DNA of 64,000 bases, taken from assembly GCA_001899635.1 (NCBI GenBank), contig MKVQ01000043.1, positions 124,001 to 188,000 of the forward strand, in the 5' to 3' direction. How positions within the stretch are numbered: the first letter of the stretch is position 1; every line of letters starts with the position of its first letter. This DNA comes from Myxococcales bacterium 68-20 (GTDB taxonomy: Bacteria > Myxococcota_A > Polyangia > Polyangiales > Polyangiaceae). A model generated the notes under the pieces. The model made no database searches. It was not told the origin of the DNA and saw nothing but the letters and a program-made list of their open reading frames with translations. Both the position numbers and the translations under genes were made by a program. Below are positions 1-64,000 of this stretch, piece after piece.

Positions 1-1105
1 ACACATCGACCAGTGCTTCCTGTAGCGCGGCGACCGCCGGCGGGCCGTGCGTCTCGGGAAGCTCCTGCGCGCATAGCGGGCACATGTGCCCAGCCGTGCC
101 CCCTTCGAAGATTCCGATCGTAGCAAGTCGGGCCTTCTGCTCCTTGGCCTCGCGGGAGAACCCCTTCTCGTCCTTGGAGAAGGAACGCGCTGCATCGATA
201 TCGGCCCGCAGGCGTCTCTGAGTTTCGAGAAGCTCAGCGCGCTCCGTCGAGAGCCGCGCGAACTCCAAGCCATCGGGAAGCGTGACATCGACGCTGGCGA
301 GGGGCGCCCGTGCCACCGCTCGAAGCGCAGTCAGCGTGTCTTCCCACGACGTCGTCACGGCGTTCGAGAGCCCTGCGTCACGCGTCTGCGCCAACAACGC
401 ATCCGCCTTGGTTGCGCCGTCTCCGCGCAGTGCCGAGATCTCCGCGAGGCGACGCTCGACAGCTCGAAGCTGGTCACGAAGGCGCCGGAGTTCCGCCCGC
501 TTGCGGACGTGATCGTCATCGACGGCGCCAAGCAGGTACGGCAACGTGTCCTTCAGCGCGAGCGCGAAGAACGTGTCGTCCGCTCCGTGAAAGAGCTGCT
601 GCCGACGGATGATCTCGTCCTGTCGCTGAAAGCAAAGAGCCAGCGCATGCCGAACCGTCGCCGAGAGCGAGGGCCGCTTCTGCCCGGGGGGCGTCTCGTG
701 AAGGTTGTCGCGAATTCCGACCCACGACGTCAGCAGCGCGAGGGCCCCCTTGGTGTTCGTCGTCTGCCGCAACTCGGCAGCCGACGGCAGCTCGACGGTG
801 CTCGCGGTCTTGATGAAGAACTCCTCGCTCGATGCGCCCTTCAGGGGTGGGCAGCGTCGCGCGATGAACGCCTGCCCCGACGTCAGTTGCAGTCGAATGC
901 CGAACCAGGCGACACACTGTCGGATCGGTCCGTGGGGGACACGGCACTCGCTGCTGCCGAAGCAGTAGTCGACGACGTCGATAAGCGCGGACTTCCCGGT
1001 CTTCGACGCGCCGGTGATGACGTTGACTTGTCCCACCTTCAACGGGAGCACGCGCTGGCGACCGTCGTGGCTGTAGAGAACGATGTCGAGAATCTGGACG
1101 CTCAT
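1..1105 (-). CDS. ABC-3C system ATPase, DUF3732 family (partial, C-terminus off the left edge)
   Basis: The protein starts MSVQILDIVLY and has a Walker A motif GASKTGKSAL near residues 31-40, the form seen in SMC/Rad50-like ATPases of the DUF3732 family. A coiled-coil-like middle is followed near residue 340 by CPLC, which resembles one half of a Rad50-type zinc hook, so the visible 368 residues are the N-terminal head plus the first coil; the second coil and Walker B lie outside the window. Its ATG overlaps the stop of the upstream middle-component gene as ATGA, implying translational coupling. In the family literature DUF3732 ATPases are the motor of ABC-three-component conflict systems. 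The role in phage or plasmid defence is inferred from family and neighbours; no activity can be read from sequence. Confidence 0.85.
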   Translation of the reverse strand, partial: MSVQILDIVLYSHDGRQRVLPLKVGQVNVITGASKTGKSALIDVVDYCFGSSECRVPHGPIRQCVAWFGIRLQLTSGQAFIARRCPPLKGASSEEFFIKTASTVELPSAAELRQTTNTKGALALLTSWVGIRDNLHETPPGQKRPSLSATVRHALALCFQRQDEIIRRQQLFHGADDTFFALALKDTLPYLLGAVDDDHVRKRAELRRLRDQLRAVERRLAEISALRGDGATKADALLAQTRDAGLSNAVTTSWEDTLTALRAVARAPLASVDVTLPDGLEFARLSTERAELLETQRRLRADIDAARSFSKDEKGFSREAKEQKARLATIGIFEGGTAGHMCPLCAQELPETHGPPAVAALQEALVDV

Positions 1106-1599
1106 GGACGTACCCCCAGCAGCGCCATCACGGTCTCGATGCCGCCGGCTCTCTCGAGCCACTTTCCGAGGAACTCAGCGCGCTTGGCGCACGCGCGGAC
1201 TTCGTCACTCGTCGGCTTCAGCCCGGCTGCGACCCGCTTCTTCATGTCGGCGTTCGCCCGAACGCCATCAGCGCTCAGCGAGAGCAGGCCGTGCGAGCCG
1301 CCGAACACCAGTGCCTCTCTCGTGAAAGGTTTTAGCGAGGCCGCTCGCTCTCCTAGGCGCGTGCGCACGATTGGGTGCTCGATGAGCCAGGTCGCGAGCG
1401 AAGTGGTGATATTGCGAGGAAGGCTCTCGCGCGTCTGCTGATGGAGCACGAACGGCAGCACGAGGAACGAGAGCTCAATGGCCATCGCGGCCTTGCGCTC
1501 AGAGGCGTATCCGAGCGCCGCGTGCCACAGCAGAGTGGAGCAGAAGCCCGGATTCAGCAGGTTCCGTTCTTCAAGCGATCGCGCATGCCAGGAGGTCAT
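1102..1599 (-). CDS. ABC-3C system middle component (DUF6521-like)
   Basis: This 165-residue protein opens with the pattern RNLLNPGFCSTLLWHAALGY, then an ELSFLVLPFVLHQQTR segment and a SLATWLIEHP segment. These are the hallmarks of the small middle component that sits between the nuclease/CTD protein and the DUF3732 ATPase in ABC-three-component systems. Both ends overlap neighbours by four bases (ATGA), so the three genes form one coupled unit in the usual order. No catalytic motif is visible; the family is thought to bridge the ATPase and the effector. The assignment rests on motif recognition and gene order, and the exact middle-component subfamily is not certain. Confidence 0.8.
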   Translation of the reverse strand: MTSWHARSLEERNLLNPGFCSTLLWHAALGYASERKAAMAIELSFLVLPFVLHQQTRESLPRNITTSLATWLIEHPIVRTRLGERAASLKPFTREALVFGGSHGLLSLSADGVRANADMKKRVAAGLKPTSDEVRACAKRAEFLGKWLERAGGIETVMALLGVRP

Positions 1600-2840
1600 T
1601 TCGCATCACCTCCGGCCGCAGCCTTGGGAGGTGTAGCGCCGAGGTTCAGGATCTCGGCGAGGCGGTCGTGGAAGTCGGGGTGCCATCCGATACGCGGCGG
1701 CGCCTCGTCCGCGAGCATGTGGAACGAGCCGCGCACGACGAACGACTCCGTGACACCGGGACGAATGGCGATGCTCGCCTGCTCTGCCCACGCGAGCACT
1801 GCGCGCGCGGCCTTCCGCTTGGCGGCTTCGACGGCGGTAGCCTCGATCTCGTCCTTGGCCGCCTCGAAGACCAGCTCCCACTCCTCGACGAGCTTCCTCT
1901 CGTAGCGAGTCAGGTCGCCGACGAGCAGGAGGTCTTCGCGCAGCCACCGGGACCGCTGTTCGTAGGCTCGATAGAAGTCCCGAATCGCGGCGGCGACGCG
2001 CTTCTTGCTTGCGTCGATGAGCTTGAGCTGGTGAACGAACCGATAGTCCGCGTGGGCGGCATGCGTCTCGTCGTCCAGCGTGAACGAGACGAGGTCCTCA
2101 TCAATCGGAAGGTTGTCCTGCTTGAACTGCTCGCGCAGCTCGGACATCTCCGCTTCGAGCTCGGCGCTCAGGATTCCAACCGCCTGCGGGCTCGACGAGA
2201 GCTGCTTGATGACCCGGCGAAGCCACCAGCCTTCGAGACGCTTCAAGAACGCGTCGAGGTGCTTGTGCTCGGCGGTCCAGAAGACTTCGTTCTTGAGGTC
2301 GTCGTCGATGGTGAGGACGCCAGGCGCGCGGTCGAGGACAACGACACTGTCGAGGATGGTCCGGCGTGCGGTCGCCGACGCGGCAAGGAACGCCGCGTAG
2401 GCAGGCGCGTTGGCTTGGCTCTCAGAGCTTTGAGCAACGGACTCGAGGACCGGCAGCGCCTTCCCGACGTCACGGCCTTCGCTGCGCAGGAGCGACGCTG
2501 CGCTGTCCTTCGGCGCCTCGCCCGTCGTGAGCAAGTAGAGCGCGGTGCCCGCAGGGATCTGCCCGTTGGCGTGCCCCTCGAACCACACGCGGAGCGACTT
2601 CCACAGGTCCCCGCTCGCGTTCGAGAGGGACGCCTCGTGATTCCTGTGGTGCTTGGTCTGGAGCAGCTCCTCGGGCGTGCCACCCTTCGACTCGAAGGTC
2701 ACGTCGTCGAGCGTCTCGAGAGAGACGATGAAGTCGGCGCCGGTCTTCGCACGGCGAAGCGACCATAGAAGCGCAACGCGAACTTGGTACAGATACCCGA
2801 GCGCCGAATCGGCTGCGGAGAACGTGTTGCTCGCCCTCAA
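1596..2840 (-). CDS. ABC-3C system protein with Cap4-like dsDNA nuclease N-terminus and C-terminal domain
   Basis: This is the likely effector of the ABC-3C unit. Near the N-terminus are ALGYLYQVRVALLW, then SLETLDDVTFE and LLQTKHH, matching the GxxYQ, E-D and QxKH positions of Cap4-type restriction-like nucleases. The remaining ~250 residues are helical and charged, as in the C-terminal domains of ABC-3C proteins. The open frame continues upstream to 3062, but that extension is Arg/Ser-rich and unlike the family, so I place the start at a TTG at 2840, where GGGGGAGG precedes it (short spacing) and where homology-like sequence begins; this gives 414 residues. The gene overlaps the middle component by four bases. 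Function as a DNA-degrading effector is inference from the family. Confidence 0.75.
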   Translation of the reverse strand: MRASNTFSAADSALGYLYQVRVALLWSLRRAKTGADFIVSLETLDDVTFESKGGTPEELLQTKHHRNHEASLSNASGDLWKSLRVWFEGHANGQIPAGTALYLLTTGEAPKDSAASLLRSEGRDVGKALPVLESVAQSSESQANAPAYAAFLAASATARRTILDSVVVLDRAPGVLTIDDDLKNEVFWTAEHKHLDAFLKRLEGWWLRRVIKQLSSSPQAVGILSAELEAEMSELREQFKQDNLPIDEDLVSFTLDDETHAAHADYRFVHQLKLIDASKKRVAAAIRDFYRAYEQRSRWLREDLLLVGDLTRYERKLVEEWELVFEAAKDEIEATAVEAAKRKAARAVLAWAEQASIAIRPGVTESFVVRGSFHMLADEAPPRIGWHPDFHDRLAEILNLGATPPKAAAGGDAK

Positions 2841-2940
2841 CGGCCTCCCCCGGTGTCTAGCGTCGATGCGCGACGCTTCCGCGCAAAGACAGAGCGCCGC
2901 AGCGGCCTGCCTTTCATTGTCCTCATCGCTCGGCAGAGCA

Positions 2941-3090
2941 TCACGTTCCCTCCGGGGTAAGTGGTCGCGAGCGCGAGAGGATCGTGAGCGACTTCGCGGT
3001 GCGCGCGAGTGCCACGTACAGTCCTTCGCCGGAGAGATGCTCCGATTTCCGCCGGAGCACAACGTGTTCGAACTCGAGGCCTACCGCGGA
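2941..3090 (-). pseudogene. C-terminal remnant of an SF1 (UvrD/HelD-like) helicase
   Basis: About 46 codons on the minus strand read GLEFEHVVL, then after a short spacer GLYVALARTAKSLTIL and a natural-looking end at SRSRPLTPEGT followed by a stop. These correspond to helicase motif V (GLEFDHVV) and motif VI (LYVALTRAT) of UvrD-like helicases and to their usual C-terminal tail. There is no helicase body upstream: the frame runs into unrelated sequence and then into the recC relic. I read it as the tail of a lost helicase gene, joined by deletion to other debris. The motif match is clear, but the fragment is short, so the exact parent family (HelD-like or another SF1 protein) is uncertain. Confidence 0.5.
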
Positions 3091-3329
3091 GCGGCGTCCC
3101 GATCGTTCGTGGGTGTGTCTGGCGTCCACCATGCCGCGCTCTCGTTCGGGCGGCGGCGAGGGCGTCCGGAAGCATCGCGAAGGTCGAGCCGCCGCAATCT
3201 CGGAGGGCCGCGCGGCGCTGGTACCCCACTCGCGACGGTACAACCACGACTCGCGGTGGGCGAGCACACTAAGCCTCGCTACCTGCTCTCGGTGCTTTGT
3301 GAAACGCCCGGTACCACGACCAGGCTTGA

Positions 3330-3534
3330 TCGCTCGATCGAGAGCCAAGCCGCAAGTCCACGTGACGGCACGAGGATGGTTTCCTTCAGCTGACGCCGGA
3401 GACAACGGCCCCTCGATGATCTTCGCAAGGGCGTGCCCAAGCGCTTGGAGACGATTTGACCGCAGAGCCGCCACGCCTACCTTCCCTCCCGCGGCCGGAC
3501 ACACGACGCCCGGGCTCACGGGGATGGACCGCAC
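3330..3534 (-). pseudogene. recC 5' relic (frameshifted N-terminal fragment)
   Basis: Read from a GTG at 3534 the fragment gives GKVGVAALRSNRLQALGHAL and then AKIIEGPLS, which parallels GRAGVTQVQRSNQLEALLDG and AKVVETPLSS of the intact RecC encoded at 21055-24174. A one-base frame change near 3390-3399 then restores LKETILVPSRGLAAWLSIER, matching AKETILVPSRALAGWLSTEL of RecC. Similarity stops near 3330. Nucleotide similarity also extends upstream of the start codon to about 3580, including a dyad. It is therefore a decayed copy of a recC 5' end with its promoter region. Divergence is substantial, so it is an old duplication or the relic of a second, transferred recBCD locus rather than an assembly artefact. 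Confidence 0.75.
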
Positions 3535-3562
3535 ATTCCATCACAAGCGCTCCCGCCGTGGC

Positions 3563-3580
3563 ATCACCCCTAGGGATTAC
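3563..3580. promoter_or_regulatory. Decayed copy of the recC upstream dyad
   Basis: The sequence atcacccctagggattac lies about 30 bases upstream of the recC relic start. It is the counterpart of the perfect dyad atcacccctgagggtgat in front of intact recC (24201-24218). The left arm is unchanged and the right arm has mutated, while the flanking ggcatcacccct is shared. Confidence 0.45.
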
Positions 3581-3738
3581 CATCGCGCCCACCAGTTGGG
3601 ATAATCGAGTTCCGCGTGAAGGTGCGGTCGTTCTCGCGGCATGAGCGCCGGAGCGGGAACGGTCAAGACGCCACATTCGAATGATCCGTTGTCTCCGAGG
3701 CGCTATTATCGAGCCTTTTACCCCACAAGGATGAATGC

Positions 3739-5094
3739 ATGGCGCCCGGCTGGTACCCCGATCCGCACAACCCCTCGCTCCAGCGCTGGTGGGACGGTCG
3801 CGCATGGAGCCAGCACACGCAGCCAGCGGCGCCGCCCTCGTGGCGCGGAGGCGTCCAGCAGATGCCAGCCTTCCAGCCTGCGGCGCCGAACCCGTTCCTC
3901 CCGCAACCCTCGCCCGCAGCGGCGCCTCCAGCATCGAATCCGTTCGTTCCGCCGACGCCACCGCCGGCACCTTCGCATCCCCTCCAGCCGGAGATTGCCA
4001 GCGCCGAGGCGCGGCTCGCCGCCCTCCGCCGCGAGCTGGACTCCGTCGAGGAAGCGCTGGAGATCCAGTCGTTCGGTTTCTACCGGCCGAAGTACGGGTT
4101 CGCCACGTCGTCCGAGTACGCTGCGCGGCTCGATGTCATCCGCGCTCAGCAAAAGGCGATGGTGAAGAACGGAACGGCGACGTACTGCGATACGAAGTGG
4201 CACGTCGGCGGCAGCGCTGCCGACGGCAAGAAGATGATCGAGCGGATGTCGAAGTTGATGCTCCGGGCCTTCAACGGGGAGTGCGACGCGGCGATCGCGA
4301 AGGTCCGCTACGACAACGTGACGAAGCTCGAGCAGCGCGTGACGAAGTCATGCGAAGAGGTCAACAAGCTCGGCCACTCGAACCGGGTCATGATCACCAT
4401 GCCGTACTACCAGCTCAAGCTGCAGGAACTGCATCTCGTCCACGAGCATCGCGAGAAGCTCCAGGCGGAAAAGGACGAGCAGAAGCGCATCCGCGAAGAG
4501 ATGCGCGAAGAGGAGAAGGCACGCGACGAGATCGAGCGTGCGAAGGCACAGGCCGAGCGTGACGAGGCGGCCAAGCAAAAGGCGCTCGAGAAGGCACGCG
4601 AAGACCTTGCAGCCTCGATCGCGACCGAGAAGCAGCACGAGAAGCTGGAGGCCCTTGTCTCCCGGCTCGAGAACGAGCTGAAAGACGCTCTCGACCGGAA
4701 GGCGAAGGCGATCGCCAGGGCGCAGCTCACGAAGTCGGGTTACGTCTACGTGCTGTCCAACATCGGGTCCTTCGGCGAGGGCGTCTTCAAGATCGGCCTG
4801 ACCCGTCGGCTTGACCCCTACGAGCGGGTCGACGAGCTCGGCGACGCCTCCGTGCCCTTCGGGTTCGACGTGCACGCGATCATCTATGCGGAGGATGCGC
4901 CCGGACTCGAGAACGCCCTCCACCGCGAGTTCGCCGAGCGCCGCGTCAACCGGGTGAACGTGCGCAAGGAGTACTTCCGCGTGACGCTCGACGAGATCAA
5001 GGTCGCCGTTCAGAAGCACCACGGCCTCGTCACTCTGGTTCTCGACGCCGAGGCAGAGGAGTGGCGGAAGACGCAAGCGATGCTGACGGCGTGA
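3739..5094 (+). CDS. DUF2510-DUF4041-GIY-YIG nuclease
   Basis: Domains in order: a DUF2510 module at residues 2-28 (PGWYPDPHNPSLQRWWDG), a Pro/Ala-rich linker to about 85, a DUF4041-like region with helical pairs, a highly charged coiled coil (about 230-325), and a C-terminal GIY-YIG domain of the T5orf172/MUG113 type from about 332 (GYVYVLSN, then FKIGLTR, then a HREF segment and EYFRVT). GIY-YIG domains cut DNA with one metal ion. Proteins joining DUF4041 to GIY-YIG have been reported as membrane-linked anti-phage nucleases that act on incoming genomes; here no membrane helix is visible and DUF2510 takes the N-terminal place. AAGG eight bases before the ATG supports the start. The gene stands alone between ABC-3C debris and the hsd operon, facing the same way as hsdM. 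Confidence 0.85.
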   Translation: MAPGWYPDPHNPSLQRWWDGRAWSQHTQPAAPPSWRGGVQQMPAFQPAAPNPFLPQPSPAAAPPASNPFVPPTPPPAPSHPLQPEIASAEARLAALRRELDSVEEALEIQSFGFYRPKYGFATSSEYAARLDVIRAQQKAMVKNGTATYCDTKWHVGGSAADGKKMIERMSKLMLRAFNGECDAAIAKVRYDNVTKLEQRVTKSCEEVNKLGHSNRVMITMPYYQLKLQELHLVHEHREKLQAEKDEQKRIREEMREEEKARDEIERAKAQAERDEAAKQKALEKAREDLAASIATEKQHEKLEALVSRLENELKDALDRKAKAIARAQLTKSGYVYVLSNIGSFGEGVFKIGLTRRLDPYERVDELGDASVPFGFDVHAIIYAEDAPGLENALHREFAERRVNRVNVRKEYFRVTLDEIKVAVQKHHGLVTLVLDAEAEEWRKTQAMLTA

Positions 5095-5291
5095 GACTCG
5101 GCGGCCCAATGGCCGCGCACTCCTGGTACCTGACTGGGCGACCTGCCTGAAAGCGTTCGGCGTCACGCACGTCCCACGCCCCGCCTCGTCAAGCATGAGC
5201 CGCCAGCAGCCCTGTACTTTCGCCGCCTTATCCATCACCAGCGAGGCTCGAGCCGGTGTACCCTGCGTCCGTTTCTCACGATCGCAAGAAC

Positions 5292-7703
5292 ATGCCGCTC
5301 ACCCTCGCCCAGCTCGAACGTCACCTCTTCTCCGCCGCCGACATCCTCCGCGGCAAGATGGATGCCTCGGAGTTCAAGGAGTACATCTTCGGTGCGCTCT
5401 TCCTGAAGCGCTGCTCCGACGTCTTCGAAGCGCGCTTCGAGGAGATCGTCGCGCGCGAGAAGGAGAAGGGACGCTCGCTCGCGGACGCGAAGAAGCGGGC
5501 GAACCACCCGAGCTTCTACGCCGACTCGTTCTTCGTTCCGCCCGAGGCGCGGTGGTCGTTCCTCCGTGACGAGGCACACAAGAACGTCGGCGACCGCCTG
5601 AACGAGGCACTCGGCGCGCTGGAAGACAAGAACACGAGCCTCGAAGGTGTGCTCGCGCACATCGACTTCACCCGGAAGGTCGGCCAGTCGACGCTTCCGG
5701 ACAAGAAGCTGCGCGACCTCATCATGCATTTTTCCGAGGTGCGGCTGCGCAACGAGGACTTCGAGTACCCCGACCTCCTCGGCGCCGCCTACGAGTACCT
5801 GATCCGCGACTTCGCCGACTCGGCCGGCAAGAAGGGCGGCGAGTTTTACACGCCCCGCGCCGTCGTTCGCATGATGGTGCGCATCGCCGGACCGGAAGAG
5901 GGTATGAAGATCTACGACCCGTCCTCCGGTTCGGGCGGCATGCTCGTCCTCGCGAAGGAGTACCTCGACGAGCACGGTCTCGACTCGAAGAACCTCGGGC
6001 TCTATGGGCAGGAGTCGAACGGCGGCGTGTGGTCGATCAGCAAGATGAACATGCTGCTCCACGGCATCCGCGACGCCGACGTCCGGAACGAGGACACCCT
6101 CGCCTCGCCCCAGCACACCGAGGGCGGCGAGCTGATGCGCTTCGACCGCGTCATCACGAATCCGCCGTTCTCGCAGAACTACGATCGCGGCACGCTCACC
6201 TTCCCCGAGCGGTTCCGGTTCGGCTGGTGCCCGGAGGCCGGCAAGAAGGCCGACCTGATGTTCGTCCAGCACATGCTCGCAGTGCTCCGCCCCGGCGGCA
6301 TGGTCGTCACCGTCATGCCGCACGGCGTCCTCTTCCGAGGCGGCGCCGAGAAGGACATCCGCACCGGCATGTTGAACGAGGACCTCCTCGACGCCGTGAT
6401 CGGCCTCGGGTCGAACCTGTTCTACGGGACCGGCATCCCCGCCTGCATCCTCGTGCTGCGCGCGCCCGGCGCGAAGCCGAAGGCGCGTAAGGGCAAGGTG
6501 CTCTTCATCAACGCCGACCGGGAGTTCAGCGAGGGCCGCGCGCAGAACTATCTCTTCCCCGAGCACATCGAGAAGATCGTGAGCGCATGGCATGCCTTCG
6601 AGGACATCGACGGCTTCGCCCGGGTCGTCTCACGCGACGAGCTGAAGGCCACCGACGACAACCTCAACATCCGCCGCCATGCAGACAATGCCCCGCCGCC
6701 CGAGCCGCACGACGTGCGGGCGCACCTCCACGGCGGCATTCCGGGGGGTGAGGTCGCCGCCAAGCGTGCCGCGTTCGAGGCGCATGGCTTCGCCCCGGCG
6801 CGCCTCCTCGTGAAGCACGCCGCGCCGGGCTACTTCGACTTCGCGCCCGGGCTGAACGACAAGGCCGAGCTGAAGGAGCGGATCGAGTCCGACGACGGCG
6901 TCGTTGCGAAGGAGCGCGCGCTCGCCGACTGCGTCGAGGCGTGGTGGAAGAAACACAAGAAGGCGCTTGCCGACCTGCCCGAAACCCGGGAGCTGATGAA
7001 GGTCCGGGCGCACCTGCTCGGGAGCTTCGAGAAGGTGGTCGGTCCGGTCGGGCTCCTCGACCGATTCCAGGTCTCCGGCGTGGTCGCCAGCTGGTGGGGC
7101 GACATTCAGAGCGATCTGCGCACGGTCGCGGCGCGCGGCTTCGTCGGCCTCGTCGAGGCGTGGGAGACGAGCATCCTCACGGCGCTCGAAGACGGCAAGA
7201 GGAAGGAGAATCCACTCGACCACCGGCTCGTGAAGCGCCTCCTCCCCGAGTACCTCGCCGACCTCGCCGAGCTGGAAGGGAAGAAGGCGGAGCTGGAGGC
7301 CACGCTCAAGAGCGCAAGCGGCGGCGACGAAGAAGACGAGAGCGAGGACACCGAAGAACGCGAGGAGCAGCTCTCCGAGGAGGAGTTGGCTGCGCTGAAG
7401 AAGCAGCTCGCCACGACGAAGCGGGCGCTCAAGGCGAAGCAAGAGGACTTCGCCCGCAAGCTGAACGAGGCGCGGGCTGCGCTCGAGGAGCCCACCGCGC
7501 GGGCTCTCGTGCTCGGCATCGTCCGATCCGATCTCGACGCCATTCTCGGCCGCTACGTCACCGCGCGCCGTCAGGAGATCGTCGCGGCGTTCGAGAACTG
7601 GTGGGAAAAGTACCGCGTCACCCTGACGAGCATCGAGGCGGAGCGCGACGCGACGGTCGCGACACTCCATGAGTTTCTGGTGGGGCTTGGCTATGGCGCC
7701 TGA
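5292..7703 (+). CDS. hsdM: Type I restriction-modification system methyltransferase subunit HsdM
   Basis: HsdM transfers a methyl group from S-adenosylmethionine to adenine in the site chosen by HsdS. The N-terminal helical domain begins [19 protein letters not shown]; the methylase core has [11 protein letters not shown], motif [12 protein letters not shown] (usually DPxCGSGG) and motif IV NPPF near residue 290. At 803 residues it is longer than the common ~500-residue HsdM: after the catalytic core come a long helical region and an acidic coiled coil ([15 protein letters not shown]). I chose ATG 5292 because homology begins there; a GTG at 5256 with an upstream GAGG would add 12 residues. 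The stop overlaps hsdS by 11 bases, so the subunits are translationally coupled. Confidence 0.93.
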
Positions 7704-9036
7704 GTTCAAGTCGACCCCGTTCGGCCCCATCCCTCAACACTGGGGGCTCTCGCCCATAGGTTCGGTCGGGACGGTACAGGTCGGACGCGCACGGTCCCCA
7801 GGAACCGACAAGGGGCCAAACATGGTTCCGTACCTGCGCGTGGCAAACGTCCTCGATGGCTACATCGACTACTCGGACGTTAACGAGATGAACTTCTCTC
7901 CGACCGAGCAGAAGAAGTACACGCTCCAGAAGGGCGACATCCTTCTCAACGAGGGACAGAGCACTGAACTGGTCGGGCGGAGCGCGATCTACGACGGCCC
8001 CGAGGATGGCTACTGCTACCAAAACAGTCTCGTGAACTTCCGCTGCGGTTCCACGGTCGAGCCACGGTTCGCCCGAGCGGTGTTCAAGAGATGGCTCGAC
8101 ATCGGTCACTTCACCACGATCGTGAAGCAGACCACGAGCATGGCGCACTTGGGCGGTGAGCGCTTCGCTCGCCTTGCGTTTCCCGTTCCGCCCCTCGCCG
8201 AGCAGCGCCAGCTCGCCGTGATCCTCGACACCATCGACGACGCGATCTGCAAGACCGAGCAGATCATCGCCAAGCTGAAGCAGGTCAAGCAGGGCCTGCT
8301 CCGCGACCTCCTCACCCGAGGCAGCGACCACAACGGCGAGCTACGCGACCCCGAGCGCCATTCCGAGCAGTTCAAGCACTCGCCCATGGGGCGAATTCCG
8401 AGGACGTGGCAAGCGTCCACGCTTGGTTCGCTCCTTGTTGGCTCACCCCAGAACGGCGTCTACAAGCCGGGAACCGAGTACGGTGTTAGCGGCTCGCCGA
8501 TTGTTCGAATCGATGCGTTCTACGATGGGGTTCTCAACGACGTGAGCACCTTCAAGCGCGTGAAGCTGACCGACGGCGAGAGGCTGCTCTATCGCCTCGA
8601 AGAAGGAAATATCCTCATCAATCGTGTAAACAGCATCGACTACGTAGGCAAGGCAGCCCACGTTCCTCAACTCGATGAGCCAGTCGTGTTCGAGTCGAAC
8701 ATGATGCGCCTGCGAGTGGACCGGACGCGTCTTGATCCTGGGTACGCGATCCGTGTCCTCTGCGCATCGCCAGCACGGCAGTTCTTCTTCAGCAGGGCAA
8801 AGAGCGCGATCGCTCAGGCCAGCGTGAATCAGACTGACGTGCGCGATGTCCCCATAGCGCTTCCTGACCTTGGGGAACAGCAGCGCATCGTGGCAGTGCT
8901 GGGCAACTTCGAGTCGCGACTGGGTGCGGAGGAAATTGTCCTGGGCAAGATTCGTCTGCTGAAGCGGGGTCTCATGGAAGACCTCCTTACCGGGCGCGTC
9001 CGCGTGACCAGGGGCCTGGAGCAAGCGGCCGAATGA
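7693..9036 (+). CDS. hsdS: Type I restriction-modification specificity subunit HsdS
   Basis: HsdS reads the bipartite DNA target and holds HsdM and HsdR. The 447 residues show the expected two-half design: a first target-recognition domain, a central conserved helical repeat ([20 protein letters not shown] then [15 protein letters not shown]), a second target-recognition domain opening with [15 protein letters not shown], and a C-terminal helical repeat ([17 protein letters not shown] then [16 protein letters not shown]). Both halves are complete, so the enzyme should recognise an asymmetric two-part site, which cannot be predicted here. The ATG at 7693 lies inside the end of hsdM, and the stop overlaps hsdR as ATGA. 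Confidence 0.92.
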
Positions 9037-12000
9037 CCAGCGGCCCGGAGTTCACCGACGTCGAAAAGCCCTTCCTCGACCAGCTAGCGTCGATGGACTG
9101 GAAGACCATCACCGGCAGCGTCGACTTCCCCTCGGTGACTGGCCGCGCGAACTTCCGCGAAGTCCTCATCAAGGACGATCTCGCGAATGCCCTTCGGCGC
9201 ATCAACCTGCGCGACGGCAAGGAGTGGCTCGACGCCCCCCGCATCGCGCAGGCGATCGGCACACTCGAACGCATCAGCCACCCGCGCCTTATGGAGGCGA
9301 ACCAGGAAGCGACGCGGCTCCTCCTCGAAGGCGTCACGGTCGAGGGCCTGCCCGATTGGAACCAGGGGCGCGACCAGACGATCCAGTTCATCGACTGGAA
9401 CACCCCCGAGAACAACAGGTTCGCCGCGGTCAGCCAGTTCAAGGTCGACTGCCCTGGCGGCATGTCGAAGGGCTCGATTCGCCCGGACATCGTGCTCTTC
9501 GTCAACGGGATCCCGCTCGTCGTCGTCGAGTGCAAGAGCCCGAAGAGCTCGGAGCCGATGGCCGGCGCCGTCGACCAGCTCCGGCGCTATCACAACGCGC
9601 GCAAGGAAGCCGGCGAGGTCGACGAAGCGGAGGGCGCCGAGCGGCTCTTCTCCACGAACCAGTTCCTCATCGCGACGTGCTACGACGAAGCGCGCGTCGG
9701 CACCATCGGGGCCGAGCTGGTCCACTACCTGGAGTGGAAGGACACAGCGCCCGTTCCGCAAGCGAAGGTCCAGGAGGAGCTGGGAAAGGCCACGCTCTCC
9801 AGCCAGAACAAGCTGATCGCCGGAATGCTCCGCAAGGAGCACCTCCTCGACATCATCCGGCACTTCACGATCTTCCAGCAGGTCGACGGCCGGACGGTAA
9901 AGGTCGTCAGCCGCTACCAGCAGTTCCGCGCCGTGCGCCGCGCCGTCGAACGGCTGCGCACCGGCAAGACCAGAAAGCAGGACGGCGAGCACGATCGACG
10001 AGGCGGCCTCGTCTGGCACACACAGGGCTCGGGCAAGAGCCTCACCATGGTCTTCCTCGTCCGGAAGATGCGCTCGGACTCGAAGCTGCGGAAGTTCAAG
10101 ATCGTCATCGTCACCGACCGCAAAGATCTTCAGAGGCAGCTTGCTGGGACGGCCGGCCTGACCGGCGAGACCGTGAAGGTCGGAAAGAGTGTCGGCGACG
10201 TGAAGCGGCTCCTCGCGAAGAAGGGGCCGGAGATCGTCTTCGCCACCATCCAGAAGTACGTCGATCGCGAGATCGACCAGCTCGGTCCCACGGACGAGGT
10301 GGACGACGTCGGCCTACTCAATGAGGACGAGAGCATCCTCGTGATGGTCGACGAGGCGCACCGCAGCCATTCAAACACTCTCCACGCGACACTGCTCCAG
10401 GCCCTACCGAACTCCGCCCGCATTGGCTTCACCGGGACGCCCATCATCATGGGCGACAAGAAGCGGACGCACGACATCTTCGGCGAGTTCATCGATCGCT
10501 ACACGATCAAGGAGTCTGAGGCCGACGGCGCGACGGTTCCGATCCTGTACGAGGGGAGATACGCCAAGGGCGCGGTCGCCGACGCGGCCGGGCTCGACGA
10601 CGAGCTGGCGGAGATGTTCCCCGAACTCACCGCCGAGCAGCGCGAAGCGCTGAAGCGCAAGTACGGGACGCTCCTCGCCATCCTCGAAGCCGAGGAGGTC
10701 GTCCGCGACAAGGCGAGCGACATGCTCCGTCACTACGTCGCGAACATCTTGCCCAATAGCCTCAAGGCGCAGGTCGTCGCCATTAGCCGGCGCGCAGCGG
10801 TTCGCTATCAGAGAACCCTCGCCGTGGCGCGCGACGAGCTGGTGGCCGAGGCCGATAAGCTCGACGCGGCGACAAGAGCCCTCGACGACCTGGAGCTCGA
10901 GGGGAAGCCGAAGAAGCTCCAGGCTTCCGTTCGTGCTGCACGACAGCTCGAGCGCCTGCGCAGCCTCGACTTCGCGACCATCATCTCACCCGACAACAAC
11001 GATCCGCCCGAGTGGAAGGAATGGACGGACGGGGCCAAGGCGGAGGCGCGCATCGCACGCTTCAAGAAGCCGTTCGAGCACGAGGATCCCGAAAAGCGCG
11101 ATCCCCTCGCCTTCCTGATCGTGAAGTCGATGCTCCTCACCGGGTTCGACGCGCCCATCGAGGGCGTCATGTACCTCGATCGCCCCATTCGCGAGGCAGA
11201 GCTGCTCCAGGCAATCGCTCGTGTGAACCGAACCGGCCATGGCAAGACGGCCGGCATCGTCGTCGACTACTACGGCGTCGCGCAGCACCTGAAGGACGCC
11301 CTCACCGCGTACAGCGTCGAGGACATCGAGGGCGCGCTCCAGAGTCTCGCCGACGAGATCCCGAAGCTGCGCGACAGGCATGCCCGCGTCATCGGTCTGT
11401 TCGACGCACGCGGCGTCGACGCGATCCGGGATGCGGAGGCGGCGGTCGAGGCCCTCGCCGACGAACGGCTCAGGGCCGAGTTCACCGTGAAGCTGAAGCA
11501 GTTCCTCGCGACCCTCGATCTCGTGTTGCCTCGGCCGGAGGCGCTCCCGTTCGTCCGCGACGCCACCCTCCTCGGCGAGGTCTACGCCCGCGCGCGCAAC
11601 CGATACCGCGAGGGTCTGCCCCAGCTCGACAAGGGCGTCGGCCGCAAGGTACAGGCGCTCATCGACGAACACATCGTGTCGCTCGGCATCGATCCGCGCA
11701 TCCCGCCGATCGCGATCACCGACGCCAAGTTCGCCGCGCAAGTCGGACGTCAGGTCTCGGACCGCGCGAAGGCGTCGGAGATGGAGCATGCCATTCGGCA
11801 CCACATCAAGAGGAAGCTCGACGAGGATCCCGTCCACTACCAGAAGCTGTCGGAACGCCTCGAGGAGATCCTCCAGAGATTCGGAACCAGCTGGGAGCAG
11901 CTCGCCCTGGCGCTAAGCGACTTCATCGAGCAAGTCAGGAAGGGCCGAAGCCAGAACGAGAGCATCCCCGGACTCGACCCGGAGATTCACGCGCCCTTCT

Positions 12001-12284
12001 TCGACGTGCTCAAAGAGGAGCGCCAGCAGCAGGCGCCCGTCAGCGCCGCAGACGCGACCTGGCTCGCAGGGCTCACGGTCGACATGGTGGAGCGGCTCAT
12101 CCGCGAGGCCGCAAGTACCGTCGGCTTCTGGAAGAGCGCGCAGCGCCAGAACGAGCTCCACGGCCAGCTCGTCGTGTTCTTGGACGATGCCGGGGTCGTC
12201 GAGCTCGAACGGGCGGACGCACTCGCCGATCGCTTGATGGACCTCGCCAAGGCGAACCAGAGGAAGCTCACGAGAGCCGAATGA
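9033..12284 (+). CDS. hsdR: Type I restriction endonuclease/translocase subunit HsdR
   Basis: This 1083-residue subunit couples ATP-driven DNA translocation to cleavage. The nuclease domain carries the PD-(D/E)xK motif as RPDIVLFVNGIPLVVVECKS near residues 149-168. The SF2 motor follows with Walker A HTQGSGKSLTM near 328-338, motif II VDEAHRSHS near 437-445, motif III GFTGTPI, and motif VI QAIARVNRT. The C-terminal helical part probably docks to HsdM/HsdS. All catalytic residues are present, and no frameshift is seen, so the system looks active. It starts inside the hsdS stop and its own stop overlaps the downstream metallopeptidase gene by four bases. Confidence 0.95.
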   Translation: MTSGPEFTDVEKPFLDQLASMDWKTITGSVDFPSVTGRANFREVLIKDDLANALRRINLRDGKEWLDAPRIAQAIGTLERISHPRLMEANQEATRLLLEGVTVEGLPDWNQGRDQTIQFIDWNTPENNRFAAVSQFKVDCPGGMSKGSIRPDIVLFVNGIPLVVVECKSPKSSEPMAGAVDQLRRYHNARKEAGEVDEAEGAERLFSTNQFLIATCYDEARVGTIGAELVHYLEWKDTAPVPQAKVQEELGKATLSSQNKLIAGMLRKEHLLDIIRHFTIFQQVDGRTVKVVSRYQQFRAVRRAVERLRTGKTRKQDGEHDRRGGLVWHTQGSGKSLTMVFLVRKMRSDSKLRKFKIVIVTDRKDLQRQLAGTAGLTGETVKVGKSVGDVKRLLAKKGPEIVFATIQKYVDREIDQLGPTDEVDDVGLLNEDESILVMVDEAHRSHSNTLHATLLQALPNSARIGFTGTPIIMGDKKRTHDIFGEFIDRYTIKESEADGATVPILYEGRYAKGAVADAAGLDDELAEMFPELTAEQREALKRKYGTLLAILEAEEVVRDKASDMLRHYVANILPNSLKAQVVAISRRAAVRYQRTLAVARDELVAEADKLDAATRALDDLELEGKPKKLQASVRAARQLERLRSLDFATIISPDNNDPPEWKEWTDGAKAEARIARFKKPFEHEDPEKRDPLAFLIVKSMLLTGFDAPIEGVMYLDRPIREAELLQAIARVNRTGHGKTAGIVVDYYGVAQHLKDALTAYSVEDIEGALQSLADEIPKLRDRHARVIGLFDARGVDAIRDAEAAVEALADERLRAEFTVKLKQFLATLDLVLPRPEALPFVRDATLLGEVYARARNRYREGLPQLDKGVGRKVQALIDEHIVSLGIDPRIPPIAITDAKFAAQVGRQVSDRAKASEMEHAIRHHIKRKLDEDPVHYQKLSERLEEILQRFGTSWEQLALALSDFIEQVRKGRSQNESIPGLDPEIHAPFFDVLKEERQQQAPVSAADATWLAGLTVDMVERLIREAASTVGFWKSAQRQNELHGQLVVFLDDAGVVELERADALADRLMDLAKANQRKLTRAE

Positions 12285-12973
12285 ACACGCTCACTGTCGA
12301 CGATCTCCGCTTCGAGATACGGCGAAGCCCACGCCGAAGGTCCGTGCAGATCACCGTGGACCGCGGAGGCGAGCTTCTACTCTCCGCTCCGGACTTCTGC
12401 TCGACGCGCGTGATGGAGCAATTCGTTCGCGAGAAGCGCTTCTGGATCTACACGAAGCTGGCCGAGAAGGAGGCCCGCGCGACGTCGCCAACGACGAAGC
12501 ACTACATGAACGGCGAAGGCTTTCCGTACCTCGGTCGACGCTACCGCCTTCTTCTAGTGCCAGACCAGGACGCGGCCGTGAAGCTCGAACATGGCCGGTT
12601 TAAGATGCGCGGCGCCGCCGCTGGAGCCGGGCGCGCTCACATGGTGCAGTGGTACACGGAACGCGCGCGCGCGTGGCTCACCACGCGAGTCGAGCGATTC
12701 CGCGCACGCATAGGCGTCGAACCGGCCGGCGTCAGCGTGCAGGACCTCGGGTATCGGTGGGGCTCATGCGGGAAGGGTGCCAAGGTCTACTTCCACTGGC
12801 GCACCATCCTACTGCCTCCGCGGGTCGTCGAGTACCTCGTCGTCCACGAGCTCGTGCACCTCATCGAACCTCACCACACGCCAGCGTTCTGGACACGAGT
12901 CGAGCGGGTGATGCCGGACTACGCGTCGAGGAAGCAGTGGTTGGCGGAGTCCGGCGGCCAAGAATGGCTCTGA
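12281..12973 (+). CDS. YgjP/SprT-like zinc metallopeptidase (DUF45)
   Basis: The 230-residue protein ends with the metallopeptidase signature LGYRWGSCGKGAKVYFHW, then VHELVHLIEPHHTPAFW near residues 188-204, in which HELVH supplies two zinc ligands and the catalytic Glu and the following His is the third ligand. The family, often called YgjP or DUF45, is commonly found as the last gene of type I restriction operons, as here where its ATG overlaps the hsdR stop. A role in turning over HsdR or another operon product has been suggested by analogy but is not shown by sequence. Confidence 0.9.
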   Translation: MNTLTVDDLRFEIRRSPRRRSVQITVDRGGELLLSAPDFCSTRVMEQFVREKRFWIYTKLAEKEARATSPTTKHYMNGEGFPYLGRRYRLLLVPDQDAAVKLEHGRFKMRGAAAGAGRAHMVQWYTERARAWLTTRVERFRARIGVEPAGVSVQDLGYRWGSCGKGAKVYFHWRTILLPPRVVEYLVVHELVHLIEPHHTPAFWTRVERVMPDYASRKQWLAESGGQEWL

Positions 12974-13221
12974 GGATGAAGCGGGAACCGGTCGAGTAGC
13001 CGTTGGGGGCATATCGACTCGCTAGTGTTCCTGCACACCGCCGCACCGACGGGTTGGTGGCGGTGCGCCGGCAGCTTGATCGGGATCATCGGTCAGACCG
13101 ATGTCAGCGGTCGACGGCGCGCGCAAACCTCAGACGGAGAGCGCGCTTGGAACAGGCCGCCAAAGTGGCCCCATTCTCGACGCTCCGTCGCGATTCCGAA
13201 CGTGAGCACCGAGGATCACGT

Positions 13222-14586
13222 TCAGGTCCGTCCCGGTGCCACCCTACCTTGTATTTGGCGGAGGACTTCGTGAAGACAGAGAAGCGCCATAACAGCGTCG
13301 CTACGATTGTCCCGCACGTCTCCGCTCCCGTGCGCGTAGATGCACCGGTCGCGGTAGTGCTCCGAGACGAGGAAGGTATGCACGTCAGGCGTGATGAACT
13401 CCACCATCCTCGTGGAGATGAGCAGAGCACGCGCCGAAAGAAGTGGACGTGACTTCTTCACGTTCAATACGGGGCGTTTCGTCCCAGGCGTGAAGTCCGT
13501 GTACGCCCCGGCGGCGTGGTCCCATCGATAAGGGAAGCGCGCCCCCTTCGCATTCCCGTAGATGCGCGTCCCCCGCGCGTTCAGGTGCGTGGCGAAGTCC
13601 CAAAGGACTCCCTCGACCTGCGTCACTGCCAGCGTTGCCGTTGCCAAATAGTATTGGGCGTCCCAGCACGACTCCAGCTCTTCGATCGCGATCGCACGTG
13701 ACGGCGCAAGAGCACCAGAGAGTTGCGTGACGGTCGCGCGCATCTCCTTGAAGATGTCGGGCCACGAGATCTCGGCCTCCACTCGGCTTCGCATCATGTC
13801 GAGGGTGCCTCCTCGCGTCCAATCAGAGCGAAGCTGCCGAAGCAACGAGAGAGGCAGTGTGCGACAAAAGCGAAACGGGAAGAACATCCCGGCAGCGTCG
13901 AAGCGTTCGATGCGAATCTCGAAGAGACCTGCGACATCGGAAAAATGGCTACGGAACGCAAACGGCGTCAGGTTTCCGTACCGTCGGCGCGCGCGCTCCT
14001 CATTGAGCCACTGCAAGGCTAGAGCGCCGGGATCCTGAAAGTAGTCCCCGACCTCCTTCTCAAGGGCGTCGAGTCGGGCGACATAGAGGCGGTGGAGGGC
14101 CTTCGTCGTCCCGTCGCCAGCCCGGCTCTCAAGACGAGAGTGCCGCTGCTTCTTTGCGGCGACCAATTTCAGGAGACGCGCATGCTCGCGCTTGGCTCGA
14201 GTCGTCGCAGAACGCAAGGCTCGGCTGTCGTACCCCACCGTCAAGATATGGAAGGCCCGCATGACCGTTGACGGTGACGCGCCGATCGCGGAAAAAGCTG
14301 CGAGTCGCGCCTTGTCGCCGGTCGAGGTCGAGAGCCAGGACTTCAGTTCTTGAATGAGGGCGCTGCAGAAAGCAGCGCGATCAGCATCCGACATCGACCG
14401 GCGACGCTTCCGCCCGCGCATCGCCGCAAGCCCATCCACCTGTTCGCGCGGAGTGCGCCCAATACCATCCTCTAGATATTCTATCTCTCTGAGTTTCAAC
14501 CTGGTTCCTTCTTGTGCCTTCCGGCCGCTGGACGCCATGCTCGTCGGGATCGATGTTTCGCACTCCAGGCGGAACGCAGTACCCAT
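13222..14586 (-). CDS. Uncharacterised protein with HEPN-like C-terminal motif
   Basis: I do not recognise the family. The first ~75 residues are Lys/Arg-rich (RGRKRRRSMSD), the middle is helical, and the C-terminus has HYRDRCIYAHGSGD near residues 410-422, which fits the R-x4-6-H pattern of HEPN ribonuclease or abortive-infection domains embedded in two predicted helices (…FLVSEHY and AVMALLCLHEVL). It lies alone between the hsd operon and an OLD-nuclease relic, on the opposite strand, so a defence role is plausible. The start is unclear: ATG 14586 has no obvious ribosome site and ATG 14538 is an alternative. A (GA)39 tract ends 37 bases upstream, and the reading frame stays open through that tract. 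Confidence 0.6.
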   Translation of the reverse strand: MGTAFRLECETSIPTSMASSGRKAQEGTRLKLREIEYLEDGIGRTPREQVDGLAAMRGRKRRRSMSDADRAAFCSALIQELKSWLSTSTGDKARLAAFSAIGASPSTVMRAFHILTVGYDSRALRSATTRAKREHARLLKLVAAKKQRHSRLESRAGDGTTKALHRLYVARLDALEKEVGDYFQDPGALALQWLNEERARRRYGNLTPFAFRSHFSDVAGLFEIRIERFDAAGMFFPFRFCRTLPLSLLRQLRSDWTRGGTLDMMRSRVEAEISWPDIFKEMRATVTQLSGALAPSRAIAIEELESCWDAQYYLATATLAVTQVEGVLWDFATHLNARGTRIYGNAKGARFPYRWDHAAGAYTDFTPGTKRPVLNVKKSRPLLSARALLISTRMVEFITPDVHTFLVSEHYRDRCIYAHGSGDVRDNRSDAVMALLCLHEVLRQIQGRVAPGRT

Positions 14587-14620
14587 GCAGCGAGGCTCTG
14601 CGTGAGATCCGACTCGACCG

Positions 14621-14705
<85 letters not shown>

Positions 14706-14861
14706 ACCGTCCGCGCTCTTCTCGGTCTTCACGGCGGCCCTGAAGCTGTCAAACGCCGTACTAAATTACCATACACCGCCCTGGTCTCCAGCACCGCCTT
14801 CAGCACGTTGTTGATCAATTCCCGGAGAGGCGAAGGTCCGCTCTCATGTTTGTTTGGTCAT

Positions 14862-15318
14862 CTAACTCGTGACGGCAGGGATGTAGATAATCTTTCCGAG
14901 CTTCGCCTGCTGGATCTTCTTGGCGCCATACAAATGGGAGCCGGAGACCTTGTTGCCCGAAGAGCCATACAACCCGGAGCGCTCTTTGCCCTCGTCATCC
15001 TTCTCGTCGGACGCAAAATACTTGCGAACCTTGAACGCCACATCGCTCCCTTTGTACTCGTCCTTCAAGGTGTCGAAGTCATCCTGCTCGGGACGAAGGT
15101 GAGCTCGACCCACGACTCTTACATCATCCGTCCTGAACTTCTGGAAATCGCGCTCATGCGAGCACTTTACTCAATCCTCGTAGAAGGCGCGGAATGCAGC
15201 GAGCACATTGCTCTTGCCGGCGTTGTTCGGTCATACGAGCAACCCGTAGGTCGTCAGCTCGATGTCGAGGTCCTTGATGGATCGGAAGTTGTGCCTCCGA
15301 AGCCGCGTCGCCTTCATT
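14862..15318 (-). pseudogene. OLD-family ATP-dependent endonuclease relic
   Basis: From ATG 15318 the reading gives MKATRL, a one-base slip, then RRHNFRSIKDLDIELTTYGL and the Walker A PNNAGKSNVL, interrupted by TGA just before the Walker A where Gly is expected. A second TGA follows AFRAFYED. The rest, ERDFQKF and DDFDTLKDEYKGSDVAFKV, RKYFASDEKD, GAKKIQQAKLGKIIYIPAV, is typical of the N-terminal ATPase half of OLD/AAA nucleases. It ends after IIYIPAVTS, so the toprim nuclease half is missing. One frameshift, two nonsense codons and a 3' truncation make it inactive. It is probably an earlier defence gene of the island. Confidence 0.8.
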
Positions 15319-15474
15319 TTTGCCGGTTCCCTTCCGCATTGTACCAAAACGCTTGTTGCGGTGCCCGAGGCGAAGCGTGCTGCCAGCGTCCAGCACAGTC
15401 CCGAGACGAAGACCGAGCCTCTGCCGGCGAGCTCGGGTTCGACGCTGTCAGACGACGCTCGAGAGCGCTCACGC

Positions 15475-15492
15475 TGACACTTCCGAGTGTCA
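15475..15492 (-). terminator. Hairpin at the end of the recCBD operon
   Basis: TGACACT and AGTGTCA form a perfect 7-bp stem with a 4-base loop overlapping the recD stop codon. It lacks a T-run, so it may be a transcript 3' end or stabilising hairpin rather than a classical intrinsic terminator. Confidence 0.45.
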
Positions 15493-17343
15493 AGCCCACT
15501 GCCTCACCGTGATCCCCGACGCCCTCTCGATCGGCCGCGTCACCGCCGCCGCGACCACCTCCGCGTCGCCGAACACCACCACGCGCCGCCGCGCACGCGT
15601 CACCGCCGTGTAGAGCAGCTCCCGCGTCAGGATCGCCGATGCCTCGCGCGGTAGCACCACCGCGACCTCGTCGAACTCCGAGCCTTGCGACTTGTGCACC
15701 GTCATCGCGAACACGGTCTCGTGCGGCGGGAGACGCGAAGGCGCGAGCTTCCGCACGGTGCCCTCGGCGGTGAAGAACCACGCACGCGCCGCGTCGCCGT
15801 CGTCCGCGTCGGGAAGCACGAGCCCGACGTCGCCGTTGAAGAGGCCGACCTGGTAGTCGTTCTCGCGGACGAGCAGCGGGCGACGCGCGTACCACGGCCC
15901 GACCGGGCGGAGCAGGCCCTCCTCCGCGAGCGCGTCCGCGACGAGGGCGTTGAGCGTCTCGACACCGAGCGGCCCGCGTCGGTGCGCGGCGAGGACGCGG
16001 AAGCGCCCGAACGCGTCGAAGCACGCGCGCGGGTCGCGTTCGCAAAGGTACGCGCGGTAGCCGTCGACGACGCACGCCCGCAGCGCGTCGCCGAGGGCGT
16101 CCTTCGAAGATGGGCTCGAAAACCACCGCACGTCGTCGTGCCCCGCGGCGAGCACCGCCGCGGCGCGCTCGGCGTCACCGTCGTTGATCGCCTGCGCGAG
16201 CGTGGCGATGCCGCTGCCGGCCGGGTAGCGGTAGTTGCGCCGAAGCTGCACGACGCAGTCTTCGATCCCCGCGTCGCCTGCATCGCTCGCCGCGACGGGC
16301 ACGTCATCGCCGCTCAGCGTCGTCACGTGCGTCGCGAACGCGCGCGAGAAGCCGACCGGGCGCGGCGGGCCGCAGAGGTCGCCGAGGATCGCGCCGGCCT
16401 CCACGGAGGCGAGCTGGTTGCGGTCGCCGAGGAGGATGAGGCGCGCGTGCGGGGGGAGCGCGTCGACGAGGCGCGCCATGAGGGCGAGGTCGACCATCGA
16501 GGCCTCGTCGACGAGGAGCACGTCGGTCGGGAGCGGGTTGTCCGCGTCGTGGCGGAAGCGGCTCAGGCTGCCGGGGACCGGGCGGAGGGCGCGGTGGATC
16601 GTCGAGGTCGCGTCGGGGACCAGCGCGCGGATCGACTCGTCGACGTCGAGCTTGGCGCGCTGCTCGAGGATCGCCTCGCGGAGGCGCGCGGCGGCCTTGC
16701 CGGTCGGCGCCACGAGCGTGACGTGGAGCTTCTTCTTGCCCGCGAGGACGGCTTGCTCGGCGAGGAGCGCGAGGATCTTCACGACCGTCGTCGTCTTGCC
16801 CGTGCCGGGGCCGCCCGAGATGATGCAGAAGCGGCGCGCGACGGCGACGAGCGCGGCGAGGCGCTGGACGTCGAGCTCGCCGGGCGCGAGGCCGTCGCGC
16901 GGGAAGAGGCGATCGAGGCTCGCTCGGAGCGCCTTGCCGTCGAGCTTCGCCTCGAGGTGCTCGATCCGCTCGCCGAGCTGCCGCGCGAGGCGCGTCTCGT
17001 AGCGGAAGTAGCGCCGCAGGTAGAGGCGCTCTCCCTCGAGCACCAGCGGCGTCGTGTCCGACGCGCCGCCGACCACGCGCGAGCCACGGAGGGTCTCGAG
17101 CCACGCCTGGAGCGAGGGCCACGCGGCGCCGTCGGGAGCGGCGGGCCCCTCGAGCAAAGGCTTCACGAAGCGCCCGAGATCGAGGCACACGTGCCCGTTC
17201 CGCACCGCACGGCTCGCCAACGCCGCCGCCAGAAGCACCTCGGGCCGGCTCTCCCCCGCCATCCGCACGACGCCGCGCGCGAGCTGCTCGTCGAGGAGCG
17301 ACAGCTCGCCGGCGGCGCGGAGCGCGTCGAAGAGGTCAGCCAT
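15490..17343 (-). CDS. recD: Exodeoxyribonuclease V alpha subunit RecD
   Basis: RecD is the 5'-3' motor of RecBCD. The 617 residues match the size of E. coli RecD. Visible motifs: Walker A SGGPGTGKTTTVV near residue 175-187, motif II LLVDEASMVDLALMARLVD, motif III LLGDRNQLASVEAGAILGDL, and the C-terminal pair MTVHKSQGSEFDEVAVVLP and LLYTAVTRARRRVVVFG (motifs V-VI). The start overlaps the end of recB by eight bases, so it is the last gene of a recC-recB-recD operon. All motor motifs are intact. Confidence 0.95.
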   Translation of the reverse strand: MADLFDALRAAGELSLLDEQLARGVVRMAGESRPEVLLAAALASRAVRNGHVCLDLGRFVKPLLEGPAAPDGAAWPSLQAWLETLRGSRVVGGASDTTPLVLEGERLYLRRYFRYETRLARQLGERIEHLEAKLDGKALRASLDRLFPRDGLAPGELDVQRLAALVAVARRFCIISGGPGTGKTTTVVKILALLAEQAVLAGKKKLHVTLVAPTGKAAARLREAILEQRAKLDVDESIRALVPDATSTIHRALRPVPGSLSRFRHDADNPLPTDVLLVDEASMVDLALMARLVDALPPHARLILLGDRNQLASVEAGAILGDLCGPPRPVGFSRAFATHVTTLSGDDVPVAASDAGDAGIEDCVVQLRRNYRYPAGSGIATLAQAINDGDAERAAAVLAAGHDDVRWFSSPSSKDALGDALRACVVDGYRAYLCERDPRACFDAFGRFRVLAAHRRGPLGVETLNALVADALAEEGLLRPVGPWYARRPLLVRENDYQVGLFNGDVGLVLPDADDGDAARAWFFTAEGTVRKLAPSRLPPHETVFAMTVHKSQGSEFDEVAVVLPREASAILTRELLYTAVTRARRRVVVFGDAEVVAAAVTRPIERASGITVRQWA

Positions 17344-20300
17344 GATCGAGCACCTCCGAGAGCGCCTCGACCATCGCGCGCGTGGGGCGATCGAAGAAGA
17401 TGCCCGTGCCTGCCGGGTGCGACGGATGCATGCCGCGCGCGAAGAGATAGAGGACGCCGCCGAACGCGCGATCGTAGTCGTAGCCGCGCATTCGCCGCTC
17501 GAGCCAGCGGTGAACCGCCAGGGTGTAGAGGTGGTACTGGAGGAAGTAGTTCGCGTGGGACATCGCGGGCGCGAGACGCGCCGAGGCGTAGTCGCTCGCC
17601 GTGACGCCGAGGTGGTTCGACTTGTAGTCGACGACGTAGAAGCGGCCTTCGTGCTCGAAGACGAGGTCGATGAAGCCGCGGAGGAAGCCGCGAAGCGGGA
17701 GGAAGCCGAGCTTCGCGAGCTGCTCGTCGACGTACGCGCGCGGGACGGCGTCCGTTCGATGCTTTGCGAACGCGGCCGCGATCGCCTTCGCCGTCACCTG
17801 CGTCCGCGGCTCTTGCGTCACGGGGAGCAGGAACTCGAGCTCGTCGATGCGGCGCGCACGCGGGATGTCCCGGAGGCGCGCGCCGATGCCGAGCGGCGTG
17901 TCGAGCATCGCGTCGATGGCCGCTGCGAGCGCGGGCTCGAGGCCCTTGTCGCCGTAGCCGAAGGCCGCGAGCTTCTCCCGCACGAGCCGCTCGTGCGCTA
18001 CCGGATCGCGATCGGTGAAGTCGTGATCCTCGAGCACCGCGTGGAGCATCGTTCCGGCCTTCGTCCCGCGCGGGAAGTCGTGCAGGAGGACACGCTCCGG
18101 AAGAGCGCCGCCGGAGCTCGCGCTCCCCTCGCCTCGCCCTTCCGAAGCCGCATGGTCGCCGACCTCGTCGCGACCGCGGCGCTCCGCCTCCGGTGCGCTG
18201 GCCTCGATCGCGACCTCCTCGATCTCGTCGCGGTCACGCCCCTCTGCTTCCGGCGCTCCCACGCTCGAGTGAGCGCCGGACGTCATCGCGGAGAAGCTGC
18301 CGATCCGCCACCACCGATCGATCGCGCGATCGTAGTGGCGCGCGCGGAGCTCGCCGCCTTCGCGCTCGTCGCCGTCACGATACGGTGGCGGCGACGCCCC
18401 GTTCAGGTCGAGGTCCCGGACACCGACCGCGCCCTTCGATGCTTCCTCCAGCACGCGAAGGTCGGCGCGGAGGTCGCGGTCGGAGACGTCCTTCCACGAG
18501 GCGGACGCGCGCTTCGAATGCAGCGTGTACGCGAGGCACGACGCGTCCGCGTGATTGACCGCTCCCCACACGATCGAGCAGCGGTGCTTCGCGCGCGTGA
18601 GCGCCACGTAGAGGAGCCGCTGGACCTCGGCTTGATCCTCGCGCTCCGCGGCGGCGACGGCGTCGGGCGCGGTCTTGGGCGCGAGATGGAGCTTCGGGCG
18701 ATGGTCGTCGTTCGCGTCGTGGAACGGCAGGCACTTCTCGTTCGCTTTCGGCCGGACCGCCGCGTCCCAGAGGTACGGGCAGTACACGATCGGGAACTCG
18801 AGCCCCTTGCTCTTGTGGATCGTGAGGAGCTTCACCGCCCGCGCGTCGCTCTCGAGGCGGAGCTCGGCGGCCTCGCCTTCGAGCAGACCGGTCTCGTGCG
18901 GCGCGCTCCGCATCGCGCCGAGCCAGCGCACGAGCCCGCTCAGACCGCGGCGCTCGCGACGCGACGCGCTGTGGAGCAGATCGCCGAGGTGGAGCAGGTT
19001 CGTCACCCGACGCTCGCCATCGACGTACGAGAGGAGGCGCGGCTCGACGCCGAGATCGCGCAGGAGGCCCCGGTACGCAGTCATGAAGCCCCGGCTCGCC
19101 CACACCTCCTGGATCGCGCGGAAGCGCTCCGACCACGCTTGCCAGCCGCTCTCGTCGGCCTCGAGCGCCACGATCGCCTCCGCCGAGAGGCCGACGATCG
19201 AGGTGCCGAGCGCCGAGCGGAGGACGCCCGTGCGCGTCGGCTCGAGCACCGCGCGCAGCACCTGCTCGAGCTCTCCGCACTCGAGCGACTCGAACACGCT
19301 CGCCTCGCTCTCGAGCACCGTCGGGACCTCGAGCGCGCGGAGCGCGTCCTGGACGGCACGCGCCTGCTTGTTCGTCCGCGTGAGGACGGCGACGTCGCCC
19401 GCGCGCACCGGCCTGCCCTCGATCCGCGCGCCGGACGCGAGGAAGCGCACGATCTCGGCGGCGACGAGGCCGGGCACGAGCTTGCCGAGCGCGCCCTTGT
19501 TGTGCGGCGAGTCCTGGCCCGGTCCGCGCGGAAGGAAGAGGATCTCGAAGGGCTTGCCCTCCTTGCCGTCCGGGCCGTCCTTGCCTCCCGCGAGGGTGAG
19601 GCGATCGCTCTCTGCGTGCGCCTTGACGGGATGGAACTCGATCTCGTCGAAGACGAACGGCTTGTCGGCGCGCTCGAAGATGGTGTTGACGGCGCGGACG
19701 AGCGACGGATCCGAGCGGCGGTTCGTGTCGAGCGTGTACGGCGCGCCGGCGGCGTCCTTCGCGGCCTGGAAGTAGGAGAATACGTCGGCGCCGCGGAAGG
19801 CGTAGATCGACTGCTTCGGATCGCCGACGAAGAGGAGCGGCGTTCGCTCGTCGTGGAAGACGCGCCGGAAGATCCGGAACTGCACCGGATCGGTGTCCTG
19901 GAACTCGTCGATGAGCGCCGCTTTGTATTGGCCGCGGAGCGCACGCGCGAGGGCCTCGCCGCGCTCGCCGCCGTCGCCCACGAGCGCGCGATCGAGCGAC
20001 ATCAGCAGATCGTCGAAGCCTTGCACTCCGCGCGCGGCCTTGCGTGCGGCCATCTCCCGCCGGACGTAACCGGCGAGCTCGTGCTTCAGGCCGAGCACGA
20101 GATCGACGCCGGCGCGCTCGGCGATGTCGGCGAGCGCCTCGGCCTCCGCGAAGAATGCGTGGTCGGGCGGGCTCTTCTTCTTGAACGCGCGGTCCTCGAG
20201 CGTGCGACGCGAGAGCATGCGGACGGCGCCCGGGAGCGAGAAGCTCGGCGTCTCCGTCGCGAACAGCGCATCGAGCTCGTCGCACCAGCGCGTGACGTTC

Positions 20301-21058
20301 GCTTCGATGTATCCGTCCTTCGCTTGCGACAGCTCCTTCTTCGCGCCGAGGAGCAGCGTTCGGACGCGCTTGCCGTGCGCACGCCACGTCGTGCGCGCCG
20401 CGGCGAACGCCTTCGCGAGCGCGGGGCGGAGCGTCTCTTCCACGCCCGCCGGAGGAGCGATCGGAAGGATGGGCACGTCCGGCGCACGGCGCGAGAAGGC
20501 ATCCACGAGCGTGCGCGTCGTCTTCAGATCGAGCGCCTTGCGGGCGATCCGGTGGAGGTCCGGCGCCATTGGCACCATGCGGCTCGACCAGTAGTCCTCG
20601 GCGATCTCGCGGGCGAGCTCCGACGTGTCCGGCGTGAGCTCGAGGCCGAAGCGCGCGCCGCTCTCGAACGCGCGCTCCTGAAGGGCGCGGAGACAGAACG
20701 CGTGGATCGTCGAGACCGCCGCGAGATCGAGCTCACGGAGGGCGGCCTCGACGCGGCAACGGCCTTCGTCGCGATCGGCGACGCGCGTGGCGATGGCGCG
20801 GAGATCGTCGTCGCTCGCGCGCGACGGATCCTCGAAGGCCTCGAGCGCCTGGCGAAGGCGGCGGCGGATCCGGCCGCGGAGCTCCGCGGTGGCGGCCTCG
20901 GTGAACGTGACGACGACGATCTGGCTGACCGACAGGCCCTTCTCCACGATGAGGCGGAGGAAGAGCGTCGTGATCGTGTGCGTCTTGCCCGTCCCGGCGC
21001 TGGCCTCGACGAGCGAGGTACCGGCGAGCTTCGCCTCCGCGGGGCGCGCGGCCATCAC
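17336..21058 (-). CDS. recB: Exodeoxyribonuclease V beta subunit RecB
   Basis: RecB carries the 3'-5' helicase and the only nuclease of RecBCD. The 1240-residue protein begins with Walker A VEASAGTGKTHTITTLFLRL, followed by VVTFTEAATAELRGRI (motif Ia). Later motifs are IDEFQDTDPVQFRIFRRVF (II), LLFVGDPKQSIYAFRGAD (III), LLTIHKSKGLEFPIVYCP (V) and RLLYVALTRAKHRCSIVWG (VI). The C-terminal nuclease has LRGFIDLVF and YVVDYKSNHLG near residue 1145 and a QYHLYTLAVHRWL helix, so catalysis is preserved. An Asp/Glu/Arg-rich linker of about 100 residues before the nuclease is unusually polar. The gene overlaps recC by four and recD by eight bases. Confidence 0.96.
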   Translation of the reverse strand: MMAARPAEAKLAGTSLVEASAGTGKTHTITTLFLRLIVEKGLSVSQIVVVTFTEAATAELRGRIRRRLRQALEAFEDPSRASDDDLRAIATRVADRDEGRCRVEAALRELDLAAVSTIHAFCLRALQERAFESGARFGLELTPDTSELAREIAEDYWSSRMVPMAPDLHRIARKALDLKTTRTLVDAFSRRAPDVPILPIAPPAGVEETLRPALAKAFAAARTTWRAHGKRVRTLLLGAKKELSQAKDGYIEANVTRWCDELDALFATETPSFSLPGAVRMLSRRTLEDRAFKKKSPPDHAFFAEAEALADIAERAGVDLVLGLKHELAGYVRREMAARKAARGVQGFDDLLMSLDRALVGDGGERGEALARALRGQYKAALIDEFQDTDPVQFRIFRRVFHDERTPLLFVGDPKQSIYAFRGADVFSYFQAAKDAAGAPYTLDTNRRSDPSLVRAVNTIFERADKPFVFDEIEFHPVKAHAESDRLTLAGGKDGPDGKEGKPFEILFLPRGPGQDSPHNKGALGKLVPGLVAAEIVRFLASGARIEGRPVRAGDVAVLTRTNKQARAVQDALRALEVPTVLESEASVFESLECGELEQVLRAVLEPTRTGVLRSALGTSIVGLSAEAIVALEADESGWQAWSERFRAIQEVWASRGFMTAYRGLLRDLGVEPRLLSYVDGERRVTNLLHLGDLLHSASRRERRGLSGLVRWLGAMRSAPHETGLLEGEAAELRLESDARAVKLLTIHKSKGLEFPIVYCPYLWDAAVRPKANEKCLPFHDANDDHRPKLHLAPKTAPDAVAAAEREDQAEVQRLLYVALTRAKHRCSIVWGAVNHADASCLAYTLHSKRASASWKDVSDRDLRADLRVLEEASKGAVGVRDLDLNGASPPPYRDGDEREGGELRARHYDRAIDRWWRIGSFSAMTSGAHSSVGAPEAEGRDRDEIEEVAIEASAPEAERRGRDEVGDHAASEGRGEGSASSGGALPERVLLHDFPRGTKAGTMLHAVLEDHDFTDRDPVAHERLVREKLAAFGYGDKGLEPALAAAIDAMLDTPLGIGARLRDIPRARRIDELEFLLPVTQEPRTQVTAKAIAAAFAKHRTDAVPRAYVDEQLAKLGFLPLRGFLRGFIDLVFEHEGRFYVVDYKSNHLGVTASDYASARLAPAMSHANYFLQYHLYTLAVHRWLERRMRGYDYDRAFGGVLYLFARGMHPSHPAGTGIFFDRPTRAMVEALSEVLDHG

Positions 21059-24000
21059 GGGACCTCCTTCATGTGCTCGCGAAGCGGCACGAACACGCGC
21101 TCGGCGAGCTCGACGAAGCTCGGCGGCTCCTCTTCGGACGGGCCGTCGAACAGACGGAACGCCGGATCCGTCGGCTCGCCGTCGCCATAGACCTTCACGA
21201 CGTACGCGTTCTGGATGCCGTCGTACGCGTAGTCGCCGCGATACTCCTTGGTCGCGGCCACCAGCGCCTCCTCCGCCGTCTTGCCGCTCACGCGCTTCTC
21301 GGCGTATTCGCTCGCGGGATCGGGGAAGAGCGGCAGCGGCACACGCTGGCCGAGACGATAGAGCGCGACCAGCTCCGCGAGATGGACGAGCGGGCGCTTC
21401 ACCGGCCCGAGCTCGTGGACGACCGGATCACCGTTCGCGTCCTTCGCGATCATGAACGTGGGCCGACGCACACCGGACGCGAGCATGACGAGATGGCGAA
21501 TCCACGCGTCGACCGCGTGCTTGCCGCGCGCGCGGGAGTAGCGATGAAGCACCTGTCCCTTCGCACCCACGGAGCGGAGCCACCCGAGGATGCGCGCACC
21601 ATCGTCGAGCGTGAGGTCGATCTCGAGCGGCTCGGGCGCCGTCGGTCCGAGGAGCTCCGCGACGAGCTTGCCCATCGCGGTGGGCTGCGGGTGGAGGTCC
21701 TCGTAGAGGACGTTGCCCACCGTCCCGAGCGGCAGCGCGCCGGACGCGGCGAGCGCGGGCGGGATCGCGTCGAGGTCCTCGCCGGCGCGCGCGCGGGCGA
21801 CGAGCGGCATCTGGATCGCCCACTTCTCGAGCCCGTCGAGCTCGAGCGGCTCGCGATCGGCGAGCGGCGTGACGTCCCCCGCGAGCAGGACGCCCACACG
21901 GCGCGAGACGAACGCCTGCACCGGATGCGCGAAGAAGGCCGCGAGCTCGTCGACGGTGATCGGCCGCGCCTCGTCCTCACCGGGCGGTGGCGGGAGCGGC
22001 TCGCCGACGAACGTCGGGGCCTTCCCGCGGTCGGCCGTCATCGCCTTCGCGGCCTCGCTCGCCTGCACCGAATGGCTGAAGAGACGATCGTCGGCCTTCG
22101 CGCTGAAGTACCGCGGACTGAACGCGTGAAGCGGATGCAGGACGACGAGCGCCGCGCTCGCGGACGTGGACGCGACGTCGATCGCGTCGAGCATCTCGCT
22201 GACGACGACCGACGGCGGACGCTCGGCGTCGTTCTTGATGCTCCGCCCCGTGTAGGTCACGACGAGCCGATCGCGCGCCGCGAGGAGCGCCTCACGGAAG
22301 ACGCGACGATCGTCCTCGCGGAGCGACGGATCGCCCTCCTTCGGCGAGGCGGCCATCAGATCGAAGCCCAGCGTGTGCGGGGCGCGCGGGAAGTCACCGT
22401 CGTTCATCCCGAGGAGCGCGACGACGCGGGACGGGACGCAGCGACCAGGCGCGAGCGACGCGAACGTGATCGCGCCGATCCCTGCCCCTCCGCCGCTGCC
22501 CGCGCCGCGGTCTTCGAGATCGGCCGCCAGCGCGTCACGCGCGACGGCGAGCGGCACGTGCTCGTCGAAGCCCGCATGGCGCGCGGAGCGGGCGATGTCG
22601 TCGAGCGCGGAGCGGACGATCTGGTGCTGGTACTCCGTCGTGCGCGTCGATGCGACGAAGCGCTCGAGCGCGCTCGAGAGACGCTCTCGCCACGTATCGA
22701 GCGACGCGGGGCCGGTGAGCTCGCCGCGGAGCGCGAAGAGCTGCTCCGAGAACGCCGCGAGCGCGCCGAGCGTGTGGCCTGCGGAGCCGTCGATGTCGTC
22801 GGTCGGCAAGACGCCCGCGAACGTCTCGTCACCGCCGGCGCCCATCGCGTAGCCGAGCAGGAGGCGATCGATCCCGAAGGCCCACGTGTTCTGCCGGAGC
22901 GCGGGCTGTCCGACCTCGGCGCGATGCGCCTCGTCCGCGCCCCAGCGAACGCCGGACTCGATGATCCATCCGCGCACCGTCTCGACGTCGGCCTCGCTCA
23001 GACCGAAGCGCGCGCGGATCGGTTCGCGGTAGAGGAGATCGAGGACCGCCGGCGCGGTCATGCGGGACGTAGCCGTCTCGATCAGCGCGAGGAGCGACCC
23101 GACGACCGGCAGCGTCGCGCCCGCGGGGCGATCCGCGAGGCGGTACGGCAGGTGGAGCGGATCCTTCGGGTCGCCGCCAAAGACGGCGTCGATCGCGGTC
23201 GCGTAGCTCTCGAGATCCGGACACAGGACGCGGATGTCCCGCGGCTCGAGCGAGGGATCGGCCTGCAGCGCGGCGAGGATCTGATCGCGCAAGGCCTCAC
23301 ACTCGCGCGTCGCGCTGTGGCACGCGTGGATCGACACGGAGAGGTCGGCCGGATCGAGCGCGCGTCGCTCCGCGCCGGGACGCGCGCGCTGGAGCTGACC
23401 GAGGACCGACGCCTCGGGCGCGATCGGCTCGCCGGCTTCCAGCTCGAACGCGTGGATCGGGACGACGTCGCTCATCGCCGCGAGCGCACGCGCGACGACG
23501 GGCGCGATCGGTCCGACGCAGAAGACCGAGAGACGCTCGGGCAGCCCCTCGCGCCGCCCGCTCCGGATCTCCGCGGCGAGCCGCTCGACCCTCGCCGCGA
23601 GGTGGGTCGCTCGGTCGGCCGCGACGAGCGCACGGAAGAGCTTTGCCTGCCAGTGCTCGTCCTCTCCGCGCTCCCACCCGGCGACGAGCTCGGGGCGATG
23701 GAGGACGTAGCGATCGAACACCTGCGCGATGCGCGCGGCGAGGGCGAGGCGCTTCGTCCCGTCCTCGTCATCGGCGAGGTAGCGGCGCACCTCGGCAAAC
23801 GCCGCGTCCTCGACGTGCGCCGGCAACAGCGCAGCGATGCTCCACGTGAGCGTCGCGGGGTGAAAGGCGCCCTTCTCACCGGCGGCGCCGTCGGTCGTGA
23901 GCGCATCCACCCATGCCCGCGGCGTCACGAAGTCCGGGTTCGCCCACACGCCGTGCCGCTTCGCCAGCTCGGTCGAGAGCCACCCGGCGAGCGCGCGGGA

Positions 24001-24174
24001 CGGCACGAGGATCGTCTCCTTCGCGAACGGCGACGACAGCGGCGTCTCGACCACCTTCGCGAGACCGTCGAGGAGCGCTTCGAGCTGATTCGACCGCTGT
24101 ACCTGCGTCACTCCTGCCCTCCCCTCCGCTCCCTCCGCACGCGCTGGCGGATCGGGCGGGAATGGATCGGCCAC
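21055..24174 (-). CDS. recC: Exodeoxyribonuclease V gamma subunit RecC
   Basis: RecC splits the duplex and scans for Chi. The 1039-residue protein shows RSNQLEALLDGLAKVVETPL and ETILVPSRALAGWLSTELAK at the N-terminus, DIRVLCPDLESYATAIDAVF, GMNDGDFPRAPHTLGFDLMA and RDRLVVTYTGRSIKNDAERP in the middle, all typical of RecC. It is slightly shorter than the E. coli protein (1122). The GTG start at 24174 follows GGTGAA. It is the first gene of the operon; a perfect dyad lies 27 bases upstream. A decayed copy of its 5' end and upstream region lies at 3330-3580. Confidence 0.95.
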   Translation of the reverse strand: MADPFPPDPPARAEGAEGRAGVTQVQRSNQLEALLDGLAKVVETPLSSPFAKETILVPSRALAGWLSTELAKRHGVWANPDFVTPRAWVDALTTDGAAGEKGAFHPATLTWSIAALLPAHVEDAAFAEVRRYLADDEDGTKRLALAARIAQVFDRYVLHRPELVAGWERGEDEHWQAKLFRALVAADRATHLAARVERLAAEIRSGRREGLPERLSVFCVGPIAPVVARALAAMSDVVPIHAFELEAGEPIAPEASVLGQLQRARPGAERRALDPADLSVSIHACHSATRECEALRDQILAALQADPSLEPRDIRVLCPDLESYATAIDAVFGGDPKDPLHLPYRLADRPAGATLPVVGSLLALIETATSRMTAPAVLDLLYREPIRARFGLSEADVETVRGWIIESGVRWGADEAHRAEVGQPALRQNTWAFGIDRLLLGYAMGAGGDETFAGVLPTDDIDGSAGHTLGALAAFSEQLFALRGELTGPASLDTWRERLSSALERFVASTRTTEYQHQIVRSALDDIARSARHAGFDEHVPLAVARDALAADLEDRGAGSGGGAGIGAITFASLAPGRCVPSRVVALLGMNDGDFPRAPHTLGFDLMAASPKEGDPSLREDDRRVFREALLAARDRLVVTYTGRSIKNDAERPPSVVVSEMLDAIDVASTSASAALVVLHPLHAFSPRYFSAKADDRLFSHSVQASEAAKAMTADRGKAPTFVGEPLPPPPGEDEARPITVDELAAFFAHPVQAFVSRRVGVLLAGDVTPLADREPLELDGLEKWAIQMPLVARARAGEDLDAIPPALAASGALPLGTVGNVLYEDLHPQPTAMGKLVAELLGPTAPEPLEIDLTLDDGARILGWLRSVGAKGQVLHRYSRARGKHAVDAWIRHLVMLASGVRRPTFMIAKDANGDPVVHELGPVKRPLVHLAELVALYRLGQRVPLPLFPDPASEYAEKRVSGKTAEEALVAATKEYRGDYAYDGIQNAYVVKVYGDGEPTDPAFRLFDGPSEEEPPSFVELAERVFVPLREHMKEVP

Positions 24175-24200
24175 TTCACCACAGGCGACGTGTTCTTGGC

Positions 24201-24218
24201 ATCACCCCTGAGGGTGAT
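24201..24218 (-). promoter_or_regulatory. Dyad upstream of recC (candidate operator)
   Basis: ATCACCC-CTGA-GGGTGAT is a perfect 7-bp inverted repeat 27 bases before the recC start. Its left arm and flank are conserved in the recC relic region at 3563-3580. Location fits an operator or a leader hairpin of the recCBD operon; no regulator can be named. Confidence 0.5.
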
Positions 24219-24545
24219 TGGCAAACGCTGTCCGGGGTGATTCCGCATGGAGGTCGAGCATCTCATCGTCGACGAGGCGAACCGGTGCGCGCGATAGACG
24301 TGACTGCGCGGCTGCTCAGTCCCCTCGAGCACGATCCGACCCAAACGAAGCGGCCTCGATGCGCTCGATCACCTGAGCTTGCGCATGAAGATCACCTCGT
24401 CGCAGATGCGTTGTCGCCCTGGCGGCCCGGATTCAGGCCTTCGCGGCGATCGCTCACACGGATGCGATCCGCGAGGACGCGCGCGACGTCGGCCACCACG
24501 ACGAGCTGGTCGGGCTCCGTCACCCTCTCCGTGCTGGTTCCTCGG
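24219..24545. other. Gap upstream of recC, holding one copy of an 81-bp dispersed repeat
   Basis: No convincing gene is present. The stretch contains the dispersed repeat described at 24323-24403 and degenerate sequence leading into the truncated nucleotidyltransferase cassette. Confidence 0.6.
24323..24403. repeat. 81-bp dispersed repeat, copy 1
   Basis: This segment, starting cctcgagcacgatccgaccc and ending atcacctcgtcgc, recurs in the same orientation at 30030-30110 with three mismatches in 81 positions. Neither copy lies in a gene I can support. It may be a small non-autonomous element or the end of a larger lost one. Confidence 0.85.
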
Positions 24546-24794
24546 GTGAAGCCGGAAGACCTCGCCAGGGAGCAGCGCAGGCGTCAGCGCGAAGGCGCCC
24601 TCGTCTTCGGCAAGGCTCGAAGCTTCGACGAGCACGCACGCCAGGGGGAGCTCTTCTGGCGCGACGTGGATCCGGGGCTGAAGCTCGAGGCGATCGTCGA
24701 GCTCATCCGGGACTCCTGGTACCTTCAAGGGCGCGATGGACCTCCACCCCGACTTGATCGATCTGCTCACGGAGTTCGCAAACTCCGGGGTTGA
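24546..24794 (+). CDS. Small uncharacterised protein paired with a nucleotidyltransferase relic
   Basis: A GTG-started frame of 82 residues contains ARSFDEHARQGELFWRDVDP and IVELIRDSWYLQG and ends PPPRLDRSAHGVRKLRG. The protein is charged and helical without known motifs. The nucleotidyltransferase relic begins inside its 3' end in another frame, an overlap typical of a two-gene cassette such as a toxin-antitoxin pair. Its partner is truncated, so this may itself be a non-functional leftover. The pairing is inferred from overlap and spacing only. Confidence 0.45.
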   Translation: MKPEDLAREQRRRQREGALVFGKARSFDEHARQGELFWRDVDPGLKLEAIVELIRDSWYLQGRDGPPPRLDRSAHGVRKLRG

Positions 24795-24834
24795 GTATCT
24801 CGTTGTCGGCGGATGGGCGGTAGGCATCCACGGG
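24736..24834 (+). pseudogene. Nucleotidyltransferase 5' fragment (MNT/AbiEii-like)
   Basis: The reading MDLHPDLIDLLTEFANSGVE then YLVVGGWAVGIHG is the conserved start of MNT-type nucleotidyltransferases, where GG is followed within ~15 residues by the catalytic D-x-D. The similarity stops right after GIHG and the following residues are unrelated, so the catalytic Asp pair is absent. It is a 3'-truncated relic. Confidence 0.7.
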
Positions 24835-24975
24835 ACGTCGCTTGGAGAGGGAGTTGAGCGATCGCGCGGGGTACTGGGTCGACCTCTGGCACGACCGCAC
24901 GTGACCGTCGACGCACGATACGCCGCTCGGAGGCGCATGCGGGACGCGGACGCGGACGCGGAGCGCCACCAAGGT

Positions 24976-25443
24976 TCAGCGCAAGAACCGGACGAAGAAG
25001 CGCGCGTCCTCGTACGGCTCGACGTGGTGCGGGGCCTCGGGGGCGATGGATCCCGGGACGCCGGGGCGGAGGATGAACGACGCGTCCTCCTCGTCCTCGA
25101 TGACGTAGAGCACCCGGCCCTCGAGCACGACGATCTCGCCCCACACCCCTTCTTTCGTCGTGTGCCGCTTGCGGAGGCCCGACGGGGTCGTCGACGCGTC
25201 GAAGATCAACGTCCGCTTGTACTCCGTGGCCGCCGCCGGAACGCGCGGCATCCGGCAGAAGCGACACGGCAGGCGTGCTCCGATCCGCCCGCGGCGCCCC
25301 TCTTCCGTCACGACCCACTCGCGCACCTCCATCGGCGGCCGGTGACGCACGTGCTGGGAATGTCCGCACGCAAGCTCGGCGATCCAATCTCCCGCTTCGT
25401 CCTGGCGGAAGGAGACGATGGGCGACTCGGGCGGCGAAGCCAT
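24976..25443 (-). CDS. DUF3565-DUF1971 fusion protein
   Basis: The N-terminal half reads IVSFRQDEAGDWIAELACGH then QHVRHRPP and LPCRFCRMP, the DUF3565 pattern with a possible Cys/His metal site. The C-terminal half, YKRTLIFDASTTPSGLRKRH, GVWGEIVVLEGRVLYVI and EAPHHVEPYEDARFFVRFLR, is the cupin-like DUF1971/TehB-associated domain. In many genomes these domains are separate genes; here one 155-residue protein carries both. The ATG at 25443 starts the homologous part; upstream codons to 25482 look non-coding. Function is unknown; DUF1971 proteins have been linked to tellurite or oxyanion stress. Confidence 0.8.
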   Translation of the reverse strand: MASPPESPIVSFRQDEAGDWIAELACGHSQHVRHRPPMEVREWVVTEEGRRGRIGARLPCRFCRMPRVPAAATEYKRTLIFDASTTPSGLRKRHTTKEGVWGEIVVLEGRVLYVIEDEEDASFILRPGVPGSIAPEAPHHVEPYEDARFFVRFLR

Positions 25444-25642
25444 CGCGCGACACCTTAGCACTCTCGCCTGACGCGCAAACACTTGCGGCGGCGAGCGAGG
25501 GCTCGCGTGCTCGTTCCGACGGCTGACTTCAACGAGCGCTCGGCGTCGTCGGCATCACGACGTGCGCCGGTCGATGCAACGCGAGGGCTCTCGCGCCAAG
25601 CGAAGACGCGTGCGCTATCGTCTCCCGTCCGAGGAGGTCCAC

Positions 25643-26056
25643 GTGGAACCGATACGAGGAAGCTGCCTGTGCGGAGGCGTCGCGTTCGAGCTGATCAGCC
25701 CGCCGTCGTCGGTGACTCACTGCCATTGCTCGCGATGCCGCAAAGCGCGCGGGACCGCGAACGCGACGAACCTCGTCGCTGGAATCGACGCGGTTCGTTT
25801 CCTGCGCGGCGAAGACCTCCTCACCACGTTCAAGGTCCCCGACGCCAAACACTTCACGCACGTGTTCTGCCGCGTGTGCGGATCGAGCATGCCGCGTCGG
25901 GACGAGGGTCGCGGGATCGCGATCGTCCCGATGGGCTCGTTCGACGACGATCCGGGCGCGCGACCGGGACGTCACATCTTCGTCGACTCGAAGGCGCCCT
26001 GGGACGAGATCACCGACGGGCTCCCCTGCTTCCCAGGACCGCCGCCGTCGATCTGA
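25643..26056 (+). CDS. GFA family (glutathione-dependent formaldehyde-activating enzyme-like) protein
   Basis: The 137-residue protein has the zinc ligands of the GFA fold: GSCLCGGVAFE near residue 6-16, HCHCSRCRKARGTANAT near 28-44 and VFCRVCGSSMPR near 77-88. Most family members bind zinc; few have a proven activity, and the original formaldehyde-glutathione link applies to only some. A strong GAGGAGG five bases before the GTG at 25643 sets the start, although an open frame continues upstream. Confidence 0.88.
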   Translation: MEPIRGSCLCGGVAFELISPPSSVTHCHCSRCRKARGTANATNLVAGIDAVRFLRGEDLLTTFKVPDAKHFTHVFCRVCGSSMPRRDEGRGIAIVPMGSFDDDPGARPGRHIFVDSKAPWDEITDGLPCFPGPPPSI

Positions 26057-26197
26057 TCGCTCGGGCGACGGCACTGCTGTGGACGGCGATCGGCATCGAA
26101 CGTTGCAGCGCGCCTTCCTCGTAGCGAGAAGCGTCGCCGACACTCTCGACCAGCACGCCCCGCATTCACGCGAGCGCGCCGCGCTCGGAGTAAGGCG

Positions 26198-26572
26198 CTA
26201 GCGCGTTCGACCGCCCTTCGCTCTGCGCACGAAGTCGATGGCGGCGACGAGACCGATGAACACCGCGGTCCCGGCCGTCGCCGCCGCCGTCCACACCCGA
26301 TGCCTCGCAGCGGCGCAGACGGGATCGCCTGCGAGAGAGCACGCGCTCTCGATCCGAAACGCGGACGTGTAAACGCAGGCGGCAACGACGAGGCAAAGCG
26401 ATGCAACGGTCAGAAGCGCGAGCGCGAAGAGCTGCTGGTCTCGAACCTCCGCCTTCGGACGCGCGCGACGTCCACGTTCGATCGCCCTCGAGCTCGCGAT
26501 CGAGCGTGTCGGCCCGACGCCCTTCGAAAGATGCCCCACGACCAGATCGAGACCGTTCCCCCCGGAGCTCAT
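26198..26572 (-). CDS. Small membrane protein of unknown function
   Basis: The 124-residue frame has two hydrophobic helices, FALALLTVASLCLVVAACVY and a second around TAAATAGTAVFIGLVAAIDF, separated by a Cys-containing loop (ACSLAGDPVCAAA), and a basic C-terminus. The two loop cysteines could form a disulphide outside the membrane. No family is recognised; the start may lie further in. Coding status rests on the well-formed helices and the high third-position GC. Confidence 0.45.
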   Translation of the reverse strand: MSSGGNGLDLVVGHLSKGVGPTRSIASSRAIERGRRARPKAEVRDQQLFALALLTVASLCLVVAACVYTSAFRIESACSLAGDPVCAAARHRVWTAAATAGTAVFIGLVAAIDFVRRAKGGRTR

Positions 26573-27004
26573 GAGAGGGTTGTTTCCGATTTCGCGAAGT
26601 CGGTCAACGCACGCTCAGACGACTCGCGGCTCGCACGACGCGAGCGCCGCATCCGGCCCCCTCGCGTGAGCATTCCGGCGATCGACATCCGCAGCTTCGC
26701 ACAGAACCGTCGCACGTCCGGACGAGTGAGCCGTCGGTGCGAGCTCGCCGACGACGGTGCTCGGCGCGAAGCACGGCGCACAGATCATCGGAGGCGACGA
26801 TGCACTCGAACCGTAGCGTGCGCAGCCATGTTCCTCGCCTCGAGGGACGCGGCTGGAGAAGAAGCACGGCACCGTCGACGACGGCTCGCGACGCCGGCGC
26901 ATTCTTCGTTCACCGCGTTCGAAGCCTCTCTCTTACCGAGACGCTCGGCCTCGAATCGTCCGAGGCTGGTGACGCTGCGGGCGCGACGGCGGGCGGGCGT
27001 GCCC
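26573..27004. other. 432-base stretch without a supported gene
   Basis: Several open frames exist on both strands, but all are Arg-rich and without motifs or ribosome sites. I see no promoter, repeat or RNA gene that I can defend. Confidence 0.5.
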
Positions 27005-28099
27005 CTACTTGCTCTCCGCCTCGCGCTTGATCTCCGGCCAGCGCACGAGACTGAGGATCGCGAGCGAGACCGAGACAGCGTTCGCGGTCGCCTCGTCGGG
27101 AGCGCGCGTCGCGAGCCACACCGCGCTCGGGTTCGTCTCGTCGGCGACGCGCATTCGTGCGAGGGCCAAGCTCTCCTGCTGCAGGGCGAACGACGCGTAG
27201 TCGCCGAACGTCCGGCGCATCCACGGGACCGACTCGTCCGGGCGCGAGATCCAGATCGGAGCGCCCGCAGCTTCCTTCGGCTCCGGCCGGAGCCATCCGC
27301 GTGAGGCGGGGATGATCTTTCCGAACATCGCGGCCTCCATCGACTGCGTACCGACGTTGAGGTGCCAGACCACGGTCGGGGGCACATCGGCGCGGGTGAT
27401 CGCACACGACAAGGACGACTTGGCGAGCTCCGCGCTGCCTTCGTCTTTCACCGTGCACGTCGCCCGGTGCGGGATGCCGTTGCTCGTCGCGGCGAGCGTG
27501 ACCAGGACCTTCTCGTCGCTCTTGCCGAGGAGCGAGCCGAGCGCAAGCGCGAGGCTGGCGGCATCGCGAACGACGGAGGCGACCTGCTCGACGTCGCTCG
27601 CTCCCTTGCGAACGGCTTCAGCCTGATCGCGAACGCGAGCGGTCGGCTTCACGCGCACGGACGCCGTGACCGGGCCGACTTGCGCCGTCGCCTGGGCGCC
27701 GTTCTTTGCGACCTCCGCCGCCGCTCGGATGTCCGAGGCCGCCGAGTCGACGCTGTCGGCGGCGGACACGACGAGCGCCAGCGAATCCATCACCGAGGAC
27801 TTCGCGAGATCGCGGGAGCCGTCCGTCGGCTCGACCGACTCGACGAGGACCGTTGTGGTCCCGAAGCTCGCTTCGGCCCCGGCCGCGAGCCGTGCGGTCG
27901 TCAGCGGGATCGCCGGCGTCGTGTCGCGCAGGATCTCCTGCGGGCTGAGCGGCGGAGGCGGTCCACATGCGACCGTGCCGAAGGCCGTCATGGTGACGAA
28001 CGCGACGAGCGCGAACGCCCACGGCTTGCCGCGCGAGCTCGAGGCGACCATTGAATGCACAGACGACGGATTCACCATCCAATTCACGCGAGCATGCAT
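27005..28099 (-). CDS. Lipoprotein of unknown function
   Basis: The 364-residue protein has a basic start, a hydrophobic stretch AFALVAFVTMTAFGTVAC and a lipobox-like Cys followed by GPPPP, so it should be a lipoprotein. The mature part has an Ala/Val/Asp-rich helical region with many DSVDSAASD-like turns, then a more globular C-terminal half. I prefer ATG 28099 (GAGGGCTCGGAG just upstream); ATG 28051 is possible. It is divergent from the secreted-protein gene at 28168 with a 68-base shared promoter region, suggesting joint control. No family is recognised. Confidence 0.7.
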   Translation of the reverse strand: MHARVNWMVNPSSVHSMVASSSRGKPWAFALVAFVTMTAFGTVACGPPPPLSPQEILRDTTPAIPLTTARLAAGAEASFGTTTVLVESVEPTDGSRDLAKSSVMDSLALVVSAADSVDSAASDIRAAAEVAKNGAQATAQVGPVTASVRVKPTARVRDQAEAVRKGASDVEQVASVVRDAASLALALGSLLGKSDEKVLVTLAATSNGIPHRATCTVKDEGSAELAKSSLSCAITRADVPPTVVWHLNVGTQSMEAAMFGKIIPASRGWLRPEPKEAAGAPIWISRPDESVPWMRRTFGDYASFALQQESLALARMRVADETNPSAVWLATRAPDEATANAVSVSLAILSLVRWPEIKREAESK

Positions 28100-28167
28100 C
28101 TCCGAGCCCTCGGTCGCAACGTTCGCTACACTTCTTCTCGAGGGCGCGGTTCGAAGGGGGCGAATGG

Positions 28168-29196
28168 ATGATGGGGAGCTCGACGTTCTACACCGCTGTC
28201 GTGGCTTTGCTCTTCGCGGTGACGCCTGCTCTTGCGGCGCCACCTCTTGCAGTGGGTGATTCGCCGAAGCCAGTGCCGTCTCCGGCCGGGGTCGGATCGC
28301 CGAAGGCGCCGACGATGCCGACGGGGACCGTCGTTCGCGTGTCGTCGGGAGAGATCGTCCCGGAGAACGTGCGTGCGACCTCAGTGCTCTACCTCGCTGC
28401 TACGCTCGAGGAGGCGAGGATCTTCGAGGTCGTCGATCGGATCGTCGACGCGTTTCAATCGGGCTTGCTCCCGATCGGCTCCAAGGAGTCGCGCGAGCGT
28501 CTCGAGGCCTACTCCAAGGCTCGCCCCGACCGCGTGGCGAAGGAAACGCGCAACGAGCTCGGGCGATTCGCGATCGACGTCGTACGCCACGAATTCGATC
28601 CGCAGGTCACCGACACCACGAAGCAGATGGAAGCCTACGGTGCGCTCGTGCAGGCGGTGGCCGACTCGGTCGATCAGTTCACGCGTGACAACACGACCGA
28701 GAACGAAGACCGCGACTCGCTCGGCGATCGAATCCCGGAGGAGAAGTGGAAGGTCGCCGCCGCTCTCGCGCGCTCGTTGAACGGCAACGGCTATGGCGCG
28801 GCATCCTTCGCCGCGACGAAGCTCGAGCAGCAGATCCGTAACATGGTCGCGATCCTGAACGATCCGGCCATTCGCGAAGCGTACGGCGCGCGGAGCCAGT
28901 GGGCGCTCGTCGAGAAGCTCGGAGGCAAGCCCGCGGCGGAGGCGGAACGGCTCCAGCGACGCGCGGAGGCGGGGGCACGCCTCATCGGCGCACTTGCCGA
29001 CAACGCGGAGCTGCTCGATGCACCGAAGAAGCGCGGCGAGCTCGCGCGTCGGCTCGCCAGCGCCGCTCCACACGCGAAGGCGTGGCTCGCGGTGAAGCCT
29101 CCGCGCAAGGCGTCGAATCCGGCACCGAAGCTGGTGCGCCCGCTCTGCCTCGACGACAAGCGCAGCTTCATCCCGTGCACGGTGACGAAGCGGTAG
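28168..29196 (+). CDS. Secreted protein of unknown function
   Basis: The N-terminus MMGSSTFYTAVVALLFAVTP followed by ALAAPP is a good Sec signal peptide with cleavage near AxA. A Pro/Lys linker leads to a helical, charged mature domain of about 280 residues ending LCLDDKRSFIPCTVTKR with two cysteines that may form a disulphide. AGGGGG before the tandem ATG codons supports this start over the longer open frame from 28051. It is divergent from the lipoprotein gene 27005-28099. No homologous family is recognised. Confidence 0.7.
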   Translation: MMGSSTFYTAVVALLFAVTPALAAPPLAVGDSPKPVPSPAGVGSPKAPTMPTGTVVRVSSGEIVPENVRATSVLYLAATLEEARIFEVVDRIVDAFQSGLLPIGSKESRERLEAYSKARPDRVAKETRNELGRFAIDVVRHEFDPQVTDTTKQMEAYGALVQAVADSVDQFTRDNTTENEDRDSLGDRIPEEKWKVAAALARSLNGNGYGAASFAATKLEQQIRNMVAILNDPAIREAYGARSQWALVEKLGGKPAAEAERLQRRAEAGARLIGALADNAELLDAPKKRGELARRLASAAPHAKAWLAVKPPRKASNPAPKLVRPLCLDDKRSFIPCTVTKR

Positions 29197-29269
29197 CGTG
29201 AGCGAGTCGGGCCCTCGAGTACCCCGAAGGCACAGTGCCCTGAGGCCGAGGTAGCTCACTCGGCCACGA

Positions 29270-30007
29270 TCAGCTGCGCTGCGCCGCCTGCCTGTCGCGC
29301 GCCCGCGTCTCGGCCCGGTGAAGGATCTCTTCGAGGTCGTCCTCGTCGATGTCGAGGAGCTCGACGCTCGACATCGCCTTGTGCAGATCGTCACGCGTGA
29401 TCGAGACGGGGACGATGAGCGAACGAGCACTGGACGGACGCTCGGCCGGCGGCTGGGGCGGAGGGGCCGCCAGCGAATGCGGGTAGCGACGACCGGCCAG
29501 GTTGTTGACGAGCAGCGCCAAGCACACGAGCGCGACCGAGTTGAGCAGCACGGGCGTGAGCACGAACTGGAAGCCAAGCTGCTGGATCGCGGGCCCACCG
29601 AGCACGGCCGTCAGCGCCACCGCGCCGCTCGGCGGATGCAGGCAGCGCAGGGCGAACATCACCGCCATGGAGAACCCCACCGCGAGCCCCGCGGCGACGG
29701 CCGGATGCGGGACGAGCGCGGCGACGCTCACGCCGATGAGCGCGGCGACGAGGTTTCCGCCCACGATCGACCAGGGCTGCGCCAACGGGCTCGCGGGGAC
29801 ACCGAACAGAAGGACCGTCGATGCCCCCATCGGCGCGATGAGGCACGGGCTGCTGACGCCGAGGGCGAGCCGGCTGATCCACTCGGTCAGAGCGAGACCG
29901 AGCGCGCCGCCGAGACAGGAGAGGACGACGTCTCGCCGGCGAACGTTCATCGGATGGGGCCAGAAGCGTCCGAACAGCCGAGCGATCCCCCGCTCCGAGA
30001 CCTGCAT
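29270..30007 (-). CDS. HPP family integral membrane protein
   Basis: The 245-residue protein has four to five transmembrane segments and the family signature CLHPPSGAVALTAVLGGPAI near its centre. An N-terminal FWPHP segment and a second helix after SPCLIAPMGASTVLLFG are typical. HPP proteins have been linked to nitrite transport in chloroplasts and cyanobacteria; the bacterial role is mostly unproven. The ~50-residue C-terminal tail (LDIDEDDLEEILHRAE) is cytosolic and acidic. The frame is open further upstream through the 81-bp repeat, but ATG 30007 is the last start before the conserved part. Confidence 0.85.
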   Translation of the reverse strand: MQVSERGIARLFGRFWPHPMNVRRRDVVLSCLGGALGLALTEWISRLALGVSSPCLIAPMGASTVLLFGVPASPLAQPWSIVGGNLVAALIGVSVAALVPHPAVAAGLAVGFSMAVMFALRCLHPPSGAVALTAVLGGPAIQQLGFQFVLTPVLLNSVALVCLALLVNNLAGRRYPHSLAAPPPQPPAERPSSARSLIVPVSITRDDLHKAMSSVELLDIDEDDLEEILHRAETRARDRQAAQRS

Positions 30008-30029
30008 ATGCGCGGCGCTGTCTACCAGA

Positions 30030-30110
30030 CCTCGAGCACGATTCGACCCAAACGAAGCGGCCTCGATGCGCTCGATCGCCTGAGCTTGCGCATGGAGATC
30101 ACCTCGTCGC
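30030..30110. repeat. 81-bp dispersed repeat, copy 2
   Basis: This is the second copy of the element at 24323-24403, same orientation, 78 of 81 positions identical. It lies just upstream of the HPP gene, between it and the divergent V4R-STAS gene, so it may carry or disturb that promoter. Confidence 0.85.
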
Positions 30111-30337
30111 GGGTGCTGCAAGCAAACGTTCGTGAAATAGCCACCGGACGAGAGAGAAACGCGGCCTACGCTAGAGCTCAATTGCGGTCCAGCTCTCTCC
30201 CGGCGGCTACATCGTCACCACCGAGCCGAGCGATTTGCTCGATGAAAAGCGGACGAGCGGCGCATATACCGGTGGCTGCTCCTCGAGACACGCTTCCGGC
30301 ACGAACGCGGCACGCGTGCGTCGAGCAGACCTGAGTC

Positions 30338-31420
30338 ATGAAAGTATCGGACATCGACTTTCGGAAGATGCTGAAGTTCTCGCCGGAGACGGGGCGGGTC
30401 CTTCTCGGCTCCGACCGGATGCTCCTCTTCCGGCAGGAGGCTTTCGCGACCCTGCGACGGCTCATGATCGATCAGCTCGGTGAGCGGCTTGCGCGCGGCC
30501 TCCTCGCGCAGTTCGGGTACCGCTGCGGGCTGGGCGACTTCGAAGCGCTCAACGCCCAGTACGAGTGGGACTCGGAACGGGACCGGAGGGCTGCGGGCTC
30601 GGTCATGCACATGTGGGAGGGGATCGTCCTCGTCGAAGGGGCCACGAGCGAGGTCGACCCCGAGACCGGCACCTTTCACCTCAAGGGCAACTGGAGGAAC
30701 TCGTACGAGGCCGAGATCCACCTCGCCGAGTTCGGTATCAGTGACAGCCCGGTCTGCCACAGCCTCACGGGCTACGCGAGCGGCTGGTGCACGGCACTTC
30801 TTGGAGAGCCGGTCATCGCGATCGAGACGATGTGTCTGGGGAAGGGAGACGCGCACTGCGCGTACGAGATCAAGAAGCCCGCCGCGTGGGGACCGGAGGC
30901 CGATCCGTGGAAGGCGGCGCTCGCAGTGACCGATACGTCGCTCTCGCAGGAGCTCGAGCGGAAGCTCGCCGAGGTCGAGCAGTACCGCGCGACCGTGGCC
31001 GCGATCGAGACACCGATCATCCAGGTCTGGGAAGGGGTCGTCGTGCTTCCCGTCATCGGCGCCGTCGACACTCAGCGCGGTGAGCAGCTCACCTCCACGC
31101 TCGTCCGCCACGTGGCCGACGAAGAAGTCAGCTGCGTCATCGTCGATCTCACTGGCGTCGACTCCGTCGACACGCGGACCGCCGACCTCTTCGTCAAGAT
31201 GGCCCGCGCCGTCGGTCTGCTCGGCGCTCGCTGCTTCCTCACCGGCATCAGGCCCCAGCTCGCCCAGACCCTCACGCAGATGGGCGTGGAGCTCCAAGGA
31301 ATCAGGACGCTCCGCAATCTGAGGCAAGGGCTGGAGGAGAGCCTTCGCTTCCTCGGTTACTCCGTGACGAGAAGCCACGCTCACCTCGTCTCCGACTCCT
31401 CTGACTCCGACGAGGACTGA
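30338..31420 (+). CDS. XylR_N/V4R-STAS sensor protein (RsbR-like)
   Basis: The N-terminal ~190 residues match the XylR_N/V4R ligand-binding fold: GRVLLGSDRMLLFRQEAF, GNWRNSYEAEIHL and the V4R cysteine motif CLGKGDAHCAYEIK. A coiled linker (LSQELERKLAEVEQYRATVA) leads to a STAS domain (IIQVWEGVVVLPVIGAVDT and SCVIVDLTGVDSVDTRTADL) ending in a Ser/Asp-rich tail. Such proteins resemble stressosome RsbR paralogues in which a small-molecule or oxygen-type sensor controls a STAS switch. No kinase or RsbS partner lies next to it. A specific ligand cannot be assigned; the V4R Cys pair may bind a metal or hydrophobic ligand. Confidence 0.85.
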   Translation: MKVSDIDFRKMLKFSPETGRVLLGSDRMLLFRQEAFATLRRLMIDQLGERLARGLLAQFGYRCGLGDFEALNAQYEWDSERDRRAAGSVMHMWEGIVLVEGATSEVDPETGTFHLKGNWRNSYEAEIHLAEFGISDSPVCHSLTGYASGWCTALLGEPVIAIETMCLGKGDAHCAYEIKKPAAWGPEADPWKAALAVTDTSLSQELERKLAEVEQYRATVAAIETPIIQVWEGVVVLPVIGAVDTQRGEQLTSTLVRHVADEEVSCVIVDLTGVDSVDTRTADLFVKMARAVGLLGARCFLTGIRPQLAQTLTQMGVELQGIRTLRNLRQGLEESLRFLGYSVTRSHAHLVSDSSDSDED

Positions 31421-31519
31421 CGTTCCGCTCACCTATACGCGCCGCTACGTCTGACCTCGTTCGATGCACGCGACGAGCTTGATGGAATGCTTCAGCGCGT
31501 GCGAGCGTTCTCGCGGCCC

Positions 31520-32410
31520 ATGAGCCAATCCTGGACACGAAGGCACTTCCTCGTCGGGACCCTCGGTGCGCTGACGAGCGCATGTGCATCGTCACGCGTC
31601 GCCGGGCCGGTGGAGGCTCTGCAGCACGCGTCGCGGGAGCTCGCCGAGATCGAGGCGAAGGTGGGCGGGCGCATCGGTGTCGTCGCGCTCGATACCGGGA
31701 CCGGCCGTGAGCTCGCATACCGGCCAGACGAGCGCTTTGCGATGTGCTCCACGTTCAAGTGGGTGCTCGCGGCCGCCGTGCTCACGCGGGTGGACCGCGC
31801 GCAGCTCTCGCTGGACGAACGCGTGCGCTACGGGGAAGCCGATCTGCTCGAATACGCACCCGTCACGCGCGAGCACGTCGAGGAAGGGGCGCTCACGATC
31901 GATGCGCTCGCGGCAGCGTCGGTCATCGTGAGCGACAACACAGCCGCGAACCTGCTCCTCGCGAAGATCGGCGGGCCCGCGGGCTTCACGGAGTTCGTTC
32001 GTGGGCTCGGCGACTCGGTGACGAGGCTGGATCGCAACGAGGAGATGCTCAACCGGAACGCGGCGGGCGACCCGCGCGATACCACGTCACCACGGGCGAT
32101 GGTCGGCACGATGCGCAAGGTGCTTTGCGGCGACGTCCTCTCATCTGCGAGCCGCGACCGACTGCTCAGTTGGCTTCGTGCGTGTGAGACCGGCAAGAAG
32201 CGGCTTCGCGGCGGCCTGCCGGAGGGCTGGATTGCCGGTGACAAGACCGGCACCGGCATGCGCGGTGCGGTCAACGATGTCGCGATTGCCTCGCCGCCTG
32301 GGCGCGCGCCGATCCTCATTGCCGCGTACACGAGTGATGGCAACGCGAGCGTCGAGGTTCTGTCCGCAGCGCATGCGGACATCGGCCGGCTCGTCGCTCG
32401 CGAGCTCTGA
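31520..32410 (+). CDS. Class A beta-lactamase, probable Tat lipoprotein
   Basis: This serine hydrolase should open beta-lactam rings in the periplasm. All class A motifs are present: STFK near residue 77-80, SDN near 138-140, the omega-loop EEMLN (Glu166 equivalent) and KTG near 241-243. Cys69 precedes the catalytic Ser as in some carbapenemases, but the partner Cys238 is absent (KTGTG). The N-terminus SQSWTRRHFLVGTLGALTSA ends in a Cys, combining a twin-Arg signal with a lipobox, so it is likely an anchored lipoprotein. I chose ATG 31520 because it begins the Tat signal; the frame is open from 31487. No AmpR-type regulator is adjacent. Confidence 0.92.
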   Translation: MSQSWTRRHFLVGTLGALTSACASSRVAGPVEALQHASRELAEIEAKVGGRIGVVALDTGTGRELAYRPDERFAMCSTFKWVLAAAVLTRVDRAQLSLDERVRYGEADLLEYAPVTREHVEEGALTIDALAAASVIVSDNTAANLLLAKIGGPAGFTEFVRGLGDSVTRLDRNEEMLNRNAAGDPRDTTSPRAMVGTMRKVLCGDVLSSASRDRLLSWLRACETGKKRLRGGLPEGWIAGDKTGTGMRGAVNDVAIASPPGRAPILIAAYTSDGNASVEVLSAAHADIGRLVAREL

Positions 32411-32569
32411 CGGGTACGACGGCTCACGCAGGCCGCGCGCGGAAACGCGATCGAGCAGCGACCACCGGCGAGCAGCGGTGTGCGTGTAGCCGCGACGATG
32501 AGCGACAAGCTCGCTCCTCTTTGCATGGCTGAGGCGGACGCGGCGCCGCGCCCTTGTATGATTGGAGGG

Positions 32570-32589
32570 CCGGACAGTCGACTGTCCGG
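32570..32589. promoter_or_regulatory. 20-bp perfect palindrome in the leader of the 32637 gene
   Basis: CCGGACAGTCGACTGTCCGG is perfectly self-complementary, ending 48 bases before the start codon. It could be an operator for a dimeric regulator or fold in RNA as the first of two hairpins. Confidence 0.6.
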
Positions 32590-32591
32590 GT

Positions 32592-32618
32592 GAAGGCGGT
32601 CACCAGCAGGCCGCCTTC
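32592..32618 (+). promoter_or_regulatory. Second leader hairpin, adjacent to the ribosome site
   Basis: GAAGGCGG (32592-32599) pairs perfectly with CCGCCTTC (32611-32618) across an 11-base loop; the purine-rich ribosome site aaggggag follows two bases later. The position suits translational control. Confidence 0.5.
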
Positions 32619-32636
32619 CAAGGGGAGCGCGAACCG

Positions 32637-33890
32637 ATGGCCCTGAAGAAGCTGCAGCCTGCAATCAGCGTCGACCGCCACGCCGAGACGAGAGCGTCGA
32701 CGGCGGCGTCGGGTGTCGATGATCTTCTCGCGCTCACCGATGACGAGCTGACGGCGTTGATGCCGTCAGTTCCCGAATCGAACCTCTCGCTGCGCGCCGG
32801 CGAAGCCTTGCCGCCGCAAGGCCCTGCCGCGCGACCTTCGCCGAAGGCGAGCGGGAAGTTCGTCACCGATGGCGGTCGGCTGGTGGGGCCGAAGATCGTG
32901 AAGCGGATCAAGAAACGCGAGGAAGCCGTGCCGAACAAGGCTTCCGGCGCCTATGCGAAGGCGGTCGTGCCGGCGACGCAGGCAGAGCCTGCGGCCCCGT
33001 CGACGAGGCTCGAAGACTTCTCCGATTTGGTCTCCGAGCTCGAGTCGCTCGTCGATCTGCCCCGCCAAGTGGATCCGGCTCTCATCCCCAACGATCAGGT
33101 CCAGGGCCGTCTTGCCGAGGCGCCGCGTGTCTTCGAAGCGAATGCGGACGTGCACGCAACGATCACGGAGGCCGTTCAGGCGGCCCTCCCTCAGATGACC
33201 ACGGTTCCGCTCTCGGTCGCGACTGCGCAGACGGCTGCACGCGCGCGCGCAGCTGCCGGCGCGGAGGCACGCGTCGAGGCGGAAGACGTAGCGTCGACAT
33301 CGACATCGACGACCGCCGACGCGATGCGAGCGCCGCCGATCGCTGCGGCTCCCGTCGCGGCGGAGAGGGCTCCCGCGAGACGGGGGAGGTTCGCCACCCT
33401 ACTGACGGCCGTCGCGCTGTTGGGTGTCGTCGGCGCCGCCGGGTGGATGGCGTGGCGTCACGGCCTCGTTACACAGCCCCAGACCGCCGTAGTGGCTCCG
33501 GCCGCGCCTCCAGCGGAGGCGACGACCGTGGCTGTCGTGCCGGCGACCGTCGTGCCAGCCGCACCGGCAACACCTGCCGAGCCAACGGAGGCGGCGGAGG
33601 AAAAGGCCGCGACCAGCGACGTCGCTCCGACCGTCGCCAGCACAAAGCCGGCTCCTCCACCGGCGCGCAAGGTTGCAGCTCCAACCGGCGCAACGGGAGA
33701 AGGCACGGCAGCCGTGGCCGAGCCTGCGAAAGGCGAGGCACGCGTCGCCGCCAAACCGGCGCGCCGCGCGCGTGCGACGAAGGCGAGCGACGACACGAGG
33801 TCGAACGGCCCCGCCGGCGACGAGATCGACCAGGAGACGAAGAAGGCGCTCGAGGCCCTCCAGAAGTCTCAGCTCGAGAGCTCGTTCTGA
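32637..33890 (+). CDS. Single-pass membrane protein with Pro/Ala-rich extracytoplasmic region
   Basis: Residues 1-240 are soluble and probably cytoplasmic (DDLLALTDDELTALMPSVPE, then basic and acidic patches); one transmembrane helix lies near 262-282 (LLTAVALLGVVGAAGWMAW), followed by a long Pro/Ala/Thr-rich stretch and a basic RRARATKASDD segment, ending GDEIDQETKKALEALQKSQL. The layout resembles myxobacterial anchored regulators or envelope-spanning linkers, but no catalytic domain or known family is visible. ATG 32637 has aaggggag nine bases upstream. A palindrome and a hairpin fill its leader. Confidence 0.75.
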   Translation: MALKKLQPAISVDRHAETRASTAASGVDDLLALTDDELTALMPSVPESNLSLRAGEALPPQGPAARPSPKASGKFVTDGGRLVGPKIVKRIKKREEAVPNKASGAYAKAVVPATQAEPAAPSTRLEDFSDLVSELESLVDLPRQVDPALIPNDQVQGRLAEAPRVFEANADVHATITEAVQAALPQMTTVPLSVATAQTAARARAAAGAEARVEAEDVASTSTSTTADAMRAPPIAAAPVAAERAPARRGRFATLLTAVALLGVVGAAGWMAWRHGLVTQPQTAVVAPAAPPAEATTVAVVPATVVPAAPATPAEPTEAAEEKAATSDVAPTVASTKPAPPPARKVAAPTGATGEGTAAVAEPAKGEARVAAKPARRARATKASDDTRSNGPAGDEIDQETKKALEALQKSQLESSF

Positions 33891-34029
33891 CGCCGATGAC
33901 CCGAGCGGCGTCAGGCCTGGAGACGGTCGTGCGCACTCACTTTACCGCGGCCCAGTGAGCCGCGATGCAGCACTCGCGAGCACCGTGCAACGAGGACTCG
34001 GCTCCTCGGCTGGGCCTCGCCGAGAACAT

Positions 34030-35316
34030 TTACGTCGACCATCTCTTCAGAACCCGCGTCGTATCGGTGGGATCAGGGATCAATTCGTAGCGTAGCGACC
34101 CGAGCCTCGCGCAGAACGTGTAGCGTTCGAGAGACTCGCCGTCCCGAAGCAATCGCGTCCGTCGTACCTTTCGCACGAACGCCCCAACCTCTCTTCGGGC
34201 CTCACCTTCCCCGAGCTCGACTTCACTCAGGGTGAAGCGTCGGAGTCCATCGACACGCGTAAGAATGGCAACGGAGACCCTGACTTCGCGTCCGTTGAAG
34301 TCACTGTCTGCCCTAGCCACGTCCAGCTCCCACGGAACCTTCTTTCGCTTGCCGACAACCTCCTCGGCCGTGCGTTCGACGCTCGATGCCCGCAGCGGAT
34401 CGTGGGTGATCGAGTAGACGTCGTCATCGATGTTTGCTCGTAGCAGCACACGGACGAGTCTCTCGCGCGGTTCAAGCCAGCGCGCCCGAAACGCACGCAC
34501 GAGGCCGCCGACGAGCCGCCGCCCCTCATCGTCTCCATACTCAGAAATCGCCCCCGCAAAGCGTTGCGCGCCATCGCGCCTCGTCAGCATCGCGATCGAG
34601 ACGGCGAGTTCGCGAGAATGCCGAACGTCGGCACGAGCTTCTTCGAGAATACCTTCGTCGAGTGGACGCTTGATCTCGTCCCACGCAGCACGGCTCTCTA
34701 TTTCGCTGAGGCTGATCAGCGGGCGGTCGCGCTGGGCTCTCTCCGCCGGTGGACTAACCTCCAAGACCTCTGCGAGCTTCGGAACCGCTCGCACCAGACC
34801 TTGCGCCTTGAAGATATCGAGCAGGTCCCGAACTGTTCGTTGTGGACGCTTCAGTGCAACGGCCTGCTCCGTAACAACCTGCGCAACGGGCCCCGCTGAG
34901 GTCTCCAAAAGTTCAACGAGGAGTTCATCCGGGTGCAGCGCATCGATGCCGTACGGGGCCAATGCTGCACGCGGAAAATCAGCAAGGTTGAGGGTGACGA
35001 TAGCGTCAGCGCCCCCGCAGATCGCAGCGGCAAGGACGTGTCGGTCACCCGGGTCCGGCAGATCCAGACGGGGAATCAGCCCCTCGAACCCAGTGACCAT
35101 GCAGTCCGGAACCGCATCGATCATTAGCTTGCGCGTGCGTTCTAGCGCCGCTGCAGCCAGGTCCGGCCGCTTGTCGAGGAGACTGCGAAAGCACTCGTCA
35201 AGGATCGGCGTCGACCACCGTCCGCGAATCACTCCTGCACTCGCAAGGCGCACTAGAAGATCTCGAAGAGGAGCGGAGTACAACACGCAGGCATCCAGCA
35301 ACGCGACCCGCGCCAT
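34030..35316 (-). CDS. PIN-domain toxin with duplicated C-terminal domain
   Basis: Residues 1-135 form a PIN ribonuclease domain: LLDACVLY (D8), ILDECFRSLL (D40/E41), PDPGDRHVLAAA (D88/D91) and TLNLADFP. A linker follows, then two copies of an ~75-residue unit at about 235-307 and 343-416, aligned as RELAVSIAMLTRRDGAQRF and REVRVSVAILTRVDGLRRF, both ending in a YxI/YELI-DP strand. Typical VapC-like toxins are 130-190 residues, so at 428 this one is unusually long. The gene starts five bases after the antitoxin stop. RNA cleavage is inferred from the acidic residues; the duplicated domain is unknown to me. Confidence 0.85.
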   Translation of the reverse strand: MARVALLDACVLYSAPLRDLLVRLASAGVIRGRWSTPILDECFRSLLDKRPDLAAAALERTRKLMIDAVPDCMVTGFEGLIPRLDLPDPGDRHVLAAAICGGADAIVTLNLADFPRAALAPYGIDALHPDELLVELLETSAGPVAQVVTEQAVALKRPQRTVRDLLDIFKAQGLVRAVPKLAEVLEVSPPAERAQRDRPLISLSEIESRAAWDEIKRPLDEGILEEARADVRHSRELAVSIAMLTRRDGAQRFAGAISEYGDDEGRRLVGGLVRAFRARWLEPRERLVRVLLRANIDDDVYSITHDPLRASSVERTAEEVVGKRKKVPWELDVARADSDFNGREVRVSVAILTRVDGLRRFTLSEVELGEGEARREVGAFVRKVRRTRLLRDGESLERYTFCARLGSLRYELIPDPTDTTRVLKRWST

Positions 35317-35321
35317 GTGGC

Positions 35322-35777
35322 TCAGTACCCCAATCCGTGTTTCTCGGCCTCGGCCGTAAGCTCGTCGAGGATGCTGCGCCGCCTCGCTTCCTCCTTCGCC
35401 TTGTAGGCCAACACATCAGCGGCAAGAACCCTTCTGTGCGAGCCCACAAGCCGATGCGGGATCTTGCCGCCATCAAGAAGGCCTACCAAGAATGGCCGCG
35501 AGACGTTGAGAAGCTCCGCAGCTTCTTGAGTCGTTAGTTCGGCCTCCACCGGGATCACCCGAGCGGGCCGTCCGTTGGCCATCAGCGCGAGCGCATCGAG
35601 GAGGATCTCGAACGCCTCGCGTGGAAGGACCGCTTCCACCTCTCCGTCCTGCCCCGTTGAGCGAACACGCGCATGCAGCCCCTTCTTTCCACGCAGGCGT
35701 GTCAGCGCGTGGAGAGCTGCCTCAGCCTGGCCCGCGTCCTTTGCTGCTGACGAACGTTTCGAGCTGGAGGCTTTCAT
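35322..35777 (-). CDS. Excisionase-type DNA-binding antitoxin
   Basis: The 151-residue protein ends in an excisionase/MerR-like helix-turn-helix: LTTQEAAELLNVSRPFLVGL, LDGGKIPHRLVGSHRRVLAA. It is encoded five bases upstream of the PIN toxin, the standard order for a type II toxin-antitoxin pair in which the antitoxin also represses the operon. ATG 35777 starts the plausible protein; the frame is open further upstream but that part is Arg-rich. Two TCGCAA repeats in the promoter region are candidate binding sites. Confidence 0.88.
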   Translation of the reverse strand: MKASSSKRSSAAKDAGQAEAALHALTRLRGKKGLHARVRSTGQDGEVEAVLPREAFEILLDALALMANGRPARVIPVEAELTTQEAAELLNVSRPFLVGLLDGGKIPHRLVGSHRRVLAADVLAYKAKEEARRRSILDELTAEAEKHGLGY

Positions 35778-35806
35778 TTGATCGACCCTAGCACCATCCA
35801 AAACAG

Positions 35807-35821
35807 TCGCAACATTCGCAA
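35807..35821. promoter_or_regulatory. Direct repeat TCGCAA-CAT-TCGCAA, candidate antitoxin operator
   Basis: Two identical hexamers spaced by three bases lie 30 bases upstream of the antitoxin start. Direct repeats fit binding by an excisionase-like protein. No other signal supports it. Confidence 0.35.
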
Positions 35822-36044
35822 TAACCGAAAGCCGCCGCGGTCGGCTGCCCGGACAGTCAGCCGCCGCCGATGGCCGAGCTTCGCCCTCCGGAAGCGCCCA
35901 ATACTGGGGCTCCTCCTTTGTCCCTCGCCTCCGACGATGGCACATATGGCTGAAGCGGCAACGCAACTACTGCACCAGCGTCTCGCCGACGATCGCCCCG
36001 CTCGCTTGGCCGATGAGCCGGCGCCGCGTCGGATGGCTGGATGA

Positions 36045-39000
36045 TCAGCCGCCCGTCGGCGGAGGCGTGCCCCCGGACGGTGGCGGTGGGAAGGGCGGCG
36101 CGATTCCCATCGGACCCATCGGACCCATCGGACCCATCGGGGACGCCGGCGCATGCGGCGGCGCCATCGGCGGCATCGGCGGTGGGCGGCGACGCCAGAA
36201 GCCGCCGGAAGCGAACGCTCCGAAGCCCCAGCGGAGCCAGCCCACGATCGAGAGCGCGAGCCAGAGCGCCCACGCGAGCATCGCCGCGCGATAGACGAAC
36301 ATCGGCGCGCTCACGGTGAGCGGCATCGCGAGGGCGGCCTCACTCCGATCGGTGAACCAGCGGAGATCCGTCGAGGTGGAGCGATTGCCGCTCACCTGCA
36401 TGTCGGGATGGCCGAGGAGCCCCTGATGCACCGCCGCAAGGAGGACGAAGAACGTCACCACGGTCGCGAGGACGATCGCGACCTGCCGGAAGTTGAAGGC
36501 GACCCATCCGAGCTCCCCCTTCTCGCGCCAAGCAAGGAGATGGAGCCAGACGACGACGAACGCTCCGGCGACGACGTTCACCTGCGAGAGCCCGATCGCG
36601 AGGAGGATCCACTGCCAGATGGCGAGCGGGGTACGCCGCATCGCACCGATCGCGACGGAGACGGCGAGGACGACCGCAAGGAGGCTCCAGAAGAGGACGA
36701 CCGGCCCGAGATGCGGTCCGCGGAAGCCGAGCACCCATCGCCCTTCCGGCATGGCGATCGTCGTCGTCGCGTTCACGCTCGCGGCGCCGAGGTCGACGGC
36801 AGGCGCCGTGAAGGCGAAGCCCATCGCGACCGGCATGCGCCACTTGATGGCCACGCTCTGAGCGCCGGGAGAGACCGGCAGCGTGACCTTGCGGCCCTCC
36901 TGACGGACGGGCAGAGCCTTTCCGTTGATCGCCACCGATTCGAGCACCGAGGCGTCGGGCAGCGTGATCGTGTGCTGCGCACCGCGGCTCGATCGGAGCT
37001 GCAACGTGAGCGTCGCGTCCGTCGACCGGACGCCGGGACGGAGGGCATACGTGCTCTCGTCGATCGTGAGCGTGCTTCCGGTGACGCCGTCGGGGCGGCT
37101 CAGCGAGAGCGTGGCCGTCTCCCCAGGCCAGGGCCGCCACTCGGGGAGCTTCGCGCTCGGCTCGGCGTGGACGACGGGCACCCCCGCGAGCTCCGCGTGC
37201 CACACGGGGCTCATGTCGAGGCGCCACAGCTCGGTCCACGACGTGGACTTCGGCGCCGTGAGGACGACGGGCGATCGCTGGTCGAGCACCGAGCGCCAGC
37301 TGATCTCGGGGGCCTGAGGCGGCATGTTGAGCTGCGCCTTGCCACCCGCGACGCGGACATCGGCCGTCGTCACCGACTCCCCTTCGAGAAGCGGGACCTC
37401 GAGGACGATCGCCGTGCCGAGGGGTGAGAGACGGACGACGCGGGTGGCGACCTGCCAGTCGAGACCGATGAGCAGCGTCCGCTCGACCCGCACGAACGGA
37501 GGCAGAAGGCCCGGCTCGAGCGAGACCTCCGAGTCAGCGCCACGGATACGTGTAAGCTGCAGATTATCGTCCGCGAGGCCGTCCTCGTGGATGCCATCGA
37601 CCCGCCAGCCCTCCGCTTGCGACTCGACCCGATGCGGCTTGAGCGGCAACGCGATCTGCACGAGCTCGCGATCGGGCAGCTTGCCCAAGGCCGTGACCTG
37701 GTGCCAGCCCTTCTCCACCGCGAGCCACACGCGGCCGTCCTCCGTGCGCAGGAGCGCGCGTGCGGGCTTGCCGTCGAGCAAGACGGTCTCCGGCGACCAC
37801 TGCGCGCTGCCGGGGAGCGGCACCGCGGTGGCTGCGCTCGCCTCGATCTCGACCCGCAGGTGCAAGGTGCTCTTCGTCACCTCGATGAGCATGCGAGAGC
37901 TGGATGCGCACGTCGGCGAGCATGCCGGCTTCTCGAGCATCCGCGAGGCGAGCTCGTCGAGCACCTCCTGCGGCGGCACCACCTGCGCGTTCGCCGTGAG
38001 GGGGAAGAGTGTGAAGAGGACCGCCACCGCGGCGAACGTGAGCACGCGCCGGCCGCCCTCGCCCGTACCTCCACGCGGGCGCACCGGCAGGAGACGGAGG
38101 ACGAGCGCGATCACGAGCAGCGCGCGAGCGATCGCCAGCCCTGCATTCATCGCCGGAGAGAGCAGGTACAGGTGGAGCCGCTGGCTCCGCTCGACCGGCC
38201 CGCTCCATCGAAGAGGGACCTGCGTGAAATGCCAGCGCGGTCGCCCGGGCCCCGTCTGGACCATCGAGCCCGGGTCATAGACGTTCGCGTTGAACTGGCG
38301 GTAGTCGGTCGACGCTCCACCGCCCGAACGGGTCCAGCCGCTCTTGCCGGCGCGTGCCGGGGGAAGACCCGAGGCGCTCGCTACCGGCGGCGCGTCGGGC
38401 TTCTTCTCCATCGCAGCAGCGCGATCTTCGTCCTTCGGGATCTCCGTGTTCTGCATCGGCGGCTGGGGCGCGGCTTCGGGCGCCGGCGTCTCCGCAGCAG
38501 CGAGGTCGTCGGCGCCGGACTCCGACCTGGCGCCGCCTCCCGCCGGAAGGAACGCTGCGATGCCCGCGTCGCCATCCGCACCTCCCGCGCTGCCCATCGC
38601 GAGCGCCGGGAAGAGTCCATACCGGACGTGACTGACGAGGAAGGGAATCGTGAGGAGCACGAGGAGCGCCGCCGCCGCCGCACGGATGCCACCGGCGCCG
38701 CGCCTCGCGAGGACCACGCCTCTCGTCGGCGTCTCGCCGGCCTTCTTCAGCGCTCCGTCGAGCGCGCGAACGAGCGCCTCGGCGATGAGCACGAAGATGA
38801 GGACGTACTTCGGTGCCCCCGCCTCCGGGAACGTGAGCGCGAACGTGACGAGGGCGAGCGCGCCCCACCGCGCCCCGAAGAGGCGCCAGACGCCGATCGC
38901 GAGGACGAGGCCGAGGAACAGCTCGAGCAGCGTCCAGTGTTTGATCCACGTCGACGGCACGTCGTCCACCCCCGTAGCGTGGACGAGGCGGAAGCCGGGC

Positions 39001-40388
39001 GGGAGATGAAGCGTCGCCGAGACGGAATGAAAGTCGTGGTTCCAACCGACGGCCGGAAGGTCGAGCGGGTCCGCGAGAACGCGGCTGTCCGCGCTCACGC
39101 TCAGCTCGCCCTGCCGGACCTCGACTCCGGTCTTCGCGGCGTCGCCTTCGAGGTGCGTGATGAACTGGTCCTTCCCGCCGATGGCGACGCGGCCGAGCAC
39201 GGTCGGCGGGAGCATCTCCAGCCGTGATGCGCGGCGGAGGTTGCCGCTCAGAGTGTCGCTCGCGGTGAGCCCGCGGCCGTCGAAGTCGAGCCACAAGGTG
39301 CGGTCGAGAGTGAGATGGTCCGGCGGAGGCTCCGCATCGCCACGCCGCTTCTCCGTGAAGCGCAGCGTGTCGTCGAGGCTGAGCGGATAGGCAGGAAGGC
39401 GCTTCCAGTCTTCGGGCAGCGACGTCTGCTGCGGGTCGATCGCCGACACGCCCTCGACGTCCACGAGCCGCAGGTTCGTCCGGGCATCGAAGACCCAGAC
39501 CTCTTCACCCTCACGCCACGGACCTTCGGGGACCGGGCGCTTGATCTCGTGGACGGGTCCCTCGCTGCGAGCGACGACCTCGATCGTCCACGTACCCGGG
39601 CGCGCCTGCACCCGCAGACGGCTGTCCGGCTCCACCCGAGCAGGCAACTGGCTCTCGAGCGCCATCGGCAAGAACCCCTTGGGCAGCATCTTGCCGAGGA
39701 GCACCTCGCGATTGCGACCGGCGACGTTGATCACGATGCGGGTCGTCAGGAGGACGGGCACCTCGTCGGCGACACGCCGAAACACGACGAAGTCGAGGCG
39801 CTCTCCTTCCTCCGCCGCGAGCGTCTTCTGAAGCCACACCGTTCCCTTCGCGTCGCGGTTCGGTTGATCGATCTTCTTGCCGCGGAGCGAGAGCTCGAGC
39901 AGCGCCGTCTGCGGCGGGATCTGGATCGACTCCGGCAACGAGTCCCAGGCGAAGCTCCCGCTGACGACGTGATCTCCCGGCTCGAGCTCCACGTTCGGCA
40001 CCCCGTCACGCGGAACCACGACCGCGCGCTTGCCGTCGACGGTCACGTCGAGCGGCCACCGCTTGTCGTCCCCCGGCAGCGGCACCGACCGACGCGCATC
40101 GGCATGCCAGATCTGCCTGAACGAACCCCGCTTCTCGTCGAGCACGAGATCGAGCCGCGCCGGCCACGTACATTGCGGCGCGCCCCCCGAGACGCCGTGG
40201 AGCGTCGGGCAGAGGTCGGCCTTTCCATGAAGCACCCACCCGGTCCACGGCCGAAGCGGCTCGGGTACGGCCTTCGGGTCCAGGGGACCTTCCGCGCGTG
40301 CGTCGGCTGCACTCAGTAGAGAGAGGGAGAAGAATGACAGCGCCAGCAGGAGCGCGCGAAACGACAGCGCCCGGACGATCTCGACCAT
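36045..40388 (-). CDS. Large multi-pass membrane protein of unknown function
   Basis: After a signal-like N-terminus (VRALSFRALLLALSFFSLSL then ADARAEG) comes a ~450-residue beta-rich extracytoplasmic domain, a group of membrane helices (LLELFLGLVLAIGVWRLF and neighbours), a Pro/Ala/Met-rich linker, a second membrane helix, a second secreted-type domain starting ANAQVVPPQEVLDELASR, and a final group of about six helices. The C-terminus is Gly/Pro-rich with a GPM repeat. The two halves have the same plan (secreted domain plus helices), suggesting an old duplication. The frame is open to 41345 but that part is antisense to a dehydrogenase gene; ATG 40388 begins the signal. It stands alone with no operon partner. 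1447 residues. Confidence 0.8.
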   Translation of the reverse strand: MVEIVRALSFRALLLALSFFSLSLLSAADARAEGPLDPKAVPEPLRPWTGWVLHGKADLCPTLHGVSGGAPQCTWPARLDLVLDEKRGSFRQIWHADARRSVPLPGDDKRWPLDVTVDGKRAVVVPRDGVPNVELEPGDHVVSGSFAWDSLPESIQIPPQTALLELSLRGKKIDQPNRDAKGTVWLQKTLAAEEGERLDFVVFRRVADEVPVLLTTRIVINVAGRNREVLLGKMLPKGFLPMALESQLPARVEPDSRLRVQARPGTWTIEVVARSEGPVHEIKRPVPEGPWREGEEVWVFDARTNLRLVDVEGVSAIDPQQTSLPEDWKRLPAYPLSLDDTLRFTEKRRGDAEPPPDHLTLDRTLWLDFDGRGLTASDTLSGNLRRASRLEMLPPTVLGRVAIGGKDQFITHLEGDAAKTGVEVRQGELSVSADSRVLADPLDLPAVGWNHDFHSVSATLHLPPGFRLVHATGVDDVPSTWIKHWTLLELFLGLVLAIGVWRLFGARWGALALVTFALTFPEAGAPKYVLIFVLIAEALVRALDGALKKAGETPTRGVVLARRGAGGIRAAAAALLVLLTIPFLVSHVRYGLFPALAMGSAGGADGDAGIAAFLPAGGGARSESGADDLAAAETPAPEAAPQPPMQNTEIPKDEDRAAAMEKKPDAPPVASASGLPPARAGKSGWTRSGGGASTDYRQFNANVYDPGSMVQTGPGRPRWHFTQVPLRWSGPVERSQRLHLYLLSPAMNAGLAIARALLVIALVLRLLPVRPRGGTGEGGRRVLTFAAVAVLFTLFPLTANAQVVPPQEVLDELASRMLEKPACSPTCASSSRMLIEVTKSTLHLRVEIEASAATAVPLPGSAQWSPETVLLDGKPARALLRTEDGRVWLAVEKGWHQVTALGKLPDRELVQIALPLKPHRVESQAEGWRVDGIHEDGLADDNLQLTRIRGADSEVSLEPGLLPPFVRVERTLLIGLDWQVATRVVRLSPLGTAIVLEVPLLEGESVTTADVRVAGGKAQLNMPPQAPEISWRSVLDQRSPVVLTAPKSTSWTELWRLDMSPVWHAELAGVPVVHAEPSAKLPEWRPWPGETATLSLSRPDGVTGSTLTIDESTYALRPGVRSTDATLTLQLRSSRGAQHTITLPDASVLESVAINGKALPVRQEGRKVTLPVSPGAQSVAIKWRMPVAMGFAFTAPAVDLGAASVNATTTIAMPEGRWVLGFRGPHLGPVVLFWSLLAVVLAVSVAIGAMRRTPLAIWQWILLAIGLSQVNVVAGAFVVVWLHLLAWREKGELGWVAFNFRQVAIVLATVVTFFVLLAAVHQGLLGHPDMQVSGNRSTSTDLRWFTDRSEAALAMPLTVSAPMFVYRAAMLAWALWLALSIVGWLRWGFGAFASGGFWRRRPPPMPPMAPPHAPASPMGPMGPMGPMGIAPPFPPPPSGGTPPPTGG
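36107..36142. repeat. 9-bp tandem repeat inside the membrane protein gene
   Basis: Four nearly perfect units of cccatcgga encode the Gly-Pro-Met repeat in the C-terminal tail of the 1447-residue protein. Because the unit is a multiple of three, copy-number change would keep the frame. Confidence 0.85.
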
Positions 40389-40905
40389 CGGAGCGCAGGC
40401 TACCATCGAAGGCAGGACATACGTTCCGGCCAGACGGAAGATCTGCTCGAGCGAGAAAGAACTTCCGCGCGCGGGTCCGGCACTACTCGACTCACGTCGA
40501 CGAGGCGGACGTCGACTTCCAGCGTTCCGCCCAGGAGCACCGCTCTCGAGCGCCCGAGCTTCTTGCCTCGACGACGTCGTTCCCCGCCGCACTACAGCGC
40601 CTCGTGATCGGCGTCGCCGTCGTGCGACGTCGAGGCCCGGGTGACGACCGATGCCCCCGACGGATGAGCCCGTCTCCTGCGACGAGGTTCCTTCGTCAAT
40701 ACCTGCTGGTCCAATTTTTCTGGAGCAGGCCACCGCGATAGTCACCACGATGGGGGAGAGAGAATGAGCCACAAGGCAACGGCGCGCGATTCCACCGGCG
40801 AGGTAGTGGCCAATCTGCACCGTATGCTGCGGGCCACTGGTTTGGATATCAGCGGACCGGGAATAAAACGGAAATGGCGCCCGCGACCGGCAAAGGAGCT
40901 GAACA
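40389..40905. other. 517-base divergent intergenic region
   Basis: It separates the membrane protein from the dehydrogenase pair. A short frame at 40764 has a good ribosome site (GGGGGAGAGAGA) and reads SHKATARDSTGEVVANLHRM before running into the dehydrogenase gene in another frame; it may be the broken end of a gene carried in with the pair. An A/T-richer patch (caatttttctgg, near 40713) is unlike the surroundings. Nothing else is supported. Confidence 0.45.
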
Positions 40906-41673
40906 ATGAGTGGAGGCAGATCCACCGGGCCGGCCCTCGACGGGCGGTCGGTACTCATCACCGGAGGCGGCAGCGGTATCGGCGAGGCATGCGCCCGGAA
41001 ATTCGCCGGACTGGGAGCCAAGGTCACCGTCGCCGATGTCGATGTCGATGCTGCCGCGCGGGTTGCCGCTGACACTGGCGGAACGGCATGGCACGTGGAT
41101 CTCAGCGAGACCCGGGCGCTCGACGCCCTGTCCCTGGACATCGACATCCTCATCAACAACGCCGGGATCCAGCACATCAACCCGATCCAGGACTTCGATC
41201 CCGAAACGTTCCGGCTGGTCCACCGGCTGATGGTCGAATCACCGTTCCTGCTGATCCGCGCGGCCCTGCCGGGCATGTACGAGCGCGGCTTTGGCCGCAT
41301 CATCAACATCTCCAGCGTCCACGGCCTGCGCGCCTCGGCGTTCAAGAGCGCCTACGTGAGCGCCAAGCACGCACTGGAAGGCCTGTCCAAGGTGGCGGCG
41401 CTCGAAGGGGGACCGCACGGAGTGACATCCAACTGCATCAACCCGGCCTACGTGCGCACTGCTCTCGTCGAGGCGCAGATCGCGGACCAGGCTCGGCTCC
41501 ACTCCATTCCGGAAGACGAAGTGGTCCGCTCGGTCATGCTCACCGAATCAGCAGTCAAGCGCCTGGTGGAGCCCGGAGAAGTGGCCTCGCTCGCTGCGTG
41601 GCTGGCCGGAGCCGACGCCGGAATGGTCACCGGAGCCTCCTACACGATGGATGGCGGGTGGAGCAGTCGATGA
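40906..41673 (+). CDS. 3-hydroxybutyrate dehydrogenase-like short-chain dehydrogenase
   Basis: The 255-residue protein is a classical SDR: cofactor motif TGGGSGIG near residue 20-27, structural NNAG near 82, and catalytic Ser-Tyr-Lys as SSVHG and YVSAKHA. The stretch SVHGLRASAFKSAYVSAKHA and the later PAYVRTALVEAQIADQA are close to 3-hydroxybutyrate dehydrogenases, which interconvert 3-hydroxybutyrate and acetoacetate with NAD. AAGGAG eight bases before ATG fixes the start. It overlaps the downstream hydrolase by four bases. Leu and Ala codons favour CTG and GCC more than the CTC/GCG habit of neighbouring genes, suggesting arrival from another high-GC lineage such as an actinobacterium. Confidence 0.85.
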   Translation: MSGGRSTGPALDGRSVLITGGGSGIGEACARKFAGLGAKVTVADVDVDAAARVAADTGGTAWHVDLSETRALDALSLDIDILINNAGIQHINPIQDFDPETFRLVHRLMVESPFLLIRAALPGMYERGFGRIINISSVHGLRASAFKSAYVSAKHALEGLSKVAALEGGPHGVTSNCINPAYVRTALVEAQIADQARLHSIPEDEVVRSVMLTESAVKRLVEPGEVASLAAWLAGADAGMVTGASYTMDGGWSSR

Positions 41674-42587
41674 CCGCATACAAGAGCCTCGACATACCTG
41701 TCAGGGGAGGCCTCCTGCGCACGGGCATCTGGGGTCCGCTCGATTCGGCGGCCCCGACGGTTCTGGCAGTCCACGGCATCACGGCCTCGCACCGTGCCTG
41801 GGCACTCGTGGCTCAGGCGCTGCCCGAGGTGCGCTTCATCGCCCCGGACCTGCGGGGCCGCGGCCGCAGCAATACGCTGCCCGGCCCCTACGGGATGCCG
41901 GTCCATGCCGATGACCTCGCGACGGTCCTGAAGGTACTCGATGTTCCGCGCGCCGTCGTCGCCGGCCATTCCATGGGAGCCTTTGCCGCGCTCGTGCTGG
42001 CCAACCGGCACCCGCAGCTCGTGGGGAGCCTGGTACTGGTCGACGGCGGACTCCCGCTCGACGTGCCGGCCGGGCTGAGCGACGAGCAGGTGGTGCAGGC
42101 GGTGCTGGGCTCGGCTGCCGAACGGCTGAATCGGGTGTTCGCGTCCCGGGAGGAGTACCTGGAGCTCTGGAAGCCCCACCCGGCCTTCGTCGGACACTGG
42201 AACGCGCTGCTTCACGACTACCTGGACTATGACCTTGCGCCCGACGGCGCCGGCGGCCTTCGCTCGGCCACCAGCTACGCAGCCCTCGCTGAGGACATCG
42301 CGGACCTGCACCGGGGCACCGCCCTGCTCCAGGCGCTGGAAGAACTGGCCCATCCAGTGCACCTGCTGCGCGCCCCGCGCGGACTGCTCAACGAAGAGCC
42401 GGGCCTGTACGCCCCGGACTACATCAACGCCTGGCGGGAGCGGCTGCCCCAGCTGCGCGTCACGGATGTTCCGGGAACCAACCACTACACGATCGTGATG
42501 GATGAGCCGGGAGCGGGGGCCGTGGCGCGGGCGCTTGCCGCTGAATTGGCCCTGCCGCCGAGCCTGGACGGAGCAGCGTTGGGCTAG
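41670..42587 (+). CDS. Alpha/beta hydrolase
   Basis: The 305-residue enzyme has the oxyanion-loop HGITASHRAW, the nucleophile elbow GHSMGAFAA near residue 104-112 and a final catalytic His in GTNHYTIVMD. A DLRGRGRS segment is typical of the fold. Translational coupling to the 3-hydroxybutyrate dehydrogenase suggests that it releases a hydroxy acid from an ester or oligomer, for example a hydroxybutyrate oligomer, but the substrate is inferred from context. It shares the CTG-richer codon pattern of its partner and ends four bases from the convergent TPR-like gene. Confidence 0.85.
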   Translation: MTAYKSLDIPVRGGLLRTGIWGPLDSAAPTVLAVHGITASHRAWALVAQALPEVRFIAPDLRGRGRSNTLPGPYGMPVHADDLATVLKVLDVPRAVVAGHSMGAFAALVLANRHPQLVGSLVLVDGGLPLDVPAGLSDEQVVQAVLGSAAERLNRVFASREEYLELWKPHPAFVGHWNALLHDYLDYDLAPDGAGGLRSATSYAALAEDIADLHRGTALLQALEELAHPVHLLRAPRGLLNEEPGLYAPDYINAWRERLPQLRVTDVPGTNHYTIVMDEPGAGAVARALAAELALPPSLDGAALG

Positions 42588-42591
42588 CGGC

Positions 42592-43704
42592 TCATCGAGA
42601 AGTTGGAAAATCCGGAGCTGCGGCTCGCGCTGCATCTACGGCTTGCGCGACGGTGCGGCCGACGCGGCTGGGGTGATACTTCGCGAGGTGGTTCTTCACC
42701 TGGCGGAACGAGACCCCCGCGAGCTGCTCGACGAGCTCGTCGGTCCTGGGCTCGACCGGATCGATACCGCCTTCCAGCAAGACGACGAAGTCGGCCAGAT
42801 CGCGAGCGAGCACGGCGCGTCGACCATCGCTGCCGAGATGAACGATGGGCTCCTCGTCGAGCGAGAGGGCCGGGTCGGTACGCCAGAACGCCACCACGCC
42901 ACCACGCGCATCGTCACCGAACACGCGGAGTCGGTCCGCCGCCACGGGTGCCCCCAAGGCGACAATCCGCGCGAAGGTCTTCTCGGGAGCTTCGAGCGCT
43001 GTATGGATCTCCAGCGCCGGATCGCCCTGGTCGACGTCGCGGAGCGCGCGCAACGAAGGCGGCATGATGCGTTCGCGCTGCTCAGCGAGCAGCGAGGGAT
43101 CATCGAACGCAGAGGTGAAACGCGGGTCGGCGCCGAGTGCTTTCACCAGCGTGGCGTCGGTGCGGATCTGATCGAGATTGGCGTACCCGTAGCGAATCGC
43201 GTCACGCACGCACGCGATGGATGCGTCGGCGTCGCCCAGCTCGAGCCACACGCCGGAGGCGTTGTAGAAGATCGCGGGGAACCGAGGCGCATTCGGCAGG
43301 CAGCGTTCGAGGTAGCGCCGTGCTCGCTCGGGCATCACGCCGAGGTGATGATTGTCATCCATCACCGCGTAGAGCGCGTTCTGATAGAGGGTGCCGTCGT
43401 GGTGTCGCGGCACCAGCGTGAGGAAGTCGTAGAAGCACAGCGCGTCGGAGAACGCGCCCTCGCAGAGCCGTCGGTGGGCGAACATGCACAGTACTTCGAC
43501 CAATCGGTACGCCGTGAGCTGCGCGTCGGTGGGAGGAGGCACGAGCCCGAGACGCTCTTCGTCGGTCAGTGCGAGCACGCTGCGCAGGTGCTGCTCGCTC
43601 TTGGGGTCGATGGACCGGCCGTACCTCGGGTCGGTGAACATCTCGCCGTCGCGGAGCGTCACGCGAATCGCTTCGGGCGAGCTCCAGATCACTTGCTCAC
43701 GCAT
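42592..43704 (-). CDS. TPR-like protein of unknown function
   Basis: The 370-residue protein contains FYNASGVWLELGDADASIAC then VRDAIRYGYANLDQIRTD, the pattern of a TPR pair capped by DPRFTSAF. An N-terminal all-helical part (QLTAYRLVEVLCMFAHRRL) precedes it, and the C-terminal half is mixed alpha/beta and unassigned. ATG 43704 is chosen because upstream codons are Arg-rich and include a Cys pair without family match; the frame is open to 43926. It is divergent from the PLD-helicase gene and convergent with the hydrolase. No enzymatic motif is visible. Confidence 0.7.
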   Translation of the reverse strand: MREQVIWSSPEAIRVTLRDGEMFTDPRYGRSIDPKSEQHLRSVLALTDEERLGLVPPPTDAQLTAYRLVEVLCMFAHRRLCEGAFSDALCFYDFLTLVPRHHDGTLYQNALYAVMDDNHHLGVMPERARRYLERCLPNAPRFPAIFYNASGVWLELGDADASIACVRDAIRYGYANLDQIRTDATLVKALGADPRFTSAFDDPSLLAEQRERIMPPSLRALRDVDQGDPALEIHTALEAPEKTFARIVALGAPVAADRLRVFGDDARGGVVAFWRTDPALSLDEEPIVHLGSDGRRAVLARDLADFVVLLEGGIDPVEPRTDELVEQLAGVSFRQVKNHLAKYHPSRVGRTVAQAVDAARAAAPDFPTSR

Positions 43705-43900
43705 TGGGTCGAAGGCTCCGCTCCAGCTAGAATTTCGTACTTCGGGCGCGACGTCCACTCCTCGCGCTCTCCGTGCGCGACAGGCCGGGCAGCGTCCGCG
43801 CGAACTGAAGGGACGCGCATCGAGGTCCAGCAGCCGAGCGCCCTCGTTCGTAGCCGACTGACGGGCCGACGCGGGCGCTTCATCGTAGTACCCTGCTCTC

Positions 43901-46900
43901 GTGCCCGCTTCCTTACGTGACGGCATCTACGAGCACCTCCTCACGCAGCTGCTCGAGCGCGACGTCGCTGCCTCCGCGCCCTCGGTCCCCGAGCTCCGCG
44001 CGCTCGAGGACACCGACCTTCCCGCGTGGCTGGCTCGCCACTTCACGCGCGAGCTCGAAGGCGCGCTCCGCGATGCCGGTGGCGCGGACGAGCAGATCGC
44101 GATCGTCCACGGGCTCCTCGACCGCCTCGCGGAGCTGGTGCCCACTGCCGCTGCCGCTGCCGATGCGGGAGCGTCGCGTGTCGCGGCTCCCGCTCGTCTA
44201 CTGCAATCGCTCTACCGGACGGCTCCGCCCCTCCGGCCGGCTTCGCCGCTCTCGACCTCGACGCTCCTCACGCGTGCGCCCAAGGATCCGGCGCTCGGGC
44301 ACGAGCTCTCGCGCGAGATCGCGTCGGCGGACTCGATCGACATCCTCGCTGCCTTCGTGACGCTCGGCGGCGTGCGGGCGGTGCGCGAGGAGCTCGAACG
44401 GGCTGCTCGCCGTGGCGCACGGATCCGGCTCCTCACGACCGTGTTCACCGGGACGACCGAGGTGAACGCCGTCGAGGCGATCGCCGCGCTGACCGGTGCC
44501 GAGGTCCGCATCTCGTATGACGTCCGCCGCACGCGGCTTCACGCCAAGGCCTGGCTCTTCGAGCGCAGCTCTGGGCTGCACACCGCGTACGTCGGGTCGG
44601 CCAACCTCACGGCGACTGCGCTCGGCAGCGGGCTCGAGTGGATGGTGAAGGTCTGCGCGGCCGACCTTCCGAGCGTCATCGACAAGTTCCGCGGGACCTT
44701 CGAAGGGCTGTGGAACGACACCGAGTTCGAACCGTATGACCCGGCAGCCGAGAGCAGCAGGCAGCGCCTTCGAGTTGCGCTTCGTGACGAGCGGCAGTCG
44801 GCGACGCCCACCGTCGTCCCGCTCTTCACGCTCCAGCCGTTCCCGTTCCAGCTCGAGATCCTCGATCGGATCGAAGTGGAGCGTGCGCTGCACGGCCGTC
44901 ATCGCAACCTCGTCATCGCTGCGACCGGTACGGGGAAGACGGTCATCGCCGCCTTCGACTATCTGCGCGCTTGCGAGCGGGCGCAGACGCGGCCGCGGCT
45001 CCTGTTCCTTGCCCACCGACGCGAGATCCTCGAGCAAGCGCTCGCGACGTTTCGCCAGGTGCTCCGGGATCACGCGTTCGGCGAGCTGTGCGTCGACGGC
45101 AACGTCCCTTCGCAGTGGGAGTACGTCTTTGCGACCATCCAGAGCGCTGCGAACAATCTCGATGAGCGCGTGCCGGCGGACCACTTCCGCTTCGTCGTCG
45201 TCGACGAGTGCCATCACGCACCGGCCGACTCCTACCAGCGTGTCCTGCGGCTGCTTCGACCCGAGGTGCTCCTTGGATTGACCGCTACGCCCGAGCGATC
45301 CGACGGCAAGTCGCTGCTCCCCGATTTCGGCGACCGCATCGCCGCCGAGCTTCGACTCTGGCACGCGCTCGATCGTCAGCTCCTCGTGCCGTTCGAGTAC
45401 TACGGAGTCGCCGACGCCGCCGGGACCGACCTCGAGAAGCTGCGTTGGTCGCGGCGCGGGTACCCGCTCGACGAGCTCTCGACCCTCTACACCGGCAACG
45501 AAGCGCGCGTCGATCTCATCGTCGAACAGCTACGACGGCGTGTGGTCGACCCGCGCCGCATACGGGCGATCGCGTTCTGCGTCTCGGTCGAGCACGCCGC
45601 GTTCATGGCAAGCGCGCTCACCGCCCGCGGGATTCCGGCCGAGCTCGTCTACGGCGGCTCACCCGACGAGGCCCGCCGGCTCGCTCCTCAGCGGCTCCGC
45701 GAGCGAACGGTGAACGTGCTCTGCACCTGCGATCTCTACAACGAGGGCGTCGACCTTCCCTTCGTCGACACGCTGCTCCTCCTCCGACCGACGACGAGCG
45801 CCGCCCTGTTCATGCAGCAGATCGGCCGCGGCCTCCGCCTCTTCGAGGGCAAGTCGTCGTGCCTCGTTCTCGACTTCATCGGCCAGCATCGGGCCGAGTT
45901 CCGTTTCGACGAGATCTACTCGGCCATCACCGGTGTCGCGCGCGGGCGGCTCGAGCGCGACGTCCAAGAGGGCTTCCCCTATCTCCCGAGCGGCTGCGTC
46001 TTCCAGCTCGACGCCGTCGTGAAGGAGCGGGTGCTCACGTCGCTGAAGAGCGCGGTCGCGAACGCCGCGGTGCTGACGCGCGAGCTCCGGGAGATGGCCG
46101 GACGCGGCGCGGACGTGACGCTCGGCGAGTTCCTCGACGGCAGCGGCCGCGAGGTCGAAGACGTCTATCGCGCCGGCGGCTGGACCTCGCTTCGCACACG
46201 CGCCGGCGCGCTCGACGGCGGCGTCGACGACGAGGCGCTCGATCTGAGTCGCCGGCTCGAGCGCCTGCTCCATACCGACGACATGACCCGCCTCGGTCTG
46301 TGGAAGGACAGGCCGAACGCGCAGAATGACGCGACCTACCTGCGTCGCCTCACAATGCTCGAGTTCCAGCTCAATCATCGGGGCGTCTTGCGCGATCCGA
46401 CGGATGGCGCACCGTGGCTGTTCGGACGTTCCGCGATCCGCGAGGAGCTCTCGCAACTCGCCGACGTGCTCACCGAGCGCGTCGCGCTCGCCGAGGAGGT
46501 CTATCCGGTAGCGGAGTGGCCGCTCGCGCTGCACCGGCACTACTCGCGTCGCGAGATCGTCGCGGCCGTCGGCTTCGTGAAGCCGGGAAGCAAGGGCGTC
46601 ACACCGCAAGCAGGCATCCTGCAGCTCAAAGACGAGCAGCGTGAGCTGCTCTTCGTGACGCTCGACAAGTCGGGCGCGAGCTTCTCGCCGACGACGCGCT
46701 ATCGCGACTACGCGATCAGCCGAACCCTCTTTCACTGGGAGACGCAGGCTGCGGCGAGTCGCGAGCGCCCCTCCGGACGGCGCTATCTCGATAGCCCGGG
46801 CAACGGCTGGCGCTTCTACCTCTTCGTGCGCACGGATCCGGAAGCGCCGTACGCGTTCCTCGGGCCGGCCCTGTTCGACTCCGCGAAGGGTGATCGCCCC

Positions 46901-46978
46901 ATCGGGATCACCTGGAGGCTCGAGCACCCGATCGCAGGTGCGCTCTTCGCCAAGCTCGCGACGCTCGCGCAGGGGTGA
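43901..46978 (+). CDS. PLD-like nuclease/SF2 helicase, DUF3427 type
   Basis: The 1025-residue protein has an N-terminal phospholipase D-like domain with one HxK active-site motif (RLHAKAWLFE near 210-219) followed by YVGSANLT, then an SF2 helicase: Walker A ATGTGKTVIAAFDYL near 343-357, motif II VVDECHHAPADSY near 429-441, motif III GLTATPERSDG, motif VI QQIGRGLRLF. The C-terminal third fits DUF3427 (PGSKGVTPQAGILQLKDEQ). Related PLD-helicases occur in restriction-like and defence loci, but single copies also occur alone, as here. The start is a GTG. All catalytic motifs are intact, so a DNA-translocating nuclease is likely. Confidence 0.9.
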   Translation: MPASLRDGIYEHLLTQLLERDVAASAPSVPELRALEDTDLPAWLARHFTRELEGALRDAGGADEQIAIVHGLLDRLAELVPTAAAAADAGASRVAAPARLLQSLYRTAPPLRPASPLSTSTLLTRAPKDPALGHELSREIASADSIDILAAFVTLGGVRAVREELERAARRGARIRLLTTVFTGTTEVNAVEAIAALTGAEVRISYDVRRTRLHAKAWLFERSSGLHTAYVGSANLTATALGSGLEWMVKVCAADLPSVIDKFRGTFEGLWNDTEFEPYDPAAESSRQRLRVALRDERQSATPTVVPLFTLQPFPFQLEILDRIEVERALHGRHRNLVIAATGTGKTVIAAFDYLRACERAQTRPRLLFLAHRREILEQALATFRQVLRDHAFGELCVDGNVPSQWEYVFATIQSAANNLDERVPADHFRFVVVDECHHAPADSYQRVLRLLRPEVLLGLTATPERSDGKSLLPDFGDRIAAELRLWHALDRQLLVPFEYYGVADAAGTDLEKLRWSRRGYPLDELSTLYTGNEARVDLIVEQLRRRVVDPRRIRAIAFCVSVEHAAFMASALTARGIPAELVYGGSPDEARRLAPQRLRERTVNVLCTCDLYNEGVDLPFVDTLLLLRPTTSAALFMQQIGRGLRLFEGKSSCLVLDFIGQHRAEFRFDEIYSAITGVARGRLERDVQEGFPYLPSGCVFQLDAVVKERVLTSLKSAVANAAVLTRELREMAGRGADVTLGEFLDGSGREVEDVYRAGGWTSLRTRAGALDGGVDDEALDLSRRLERLLHTDDMTRLGLWKDRPNAQNDATYLRRLTMLEFQLNHRGVLRDPTDGAPWLFGRSAIREELSQLADVLTERVALAEEVYPVAEWPLALHRHYSRREIVAAVGFVKPGSKGVTPQAGILQLKDEQRELLFVTLDKSGASFSPTTRYRDYAISRTLFHWETQAAASRERPSGRRYLDSPGNGWRFYLFVRTDPEAPYAFLGPALFDSAKGDRPIGITWRLEHPIAGALFAKLATLAQG

Positions 46979-47496
46979 GGCACCGGCCGATCACTAGGTC
47001 GACCTGAGCCGTTGATCGCGCTGAGCTCATCGCGAGAGTGGGAGACACGGGTGCGGAGTCGGCAGCCGGTCAGAGGGACTACGGTGCAAGTAGACCGCGA
47101 TTGCAACGCCGGCAGCAGTGCTGACCGCCAACGAAGGACGCGGTGTCTCCTCCAGGGCCGCTTCGGCACGTCGACTCGCTTGCTCCGCCGATGTCTGATG
47201 TCGGGCTCCTCGCGAACGACGCGGCTCGTTCGGTGGCGTCGATGAGATGTCGACCCGACTGGCATCCGACAGCAGGCAGCCTCGAGCACCATCGAGCGCC
47301 GCTTCTTCGCGTATAGCAGCGCCTCCCAGTTGCTCGCTCCTGGGCCGGACGGTGAGCCGCCTCGGCGCCCCACTCATCGAGCAGGCGCAGACGTGCCCGA
47401 AGCTCGACGGCGGGGGATGCTGGCGCCGATGATCTGAGAGCGAGTGCGACACAGTGACAGCGACGGGTACGAAGCGAAGCTCGTTGGTCGAGGAGC
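46979..47496. other. 518-base stretch without a supported gene
   Basis: Long Arg/Ser-rich frames exist on both strands, but none has motifs, a ribosome site or a believable composition. It lies between the PLD-helicase and the 3' end of the RayT gene and may hold transposition debris. Confidence 0.5.
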
Positions 47497-48363
47497 TCAG
47501 CGTGGAGCCGACGTCGAGCCCGGAACGTAGGACTCGACGATCGACGCATAGCGAACGCCGCGCGCGGCAGGCGGCACGTCCGTCGTCCTCAGCGGGCCGC
47601 CCGCGCGGGTCCAGCCTTCTCGAAGGAGCCACGTTCGGGGCGATGGGTCCGGCCATGGCTCGGTCTCGATGGTCGTCGCGTGAGCGTCGGCCCAGCCACG
47701 GAAGCGAAGCGCCGTCGAGTACGGATCGACGACCCCGTCACCAAACGTCTTCATCCCGTGCCGGAGCCAGTTCTGGAGGACGTAGAGGATCGTGTTCCGG
47801 ACCGCGGTCGGGCTCTCGAGATCGCGACGATGATGGCGATCGGCCCAGACCTTGCCCCTCCGCCCCAATCGACGATTGAGCTGCCGCGCGAAGGAGATCG
47901 CCAGCCCGCTGATGCCGCGACGGAGAGCCTCCCGCTCTTGGTTCGCCCGAGCCTGCGTCGCGCGTCGATTCGCTCGCTCACCGAGAGCGCCGTCGTGGCC
48001 AGCGCCGTCGTCCGCCCCTTTAGGCAAGAGCGCCTCGACGATCAGGTGAAGGTGGTCGCGCTGGATCGAGAAGTGAACGACCTGGAACTCGGTGGCGTAC
48101 GAGCGCTTCGCTTGCGCCTTCAGCACGTCGCGGACGAGGTTCCTCACGAGCTGACTGCGAAGCGGCGGGACGTCACGACGAGCCCGCATCGTCACGTGAA
48201 CGGGATAGCGCCCCTTGTGCTCAGGCCGCGTGCGATGCGGGACGTTGGGCCGCCCAAGCGAGCTCGCGCGCCTCCTCCCCGCCCCTTTCCTCCGGCCACC
48301 CCGCGACCGCGGAGACTCGGTGACGACGGGCAGCTCCAGCTGATGCGAGCCTCGACGAGCCAA
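47497..48363 (-). CDS. REP-associated tyrosine transposase (RayT/Y1 family)
   Basis: The 288-residue protein opens ARRGSHQLELPVVT then GGRRKGAGRR, the usual RayT N-terminus, followed by PEHKGRYPVHVTMRARRDVP. The HUH metal motif is HFSIQRDHLHLIVEA near residues 90-104, and the likely catalytic Tyr lies in RNTILYVLQNWL. Such domesticated Y1 transposases process single-stranded palindromic repeats (REPs). The start is a TTG at 48363 right after GGAGGGGAGGGGGAG; the longer open frame runs through a hexanucleotide repeat and would add Ala-Leu repeats. A 21-bp direct repeat lies just upstream twice. Confidence 0.85.
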   Translation of the reverse strand: MARRGSHQLELPVVTESPRSRGGRRKGAGRRRASSLGRPNVPHRTRPEHKGRYPVHVTMRARRDVPPLRSQLVRNLVRDVLKAQAKRSYATEFQVVHFSIQRDHLHLIVEALLPKGADDGAGHDGALGERANRRATQARANQEREALRRGISGLAISFARQLNRRLGRRGKVWADRHHRRDLESPTAVRNTILYVLQNWLRHGMKTFGDGVVDPYSTALRFRGWADAHATTIETEPWPDPSPRTWLLREGWTRAGGPLRTTDVPPAARGVRYASIVESYVPGSTSAPR

Positions 48364-48406
48364 CTCCCCCTCCCCTCCTGTACCCACGACGGCGATGACG
48401 ACTCCG

Positions 48407-48427
48407 CCGTTTGATTGGGCAACAATG
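48407..48427. repeat. 21-bp direct repeat, copy 1
   Basis: The core gattgggcaacaat recurs exactly, in the same orientation, at 48685-48705. It contains a small inverted repeat (ATTG...CAAT). It sits 44 bases upstream of the RayT start. Confidence 0.85.
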
Positions 48428-48480
48428 GGGATCGCGGTGAGCACCGTCAAGCCCCGCCCGCGTCGATGGACATCAAGAAC

Positions 48481-48558
48481 GAGGGCGAGGGCGAGGGCGA
48501 GGGCGAGGGCGAGGGCGAGGGCGAGGGCGAGGGCGAGGGCGAGGGCGAGGGCGAGGGC
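48481..48558. repeat. (GAGGGC)13 hexanucleotide repeat
   Basis: Thirteen perfect units lie between the two 21-bp repeats. On the minus strand the open frame of the transposase continues through it as Ala-Leu repeats; on the plus strand it encodes Glu-Gly repeats. Unit length keeps any frame. Confidence 0.95.
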
Positions 48559-48684
48559 GGGGACGGCGCCGCATCGACCGCGGGCTTCCCGAGGCGCCTT
48601 CGCCCGAAGCGACCGTAGCGCTGACACGCCAGCGGCGTCTTCCGGCACGTCGGTCGACTACACGGCGACAGTGAGCGGCTTTGA

Positions 48685-48705
48685 CCGTTTGATTGGGCAA
48701 CAATG
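48685..48705. repeat. 21-bp direct repeat, copy 2
   Basis: Exact copy of the 21-bp repeat at 48407-48427, 278 bases further on, with the hexanucleotide tract in between. Confidence 0.85.
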
Positions 48706-49043
48706 ATTGTCGTCAGCCCGTAGGGCCGGTAGGCACTCTCCTCGTCGAGCACGCTCCGATGATTGTCAGCTTCCTGCATGCCACGTTCATCCTCGCGACG
48801 AGAACGGGGCGCTTGCTCCTGGACGGAATGCATCGCGGTCCGAGGTCGACGGCAAAAAAGCGGCGGGGGGCTGCCGTACTGGCAATCGACGGAACGCTGA
48901 GTCGCCTCGCGCTTCGGTGGAAGTTCCACGCAACTGGCCCGACGCGTGGCCGAGCGCCTTGGCCGGCGAGTGTTCTCCGTTCAAGCGCGCGCGAACCGCT
49001 CGCGTCCGCGCGAACAACGGTCATCGGGTCGAACCCGAAACGC

Positions 49044-50081
49044 TCAGGCCTGCCCGCGATACGCGGCGCGGCGCTCGGCCTTGCGCAGCGGGCCGGCGAC
49101 CGGCCGATGGCGCTCGCGGCTGTAGACGAACGAAGGGACGCCGCTCGTTTCGGCGCGGCGTTCGGCATCACGATCGTACTCGGGGATCGAGCGGACGCGG
49201 TCGACGACCTCGCTGGCGTAGGGCGCGTCGAGGGCGATCTGGAGGGCGCCGTCGTCGTCCGGTGCGAACGCGACGCCGAGCCTTGGGGACGGGCCTGGAA
49301 GGATGCTCGCGAAGTGGAGGTCTGCCCACGAATGCAGCGCCTCGAGGCGGGCGGCACGCGTGGCGAAGAGATGCACGTCGGTCGGGTGGAGAACGACCTC
49401 GTCGACCGTCGCAGTGAGCTCGGCCACGGCGCGCTCGATGTTCGTGCGCGCCGTCGCCTCGAGACGCTCGCGAAGGATCGGAGTGCGGTAGATCGCTCGC
49501 CGGGCGGCGAAGGCTCCCAAGAGCTTGGCACGACGCGAGCGGAAGATGCCCTCCGGGACCCACGCGTGCTTCGCTCGGACGTCACGCTCGAACCGCGCAT
49601 AGCGGACTGGATCCGAGCCGAGGATCGCGAGGTCGATATCGAACAGAGCGGAGGCATCGCGCTCGTGCACGCTTCCAGCGATGCTGCTCGGATCGTGATC
49701 CTTCGTCGCGCGGACCATCGCGGCGATGCGCTGCGCTGACGGCTCCCCGATCCCCATCCGCATGCAGGACTTCTGGGCGAGCGCGGCGCTGCGCTTCTCG
49801 CTCGAGGCGAATGGGTGCGTCGCATAGACGGCGTCGTGGAACCAGATCGCCAGCGCGACCTCGGCGGGGGATTCGAGCGTCTCCCTGAGCTCGGCAAGCA
49901 TCCCGAGACACTCGGCGATGTGCTCGAGCGAGTGGTACTTGCGCGACTCGTCCTGATAGGCAGCGCACAGCTCGGCGAACACCTCGTCGACGTCGCGTCG
50001 CGCGCCGAGCGCGGCGGCGTCAGCTCGAAAGACGTCCAAGAGTGCCTCGAGGTCGAGAGCCGTCGTCTTCGATAGGCTCAT
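49044..50081 (-). CDS. HD-superfamily metal-dependent phosphohydrolase with C-terminal extension
   Basis: The first ~200 residues match the predicted HD phosphohydrolases: YHSLEHIAECLGML near residue 45-58 supplies the first His, and AIWFHDAVYATHPF near 79-92 the HD pair, with a FDIDLAILGSDPVRYARFE segment downstream. The last ~140 residues (from about VVLHPTDVHLFATRAARLEA) form an extra domain that I do not recognise. ATG 50081 and 50090 are both possible. It is convergent with nothing and tandem with the small gene 50087-50293 just upstream. The substrate is unknown. Confidence 0.8.
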   Translation of the reverse strand: MSLSKTTALDLEALLDVFRADAAALGARRDVDEVFAELCAAYQDESRKYHSLEHIAECLGMLAELRETLESPAEVALAIWFHDAVYATHPFASSEKRSAALAQKSCMRMGIGEPSAQRIAAMVRATKDHDPSSIAGSVHERDASALFDIDLAILGSDPVRYARFERDVRAKHAWVPEGIFRSRRAKLLGAFAARRAIYRTPILRERLEATARTNIERAVAELTATVDEVVLHPTDVHLFATRAARLEALHSWADLHFASILPGPSPRLGVAFAPDDDGALQIALDAPYASEVVDRVRSIPEYDRDAERRAETSGVPSFVYSRERHRPVAGPLRKAERRAAYRGQA

Positions 50082-50086
50082 CGCGT

Positions 50087-50293
50087 TCATCCCTGGATGC
50101 GGTGATGACCGCATTCGGCCGCGGCTTCCGCAGCCAGGGAGCCGATGATACCGCCCGCGATACCTCCGACCACGGCGCAGACGGGCGCGCCTGGGCCGCA
50201 GACTGCCGCACCGGCCATCGCTTTCGACGATGATTCGTCGGCGTGCAAGCACGTGCGGCGCACCGAGCGCGCCCAATCGGTCGAGAGGTCCAT
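50087..50293 (-). CDS. Small glycine-zipper protein
   Basis: The 68-residue frame ends in a hydrophobic Gly-rich segment, VCAVVGGIAGGIIGSLAAEA, typical of glycine-zipper membrane peptides. Upstream, in a different frame, is a signal-like RGFRIVACVLALTSVGAPA, so the true gene could be longer and frameshifted. It lies five bases upstream of the HD protein gene. Its role is unknown. Confidence 0.4.
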   Translation of the reverse strand: MDLSTDWARSVRRTCLHADESSSKAMAGAAVCGPGAPVCAVVGGIAGGIIGSLAAEAAAECGHHRIQG

Positions 50294-50466
50294 GGCCCCA
50301 CTCGGTCGGCCGCGGGCTCGAGCGGTTGCGAAAAACCGTCCGGGCAGCCCAATCGTCACGGAGGACGCGCGCCGGCGCGCCGACCGACGTGAGCGCCAGC
50401 ACGCAGGCCACGATGCGAAATCCACGCAACCGTCGCCCCGCGCCGGCCGACGAGGTGGTCACGCAC

Positions 50467-51267
50467 ATGACGATCCGAAGCATCGGCGCGGGGACCCGGC
50501 AGGACTTCACGGACGAAGAACTCGAGGCGCTCCGGCGCGACGAGTCGTCGAGCGCCGTGCTCAACGAGGCTCGCCACCGGACCGGAGACCGAGGCAGAGA
50601 TGTCGCGGTGCGCGGGAACGGGAACGTGGGGCTCGAGAAGCAGCTCGCGATGAACAAGGAGCTCGACCTCATCGGCGCGGCCTTTGCGATCGCGGACGGA
50701 ACAGGCATGGCCGCAGGAATCGGGGTACCGAAGATCTCGACCCTCACCGGCGTCGCGGGGGCCGCCCTCGAAGTCCTCCTCCCGGTCGCTTCGTTCGCCG
50801 CGAGTCAGTACGGGCTCGCGACCATGCAGGCGACGAAGATTGACACGCGCGATGCCGCGACTCGCGACGTCATGCACGGCGCCATGCTGCTCTCGCTCGA
50901 GCTGCCTTCTGGCTACGTCGACAGCGCGATGCCACGCGACGTCGGCACCGCGGGCCGATCGCCCGCGCGGAAGATCTCCGACCAGATCAAGAACACGCCA
51001 CTCGCCGCGACGCTCCAGCTTCACTGCGACCACGGCATCCGCGCGGCAGAGGACTTCCTGGCATGCCCGGGCAAGACGAAGGAGCAGTTCTTCGCAGGTC
51101 GGCCCAAGCTCGCCGAACGCTACGAAAGCGACCCTGCGTTCAAGGCCGGCTTCGACGCGCTAGCCTGGGCGAAAGAGAGCGCCCCTTCGGACTACGCGCA
51201 GATGCTCGACGACTACCACGCACGCGATGCTCGCTACGCCGTCGCCAACATCCGGGTGAGCGCATGA
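50467..51267 (+). CDS. Uncharacterised protein with a hydrophobic central segment
   Basis: The 266-residue protein has a soluble N-terminus (DFTDEELEALRRDESSSAVL), a Gly/Ala-rich hydrophobic middle (LIGAAFAIADGTGMAAGIGV and GAALEVLLPVASFAAS), and a C-terminal globular part with paired Cys (LHCDHGIRAAEDFLACPGKT). The amphipathic middle recalls pore-forming or membrane-docking proteins but no family is recognised. The start ATG at 50467 is the last before the conserved-looking part. Its stop overlaps the downstream membrane protein as ATGA, so they are co-expressed. Confidence 0.6.
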   Translation: MTIRSIGAGTRQDFTDEELEALRRDESSSAVLNEARHRTGDRGRDVAVRGNGNVGLEKQLAMNKELDLIGAAFAIADGTGMAAGIGVPKISTLTGVAGAALEVLLPVASFAASQYGLATMQATKIDTRDAATRDVMHGAMLLSLELPSGYVDSAMPRDVGTAGRSPARKISDQIKNTPLAATLQLHCDHGIRAAEDFLACPGKTKEQFFAGRPKLAERYESDPAFKAGFDALAWAKESAPSDYAQMLDDYHARDARYAVANIRVSA

Positions 51268-51536
51268 GCCCCTATCGACAGAACGCCAAGCCTCCCTCCG
51301 ACGAGTCCCTGCCCGAGTTCCGTCCGAAGGGGAGCCTCTGGGACCTACCGATTCCGCTCTTCTTCATCTTCGGTCCGTCCCTCGTCATTCTGCTCGCCCC
51401 GAACGAGACCTGGGCGTTGATGGCGGCCTTCGTGCGCCCCGGCATGATCGCGGTCGGCCTCGGGGTGATGGTGGCCCGCGCTGCTCGAAAGTTCCTCGCG
51501 GTGCGCCGCGCGCGACGGGAGGCAGGCTGGCGCTGA
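51264..51536 (+). CDS. Small two-helix membrane protein
   Basis: The 90-residue protein has a polar N-terminus and two membrane helices (LPIPLFFIFGPSLVILLAP and ALMAAFVRPGMIAVGLGVMV) with a strongly basic tail (RKFLAVRRARREAGWR), predicting both ends in the cytoplasm. It is translationally coupled to the preceding protein and could be its partner, for example an immunity or anchoring protein; this is inference from coupling only. Confidence 0.6.
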   Translation: MSPYRQNAKPPSDESLPEFRPKGSLWDLPIPLFFIFGPSLVILLAPNETWALMAAFVRPGMIAVGLGVMVARAARKFLAVRRARREAGWR

Positions 51537-51685
51537 GTCGCCACGAACGCGCGCGGTGCGGCTAACGAACCCGCGAGACTCAGGGACGGGTAGCAATCGC
51601 AGGCGATGGTGAAGCGCGCCACCGGGTAGCGGACGGAGCCGGCTTCGGAGGCGGTCAGCGACGCGGAGATGCTAGACTTGCGCCG

Positions 51686-52552
51686 ATGGCCAGAAGCCGG
51701 CTGCTGATCGGGGGAATCTGCGCGGTCTTCGTCTGCATCGCCGCGTGCACGTCGTTCGGCAGCGCGGAGAGTCCCGCCCCGGAGCCGTCGTCCGACGGCG
51801 GTGGTGGTGAGGAGGGTCAGGCGCCCGGCACATCCGACGCGTCGGGCCCGGACGGAAACATCGACGTGCCGCCGGGGGGCGACGCAGGGAGCGGCATGAT
51901 CGTCGTGATCCCGGGGCCCGGCGGATTCGCGATCGACAGCCACGAAGTCACCGTCGCGCAGTACACCGCGTTCCAGATCGCCTCGGCGGGCTTCGACTCC
52001 GGGATTCCCCGGTGCGCCTGGAGGATGACGTACGCACCGGCAGCAAACTGCCCGCTCGATGCCCGCCCCGATGTTCCCATGACCTGCGTCGATTGGTGCT
52101 CCGCAGCCGCCTACTGCGCGTGGGCCGACGCGCGGCTCTGCGGGCGGATCGGCGGCGGCGCGGCGACGAGCGACACCTTTACCGATCCGGCTCTGAACGA
52201 ATGGACGCGCGCGTGCACGGGCGGGCCAACCGCCGACCGCTGGTGCTACGGAGACGAGCCCAATACGACGGCGTGCAATACGACCGCCCTCGACGTCGGC
52301 GCGCTCTCCCCTGTCGGGAAGCTCGCAGCTTGCGTCGGCGGCGTCGACGGGCTCCACGACATGAGCGGCAACGCGTGGGAGTGGACGAACGGCTGCAACG
52401 AGAACCAGGACGACCCGAGCAACGATGGCTGCCCCTTCCGCGGTGGCGGCTACCGCGGTGGGCTCGACGGCTCCAAATGCGCGGTCGGTTCGTACCTCCG
52501 CCGCGGCGCGGCGCTGCAAGACATCGGCTTCCGCTGCTGCAAGAGCCTCTGA
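51686..52552 (+). CDS. SUMF1/FGE-like lipoprotein
   Basis: A signal LIGGICAVFVCIAAC with lipobox Cys and a Ser/Gly/Asp linker precede a formylglycine-generating-enzyme-like domain: IDSHEVTVAQYTAFQIA, PMTCVDWCSAAAYCAWADAR, LHDMSGNAWEWTNGC and FRGGGYRGGL with GFRCCKSL at the end. The catalytic Cys pair of true FGE is not clearly placed, and the protein is Cys-rich with a shortened fold, so it is probably a non-sulphatase SUMF1 homologue of the type common in myxobacterial surface proteins. It lies upstream of the sigma-lipoprotein operon. Confidence 0.85.
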   Translation: MARSRLLIGGICAVFVCIAACTSFGSAESPAPEPSSDGGGGEEGQAPGTSDASGPDGNIDVPPGGDAGSGMIVVIPGPGGFAIDSHEVTVAQYTAFQIASAGFDSGIPRCAWRMTYAPAANCPLDARPDVPMTCVDWCSAAAYCAWADARLCGRIGGGAATSDTFTDPALNEWTRACTGGPTADRWCYGDEPNTTACNTTALDVGALSPVGKLAACVGGVDGLHDMSGNAWEWTNGCNENQDDPSNDGCPFRGGGYRGGLDGSKCAVGSYLRRGAALQDIGFRCCKSL

Positions 52553-52809
52553 CGTCGGCCCACCACGCGAACGAGCGCGACCGGCTTCGTCGCGCGCCGC
52601 GTGCGAAGCGAGGCCCATGCGAAACGAGGCGCCGGCGAAACGAGGCGTCGGGGAGGACGGGTCCGCACGCGCCTGAGCTCGCCAAACGCCGCGGCGACCG
52701 ACGTGGACGTGGATGAGGCTCTCCTGCAGCTCTGCGGTTGAGGTTGACGGCGCCGAGGCGGCGACGACGAATTCGTGACGGGCGTCGGTGAGCCTCGACA
52801 CCAACCTCT

Positions 52810-53406
52810 GTGTCCAGTGCCGAGACCCTTCGGTTTCCGCAGTCGCCTAGCCGGTGTAGCAGCGACGGCTCCGTGGAGACGGCTGATTTTCGTGCGCTGT
52901 ACGACGAGTTGTGTCCGCTTGTTTGGGGGTGGGTAGCGCGGCTAGGCATCCCGCGAGACGCGATCGACGATGTTGTGCAGGAAGTCTTCCTGACGATCTA
53001 CGGCAAGCTCGACACGTTCGAAGGACGCTCCAGCCTCGCCACGTGGGTGTTCGCGATCACGATCCGCGTGGCGCGCAACTACCGGCGCAGGCGTTCTGCC
53101 GGCGCCTCCGGTGACGACTCCGACTTCGACGAGCTCGACGCCTTGCCCGCGCACGTCGTCCATCCCGAGGCTGCCGCCGAACAGACCGAAGCTCTGACCT
53201 TGCTCCAGCAGATTCTCGGCGAGCTCGACGTCGAGAAACGCGAGGTGTTCGTCCTCGCCGAGATCGAGCAGCTCAGCGCCCCGGAGATCGCCTCGATCCT
53301 CGAGATCAGCCCCAACACGGTGACGTCGCGACTCCGCCTCGCCCGTGAGGAGGTACGGGCCGCGTGGGAACGAGCGAAAGCGCGCGACCAGTGGAGACTA
53401 CGATGA
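52810..53406 (+). CDS. ECF-type RNA polymerase sigma factor
   Basis: The 198-residue protein has sigma region 2 (ALYDELCPLVWGWVARLG, AIDDVVQEVFLTIYGKLDTF, SSLATWVFAITIRVARNY) and region 4 with helix-turn-helix (EIEQLSAPEIASILEISPNT then SRLRLAREEV). It starts with GTG and overlaps the next gene by four bases. Sigma factors of this type are usually held by a membrane anti-sigma encoded next, which fits the following gene. It probably directs expression of the downstream lipoprotein genes and perhaps its own promoter. Confidence 0.92.
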   Translation: MSSAETLRFPQSPSRCSSDGSVETADFRALYDELCPLVWGWVARLGIPRDAIDDVVQEVFLTIYGKLDTFEGRSSLATWVFAITIRVARNYRRRRSAGASGDDSDFDELDALPAHVVHPEAAAEQTEALTLLQQILGELDVEKREVFVLAEIEQLSAPEIASILEISPNTVTSRLRLAREEVRAAWERAKARDQWRLR

Positions 53407-54215
53407 CGGACGACAGCGACTACGAACGGTTCCTGAAGGCCGCGCGCGCCGACGCCGTGGCGAGGACGATGCCTTCCGCCTCGGCGCAACGAATCGAAGC
53501 CGCCGTCGGGGCACACGTGTCATGGCGGCGTCGCCTGCCACCGGAGATGGCCGCCGGGGTCGCGATGACGGCGGCGGCCCGATCCCGTGGCGAGGAAGCC
53601 GCTGAGATCGCGAGAAAGGGAAAGGCGCTCACGCAGCGAGGCTCCTGGACGAAGGCGCTTGCGGCGCTCGTTCCCGTCGCTGGGCTCGTGGCCGCCTCCT
53701 ATTCGATGACGACCGTATCCGCGCCCCCGACCGCGCCGACCGTCGAGCCCGCACCGCCACCCGTGGCGACCGTCGAGCTCGCGCCGGTGGTGGCGGAGCC
53801 GAGCGGATCGGTCGCGCCGATGCCGACGCTCCCCGGGCCGAAGGACCTGCCCGATGCAAAGGACCCGGCCGTGGGGGCGCCGCTGGAGCGCCCGACTCCG
53901 GCGAGCGTCTCTCGCGCGAACCGTACCGGCGACGGGACGTTCGAAGCCGAGCTCGCCTTGCTCACGCAGGTGACGGCCGCGCTTCAGGAGAAGCAGCCCG
54001 CTCGTGCGCTCACGCTGATCGACGAGCATGACCGCCGATTCCCGAGCGGTGTTCTCGGTCCCGAGTTCGCCGGCGAACGTGTGCTGACGCTCGCCGCGCT
54101 CGGCCGCCACGCCGAGGCCTGCGTGCAATCGAAGAAGTTCGTAGCGAAGTATCCGAAGTCTCCTTTCGTACCCCAGGTGCGCTCCACATGCGTCGACTCG
54201 ACCTCAAACCGATAA
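53403..54215 (+). CDS. Anti-sigma-like single-pass membrane protein
   Basis: A cytoplasmic N-terminus (DDSDYERFLKAARADAVART) is followed by one transmembrane helix (ALAALVPVAGLVAAS near residue 84-98), a Pro/Val-rich spacer and a C-terminal TPR-like helical part (PARALTLIDEHDRRFPSG, HAEACVQSKKFVAKYPKS). This plan, and coupling to the sigma factor, support an anti-sigma or sensor role. No ZAS zinc motif is seen, so the mode of sigma binding is not evident. Its end overlaps the next gene by 28 bases. Confidence 0.75.
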   Translation: MTDDSDYERFLKAARADAVARTMPSASAQRIEAAVGAHVSWRRRLPPEMAAGVAMTAAARSRGEEAAEIARKGKALTQRGSWTKALAALVPVAGLVAASYSMTTVSAPPTAPTVEPAPPPVATVELAPVVAEPSGSVAPMPTLPGPKDLPDAKDPAVGAPLERPTPASVSRANRTGDGTFEAELALLTQVTAALQEKQPARALTLIDEHDRRFPSGVLGPEFAGERVLTLAALGRHAEACVQSKKFVAKYPKSPFVPQVRSTCVDSTSNR

Positions 54216-55363
54216 GCGTGCTCGCTTTCGTGGGGCTCTCGGTTGCCCTCGGGCTCGCGAGCTGCTCGACCGAAACCGTCGTCGTGCGCGAAGGGCCCGA
54301 CCGTCCGGAGTCGATCTTCGCGCCGCCGGACGCGGAGGCCGACGTCGGCGAGGCAGGCGTCGCCTTTACCTCGTATTGCCCGTCAAACAAGTGCCCTGCG
54401 GGATATACGACGTGTATAGATTCGCGTTTCCCGTGCGACGTGAATTTGCTGGCTGACAGGCACAATTGCGGCGCGTGTGGCGCCGCATGTCCGACAGCGA
54501 CGAACCGCGAATATTACGAGTGCGTCGACGGGCGCTGTGTCTTGCAGTGCAAGCAGACGGGTGGGGTACCTACCCTCGACTGCGATGGTTTCGTCGACAA
54601 CGGTTGCGAATCGAACAAGAACGCGCCGAACTCCTGCGGAGCATGCGGAGTCACCTGTACGGAGCCCGACAAGCCGTGCATCGACCGTGGTGCGGGGGAC
54701 TACGGTTGCGGCTGCAGAGCACCCCAAACGTTATGCCCCGGTTGGGGATGCGTCGACACGAGGACCCATGACGACAATTGCGCGGGATGCGGCAATCACT
54801 GTCCACGGGGAGACCTCGACCCGAGTCTGCACATGTATTACGGCTGCTCGGACAGCCGTTGTGGTGCGCCCAAATGCGAAAAGGACTGGGGCAACTGCGA
54901 CGACGATCCTGCCAACGGGTGCGAAACGGACCTCAGGTTGCCCGAAAACTGCGGCTCTTGTGGGAACGCCTGTTCCGAAGCCCAGGCTTGTAAGCAGGAC
55001 AGCAACTTCTACCTCAAGTGGACATGCATGTGTTCCCCGGGGATGACCTTCTGCCCGACGGGGGGGGACAGCGGGACTTGCAAGGATCTCTCCTCCGACC
55101 CGAGCAATTGCGGGGGTTGCGGGGTTCAGTGCTCGTCCGTCTGCGTGAACGGGATGTGTCGAACGGACTGCGGAACTTCTGGGTTTGCCGACTGCAACGG
55201 GAGCGAGAGCGACGCTTGTGAGGTCGACATCCGCAGCGATCCGAACAATTGCGGCGGTTGCGGGATCACCTGCGATGGGATCGCCGGCCAAGCCTGCGTG
55301 CAAGGCAGGTGCGTGGTCGAGCCCTGCGACGACGCTGTCGACGCCGGAAGGGGCCCGCAATGA
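54188..55363 (+). CDS. Cys-rich lipoprotein with NCGxCGxxC repeats
   Basis: After a lipobox signal (VALGLASCS) and an acidic spacer, the mature protein is built of about six repeats centred on NCG-x-CG-xx-C: HNCGACGAAC, NSCGACGVTC, DNCAGCGNHC, ENCGSCGNAC, SNCGGCGVQC and NNCGGCGITC, each followed by a short loop with another Cys. Every repeat should fold by disulphides into an EGF- or knot-like unit, giving a rod outside the cell. The protein is 391 residues. It starts inside the anti-sigma-like gene and overlaps the propeller gene by four bases. Confidence 0.8.
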   Translation: MRRLDLKPISVLAFVGLSVALGLASCSTETVVVREGPDRPESIFAPPDAEADVGEAGVAFTSYCPSNKCPAGYTTCIDSRFPCDVNLLADRHNCGACGAACPTATNREYYECVDGRCVLQCKQTGGVPTLDCDGFVDNGCESNKNAPNSCGACGVTCTEPDKPCIDRGAGDYGCGCRAPQTLCPGWGCVDTRTHDDNCAGCGNHCPRGDLDPSLHMYYGCSDSRCGAPKCEKDWGNCDDDPANGCETDLRLPENCGSCGNACSEAQACKQDSNFYLKWTCMCSPGMTFCPTGGDSGTCKDLSSDPSNCGGCGVQCSSVCVNGMCRTDCGTSGFADCNGSESDACEVDIRSDPNNCGGCGITCDGIAGQACVQGRCVVEPCDDAVDAGRGPQ

Positions 55364-56526
55364 ACCTTCGATGGACGGCGCTCGTCCTTGGCGTTGCCGC
55401 GTGTGCTTCGACGGAGACCCTCGCGCCAGCCCCGCCGGAGAACTCGAACAGCCTGCCGGCAACGCCGCCAGCCGCGGACAGCGGCGCCGACGCCGCGCCG
55501 GAAGTCGACGCAGGTCCATGTGCCGACTGCGAGTACTTTCCCGCCACCTGCTCGCCCGACACGCTCTGCCCCAACGGACCATTCGCTTCCAGTCCAAGTG
55601 ACAGCAACCTCCCCCCTGTCGCGCAGATCAACGTGATCCGGGGCCGTTCCGTCAGCGATGTCTGGGCGGCAGGCACCTCGGGAAGCCTCGCTCACTTCGA
55701 CGGCACGTCATGGAAGCGCGTGGATCTCGGCACTCTCGACACCCTGAACGCGCTCTGGCTGCGCGACTCCGAGGACATCGCGCTTGCCCAGATGGCGCGT
55801 GTCTACAGGCACGACGTCGGCGCGGCCCCTCCGGACGGTGGATGGCCCCTCACCGAGCTACCCTATGATTATGACGTTGCCAACGCGAGGCTGATATCGG
55901 CATGGAGCGCCTCAGGCTCGCCATGGCTTTGGTGCACCACGAGGTCGTGGTCCCCGACGACCGGCCTCTGGCGCATGCGCCGACTGCCCTCGAACGAGCT
56001 CGAGCTGCAGTCCGGCGTGGACCCGGCGACGTGTAGCGGCGCTGGATGCACGCTCATGACGAGCATCCACGGCGTATCGGCAAACGAGCTCTGGGCGGTT
56101 GGGGACAAAGGCTCGGCCGTACAGGTCCTCGACGCAGACGGCGATACGCCGAGCGTCAATGCATTCAACACGCAGACGCGAAACACTCTGAACGGAGTCT
56201 GGGTCGCGTCGTCGTCCGACGTCTGGGCCGTCGGTGCGATGGGAACCATTCGCCACTACACGGGGGCCCCCATTCTCTGGGACGTCGTCTCGGATGTCGG
56301 GACGACGGAGGATCTCCGAGCCGTATGGGGCTCCTCGTCGACCGACGTCTGGGCCGTCGGCGACGGTGGTCTCGTCCTTCACTACGACGGAAAGAGCTGG
56401 TCCCGCATCAAGATCGCGGGGCTCGGAAAGCGCCGGCCAAACCTCACCGCGGTTTGGGTCCCTGCGCCGGGGCACGTCTGGGTCGGAGGCGAGGGCGTGA
56501 TTCTCTCGCTCGGAGGAAAGCCATGA
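55360..56526 (+). CDS. Beta-propeller lipoprotein (SDVWAVG repeats)
   Basis: The 388-residue protein has a lipobox (LVLGVAAC), a Cys-containing linker (DAGPCADCEYFPATC) and at least five blades marked by repeats such as GRSVSDVWAAG, GVSANELWAVGD, ASSSDVWAVGAMG, GSSSTDVWAVGDGG and APGHVWVGGEG. The pattern is that of Ycf48-like or BNR-type propellers used for protein binding. It is coupled to both neighbours by four-base overlaps. A ligand cannot be named. Confidence 0.8.
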   Translation: MNLRWTALVLGVAACASTETLAPAPPENSNSLPATPPAADSGADAAPEVDAGPCADCEYFPATCSPDTLCPNGPFASSPSDSNLPPVAQINVIRGRSVSDVWAAGTSGSLAHFDGTSWKRVDLGTLDTLNALWLRDSEDIALAQMARVYRHDVGAAPPDGGWPLTELPYDYDVANARLISAWSASGSPWLWCTTRSWSPTTGLWRMRRLPSNELELQSGVDPATCSGAGCTLMTSIHGVSANELWAVGDKGSAVQVLDADGDTPSVNAFNTQTRNTLNGVWVASSSDVWAVGAMGTIRHYTGAPILWDVVSDVGTTEDLRAVWGSSSTDVWAVGDGGLVLHYDGKSWSRIKIAGLGKRRPNLTAVWVPAPGHVWVGGEGVILSLGGKP

Positions 56527-57854
56527 GAGCAACGTTTCTCCTCTGCTGCGGCTCGCTCGCGCTCGGCGCCATCGGGTCGATCGCGGCGTGCGCGACGTCC
56601 GAAGCAGTCTCGGAGGTGGCGCCGCTGCCCGATTCGGGAGGGAGCTCGGCTCTACCCGAGGACAATGGGGCCGAGGACAGTGGGTCGGCCGAAGGCGCGA
56701 CGGACTCCGGCGCGGAGGGCGACGGCCCGGAGTGCAGCGCGGCGGGCTGGTGCCGGACGACCTTGCCGGACGAAGACCTCACGCTGAAGGACATCTCGGC
56801 AGTAGGCGATGCGGCCTTTGCGATCGCGGACAGCCCGACCCTCGGCATCAAGGTGCTCGAGTGGAGGAACGCCGATTCTACCTGGCGCTACATCGACGAC
56901 AACACTCAGCACATGGTCGATCTCGGAACATACCCAGGCCGGATCTGGGCTCCGAGCGAGGACGAGGTCTACTACGGAGTGGGCGCCGGCTACCTCTATC
57001 ATGGCAAGCGCCCGTCACCGCCAGCGACGACCTGGTCTTGGACGCGGCAAAGGCTCGGAGACGAGAGCGACGCCGCCGTCGTCGGCCCGCAAGACGCCTA
57101 TCCGGCCTATCCGAGCACCGACCCCGGCCTGCACCTCAACTACCCGACGCTCGGCATCTGGGGAACGAGCGCCGACGATGTCTACGCATGGTTTGTCAAT
57201 ACGCTCTATCACCGGACGAGCATCGGAGGCGCCGAACCAAAGTGGGTGCCCGAATACGTCGCAGACGATGCGACCGCGTCGGAGCACATGTACTTCTTCG
57301 CGGCCGCCGGGGCGGGGCCTGACGAAGTCTGGTTCTCCGGCGCGCGAGCGACTTCGAGCGTTGGCTGCGCAGTTCTCGTGCGCAAGACCGGTGGCACGTA
57401 TCAGAAAGTCGCCGACGGCACGCCCAACTCACACTCGTGCGCCGTTCGCGACGGGCATTTGCAAATCGCCGGTGACCCCGGCTTTCCAGGATGGCTCACC
57501 GACATCCACATGCCATCCGCCAATCAGATCGTCGGGCTCATGGACACTGGCCTCGTGCGCGTGTCGATCACGGGAGATGGGTATTCAGCCTCCGTCGTGC
57601 CGATTAACACGCAAGCCACCGGTTGGCCATTCGTCTCGCTATGGGCCGAACCTGGAAGTATATGGATGAGCGGCTCGGGGGTCCTCTATCGAATCGGCGA
57701 CGACGTCTGGGACGGTGGCTCGTCTGCCCAGATCTCGACGCTCGCGATCAATGGCGCTCCGTTCGAGGAACGCCTGTACCGGATTCGCGGCACGTCCACC
57801 ACCAACCTCTGGGCCATCGGTGTCCGCAATGCGTTCCACAAGACGACTCCTTGA
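56523..57854 (+). CDS. Second propeller-type lipoprotein
   Basis: The 443-residue protein starts with a lipobox signal (GAIGSIAAC) and a Ser/Asp/Glu spacer. Blade-like repeats are degenerate: APSEDEVYYGVG, GTSADDVYAWFVN, GAGPDEVWFSGAR and STTNLWAIGVRN. It is clearly related in design to the preceding protein but diverged. Four cysteines flank the spacer (ECSAAGWC). It overlaps the next gene by 26 bases. Confidence 0.75.
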   Translation: MRATFLLCCGSLALGAIGSIAACATSEAVSEVAPLPDSGGSSALPEDNGAEDSGSAEGATDSGAEGDGPECSAAGWCRTTLPDEDLTLKDISAVGDAAFAIADSPTLGIKVLEWRNADSTWRYIDDNTQHMVDLGTYPGRIWAPSEDEVYYGVGAGYLYHGKRPSPPATTWSWTRQRLGDESDAAVVGPQDAYPAYPSTDPGLHLNYPTLGIWGTSADDVYAWFVNTLYHRTSIGGAEPKWVPEYVADDATASEHMYFFAAAGAGPDEVWFSGARATSSVGCAVLVRKTGGTYQKVADGTPNSHSCAVRDGHLQIAGDPGFPGWLTDIHMPSANQIVGLMDTGLVRVSITGDGYSASVVPINTQATGWPFVSLWAEPGSIWMSGSGVLYRIGDDVWDGGSSAQISTLAINGAPFEERLYRIRGTSTTNLWAIGVRNAFHKTTP

Positions 57855-59241
57855 TCGATGTTCCATCTCCGCGGTGTTGCTCCTCGCGGCGTGCGGGGGC
57901 GCGGCAAGCTGCTCGAGCCCCGACGACGGAAGCGAGCCCGCTCCGGTAGACGCCGGGTCGGAGGCGTCCGCGACCGCCGACGGTGGCGTGCCGTCGGATG
58001 GCGGCTCCGTCGACGCGACGAGCGGTGACGCGGCGCCACCGCCGTTCGACGGAGGACCTCTGCCGGTGGTCTGCTCCTCGGATCCATGCGCCACATCGCT
58101 CGTGACGACGCTCGCGCTCAGCGCCTCGGACAATGACGAAGGCTACTGCGTGCTCCTCCGTGACGGCACCGTGGCGTGCTGGGGCGCGAACGGAGCCGGG
58201 CAGCTCGGTCGTGACGACCACGCGGGAGCACCGGACAACGCGACGGCGGCGCGCGTCGTCGGACTCACCGACGTCGAGGAGCTGAGTCACACGTGCGCTG
58301 TCGACAAGCGCGGTAGCGTGTGGTGCTGGGGCACGGGCCCTTACCTTCGGGACGACGCCGGCGCGCGAACGACCGAGCGCGCGCCGATCAAGCTCGCTCT
58401 TCCCCCCGTCAAGCACGTCGGAATGGGAATGGACGTCGGGTGCGCATCGAACGATGACGGCGTCCTTTGCTGGGGAAGCAACGCGAAGGGACAGCTCGCG
58501 CCGCTCAGCACCATCCCAGCCTATGAGCTGCTACCACCACGACCGATCCAGCTTCCGAGTGGCGCGCCGGTCCGAGAGGTTTTTGTGGGCGCGACGGCGT
58601 TCCTTCTCCGTGAGGACGGCCAGGTACTGAGCTGGGGCGCGAGGGCTTCGCTCGCGCGCCTTTCGCCGCTCAGTCCCGATTCGTATCCGGTTCCGATCGA
58701 CCTCGCCGGGATCTCTTCGATGGATACGACGAGCGGCAATGCGTGTGCGACGGTCAGCGGCGTGGGCTATTGCTGGGGGTATCTCGTCCGCGATCCCATG
58801 GGGTACTTCGCTGAGAGCTTTGGGATCGATAGGGATATGGGAGATTCGACCCTTCCCCAGCCGGTCGTGGCGCCGGAGCCGCTCGTTCAGATCACCACGA
58901 CGAAGTCGTTCGTCACCGGCAGCTTCTCCCCAAGCGGCGCCTTCGACGGGGTCGTTCGACCGCAGCGATGGTGCGCCGTCGGCGCGTCGGGGAGCGTCTA
59001 CTGCTGGGGCTTCAACGCGAACGGTCAGGCCGGCGACGGCACGAAGCGCCACGCCTACCAGGCCGTCAAGGTCGAAGGTCTCCCGATGACCGCGACGCAG
59101 GTCAAGGCAATGCCGGACTCCACGTGTGCGCTCTTGACGAACGGCAAAGTGTATTGCTGGGGGGCGAACTATTACGGACAACTCGGCAACGGAGAGATCA
59201 AAGTTCGCTCCCTCGTCCCCCAAGAAGTGGTGCTGCCATGA
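57829..59241 (+). CDS. RCC1-repeat lipoprotein
   Basis: After a lipobox-type signal (ISAVLLLAACGG) and Asp/Ala spacer, RCC1/BLIP-II-type repeats follow: YCVLLRDGTVACWGANGAGQ, CAVDKRGSVWCWGTG, GCASNDDGVLCWGSNAKGQL, RWCAVGASGSVYCWGFNANG and CALLTNGKVYCWGANYYGQL, each with a paired Cys. Such seven-bladed propellers bind proteins. The ATG at 57829 lies inside the previous gene; 470 residues. It is coupled by four bases to the IgGFc-binding gene. Confidence 0.85.
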   Translation: MRSTRRLLDRCSISAVLLLAACGGAASCSSPDDGSEPAPVDAGSEASATADGGVPSDGGSVDATSGDAAPPPFDGGPLPVVCSSDPCATSLVTTLALSASDNDEGYCVLLRDGTVACWGANGAGQLGRDDHAGAPDNATAARVVGLTDVEELSHTCAVDKRGSVWCWGTGPYLRDDAGARTTERAPIKLALPPVKHVGMGMDVGCASNDDGVLCWGSNAKGQLAPLSTIPAYELLPPRPIQLPSGAPVREVFVGATAFLLREDGQVLSWGARASLARLSPLSPDSYPVPIDLAGISSMDTTSGNACATVSGVGYCWGYLVRDPMGYFAESFGIDRDMGDSTLPQPVVAPEPLVQITTTKSFVTGSFSPSGAFDGVVRPQRWCAVGASGSVYCWGFNANGQAGDGTKRHAYQAVKVEGLPMTATQVKAMPDSTCALLTNGKVYCWGANYYGQLGNGEIKVRSLVPQEVVLP

Positions 59242-61046
59242 CCTGCTCGCCCATGATCCGTCGCGCGATCTACGCGCTCCTCGGCGTCACATTCACGGCC
59301 GCCTGCGTCGGGGCGTGCTCGTCGGATCGAGGTGGCTTCGTCACCACCGATACGAGGCTCGATGTCGATGCCTCGGCTCCGCCGGACATCCCCGTTTGCG
59401 GACGCCAGTGCTCGCTCGATAGTCGCTCGGTCATCGACACCTGCACGGGTGAGGTCCTCGAGACCTGCGACGACGATCTCGCGTGCGGAGCCGCGACCTG
59501 CCAGGAGCCATGTGCTGCAGCGGCCGCCGATCGGAGCTCGAACGGGTGCGACTTCTATTTTCAGATGCCCCGGATGGATAAGCAGTGGCCTCCTAGCTGC
59601 AATGCCGCGTTCATCGTCAACACGTCCATGCACCCCGCCGACGTGACGCTCGAACGTGGAGGGAAAGCGATCGACATCTCCAAATCGGTCTTCCGCACCA
59701 CGCCGGGAAGCACGGCGCTGAGCCCTCACGAAGGAGCCATTCCGCCGGGTGAAAGCGTCATCCTCTTCGTTTCCGATGCGCCGCCAGGCTCGGTGCAGTC
59801 GAACTTGTACGTCAAATGCCCGGAGGGCGTGACCCCTGCAACCCTCGACGACACGGTTGCCAACAAGACTGGAATCGGCTTGTCGTTTCGTCTGACGACC
59901 AACGTGCCGGTGTCGCTGACCTCGATATTTCCGTTCGGCGGTGCCTCATCCTGGGTGCCGAGTGCCACGCTCGTGTTGCCTGTCGCAACGTGGGGAAAGG
60001 AGCACATGATCGTCAACGGATGGGGAGCGAGCAAGGCGGGCGCTCCGAGCGTGCAGATCGTTGCTTCCGAGGACGACACCGAGCTCACCATTTTGCCGGT
60101 GCGCAACATCCTCGGTAATTCGACAGTCGCGGGTGCCGTCGCGAATGAGCCTGTGAAGTACCGACTGGGCCGTGGGCAGCACCTGCAGCTCGTCCAAGCT
60201 GAAGAGCTCACTGGGAGCATCGTCGTCTCGAACAAACCGACGACTTCGTTTGGCGGGAACTCTTGTGCGTACATTTCGACGAATGCCTCTGCCTGCGATA
60301 TCCTCTCTCAACAGATCCCACCATTCGAGCAGTGGGGATCGGAGTACGTCGCGGTAGGCTACCGGCCGCGTGCGGGCAACGAGCACGAGCCGATGCCCTA
60401 TCGATTCGTCGCGGCGCGGGACGGGACGCGGCTCGAATACGAACCGGCCATCCCCCCAGGGGCGCCCACGGAGATGAACGCCGGGGAGGTAGCATCCTTC
60501 CTTCACGGAACAGGCGATGCGTTCGTCGTCCGGACGCAGGATATCGAACATCCGATCTACGTATCCGCGCACATGACCGGCGGCGGAGGCGACCTCTTTG
60601 GCATGACCGATATAAACTACGGCGGCGTGGGCGATCCGGAGTTCGTCAACGTCGTTCCGACTGGACAGTACTCGAACGCGTATAGCTTCTACGCGGACCC
60701 CTCGTACGCGGAGAACTCGATCACGATCGTTCGACGCAAGTTCAACGGCGCGTTCAAGGACGTGTGGCTCGAGTGCGCGGGCAACCTGACGACCTGGAAG
60801 CCTGTCGGAACGCGTGGCGAGTACGAGTTCACGAGGGTAGATCTCTCGCGCAATTTCCAGCCCGGCGACACGTTCGGCGAGGGTGACGCTGCTACGGTCT
60901 GCCGGACCGGCCTACAGCGCATGCGAAGCGAAGGCCCCTTCACCGCCACGCTGTGGGGCTGGGACGCGTGGGCGAGCTACGCCTATCCCGGCGGGACGGC
61001 CATGCGAAAGCTCGTCGAGACGCCGCTCGTGCCCGTCGTCAACTGA
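59238..61046 (+). CDS. IgGFc-binding-domain surface lipoprotein
   Basis: The 602-residue protein has a lipobox (CVGAC), a Cys-rich stalk (CGRQCSLDSRSVIDTC and CGAATCQEPC), and an IgGFc-binding N-terminal domain: NGCDFYFQMPRMDKQWPPSC, FIVNTSMHPADVTLERGG, SIVVSNKPTTSFGGNSCAYI, QIPPFEQWGSEYVAVGYRPR, then a C-terminal part with HPIYVSAHMTGGG. Homologues with this domain are frequent in myxobacteria and are thought to be surface adhesins; binding of IgG is not implied. It is the last gene of the coupled operon and is followed by a hairpin. Confidence 0.85.
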   Translation: MTCSPMIRRAIYALLGVTFTAACVGACSSDRGGFVTTDTRLDVDASAPPDIPVCGRQCSLDSRSVIDTCTGEVLETCDDDLACGAATCQEPCAAAAADRSSNGCDFYFQMPRMDKQWPPSCNAAFIVNTSMHPADVTLERGGKAIDISKSVFRTTPGSTALSPHEGAIPPGESVILFVSDAPPGSVQSNLYVKCPEGVTPATLDDTVANKTGIGLSFRLTTNVPVSLTSIFPFGGASSWVPSATLVLPVATWGKEHMIVNGWGASKAGAPSVQIVASEDDTELTILPVRNILGNSTVAGAVANEPVKYRLGRGQHLQLVQAEELTGSIVVSNKPTTSFGGNSCAYISTNASACDILSQQIPPFEQWGSEYVAVGYRPRAGNEHEPMPYRFVAARDGTRLEYEPAIPPGAPTEMNAGEVASFLHGTGDAFVVRTQDIEHPIYVSAHMTGGGGDLFGMTDINYGGVGDPEFVNVVPTGQYSNAYSFYADPSYAENSITIVRRKFNGAFKDVWLECAGNLTTWKPVGTRGEYEFTRVDLSRNFQPGDTFGEGDAATVCRTGLQRMRSEGPFTATLWGWDAWASYAYPGGTAMRKLVETPLVPVVN

Positions 61047-61051
61047 GAGGT

Positions 61052-61081
61052 GAGCTGGCGGCGCGGAAGCGCCTTCAGCTC
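61052..61081 (+). terminator. Hairpin after the lipoprotein operon
   Basis: GAGCTG pairs with CAGCTC and the inner GGCGC with GCGCC across a GGAA tetraloop, separated by a 2x2 internal loop. It lies six bases after the IgGFc-binding protein stop. No T-run follows, so it may be a Rho-assisted or stabilising 3' hairpin. Confidence 0.5.
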
Positions 61082-61206
61082 TCGCTCGAGGTGATGGGCA
61101 AGCGAGCCGGCGCCAGCGTCGTGAAGCGCACGGCGAACTGATTGCAACGGCAGAGCTCAGCGCGTGAGGCGCACGCACGCGCGCCGATCCTCTAGAGTGG
61201 CGCGCC

Positions 61207-62232
61207 ATGGTGGCACGAGTCCGAGCGGCTGCATGGGTGGCCGCTCTCGCGCTCTCCGCGACGCCGCGTGTGGCCGAAGCGGCTCCCGTGCTGCGCATCG
61301 AGTGGCCGACCGTGCCCGGCTGCCCCGACTCCTCCGTCGTACTGGCGCGTGCGCGCGCGGCGATCTCGCGGTCGAAGGATGCGGGGGACGTGCGCGCCGT
61401 CGCAGAGATTACGCCTCCGGGCGCGGAGGGCGGCTCCTGGCAGCTTCATATCCGCACGCGTACGGTGCTCGGCGCAGGGGAGAGGACGCTCGACGTACCG
61501 AGCTGTGATGCGCTTGCGCGAACCGCCGCGCTGCTCGTGGCCATCGCGTCGCTTCGTGCGGAACCTCCATCAACGGAGCGCTCGATCGACGAGCTCGCCC
61601 CCGCGCCCGATCGCATCGGAGAGCCCGCAACGCTCGTCGCTCCCCTCGCGCCACTGCTGCGCCCGAAGCGGCCGGTGGATGCGACGATGGCGGCGAGCGC
61701 CAAGGAGGACGATGCGCACTTCGTTCCGAGTGCCGGGCTCGGGATCGCGGTCGGGCTCTTCCCGCGCGTCGCACCAGCGGCGAATGTGACGCTCGGTTAC
61801 GAGGCAGGTTGGCTCCGCACACGCGTCGCGTTCCAGGCGGTGCTTCCGCAAGAGGAATTCGATCGCGCCGTCGGGGCGGAGCTCTCCGCGCTCGGTGCGA
61901 GCCTCGACGTGTGCGCTCGGCTCCCCCTGCCCGTCATCCTGCGCGCGAAGACATACGGTTGCGCCGGCGCGACGGTCGAGGGAGTTCGTGCGAGCGGCAT
62001 CGGCGGCATCGAAGCGCTCGACGTTCGGCGCACCGCGATGATGGCCTTCGCGGGCTTCGGCGCGGAATGGGAGGTCGGCCGCGCCTTTCGGATCGGCGCT
62101 GACGCTCGCGTGGGCGGATCCATCGCGCGTCCGGCGTTCTTGATCGAGTCCGCCTCGGACGGCCAGCGCCTCCTTCATCGCCCCGCGGCTGTCAGGGGCG
62201 AGGGCTCGTTGACGTTCGGAATGGTCTTCTGA
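61207..62232 (+). CDS. Secreted/outer-membrane-type protein of unknown function
   Basis: A Sec signal (VAALALSATPRVAEA, cleavage before APVL) is followed by CPDSSVVLARARAAI and a SWQLHIR domain, then a Pro-rich linker and a C-terminal half with alternating Gly and aromatic residues (GLGIAVGLFPRVAPAANVTL, GFGAEWEVGRAFRIGADARV) ending in Phe (LTFGMVF), as outer-membrane beta-strands often do. The 341-residue layout is common in Polyangiales, where such genes often accompany sigma factors. It is not coupled to the operon before it (160-base gap). Confidence 0.7.
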   Translation: MVARVRAAAWVAALALSATPRVAEAAPVLRIEWPTVPGCPDSSVVLARARAAISRSKDAGDVRAVAEITPPGAEGGSWQLHIRTRTVLGAGERTLDVPSCDALARTAALLVAIASLRAEPPSTERSIDELAPAPDRIGEPATLVAPLAPLLRPKRPVDATMAASAKEDDAHFVPSAGLGIAVGLFPRVAPAANVTLGYEAGWLRTRVAFQAVLPQEEFDRAVGAELSALGASLDVCARLPLPVILRAKTYGCAGATVEGVRASGIGGIEALDVRRTAMMAFAGFGAEWEVGRAFRIGADARVGGSIARPAFLIESASDGQRLLHRPAAVRGEGSLTFGMVF

Positions 62233-62505
62233 AGGCTGGGCAGGACCGCGCCGGCGCCGCGGGTGCGAAAGGAGGCGCGCACGAAGCGACGCGCGGACGG
62301 AGCGGACACGAGCGGGAGCTCGGACGAGCGCGACCGTTTCGTCCACGCAGCAGCGTGGTCGGACGCGCACGCCAGGCCGAGGGCCAGCTCACCAGCGGGA
62401 TCGACGTCCTCAGGATCAGTGAGAGGTGCGAGGTGGACCGCCCGATCGAAGCTGTCGGAGAACGAATCATCCGAGACGCTCGCGGGCCGCTAGACTCCCG
62501 CCCCC

Positions 62506-63597
62506 ATGAAGTCGCTCGCGATCGTCGGTGGTGGATTGACCGGTCTCACGGTCGCGTTTCGTCGTGCGTGCGCCGGCGACCGGGTCACGCTGTTCGAGGC
62601 CTCCTCCCGGCTCGGCGGTCAGCTCTGGACCACCCGCGAGGATGGATGGATCGTCGAGCTCGGCGCGGAGGGCTTCGTGGCGCGCAGCGAGGTCGTGCCT
62701 CGCCTCGCACACGACCTCGGGATGACGGCCCCCGACGCACCGGGTGAGCGTGACCGCGGAGTCCCGTGGTCGATGCTGCTCTCTCAACACGCGACGACCT
62801 CGTATCGCTTCGAAGGCGGCGTGCTCCGCGCGCTTGCGCCCGGTGAGGCGGCCGAAGCGCTCCGATTCCAGGTCGCGCCGTCGGATAAGGGCGCCGGCAT
62901 CCGGACGTTCGTGGGAGGCATGCAGACGCTCGCCGACGCGCTCGCGGCGTCGCTCGGCGAGCGTGTCGACGTACGCCTCGGGCACGAGATCCGAACCCTC
63001 GAGCGGGACGGCGCGCGCGTGCGTCTCGACGGAGAGGCATTCGATGCCGTCGTCCTCGCGACGTCGAGCGCCGCCGCCGCGCGACTGGTCGCACCGCTCT
63101 TCGACGCGCCCGAGCTGAGCGAACTCGCGCAGGCCGAGACGCTCTCGAGCGTCACCGTCTCGCTCGGCTACGAGGCAGCGCAGATCGCTCACCCGCTCGA
63201 CGGCACGGGCTTCGTCGTCGGCGAGCCGTTCGAGGGCTTCCGCGCTTGCACCTTCACGTCGTCGAAGTTCGACCATCGCGCTCCGGACGGATACACGTCG
63301 CTGCGCGCGTTCTTCCGCCCCACCGCGGAGGAGCTCGCGAGCGACACGCCCTGGGCGGAGCGAGCAGCGCGGGTCCTCGCGCAGGTGCTCCCGATCGAAG
63401 GCGCGCCGCAGCGCACCTGGGTATCTCGCTGGCCGAACGCGCTTCCTGTCTTCGGGCCGGAGCATCGCGACACCGTCGCGCGCATCGAGGCAACGCTCGG
63501 CCCGTGGGCGATCCATCTCGCCGGCTCCGCGTTCCACGGCTCAGGAATCGACGCCGCCGTGCGATCCGCCGAAGCGCTCGCGGCCCGCCTCGATTGA
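62506..63597 (+). CDS. Protoporphyrinogen oxidase-like FAD amine oxidase (HemG/HemY type)
   Basis: The 363-residue protein begins with the dinucleotide motif IVGGGLTGLTVAFR and the amine-oxidase follow-up LFEASSRLGGQLWTTREDGW, ELGAEGFVAR. Later come FVGGMQTLADALAASLG, LATSSAAAARL and the C-terminal FAD loop IHLAGSAFHGSGIDAAVRSA, all typical of oxygen-dependent HemY oxidase, which makes protoporphyrin IX. It is shorter than usual (~450), mainly between the FAD core and the middle domain. No other heme gene is adjacent; it could be a HemY-like oxidase of other function. Confidence 0.85.
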   Translation: MKSLAIVGGGLTGLTVAFRRACAGDRVTLFEASSRLGGQLWTTREDGWIVELGAEGFVARSEVVPRLAHDLGMTAPDAPGERDRGVPWSMLLSQHATTSYRFEGGVLRALAPGEAAEALRFQVAPSDKGAGIRTFVGGMQTLADALAASLGERVDVRLGHEIRTLERDGARVRLDGEAFDAVVLATSSAAAARLVAPLFDAPELSELAQAETLSSVTVSLGYEAAQIAHPLDGTGFVVGEPFEGFRACTFTSSKFDHRAPDGYTSLRAFFRPTAEELASDTPWAERAARVLAQVLPIEGAPQRTWVSRWPNALPVFGPEHRDTVARIEATLGPWAIHLAGSAFHGSGIDAAVRSAEALAARLD

Positions 63598-64000
63598 GCC
63601 CACGCTCTTCGAGCATCGTCCGTCCTGGGCCGATGCCGTTCGCGCGCCGCCGGCGATGAGAACACGGCGTCGTGCGACGCCTTCGTCTACTTCGACGCCG
63701 CCAATCCCGAGCGAAGGCTCGCGCCCGACGGCACGGTCAAGCTCGGCATCCCCCAGCACGACTTCGACGCCTGGAAGAGCTGGGAACGCGGAACCCCGGA
63801 GCTCGCCTTCGAGATCCTCTCGCCGAGCGACTCCCCGGAACGTTGGACCTTCGAGGAGAAGCTCCTCCGCTACCGCGCCCTCGGTGTGAGCGAGCTCGTC
63901 GTCTTCCACGTCGACGGCGCCCCCGGAACACGCCTTCGCGTCTGGGACCGCATCGACGGCGATCTCGTCGAGCGTGCCGTCACCGGCGAATCAACGCCCT
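63598..64000 (+). pseudogene. Uma2 family endonuclease-like gene, 5' damaged and cut at the right edge
   Basis: From about 63670 the frame reads CDAFVYFDAANPERRLAPDG, IPQHDFDAWKSWERGTPELA, FEILSPSDSPERWTFEEKLL and RYRALGVSELVVFHVDG, the PD-(D/E)xK-like core of Uma2 (DUF820) proteins common in myxobacteria. The N-terminal ~90 residues expected are missing: no start codon exists in this frame after the HemY stop, while another frame upstream gives PTLFEHRPSWADAV, which suggests a frameshift. The C-terminus lies beyond the window. Confidence 0.65.

Follow-up and report, generated by a model that had tools for sequence, protein, structure and literature searches.

A decayed copy of the recC start in a defence-gene cluster of Myxococcales bacterium 68-20

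A segment of 245 bases at positions 3332-3576, on the minus strand of the DNA analysed here (the window, a stretch of 64,000 nucleotides from Myxococcales bacterium 68-20), is a decayed 5' fragment of recC, with its counterpart at 23967-24214, at the intact gene. The fragment is a real but ordinary eroded gene remnant. It probably remains from a second recC start that arose within this lineage when the recC 5' region was duplicated, either by itself or within a larger copy that fell silent early, and it appears to have no function. The features of the locus are the following:

1..1162, minus strand: LmuB-like SMC-like ATPase, assigned by sequence and operon homology; runs about 845 bases beyond the left edge of the window
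1102..1599, minus strand: LmuC / ABC-3C middle component MC3, assigned by profile
1596..2832, minus strand: LmuA / ABC-3C CTD7 effector of the Lamassu operon, assigned by profile; homology with two other genomes stops at about 2832
3332..3576, minus strand: decayed recC 5' fragment, with about 47 codons and, before them, about 100 bp that once lay upstream of the gene; ends in an abrupt cut
3385..3399, minus strand: one-base frameshift of the fragment, between PLSPASA and KETILV
3463..3474, minus strand: GTG GCG GCT CTG, the place where recC once started in the fragment; the intact gene has the corresponding GTG at 24109-24111
3563..3579, minus strand: degraded counterpart of the recC dyad, ATCACCC-CTA-GGGATTA, no longer a good dyad
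3739..5094, plus strand: PD-Lambda-1-like protein (DUF2510, DUF4041, T5orf172)
5256..12284, plus strand: type I restriction-modification genes hsdM-hsdS-hsdR
15490..17343, minus strand: recD
17336..21058, minus strand: recB, assigned by sequence and operon position
21055..24111, minus strand: intact recC, with Pfam Exonuc_V_gamma and RecC_C; the GTG at 24111 is the likely start, and the long open reading frame reaches 24174
24201..24218, no strand assigned: intact dyad ATCACCCCTGAGGGTGAT, upstream of recC

The preliminary description of this DNA had reported a match to the RecC N-terminus in two frames of the minus strand, and nucleotide and protein comparisons both bear it out. When positions 2800-4200 were aligned locally with 23500-24800, the pair 3332-3576 / 23967-24214 reached a score of 108, against a mean of 28.6 and a maximum of 41 in 200 order-2 shuffles. 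When the window is searched against itself with blastn, the same pair ranks second among the repeats (71% identity over 164 bp, E 7.6e-15), and in a search of the whole genome (11.9 Mb) the fragment matched nothing but itself and the start of recC (E 4e-15). By tblastn, the peptide RSNRLQALGHALAKIIEGPLS is recovered at 3462-3400 and, after the one-base frameshift, a second peptide, KETILVPSRGLAAWLSIE, at 3386-3333. An HMM of the RecC N-terminus, made from 59 other sequences with the resident recC and the fragment left out, ranks the fragment second in a 144-kb stretch, behind intact recC (E 9.6e-6, the next match having E 2.2); since this independent model finds it, the fragment is homologous to RecC as a family, beyond a local resemblance of two segments. 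Significant homology in both the alignment and the HMM is thus joined, as in a pseudogene, to a broken frame and to the loss of everything after about codon 47, counted from the GTG.

The similarity also reaches into non-coding upstream DNA, as had been proposed: 80 of 110 ungapped positions are identical to the region upstream of recC, with 11 gap columns, and in the coding part 98 of 133 positions are identical, with gaps. Outside these limits, positions 2800-3331 resemble the recC body, recB and recD, and positions 3577-3740 resemble the recC upstream region, no more than shuffled sequences do, and a search across the genome for the origin of 2833-3331 gave no meaningful match. The dyad, which had been called an operator, has a counterpart within the shared upstream DNA, but it is whole only at intact recC. 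No second copy of ATCACCCCTGAGGGTGAT was found in the genome, and of the two sister recC genes the one in genome G011 has a loosely similar dyad upstream, with none at the one in genome G007. A dyad that is degraded in the fragment, occurs once in the genome and is missing at one of these sister genes is not supported as an operator; it may be a lineage-specific regulatory site of the recC 5' region. Other repeats were also observed in this part of the window: an 87-bp direct repeat, 94% identical, occurs at 24323-24409, just upstream of recC, and at 30030-30116, where an HPP-family gene begins, and the segment adjoining it, 24280-24327, resembles two inverted pieces farther left on the contig.

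The fragment lies among defence genes. To its right follow the PD-Lambda-1-like gene, the type I restriction-modification genes and recD-recB-recC, and to its left, on the same strand and about 500 bp downstream, lies a Lamassu/ABC-3C operon, recognized by the presence of LmuA, LmuC and an SMC-like LmuB in one operon, LmuB being assigned by sequence and conserved operon only. The DNA of this operon is 76-79% identical to that of operons in two genomes of other genera (G170 and G021), an identity that ends near the LmuA start, and close relatives of the effector are confined to two other genera. Lamassu is likely to be a horizontally shared module, because these operons differ from one another far less than do the recC genes of the same family. 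A DpdF-like helicase of 403 aa with a RecQ zinc-binding domain is encoded 3.9-2.7 kb left of the window (L035:16053-17264), and the defence cluster therefore extends leftward. Farther to the right, 43901-46978 encodes a type IV methyl-directed restriction helicase, whose C-terminal part has a counterpart in the sister contig JANXVA010000376.1, where it lies downstream of recD (L043:11937-12448; 75% identity over 126 aa), and 36045-41345 is an open frame of 1766 aa with no match in Pfam or PADLOC. The contig also carries a pair of paralogous gene clusters about 84 kb apart, at 54371-61036 and at 29.7-22.9 kb left of the window, with about 65% DNA identity and including an IgGFc-binding-domain protein.

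Within the genus, recC is present in three of 12 genomes, at a single locus each, and the second recBCD for which sister genomes had been suggested as a test was found in none of them; the other two RecC proteins of the genus are only 49-50% identical to the resident one. The best-matching named recC is that of a Myxococcales MAG, carried by the same-genus genome G007. Among 58 genomes, none has more than one recC locus and none carries the fragment. When the intact recC 5' DNA was compared with 183 genomes of the order, only short matches were obtained beyond its own two places, the best being other recC genes and the rest near chance level, and no full-length counterpart of the right-flank XylR_N/STAS protein was found in the genus. 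The ancestral arrangement is not visible, because no close relative shares the locus. A literature search found no title or abstract dealing with such a recC remnant.

It had been proposed that either recC was partly duplicated or a second recBCD was lost; what stands is that the recC start was once present in a second copy, and neither sister genomes nor divergence rates decide between the two origins. The fragment agrees with the resident RecC in 29 of 44 residues and with any other RecC in at most 55%, and two residues that are rare in the family, K14 and K26, are common to both copies. This closest kinship and the shared rare residues imply that the copy stems from this lineage or from a very close source, and the residue comparison makes an origin within the lineage probable. 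A doubtful but possible alternative is that a complete second recBCD, either a paralogue or a closely related import, worked here and was later lost save for the recC start. Differences between the copies fall at the three codon positions as 7, 7 and 16, an excess at third positions which, over 39 codons only and with uncertain timing, hints at translation of the copy during part of its history; this speaks for a lost second locus, as do R4 and G35, which are family-typical in the fragment and changed in intact recC, and the sporadic occurrence of recBCD in the genus, where the locus evidently comes and goes. However, a search of the window, of 60 kb to its left and of 20 kb to its right gave no further pieces of recC, recB or recD, no genome searched holds two recC loci, and upstream and coding DNA have diverged about equally. 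This last observation also suggests that the coding part was not long protected and favours an early loss of constraint. Where the copies differ, departures from the family consensus are about twice as frequent in the fragment, where they affect the conserved E6, P23 and L44 among others, as in intact recC, and in a substitution simulation a continuously constrained copy was very unlikely, while fully or half neutral copies fitted about equally well. We infer that the loss of a long-functional second recBCD is less likely than a duplication that was partial or quickly silenced. The duplicated 5' region, alone or within a larger copy, would then have decayed through point changes and the frameshift, and both of its sides would have been trimmed by turnover in the defence-gene cluster.

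The position of the fragment had suggested a defence island that was inserted at recC or exchanged through it. Such an event at the recC 5' end would leave a displaced start, and two recC starts in direct orientation do bracket 20.6 kb. This reading is extremely unlikely, since a displaced 5' end would be expected upstream of recC, to the right, whereas the fragment sits to the left, beyond recD; the bracketed segment holds recD, recB and the recC body besides defence genes; and the copies are about 71% identical, without a near-identical or att-like core. Moreover, the fragment reads leftward, away from recC, and its missing 3' part would be expected left of 3332, where the Lamassu operon sits. 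A search of the 751-kb contig with PF00589, the integrase profile used, gave no tyrosine integrase, and the window holds no tRNA genes. The bracket is best read as a positional coincidence in a zone of gene turnover. Capture of a recC promoter and 5' leader, now driving or regulating the downstream Lamassu operon, is also a very unlikely account of the fragment, despite the shared orientation, the LmuA start about 500 bp downstream and the part of the dyad region that is kept, as the dyad is no longer whole, an unrelated stretch of 500 bp intervenes and, beyond about 2832, no upstream DNA is shared with the related Lamassu operons of G170 and G021. Regulation of Lamassu by the fragment would link an SMC-type defence to a DNA-end-processing enzyme at the level of expression; that the recC 5' region acts as a regulatory leader tying Lamassu expression to recBCD control is, however, highly improbable.

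The duplicated and eroded recC start thus records one old event of duplication and decay at a defence locus that also has a sporadically distributed recBCD, and it leaves knowledge of RecBCD and of defence-island movement unchanged. Integrative elements can displace the 5' end of a gene, as SXT does in prfC, and the present locus resembles such cases in that a gene start occurs twice in direct orientation; it differs from them in the side of the gene on which the copy lies, in the strong divergence of the copies, in the lack of a conserved core and in that no tyrosine integrase was found on the contig. The fragment is also like the truncated duplicates and pseudogene remnants of bacterial defence islands: it is a short, frameshifted copy of a resident gene, it has abrupt ends and it lies among mobile defence modules. 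Compared with these remnants it is special only in its parent gene, recC, and in having retained part of the upstream DNA.

Follow-up and report, generated by a model that had tools for sequence, protein, structure and literature searches.

The PE/PPE, VSG and opa/pil repertoires hold many diverged copies and occupy a large share of the genome. Large sets of regulators have also been described: genomes with more than 100 ECF sigma factors exist, and how they avoid cross-talk has been posed as a question (PMC7406223). Given such genomes and a Sorangium strain with 109 sigma factors (PMC3696898), many sigma factors in a myxobacterium are not new. Described regulators of this kind include the Class I (ASDI/ZAS) ECF–anti-sigma pairs (PMC7406223) and the FecA–FecR–FecI system, in which the hydrophobic segment of FecR lies at residues 85-100 (PMC9249621). 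In M. xanthus, an RCC1 protein has been found to be OMV-specific (PMC4158809). Here, we describe a modular operon of the Labilithrix genome known as Myxococcales bacterium 68-20, starting from a 64,000-nucleotide stretch of contig MKVQ01000043.1 (the window). We found no description of such cassettes, or of some 120 copies of one modular operon, in open-access full texts (subscription journals and preprints lay outside this scope), which agrees with the original prediction of a system without described counterpart and is weak evidence of absence.

The window contains seven co-directional ORFs at 52873–61046, with successive overlaps of 4, 28, 4, 4, 26 and 4 bases (Table 1). The ORFs and their Pfam and NCBIfam matches confirm the overlapping operon of a sigma factor, a TPR-tailed membrane protein and five lipoproteins put forward in the original prediction, which overlooked an eighth gene, P0008, and a hundredfold amplification. 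The sigma gene probably starts at GTG 52873, with GTG 52810 likewise open, and the start of P0006 was refined to ATG 57829. The sigma factors closest to P0001 are encoded in the same genome (C3:12664 and C48:325391; 71-73% identity). The RCC1 repeats of P0006 score 89.1 bits against a cut-off of 21.7, and P0003 stays under the curated cut-off of 100 bits for NF041328 (MXAN_6577-like Cys-rich proteins) and is not counted as a member. Lipoboxes, claimed for all five surface proteins, are visible by eye in each of them; across 105 paralogous cassettes a strict lipobox regular expression matches 60-84% of the members per lipoprotein slot, compared with 3-4% in shuffles and 0-1% of sigma and TPR proteins.

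Table 1 Genes of the operon in the window and IgGFc-less cassettes elsewhere in the same genome; HEAD and BODY are the two modules described in the text
Feature	Gene	Module	Position	Strand	Evidence
ECF sigma factor	P0001	HEAD	52873..53406	+	TIGR02937 3e-27; Sigma70_r2/r4_2 above cut-off
Putative membrane anti-sigma	P0002	HEAD	53403..54215	+	AF2 model, TPR folds, distances track sigma
Cys-rich lipoprotein	P0003	BODY (mature part from ~54371)	54188..55363	+	Lipobox LASC; NF041328 74.7 bits (under curated cut-off)
SDVWAVG propeller lipoprotein A	P0004	BODY	55360..56526	+	Lipobox VAAC; slot filled in 105 canonical cassettes
SDVWAVG-type propeller lipoprotein B, class A subtype	P0005	BODY	56523..57854	+	Lipobox IAAC
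RCC1-propeller lipoprotein	P0006	BODY	57829..59241	+	PF00415 2.8e-25; lipobox LAAC
IgGFc_binding-domain lipoprotein	P0007	BODY	59238..61046	+	PF17517, 336.3 bits vs cut-off 25.6
OmpA-like barrel (predicted), displaced to 3' end	P0008	HEAD	61207..62232	+	AF2, Foldseek, co-variation
IgGFc-less cassettes			C1:31203-36166, C4:201144-206521, C40:174164-179322		

A protein search of the whole genome (11.9 Mb in 52 contigs, estimated contamination 4.2%) with IgGFc returned at least 144 matches, of which about 130 are full-length and belong to the cassette type, and cassettes are present on most long contigs. Upstream of IgGFc genes, 118 co-directional sigma genes occur at a distance of up to 15 kb, almost always at 5.6-6.6 kb. 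ORFs in 160 regions were classified using profiles built from the window genes, on which family membership rests. This gave 121 cassettes with a sigma gene upstream, 105 of which are strictly canonical: sigma, TPR protein, Cys-rich, propeller, propeller, RCC1, IgGFc. Canonical cassettes span 8.3 kb in the median and total 0.88 Mb; including the 16 incomplete or irregular ones, we estimate that cassettes make up about 1 Mb, or roughly 8.5% of the genome. A few more bodies come with a divergent head (e.g. C23:240256-248910 and C44:191787-201329), and a third cassette class (n = 3; Table 1) lacks IgGFc and consists of sigma, TPR protein, Cys-rich, one propeller and RCC1. The P0005 slot divides the cassettes into two body classes of 57 and 48. 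Median identity between copies is 25-42% depending on the slot (32% for sigma; 105 cassettes), hence the copies are old and are neither assembly nor strain duplicates. Runs of cassettes about 10 kb apart (C12 180-250 kb, C17 56-94 kb, C16 56-140 kb) suggest some tandem growth. Since the same order recurs in all 105 cassettes and in other Labilithrix genomes, including the MAGs ACE_MYX5 and ACE_MYX7, the arrangement is far from chance.

Distance statistics and alignments indicate that the operon is built of two modules exchanged between copies, a head (barrel, sigma, TPR protein) and a body (the five lipoproteins). Pairwise protein distances were correlated between slots over 105 cassettes, a correlation here meaning co-inheritance and not contact. 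Sigma and TPR protein distances correlate at r 0.69 and those of the five lipoproteins among themselves at r 0.85-0.94, compared with r 0.06-0.12 between the two groups; the barrel family follows sigma and TPR protein (r 0.74 and 0.73) and not the body (r 0.02-0.06). Inside each body class the values are 0.60-0.79 for sigma–TPR, 0.68-0.88 for lipoproteins and -0.03 to 0.16 between groups, and nearest-neighbour agreement is 0.42 for sigma–TPR, 0.48-0.65 among lipoproteins and 0.02-0.07 across. The interpretation that we set out from is thus partly supported. Fixed coupling stands for the gene order, in the genome and the genus, and for the lipoproteins, which are co-inherited in the way one assembly or functional set would be, but feedback of surface status to the operon's own sigma factor finds no support, with correlations to the lipoproteins of 0.06-0.12 versus 0.73-0.74 for the barrel. 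A closed feedback loop, in which the operon's own anti-sigma factor senses the assembly of the five lipoproteins into one complex, would fit the invariant order and the strong co-inheritance of the lipoproteins. However, sigma, TPR protein and barrel correlate with any lipoprotein at only r 0.02-0.12, which makes a matched contact between lipoprotein and anti-sigma unlikely, and heads also carry other cargo; we consider such a loop quite unlikely.

Single pairs of cassettes illustrate the decoupling. When two bodies have IgGFc proteins that are 76-90% identical, their sigma and TPR identities are mostly at background. The window resembles a cassette on C3 in its sigma (68%) and TPR protein (62%) with an IgGFc identity of 39%, and a cassette on C49 in its IgGFc (74%) with identities of 34% for sigma and 26% for the TPR protein. 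DNA identity between close bodies is about 0.5 through the head, 0.75-0.9 between the beginning of the mature Cys-rich part and the IgGFc stop, and back at background 0-110 bases beyond it. The Cys-rich signal peptide weakly tracks the head (TPR protein: r 0.17, p 0.001) and does not co-vary with the body, whereas the mature part does (r~0.8); the junction thus falls where the signal peptide gives way to the mature domain. Fixed head–body specificity is absent from own-genome pairings, yet a head is always retained. Exchange is nevertheless not free at every scale, given that at least one paralogous pair (C40_479181 and C48_535084) resembles a whole-cassette duplicate and several head–body pairs are common to different species. 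Between C17_66297 and C17_56076, dS is 0.56 for IgGFc versus 0.18-0.27 for the propeller and RCC1 genes, pointing to recombination within a body.

Close body pairs have a dN/dS of 0.2-0.6 (approximate, from longest ORFs trimmed to aligned cores), as expected for a function under rapid change, constrained but fast. This bears on selfish or mobile amplification, in which the body would duplicate without having a selected function. Copies totalling about 1 Mb, sharply bounded modules and a body limited to one genus are what such a unit would leave behind, but 105 cassettes with all seven genes intact, their invariant order and the dN/dS values are not, and a non-exhaustive look recognised no recombinase or transposase in the unit; we regard this explanation as very unlikely. 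The 105 intact copies, each with its own sigma, also count against silent-cassette antigenic variation, and silent partial copies around one expression site, as in that model, were not seen among the own-genome cassettes.

Among the relatives searched, the five-gene body was found solely in Labilithrix. At an E-value of 1e-25 the Cys-rich body marker occurs in only 7 of the 108 family genomes, each of them from this genus, and congeneric MAGs have roughly 1–40 cassettes. Cassette-type IgGFc genes number about 130 here, 38 in ACE_MYX5 and 11 in ACE_MYX7, with at most 4 in the relatives G009 and G011 and none in G005. Conservation of gene order, anticipated across Polyangiales, is therefore seen within Labilithrix and not across the order. 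Minicystis rosea and other Myxococcales have IgGFc genes alone or in tandem without the cassette; a tandem pair in Minicystis rosea (L212, G136) has no sigma or other cassette genes nearby. In ACE_MYX5 (L198) and ACE_MYX7 (L204) there are cassettes in which an additional RCC1 gene separates the TPR protein from the Cys-rich gene, with another sigma gene located a few kb upstream.

Across the order, 32 of 38 relatives have members of the barrel family. We selected 20 barrel loci outside the cassette context on the barrel alone; barrel, sigma and TPR protein are intact in this order in 15, and a contig end truncates one more. Two further loci have sigma/TPR protein and then the barrel (one with the sigma beyond the examined stretch), an arrangement that explains the window, in which the body sits between TPR protein and barrel. 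Such heads are often followed by a lipoprotein of the Cys-rich or RCC1 kind. From its distribution, the three-gene head appears to be older and wider than the body, occurring across the order with other lipoprotein cargo. An FGE-sulfatase lipoprotein gene upstream of the operon in the window (51686-52552; PF03781) was considered as a cassette member and rejected, as it is the sole such neighbour among the own-genome heads found; one weak match was found in the relative L202.

Of 120 IgGFc cassettes, 105 carry a co-directional member of the P0008 family immediately upstream of sigma; the copy in the window follows the body. The nearest relatives of P0008 (65, 62 and 58% identity) belong to the window's own sigma clade and are positioned downstream, on the opposite strand or divergently upstream. 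In this clade the barrel stayed with its sigma despite an intervening 7-kb body of a different class. Profile drift as the source of the matches to this family downstream of the body was rejected, the family being the third head gene. No Pfam match was found among 15 members of the barrel family. The AF2 model of P0008 (341 aa, mean pLDDT 78.5) has a signal helix and an alpha/beta domain (29-117), which a disordered linker connects to a C-terminal barrel (171-339) with about eight long strands; Foldseek returned OmpA (E=1.9e-8; TMt 0.72-0.80 against OmpA barrels). We predict P0008 to be an OmpA-like eight-stranded outer-membrane barrel with a signal peptide, a likeness at the level of the fold of a predicted model.

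P0002 comprises N-terminal helices, a hydrophobic segment at ~85-105, a Pro-rich disordered linker and a C-terminal TPR-like domain at 179-268. The single hydrophobic segment was read off the sequence and is poorly modelled in AF2, and the N-terminus consists of three low-confidence helices without a Pfam match. The C-terminal domain is modelled at pLDDT>94, with TPR-type structure matches that are not diagnostic of function. Pfam recognised no anti-sigma domain in P0002 and 14 relatives, only weak TPR matches, and no Fec, STN, TonB or zinc-finger domains in the TPR and barrel families (15 members each).

The reading we favour, and hold to be fairly probable, is a trans-envelope switch head that drives interchangeable surface-lipoprotein bodies, with copies amplified and exchanged into a separately switchable repertoire. 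The outer-membrane barrel P0008, or something bound to it, would change state at the surface, and its periplasmic N-terminal domain would contact the periplasmic TPR domain of P0002. Acting as a putative anti-sigma factor, P0002 would then free the sigma factor P0001, which would transcribe its own operon in an autoregulatory manner. The output would be the body, a co-inherited set of five lipoproteins that may be exposed on the outer surface and might form a complex; adhesion, prey contact and kin sensing, put forward in the original prediction, would be candidate roles. Amplification and exchange at the head/body junction would put many bodies each under a different head, so that variants could be switched on separately. 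Co-variation within the head (r 0.69-0.74) is consistent with signalling from barrel to regulator to sigma and may reflect linkage alone.

Alternatively, the heads may respond to identical or overlapping cues, with cross-activation between them, so that a mixed coat is expressed together and the mosaicism is neutral reassortment. Head–body pairing does look random (nearest-neighbour agreement of about 2%), but the sigma factors are widely diverged, with a median identity of 32%, and no shared promoter was detected, which leaves a mixed coat unlikely, if not negligibly so. Upstream of sigma and in the barrel–sigma gap, k-mer and spaced-dyad searches for such a promoter returned mainly coding signal from the conserved sigma N-terminus, and in four sigma clades no convincing clade-specific element emerged; promoters may still be present. 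Taken furthest, the switch-head reading would give the cassettes a biological role as a self-diversifying, sigma-addressed repertoire of ~120 separately controlled surface-coat operons covering 8-9% of the genome, with input and output shuffled independently, a possibility we raise tentatively and rate below even.

With ~120 operon copies, most with their own ECF sigma, the genome is a natural experiment from which to learn how cross-talk between paralogous sigma/anti-sigma pairs is avoided. As head and body are inherited independently, statistics can show directly which proteins form a set. The analysis predicts a widespread, apparently undescribed envelope-signalling module in Polyangiales, made of a barrel, a sigma factor and a TPR anti-sigma factor, that is testable in cultivable myxobacteria. 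It also provides context for large families of unannotated myxobacterial lipoproteins.

Compared with known systems, the head is most likely analogous, and not visibly homologous, to FecA–FecR–FecI, following the same logic (PMC9249621) with different parts. Both have an ECF sigma gene adjoining the gene of a single-pass regulator. P0002 has a predicted FecR-like layout of cytoplasmic N-terminal end, hydrophobic segment and periplasmic C-terminal domain, and P0008 is predicted to have an N-terminal periplasmic domain of about 80 residues, as in Fec. However, the predicted P0008 barrel is eight-stranded and OmpA-like, not a TonB-dependent receptor with plug and signalling domain, P0002 has a TPR-like domain in place of the periplasmic domain of FecR, and the proposed output is a set of lipoproteins, not transport. 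Like Class I (ASDI/ZAS) pairs (PMC7406223), sigma and TPR protein form an overlapping, co-diverging (r 0.69) and membrane-bound pair, but the head has no recognised ASDI or zinc-finger domain, carries a TPR tail and is exchanged between operons. Myxobacterial IgGFc_binding (PF17517) and RCC1 lipoproteins share their domains with the cassette, although in Minicystis rosea and other relatives IgGFc occurs without it. In contrast to the PE/PPE, VSG and opa/pil repertoires, every copy here is a complete operon that has a sigma head of its own.
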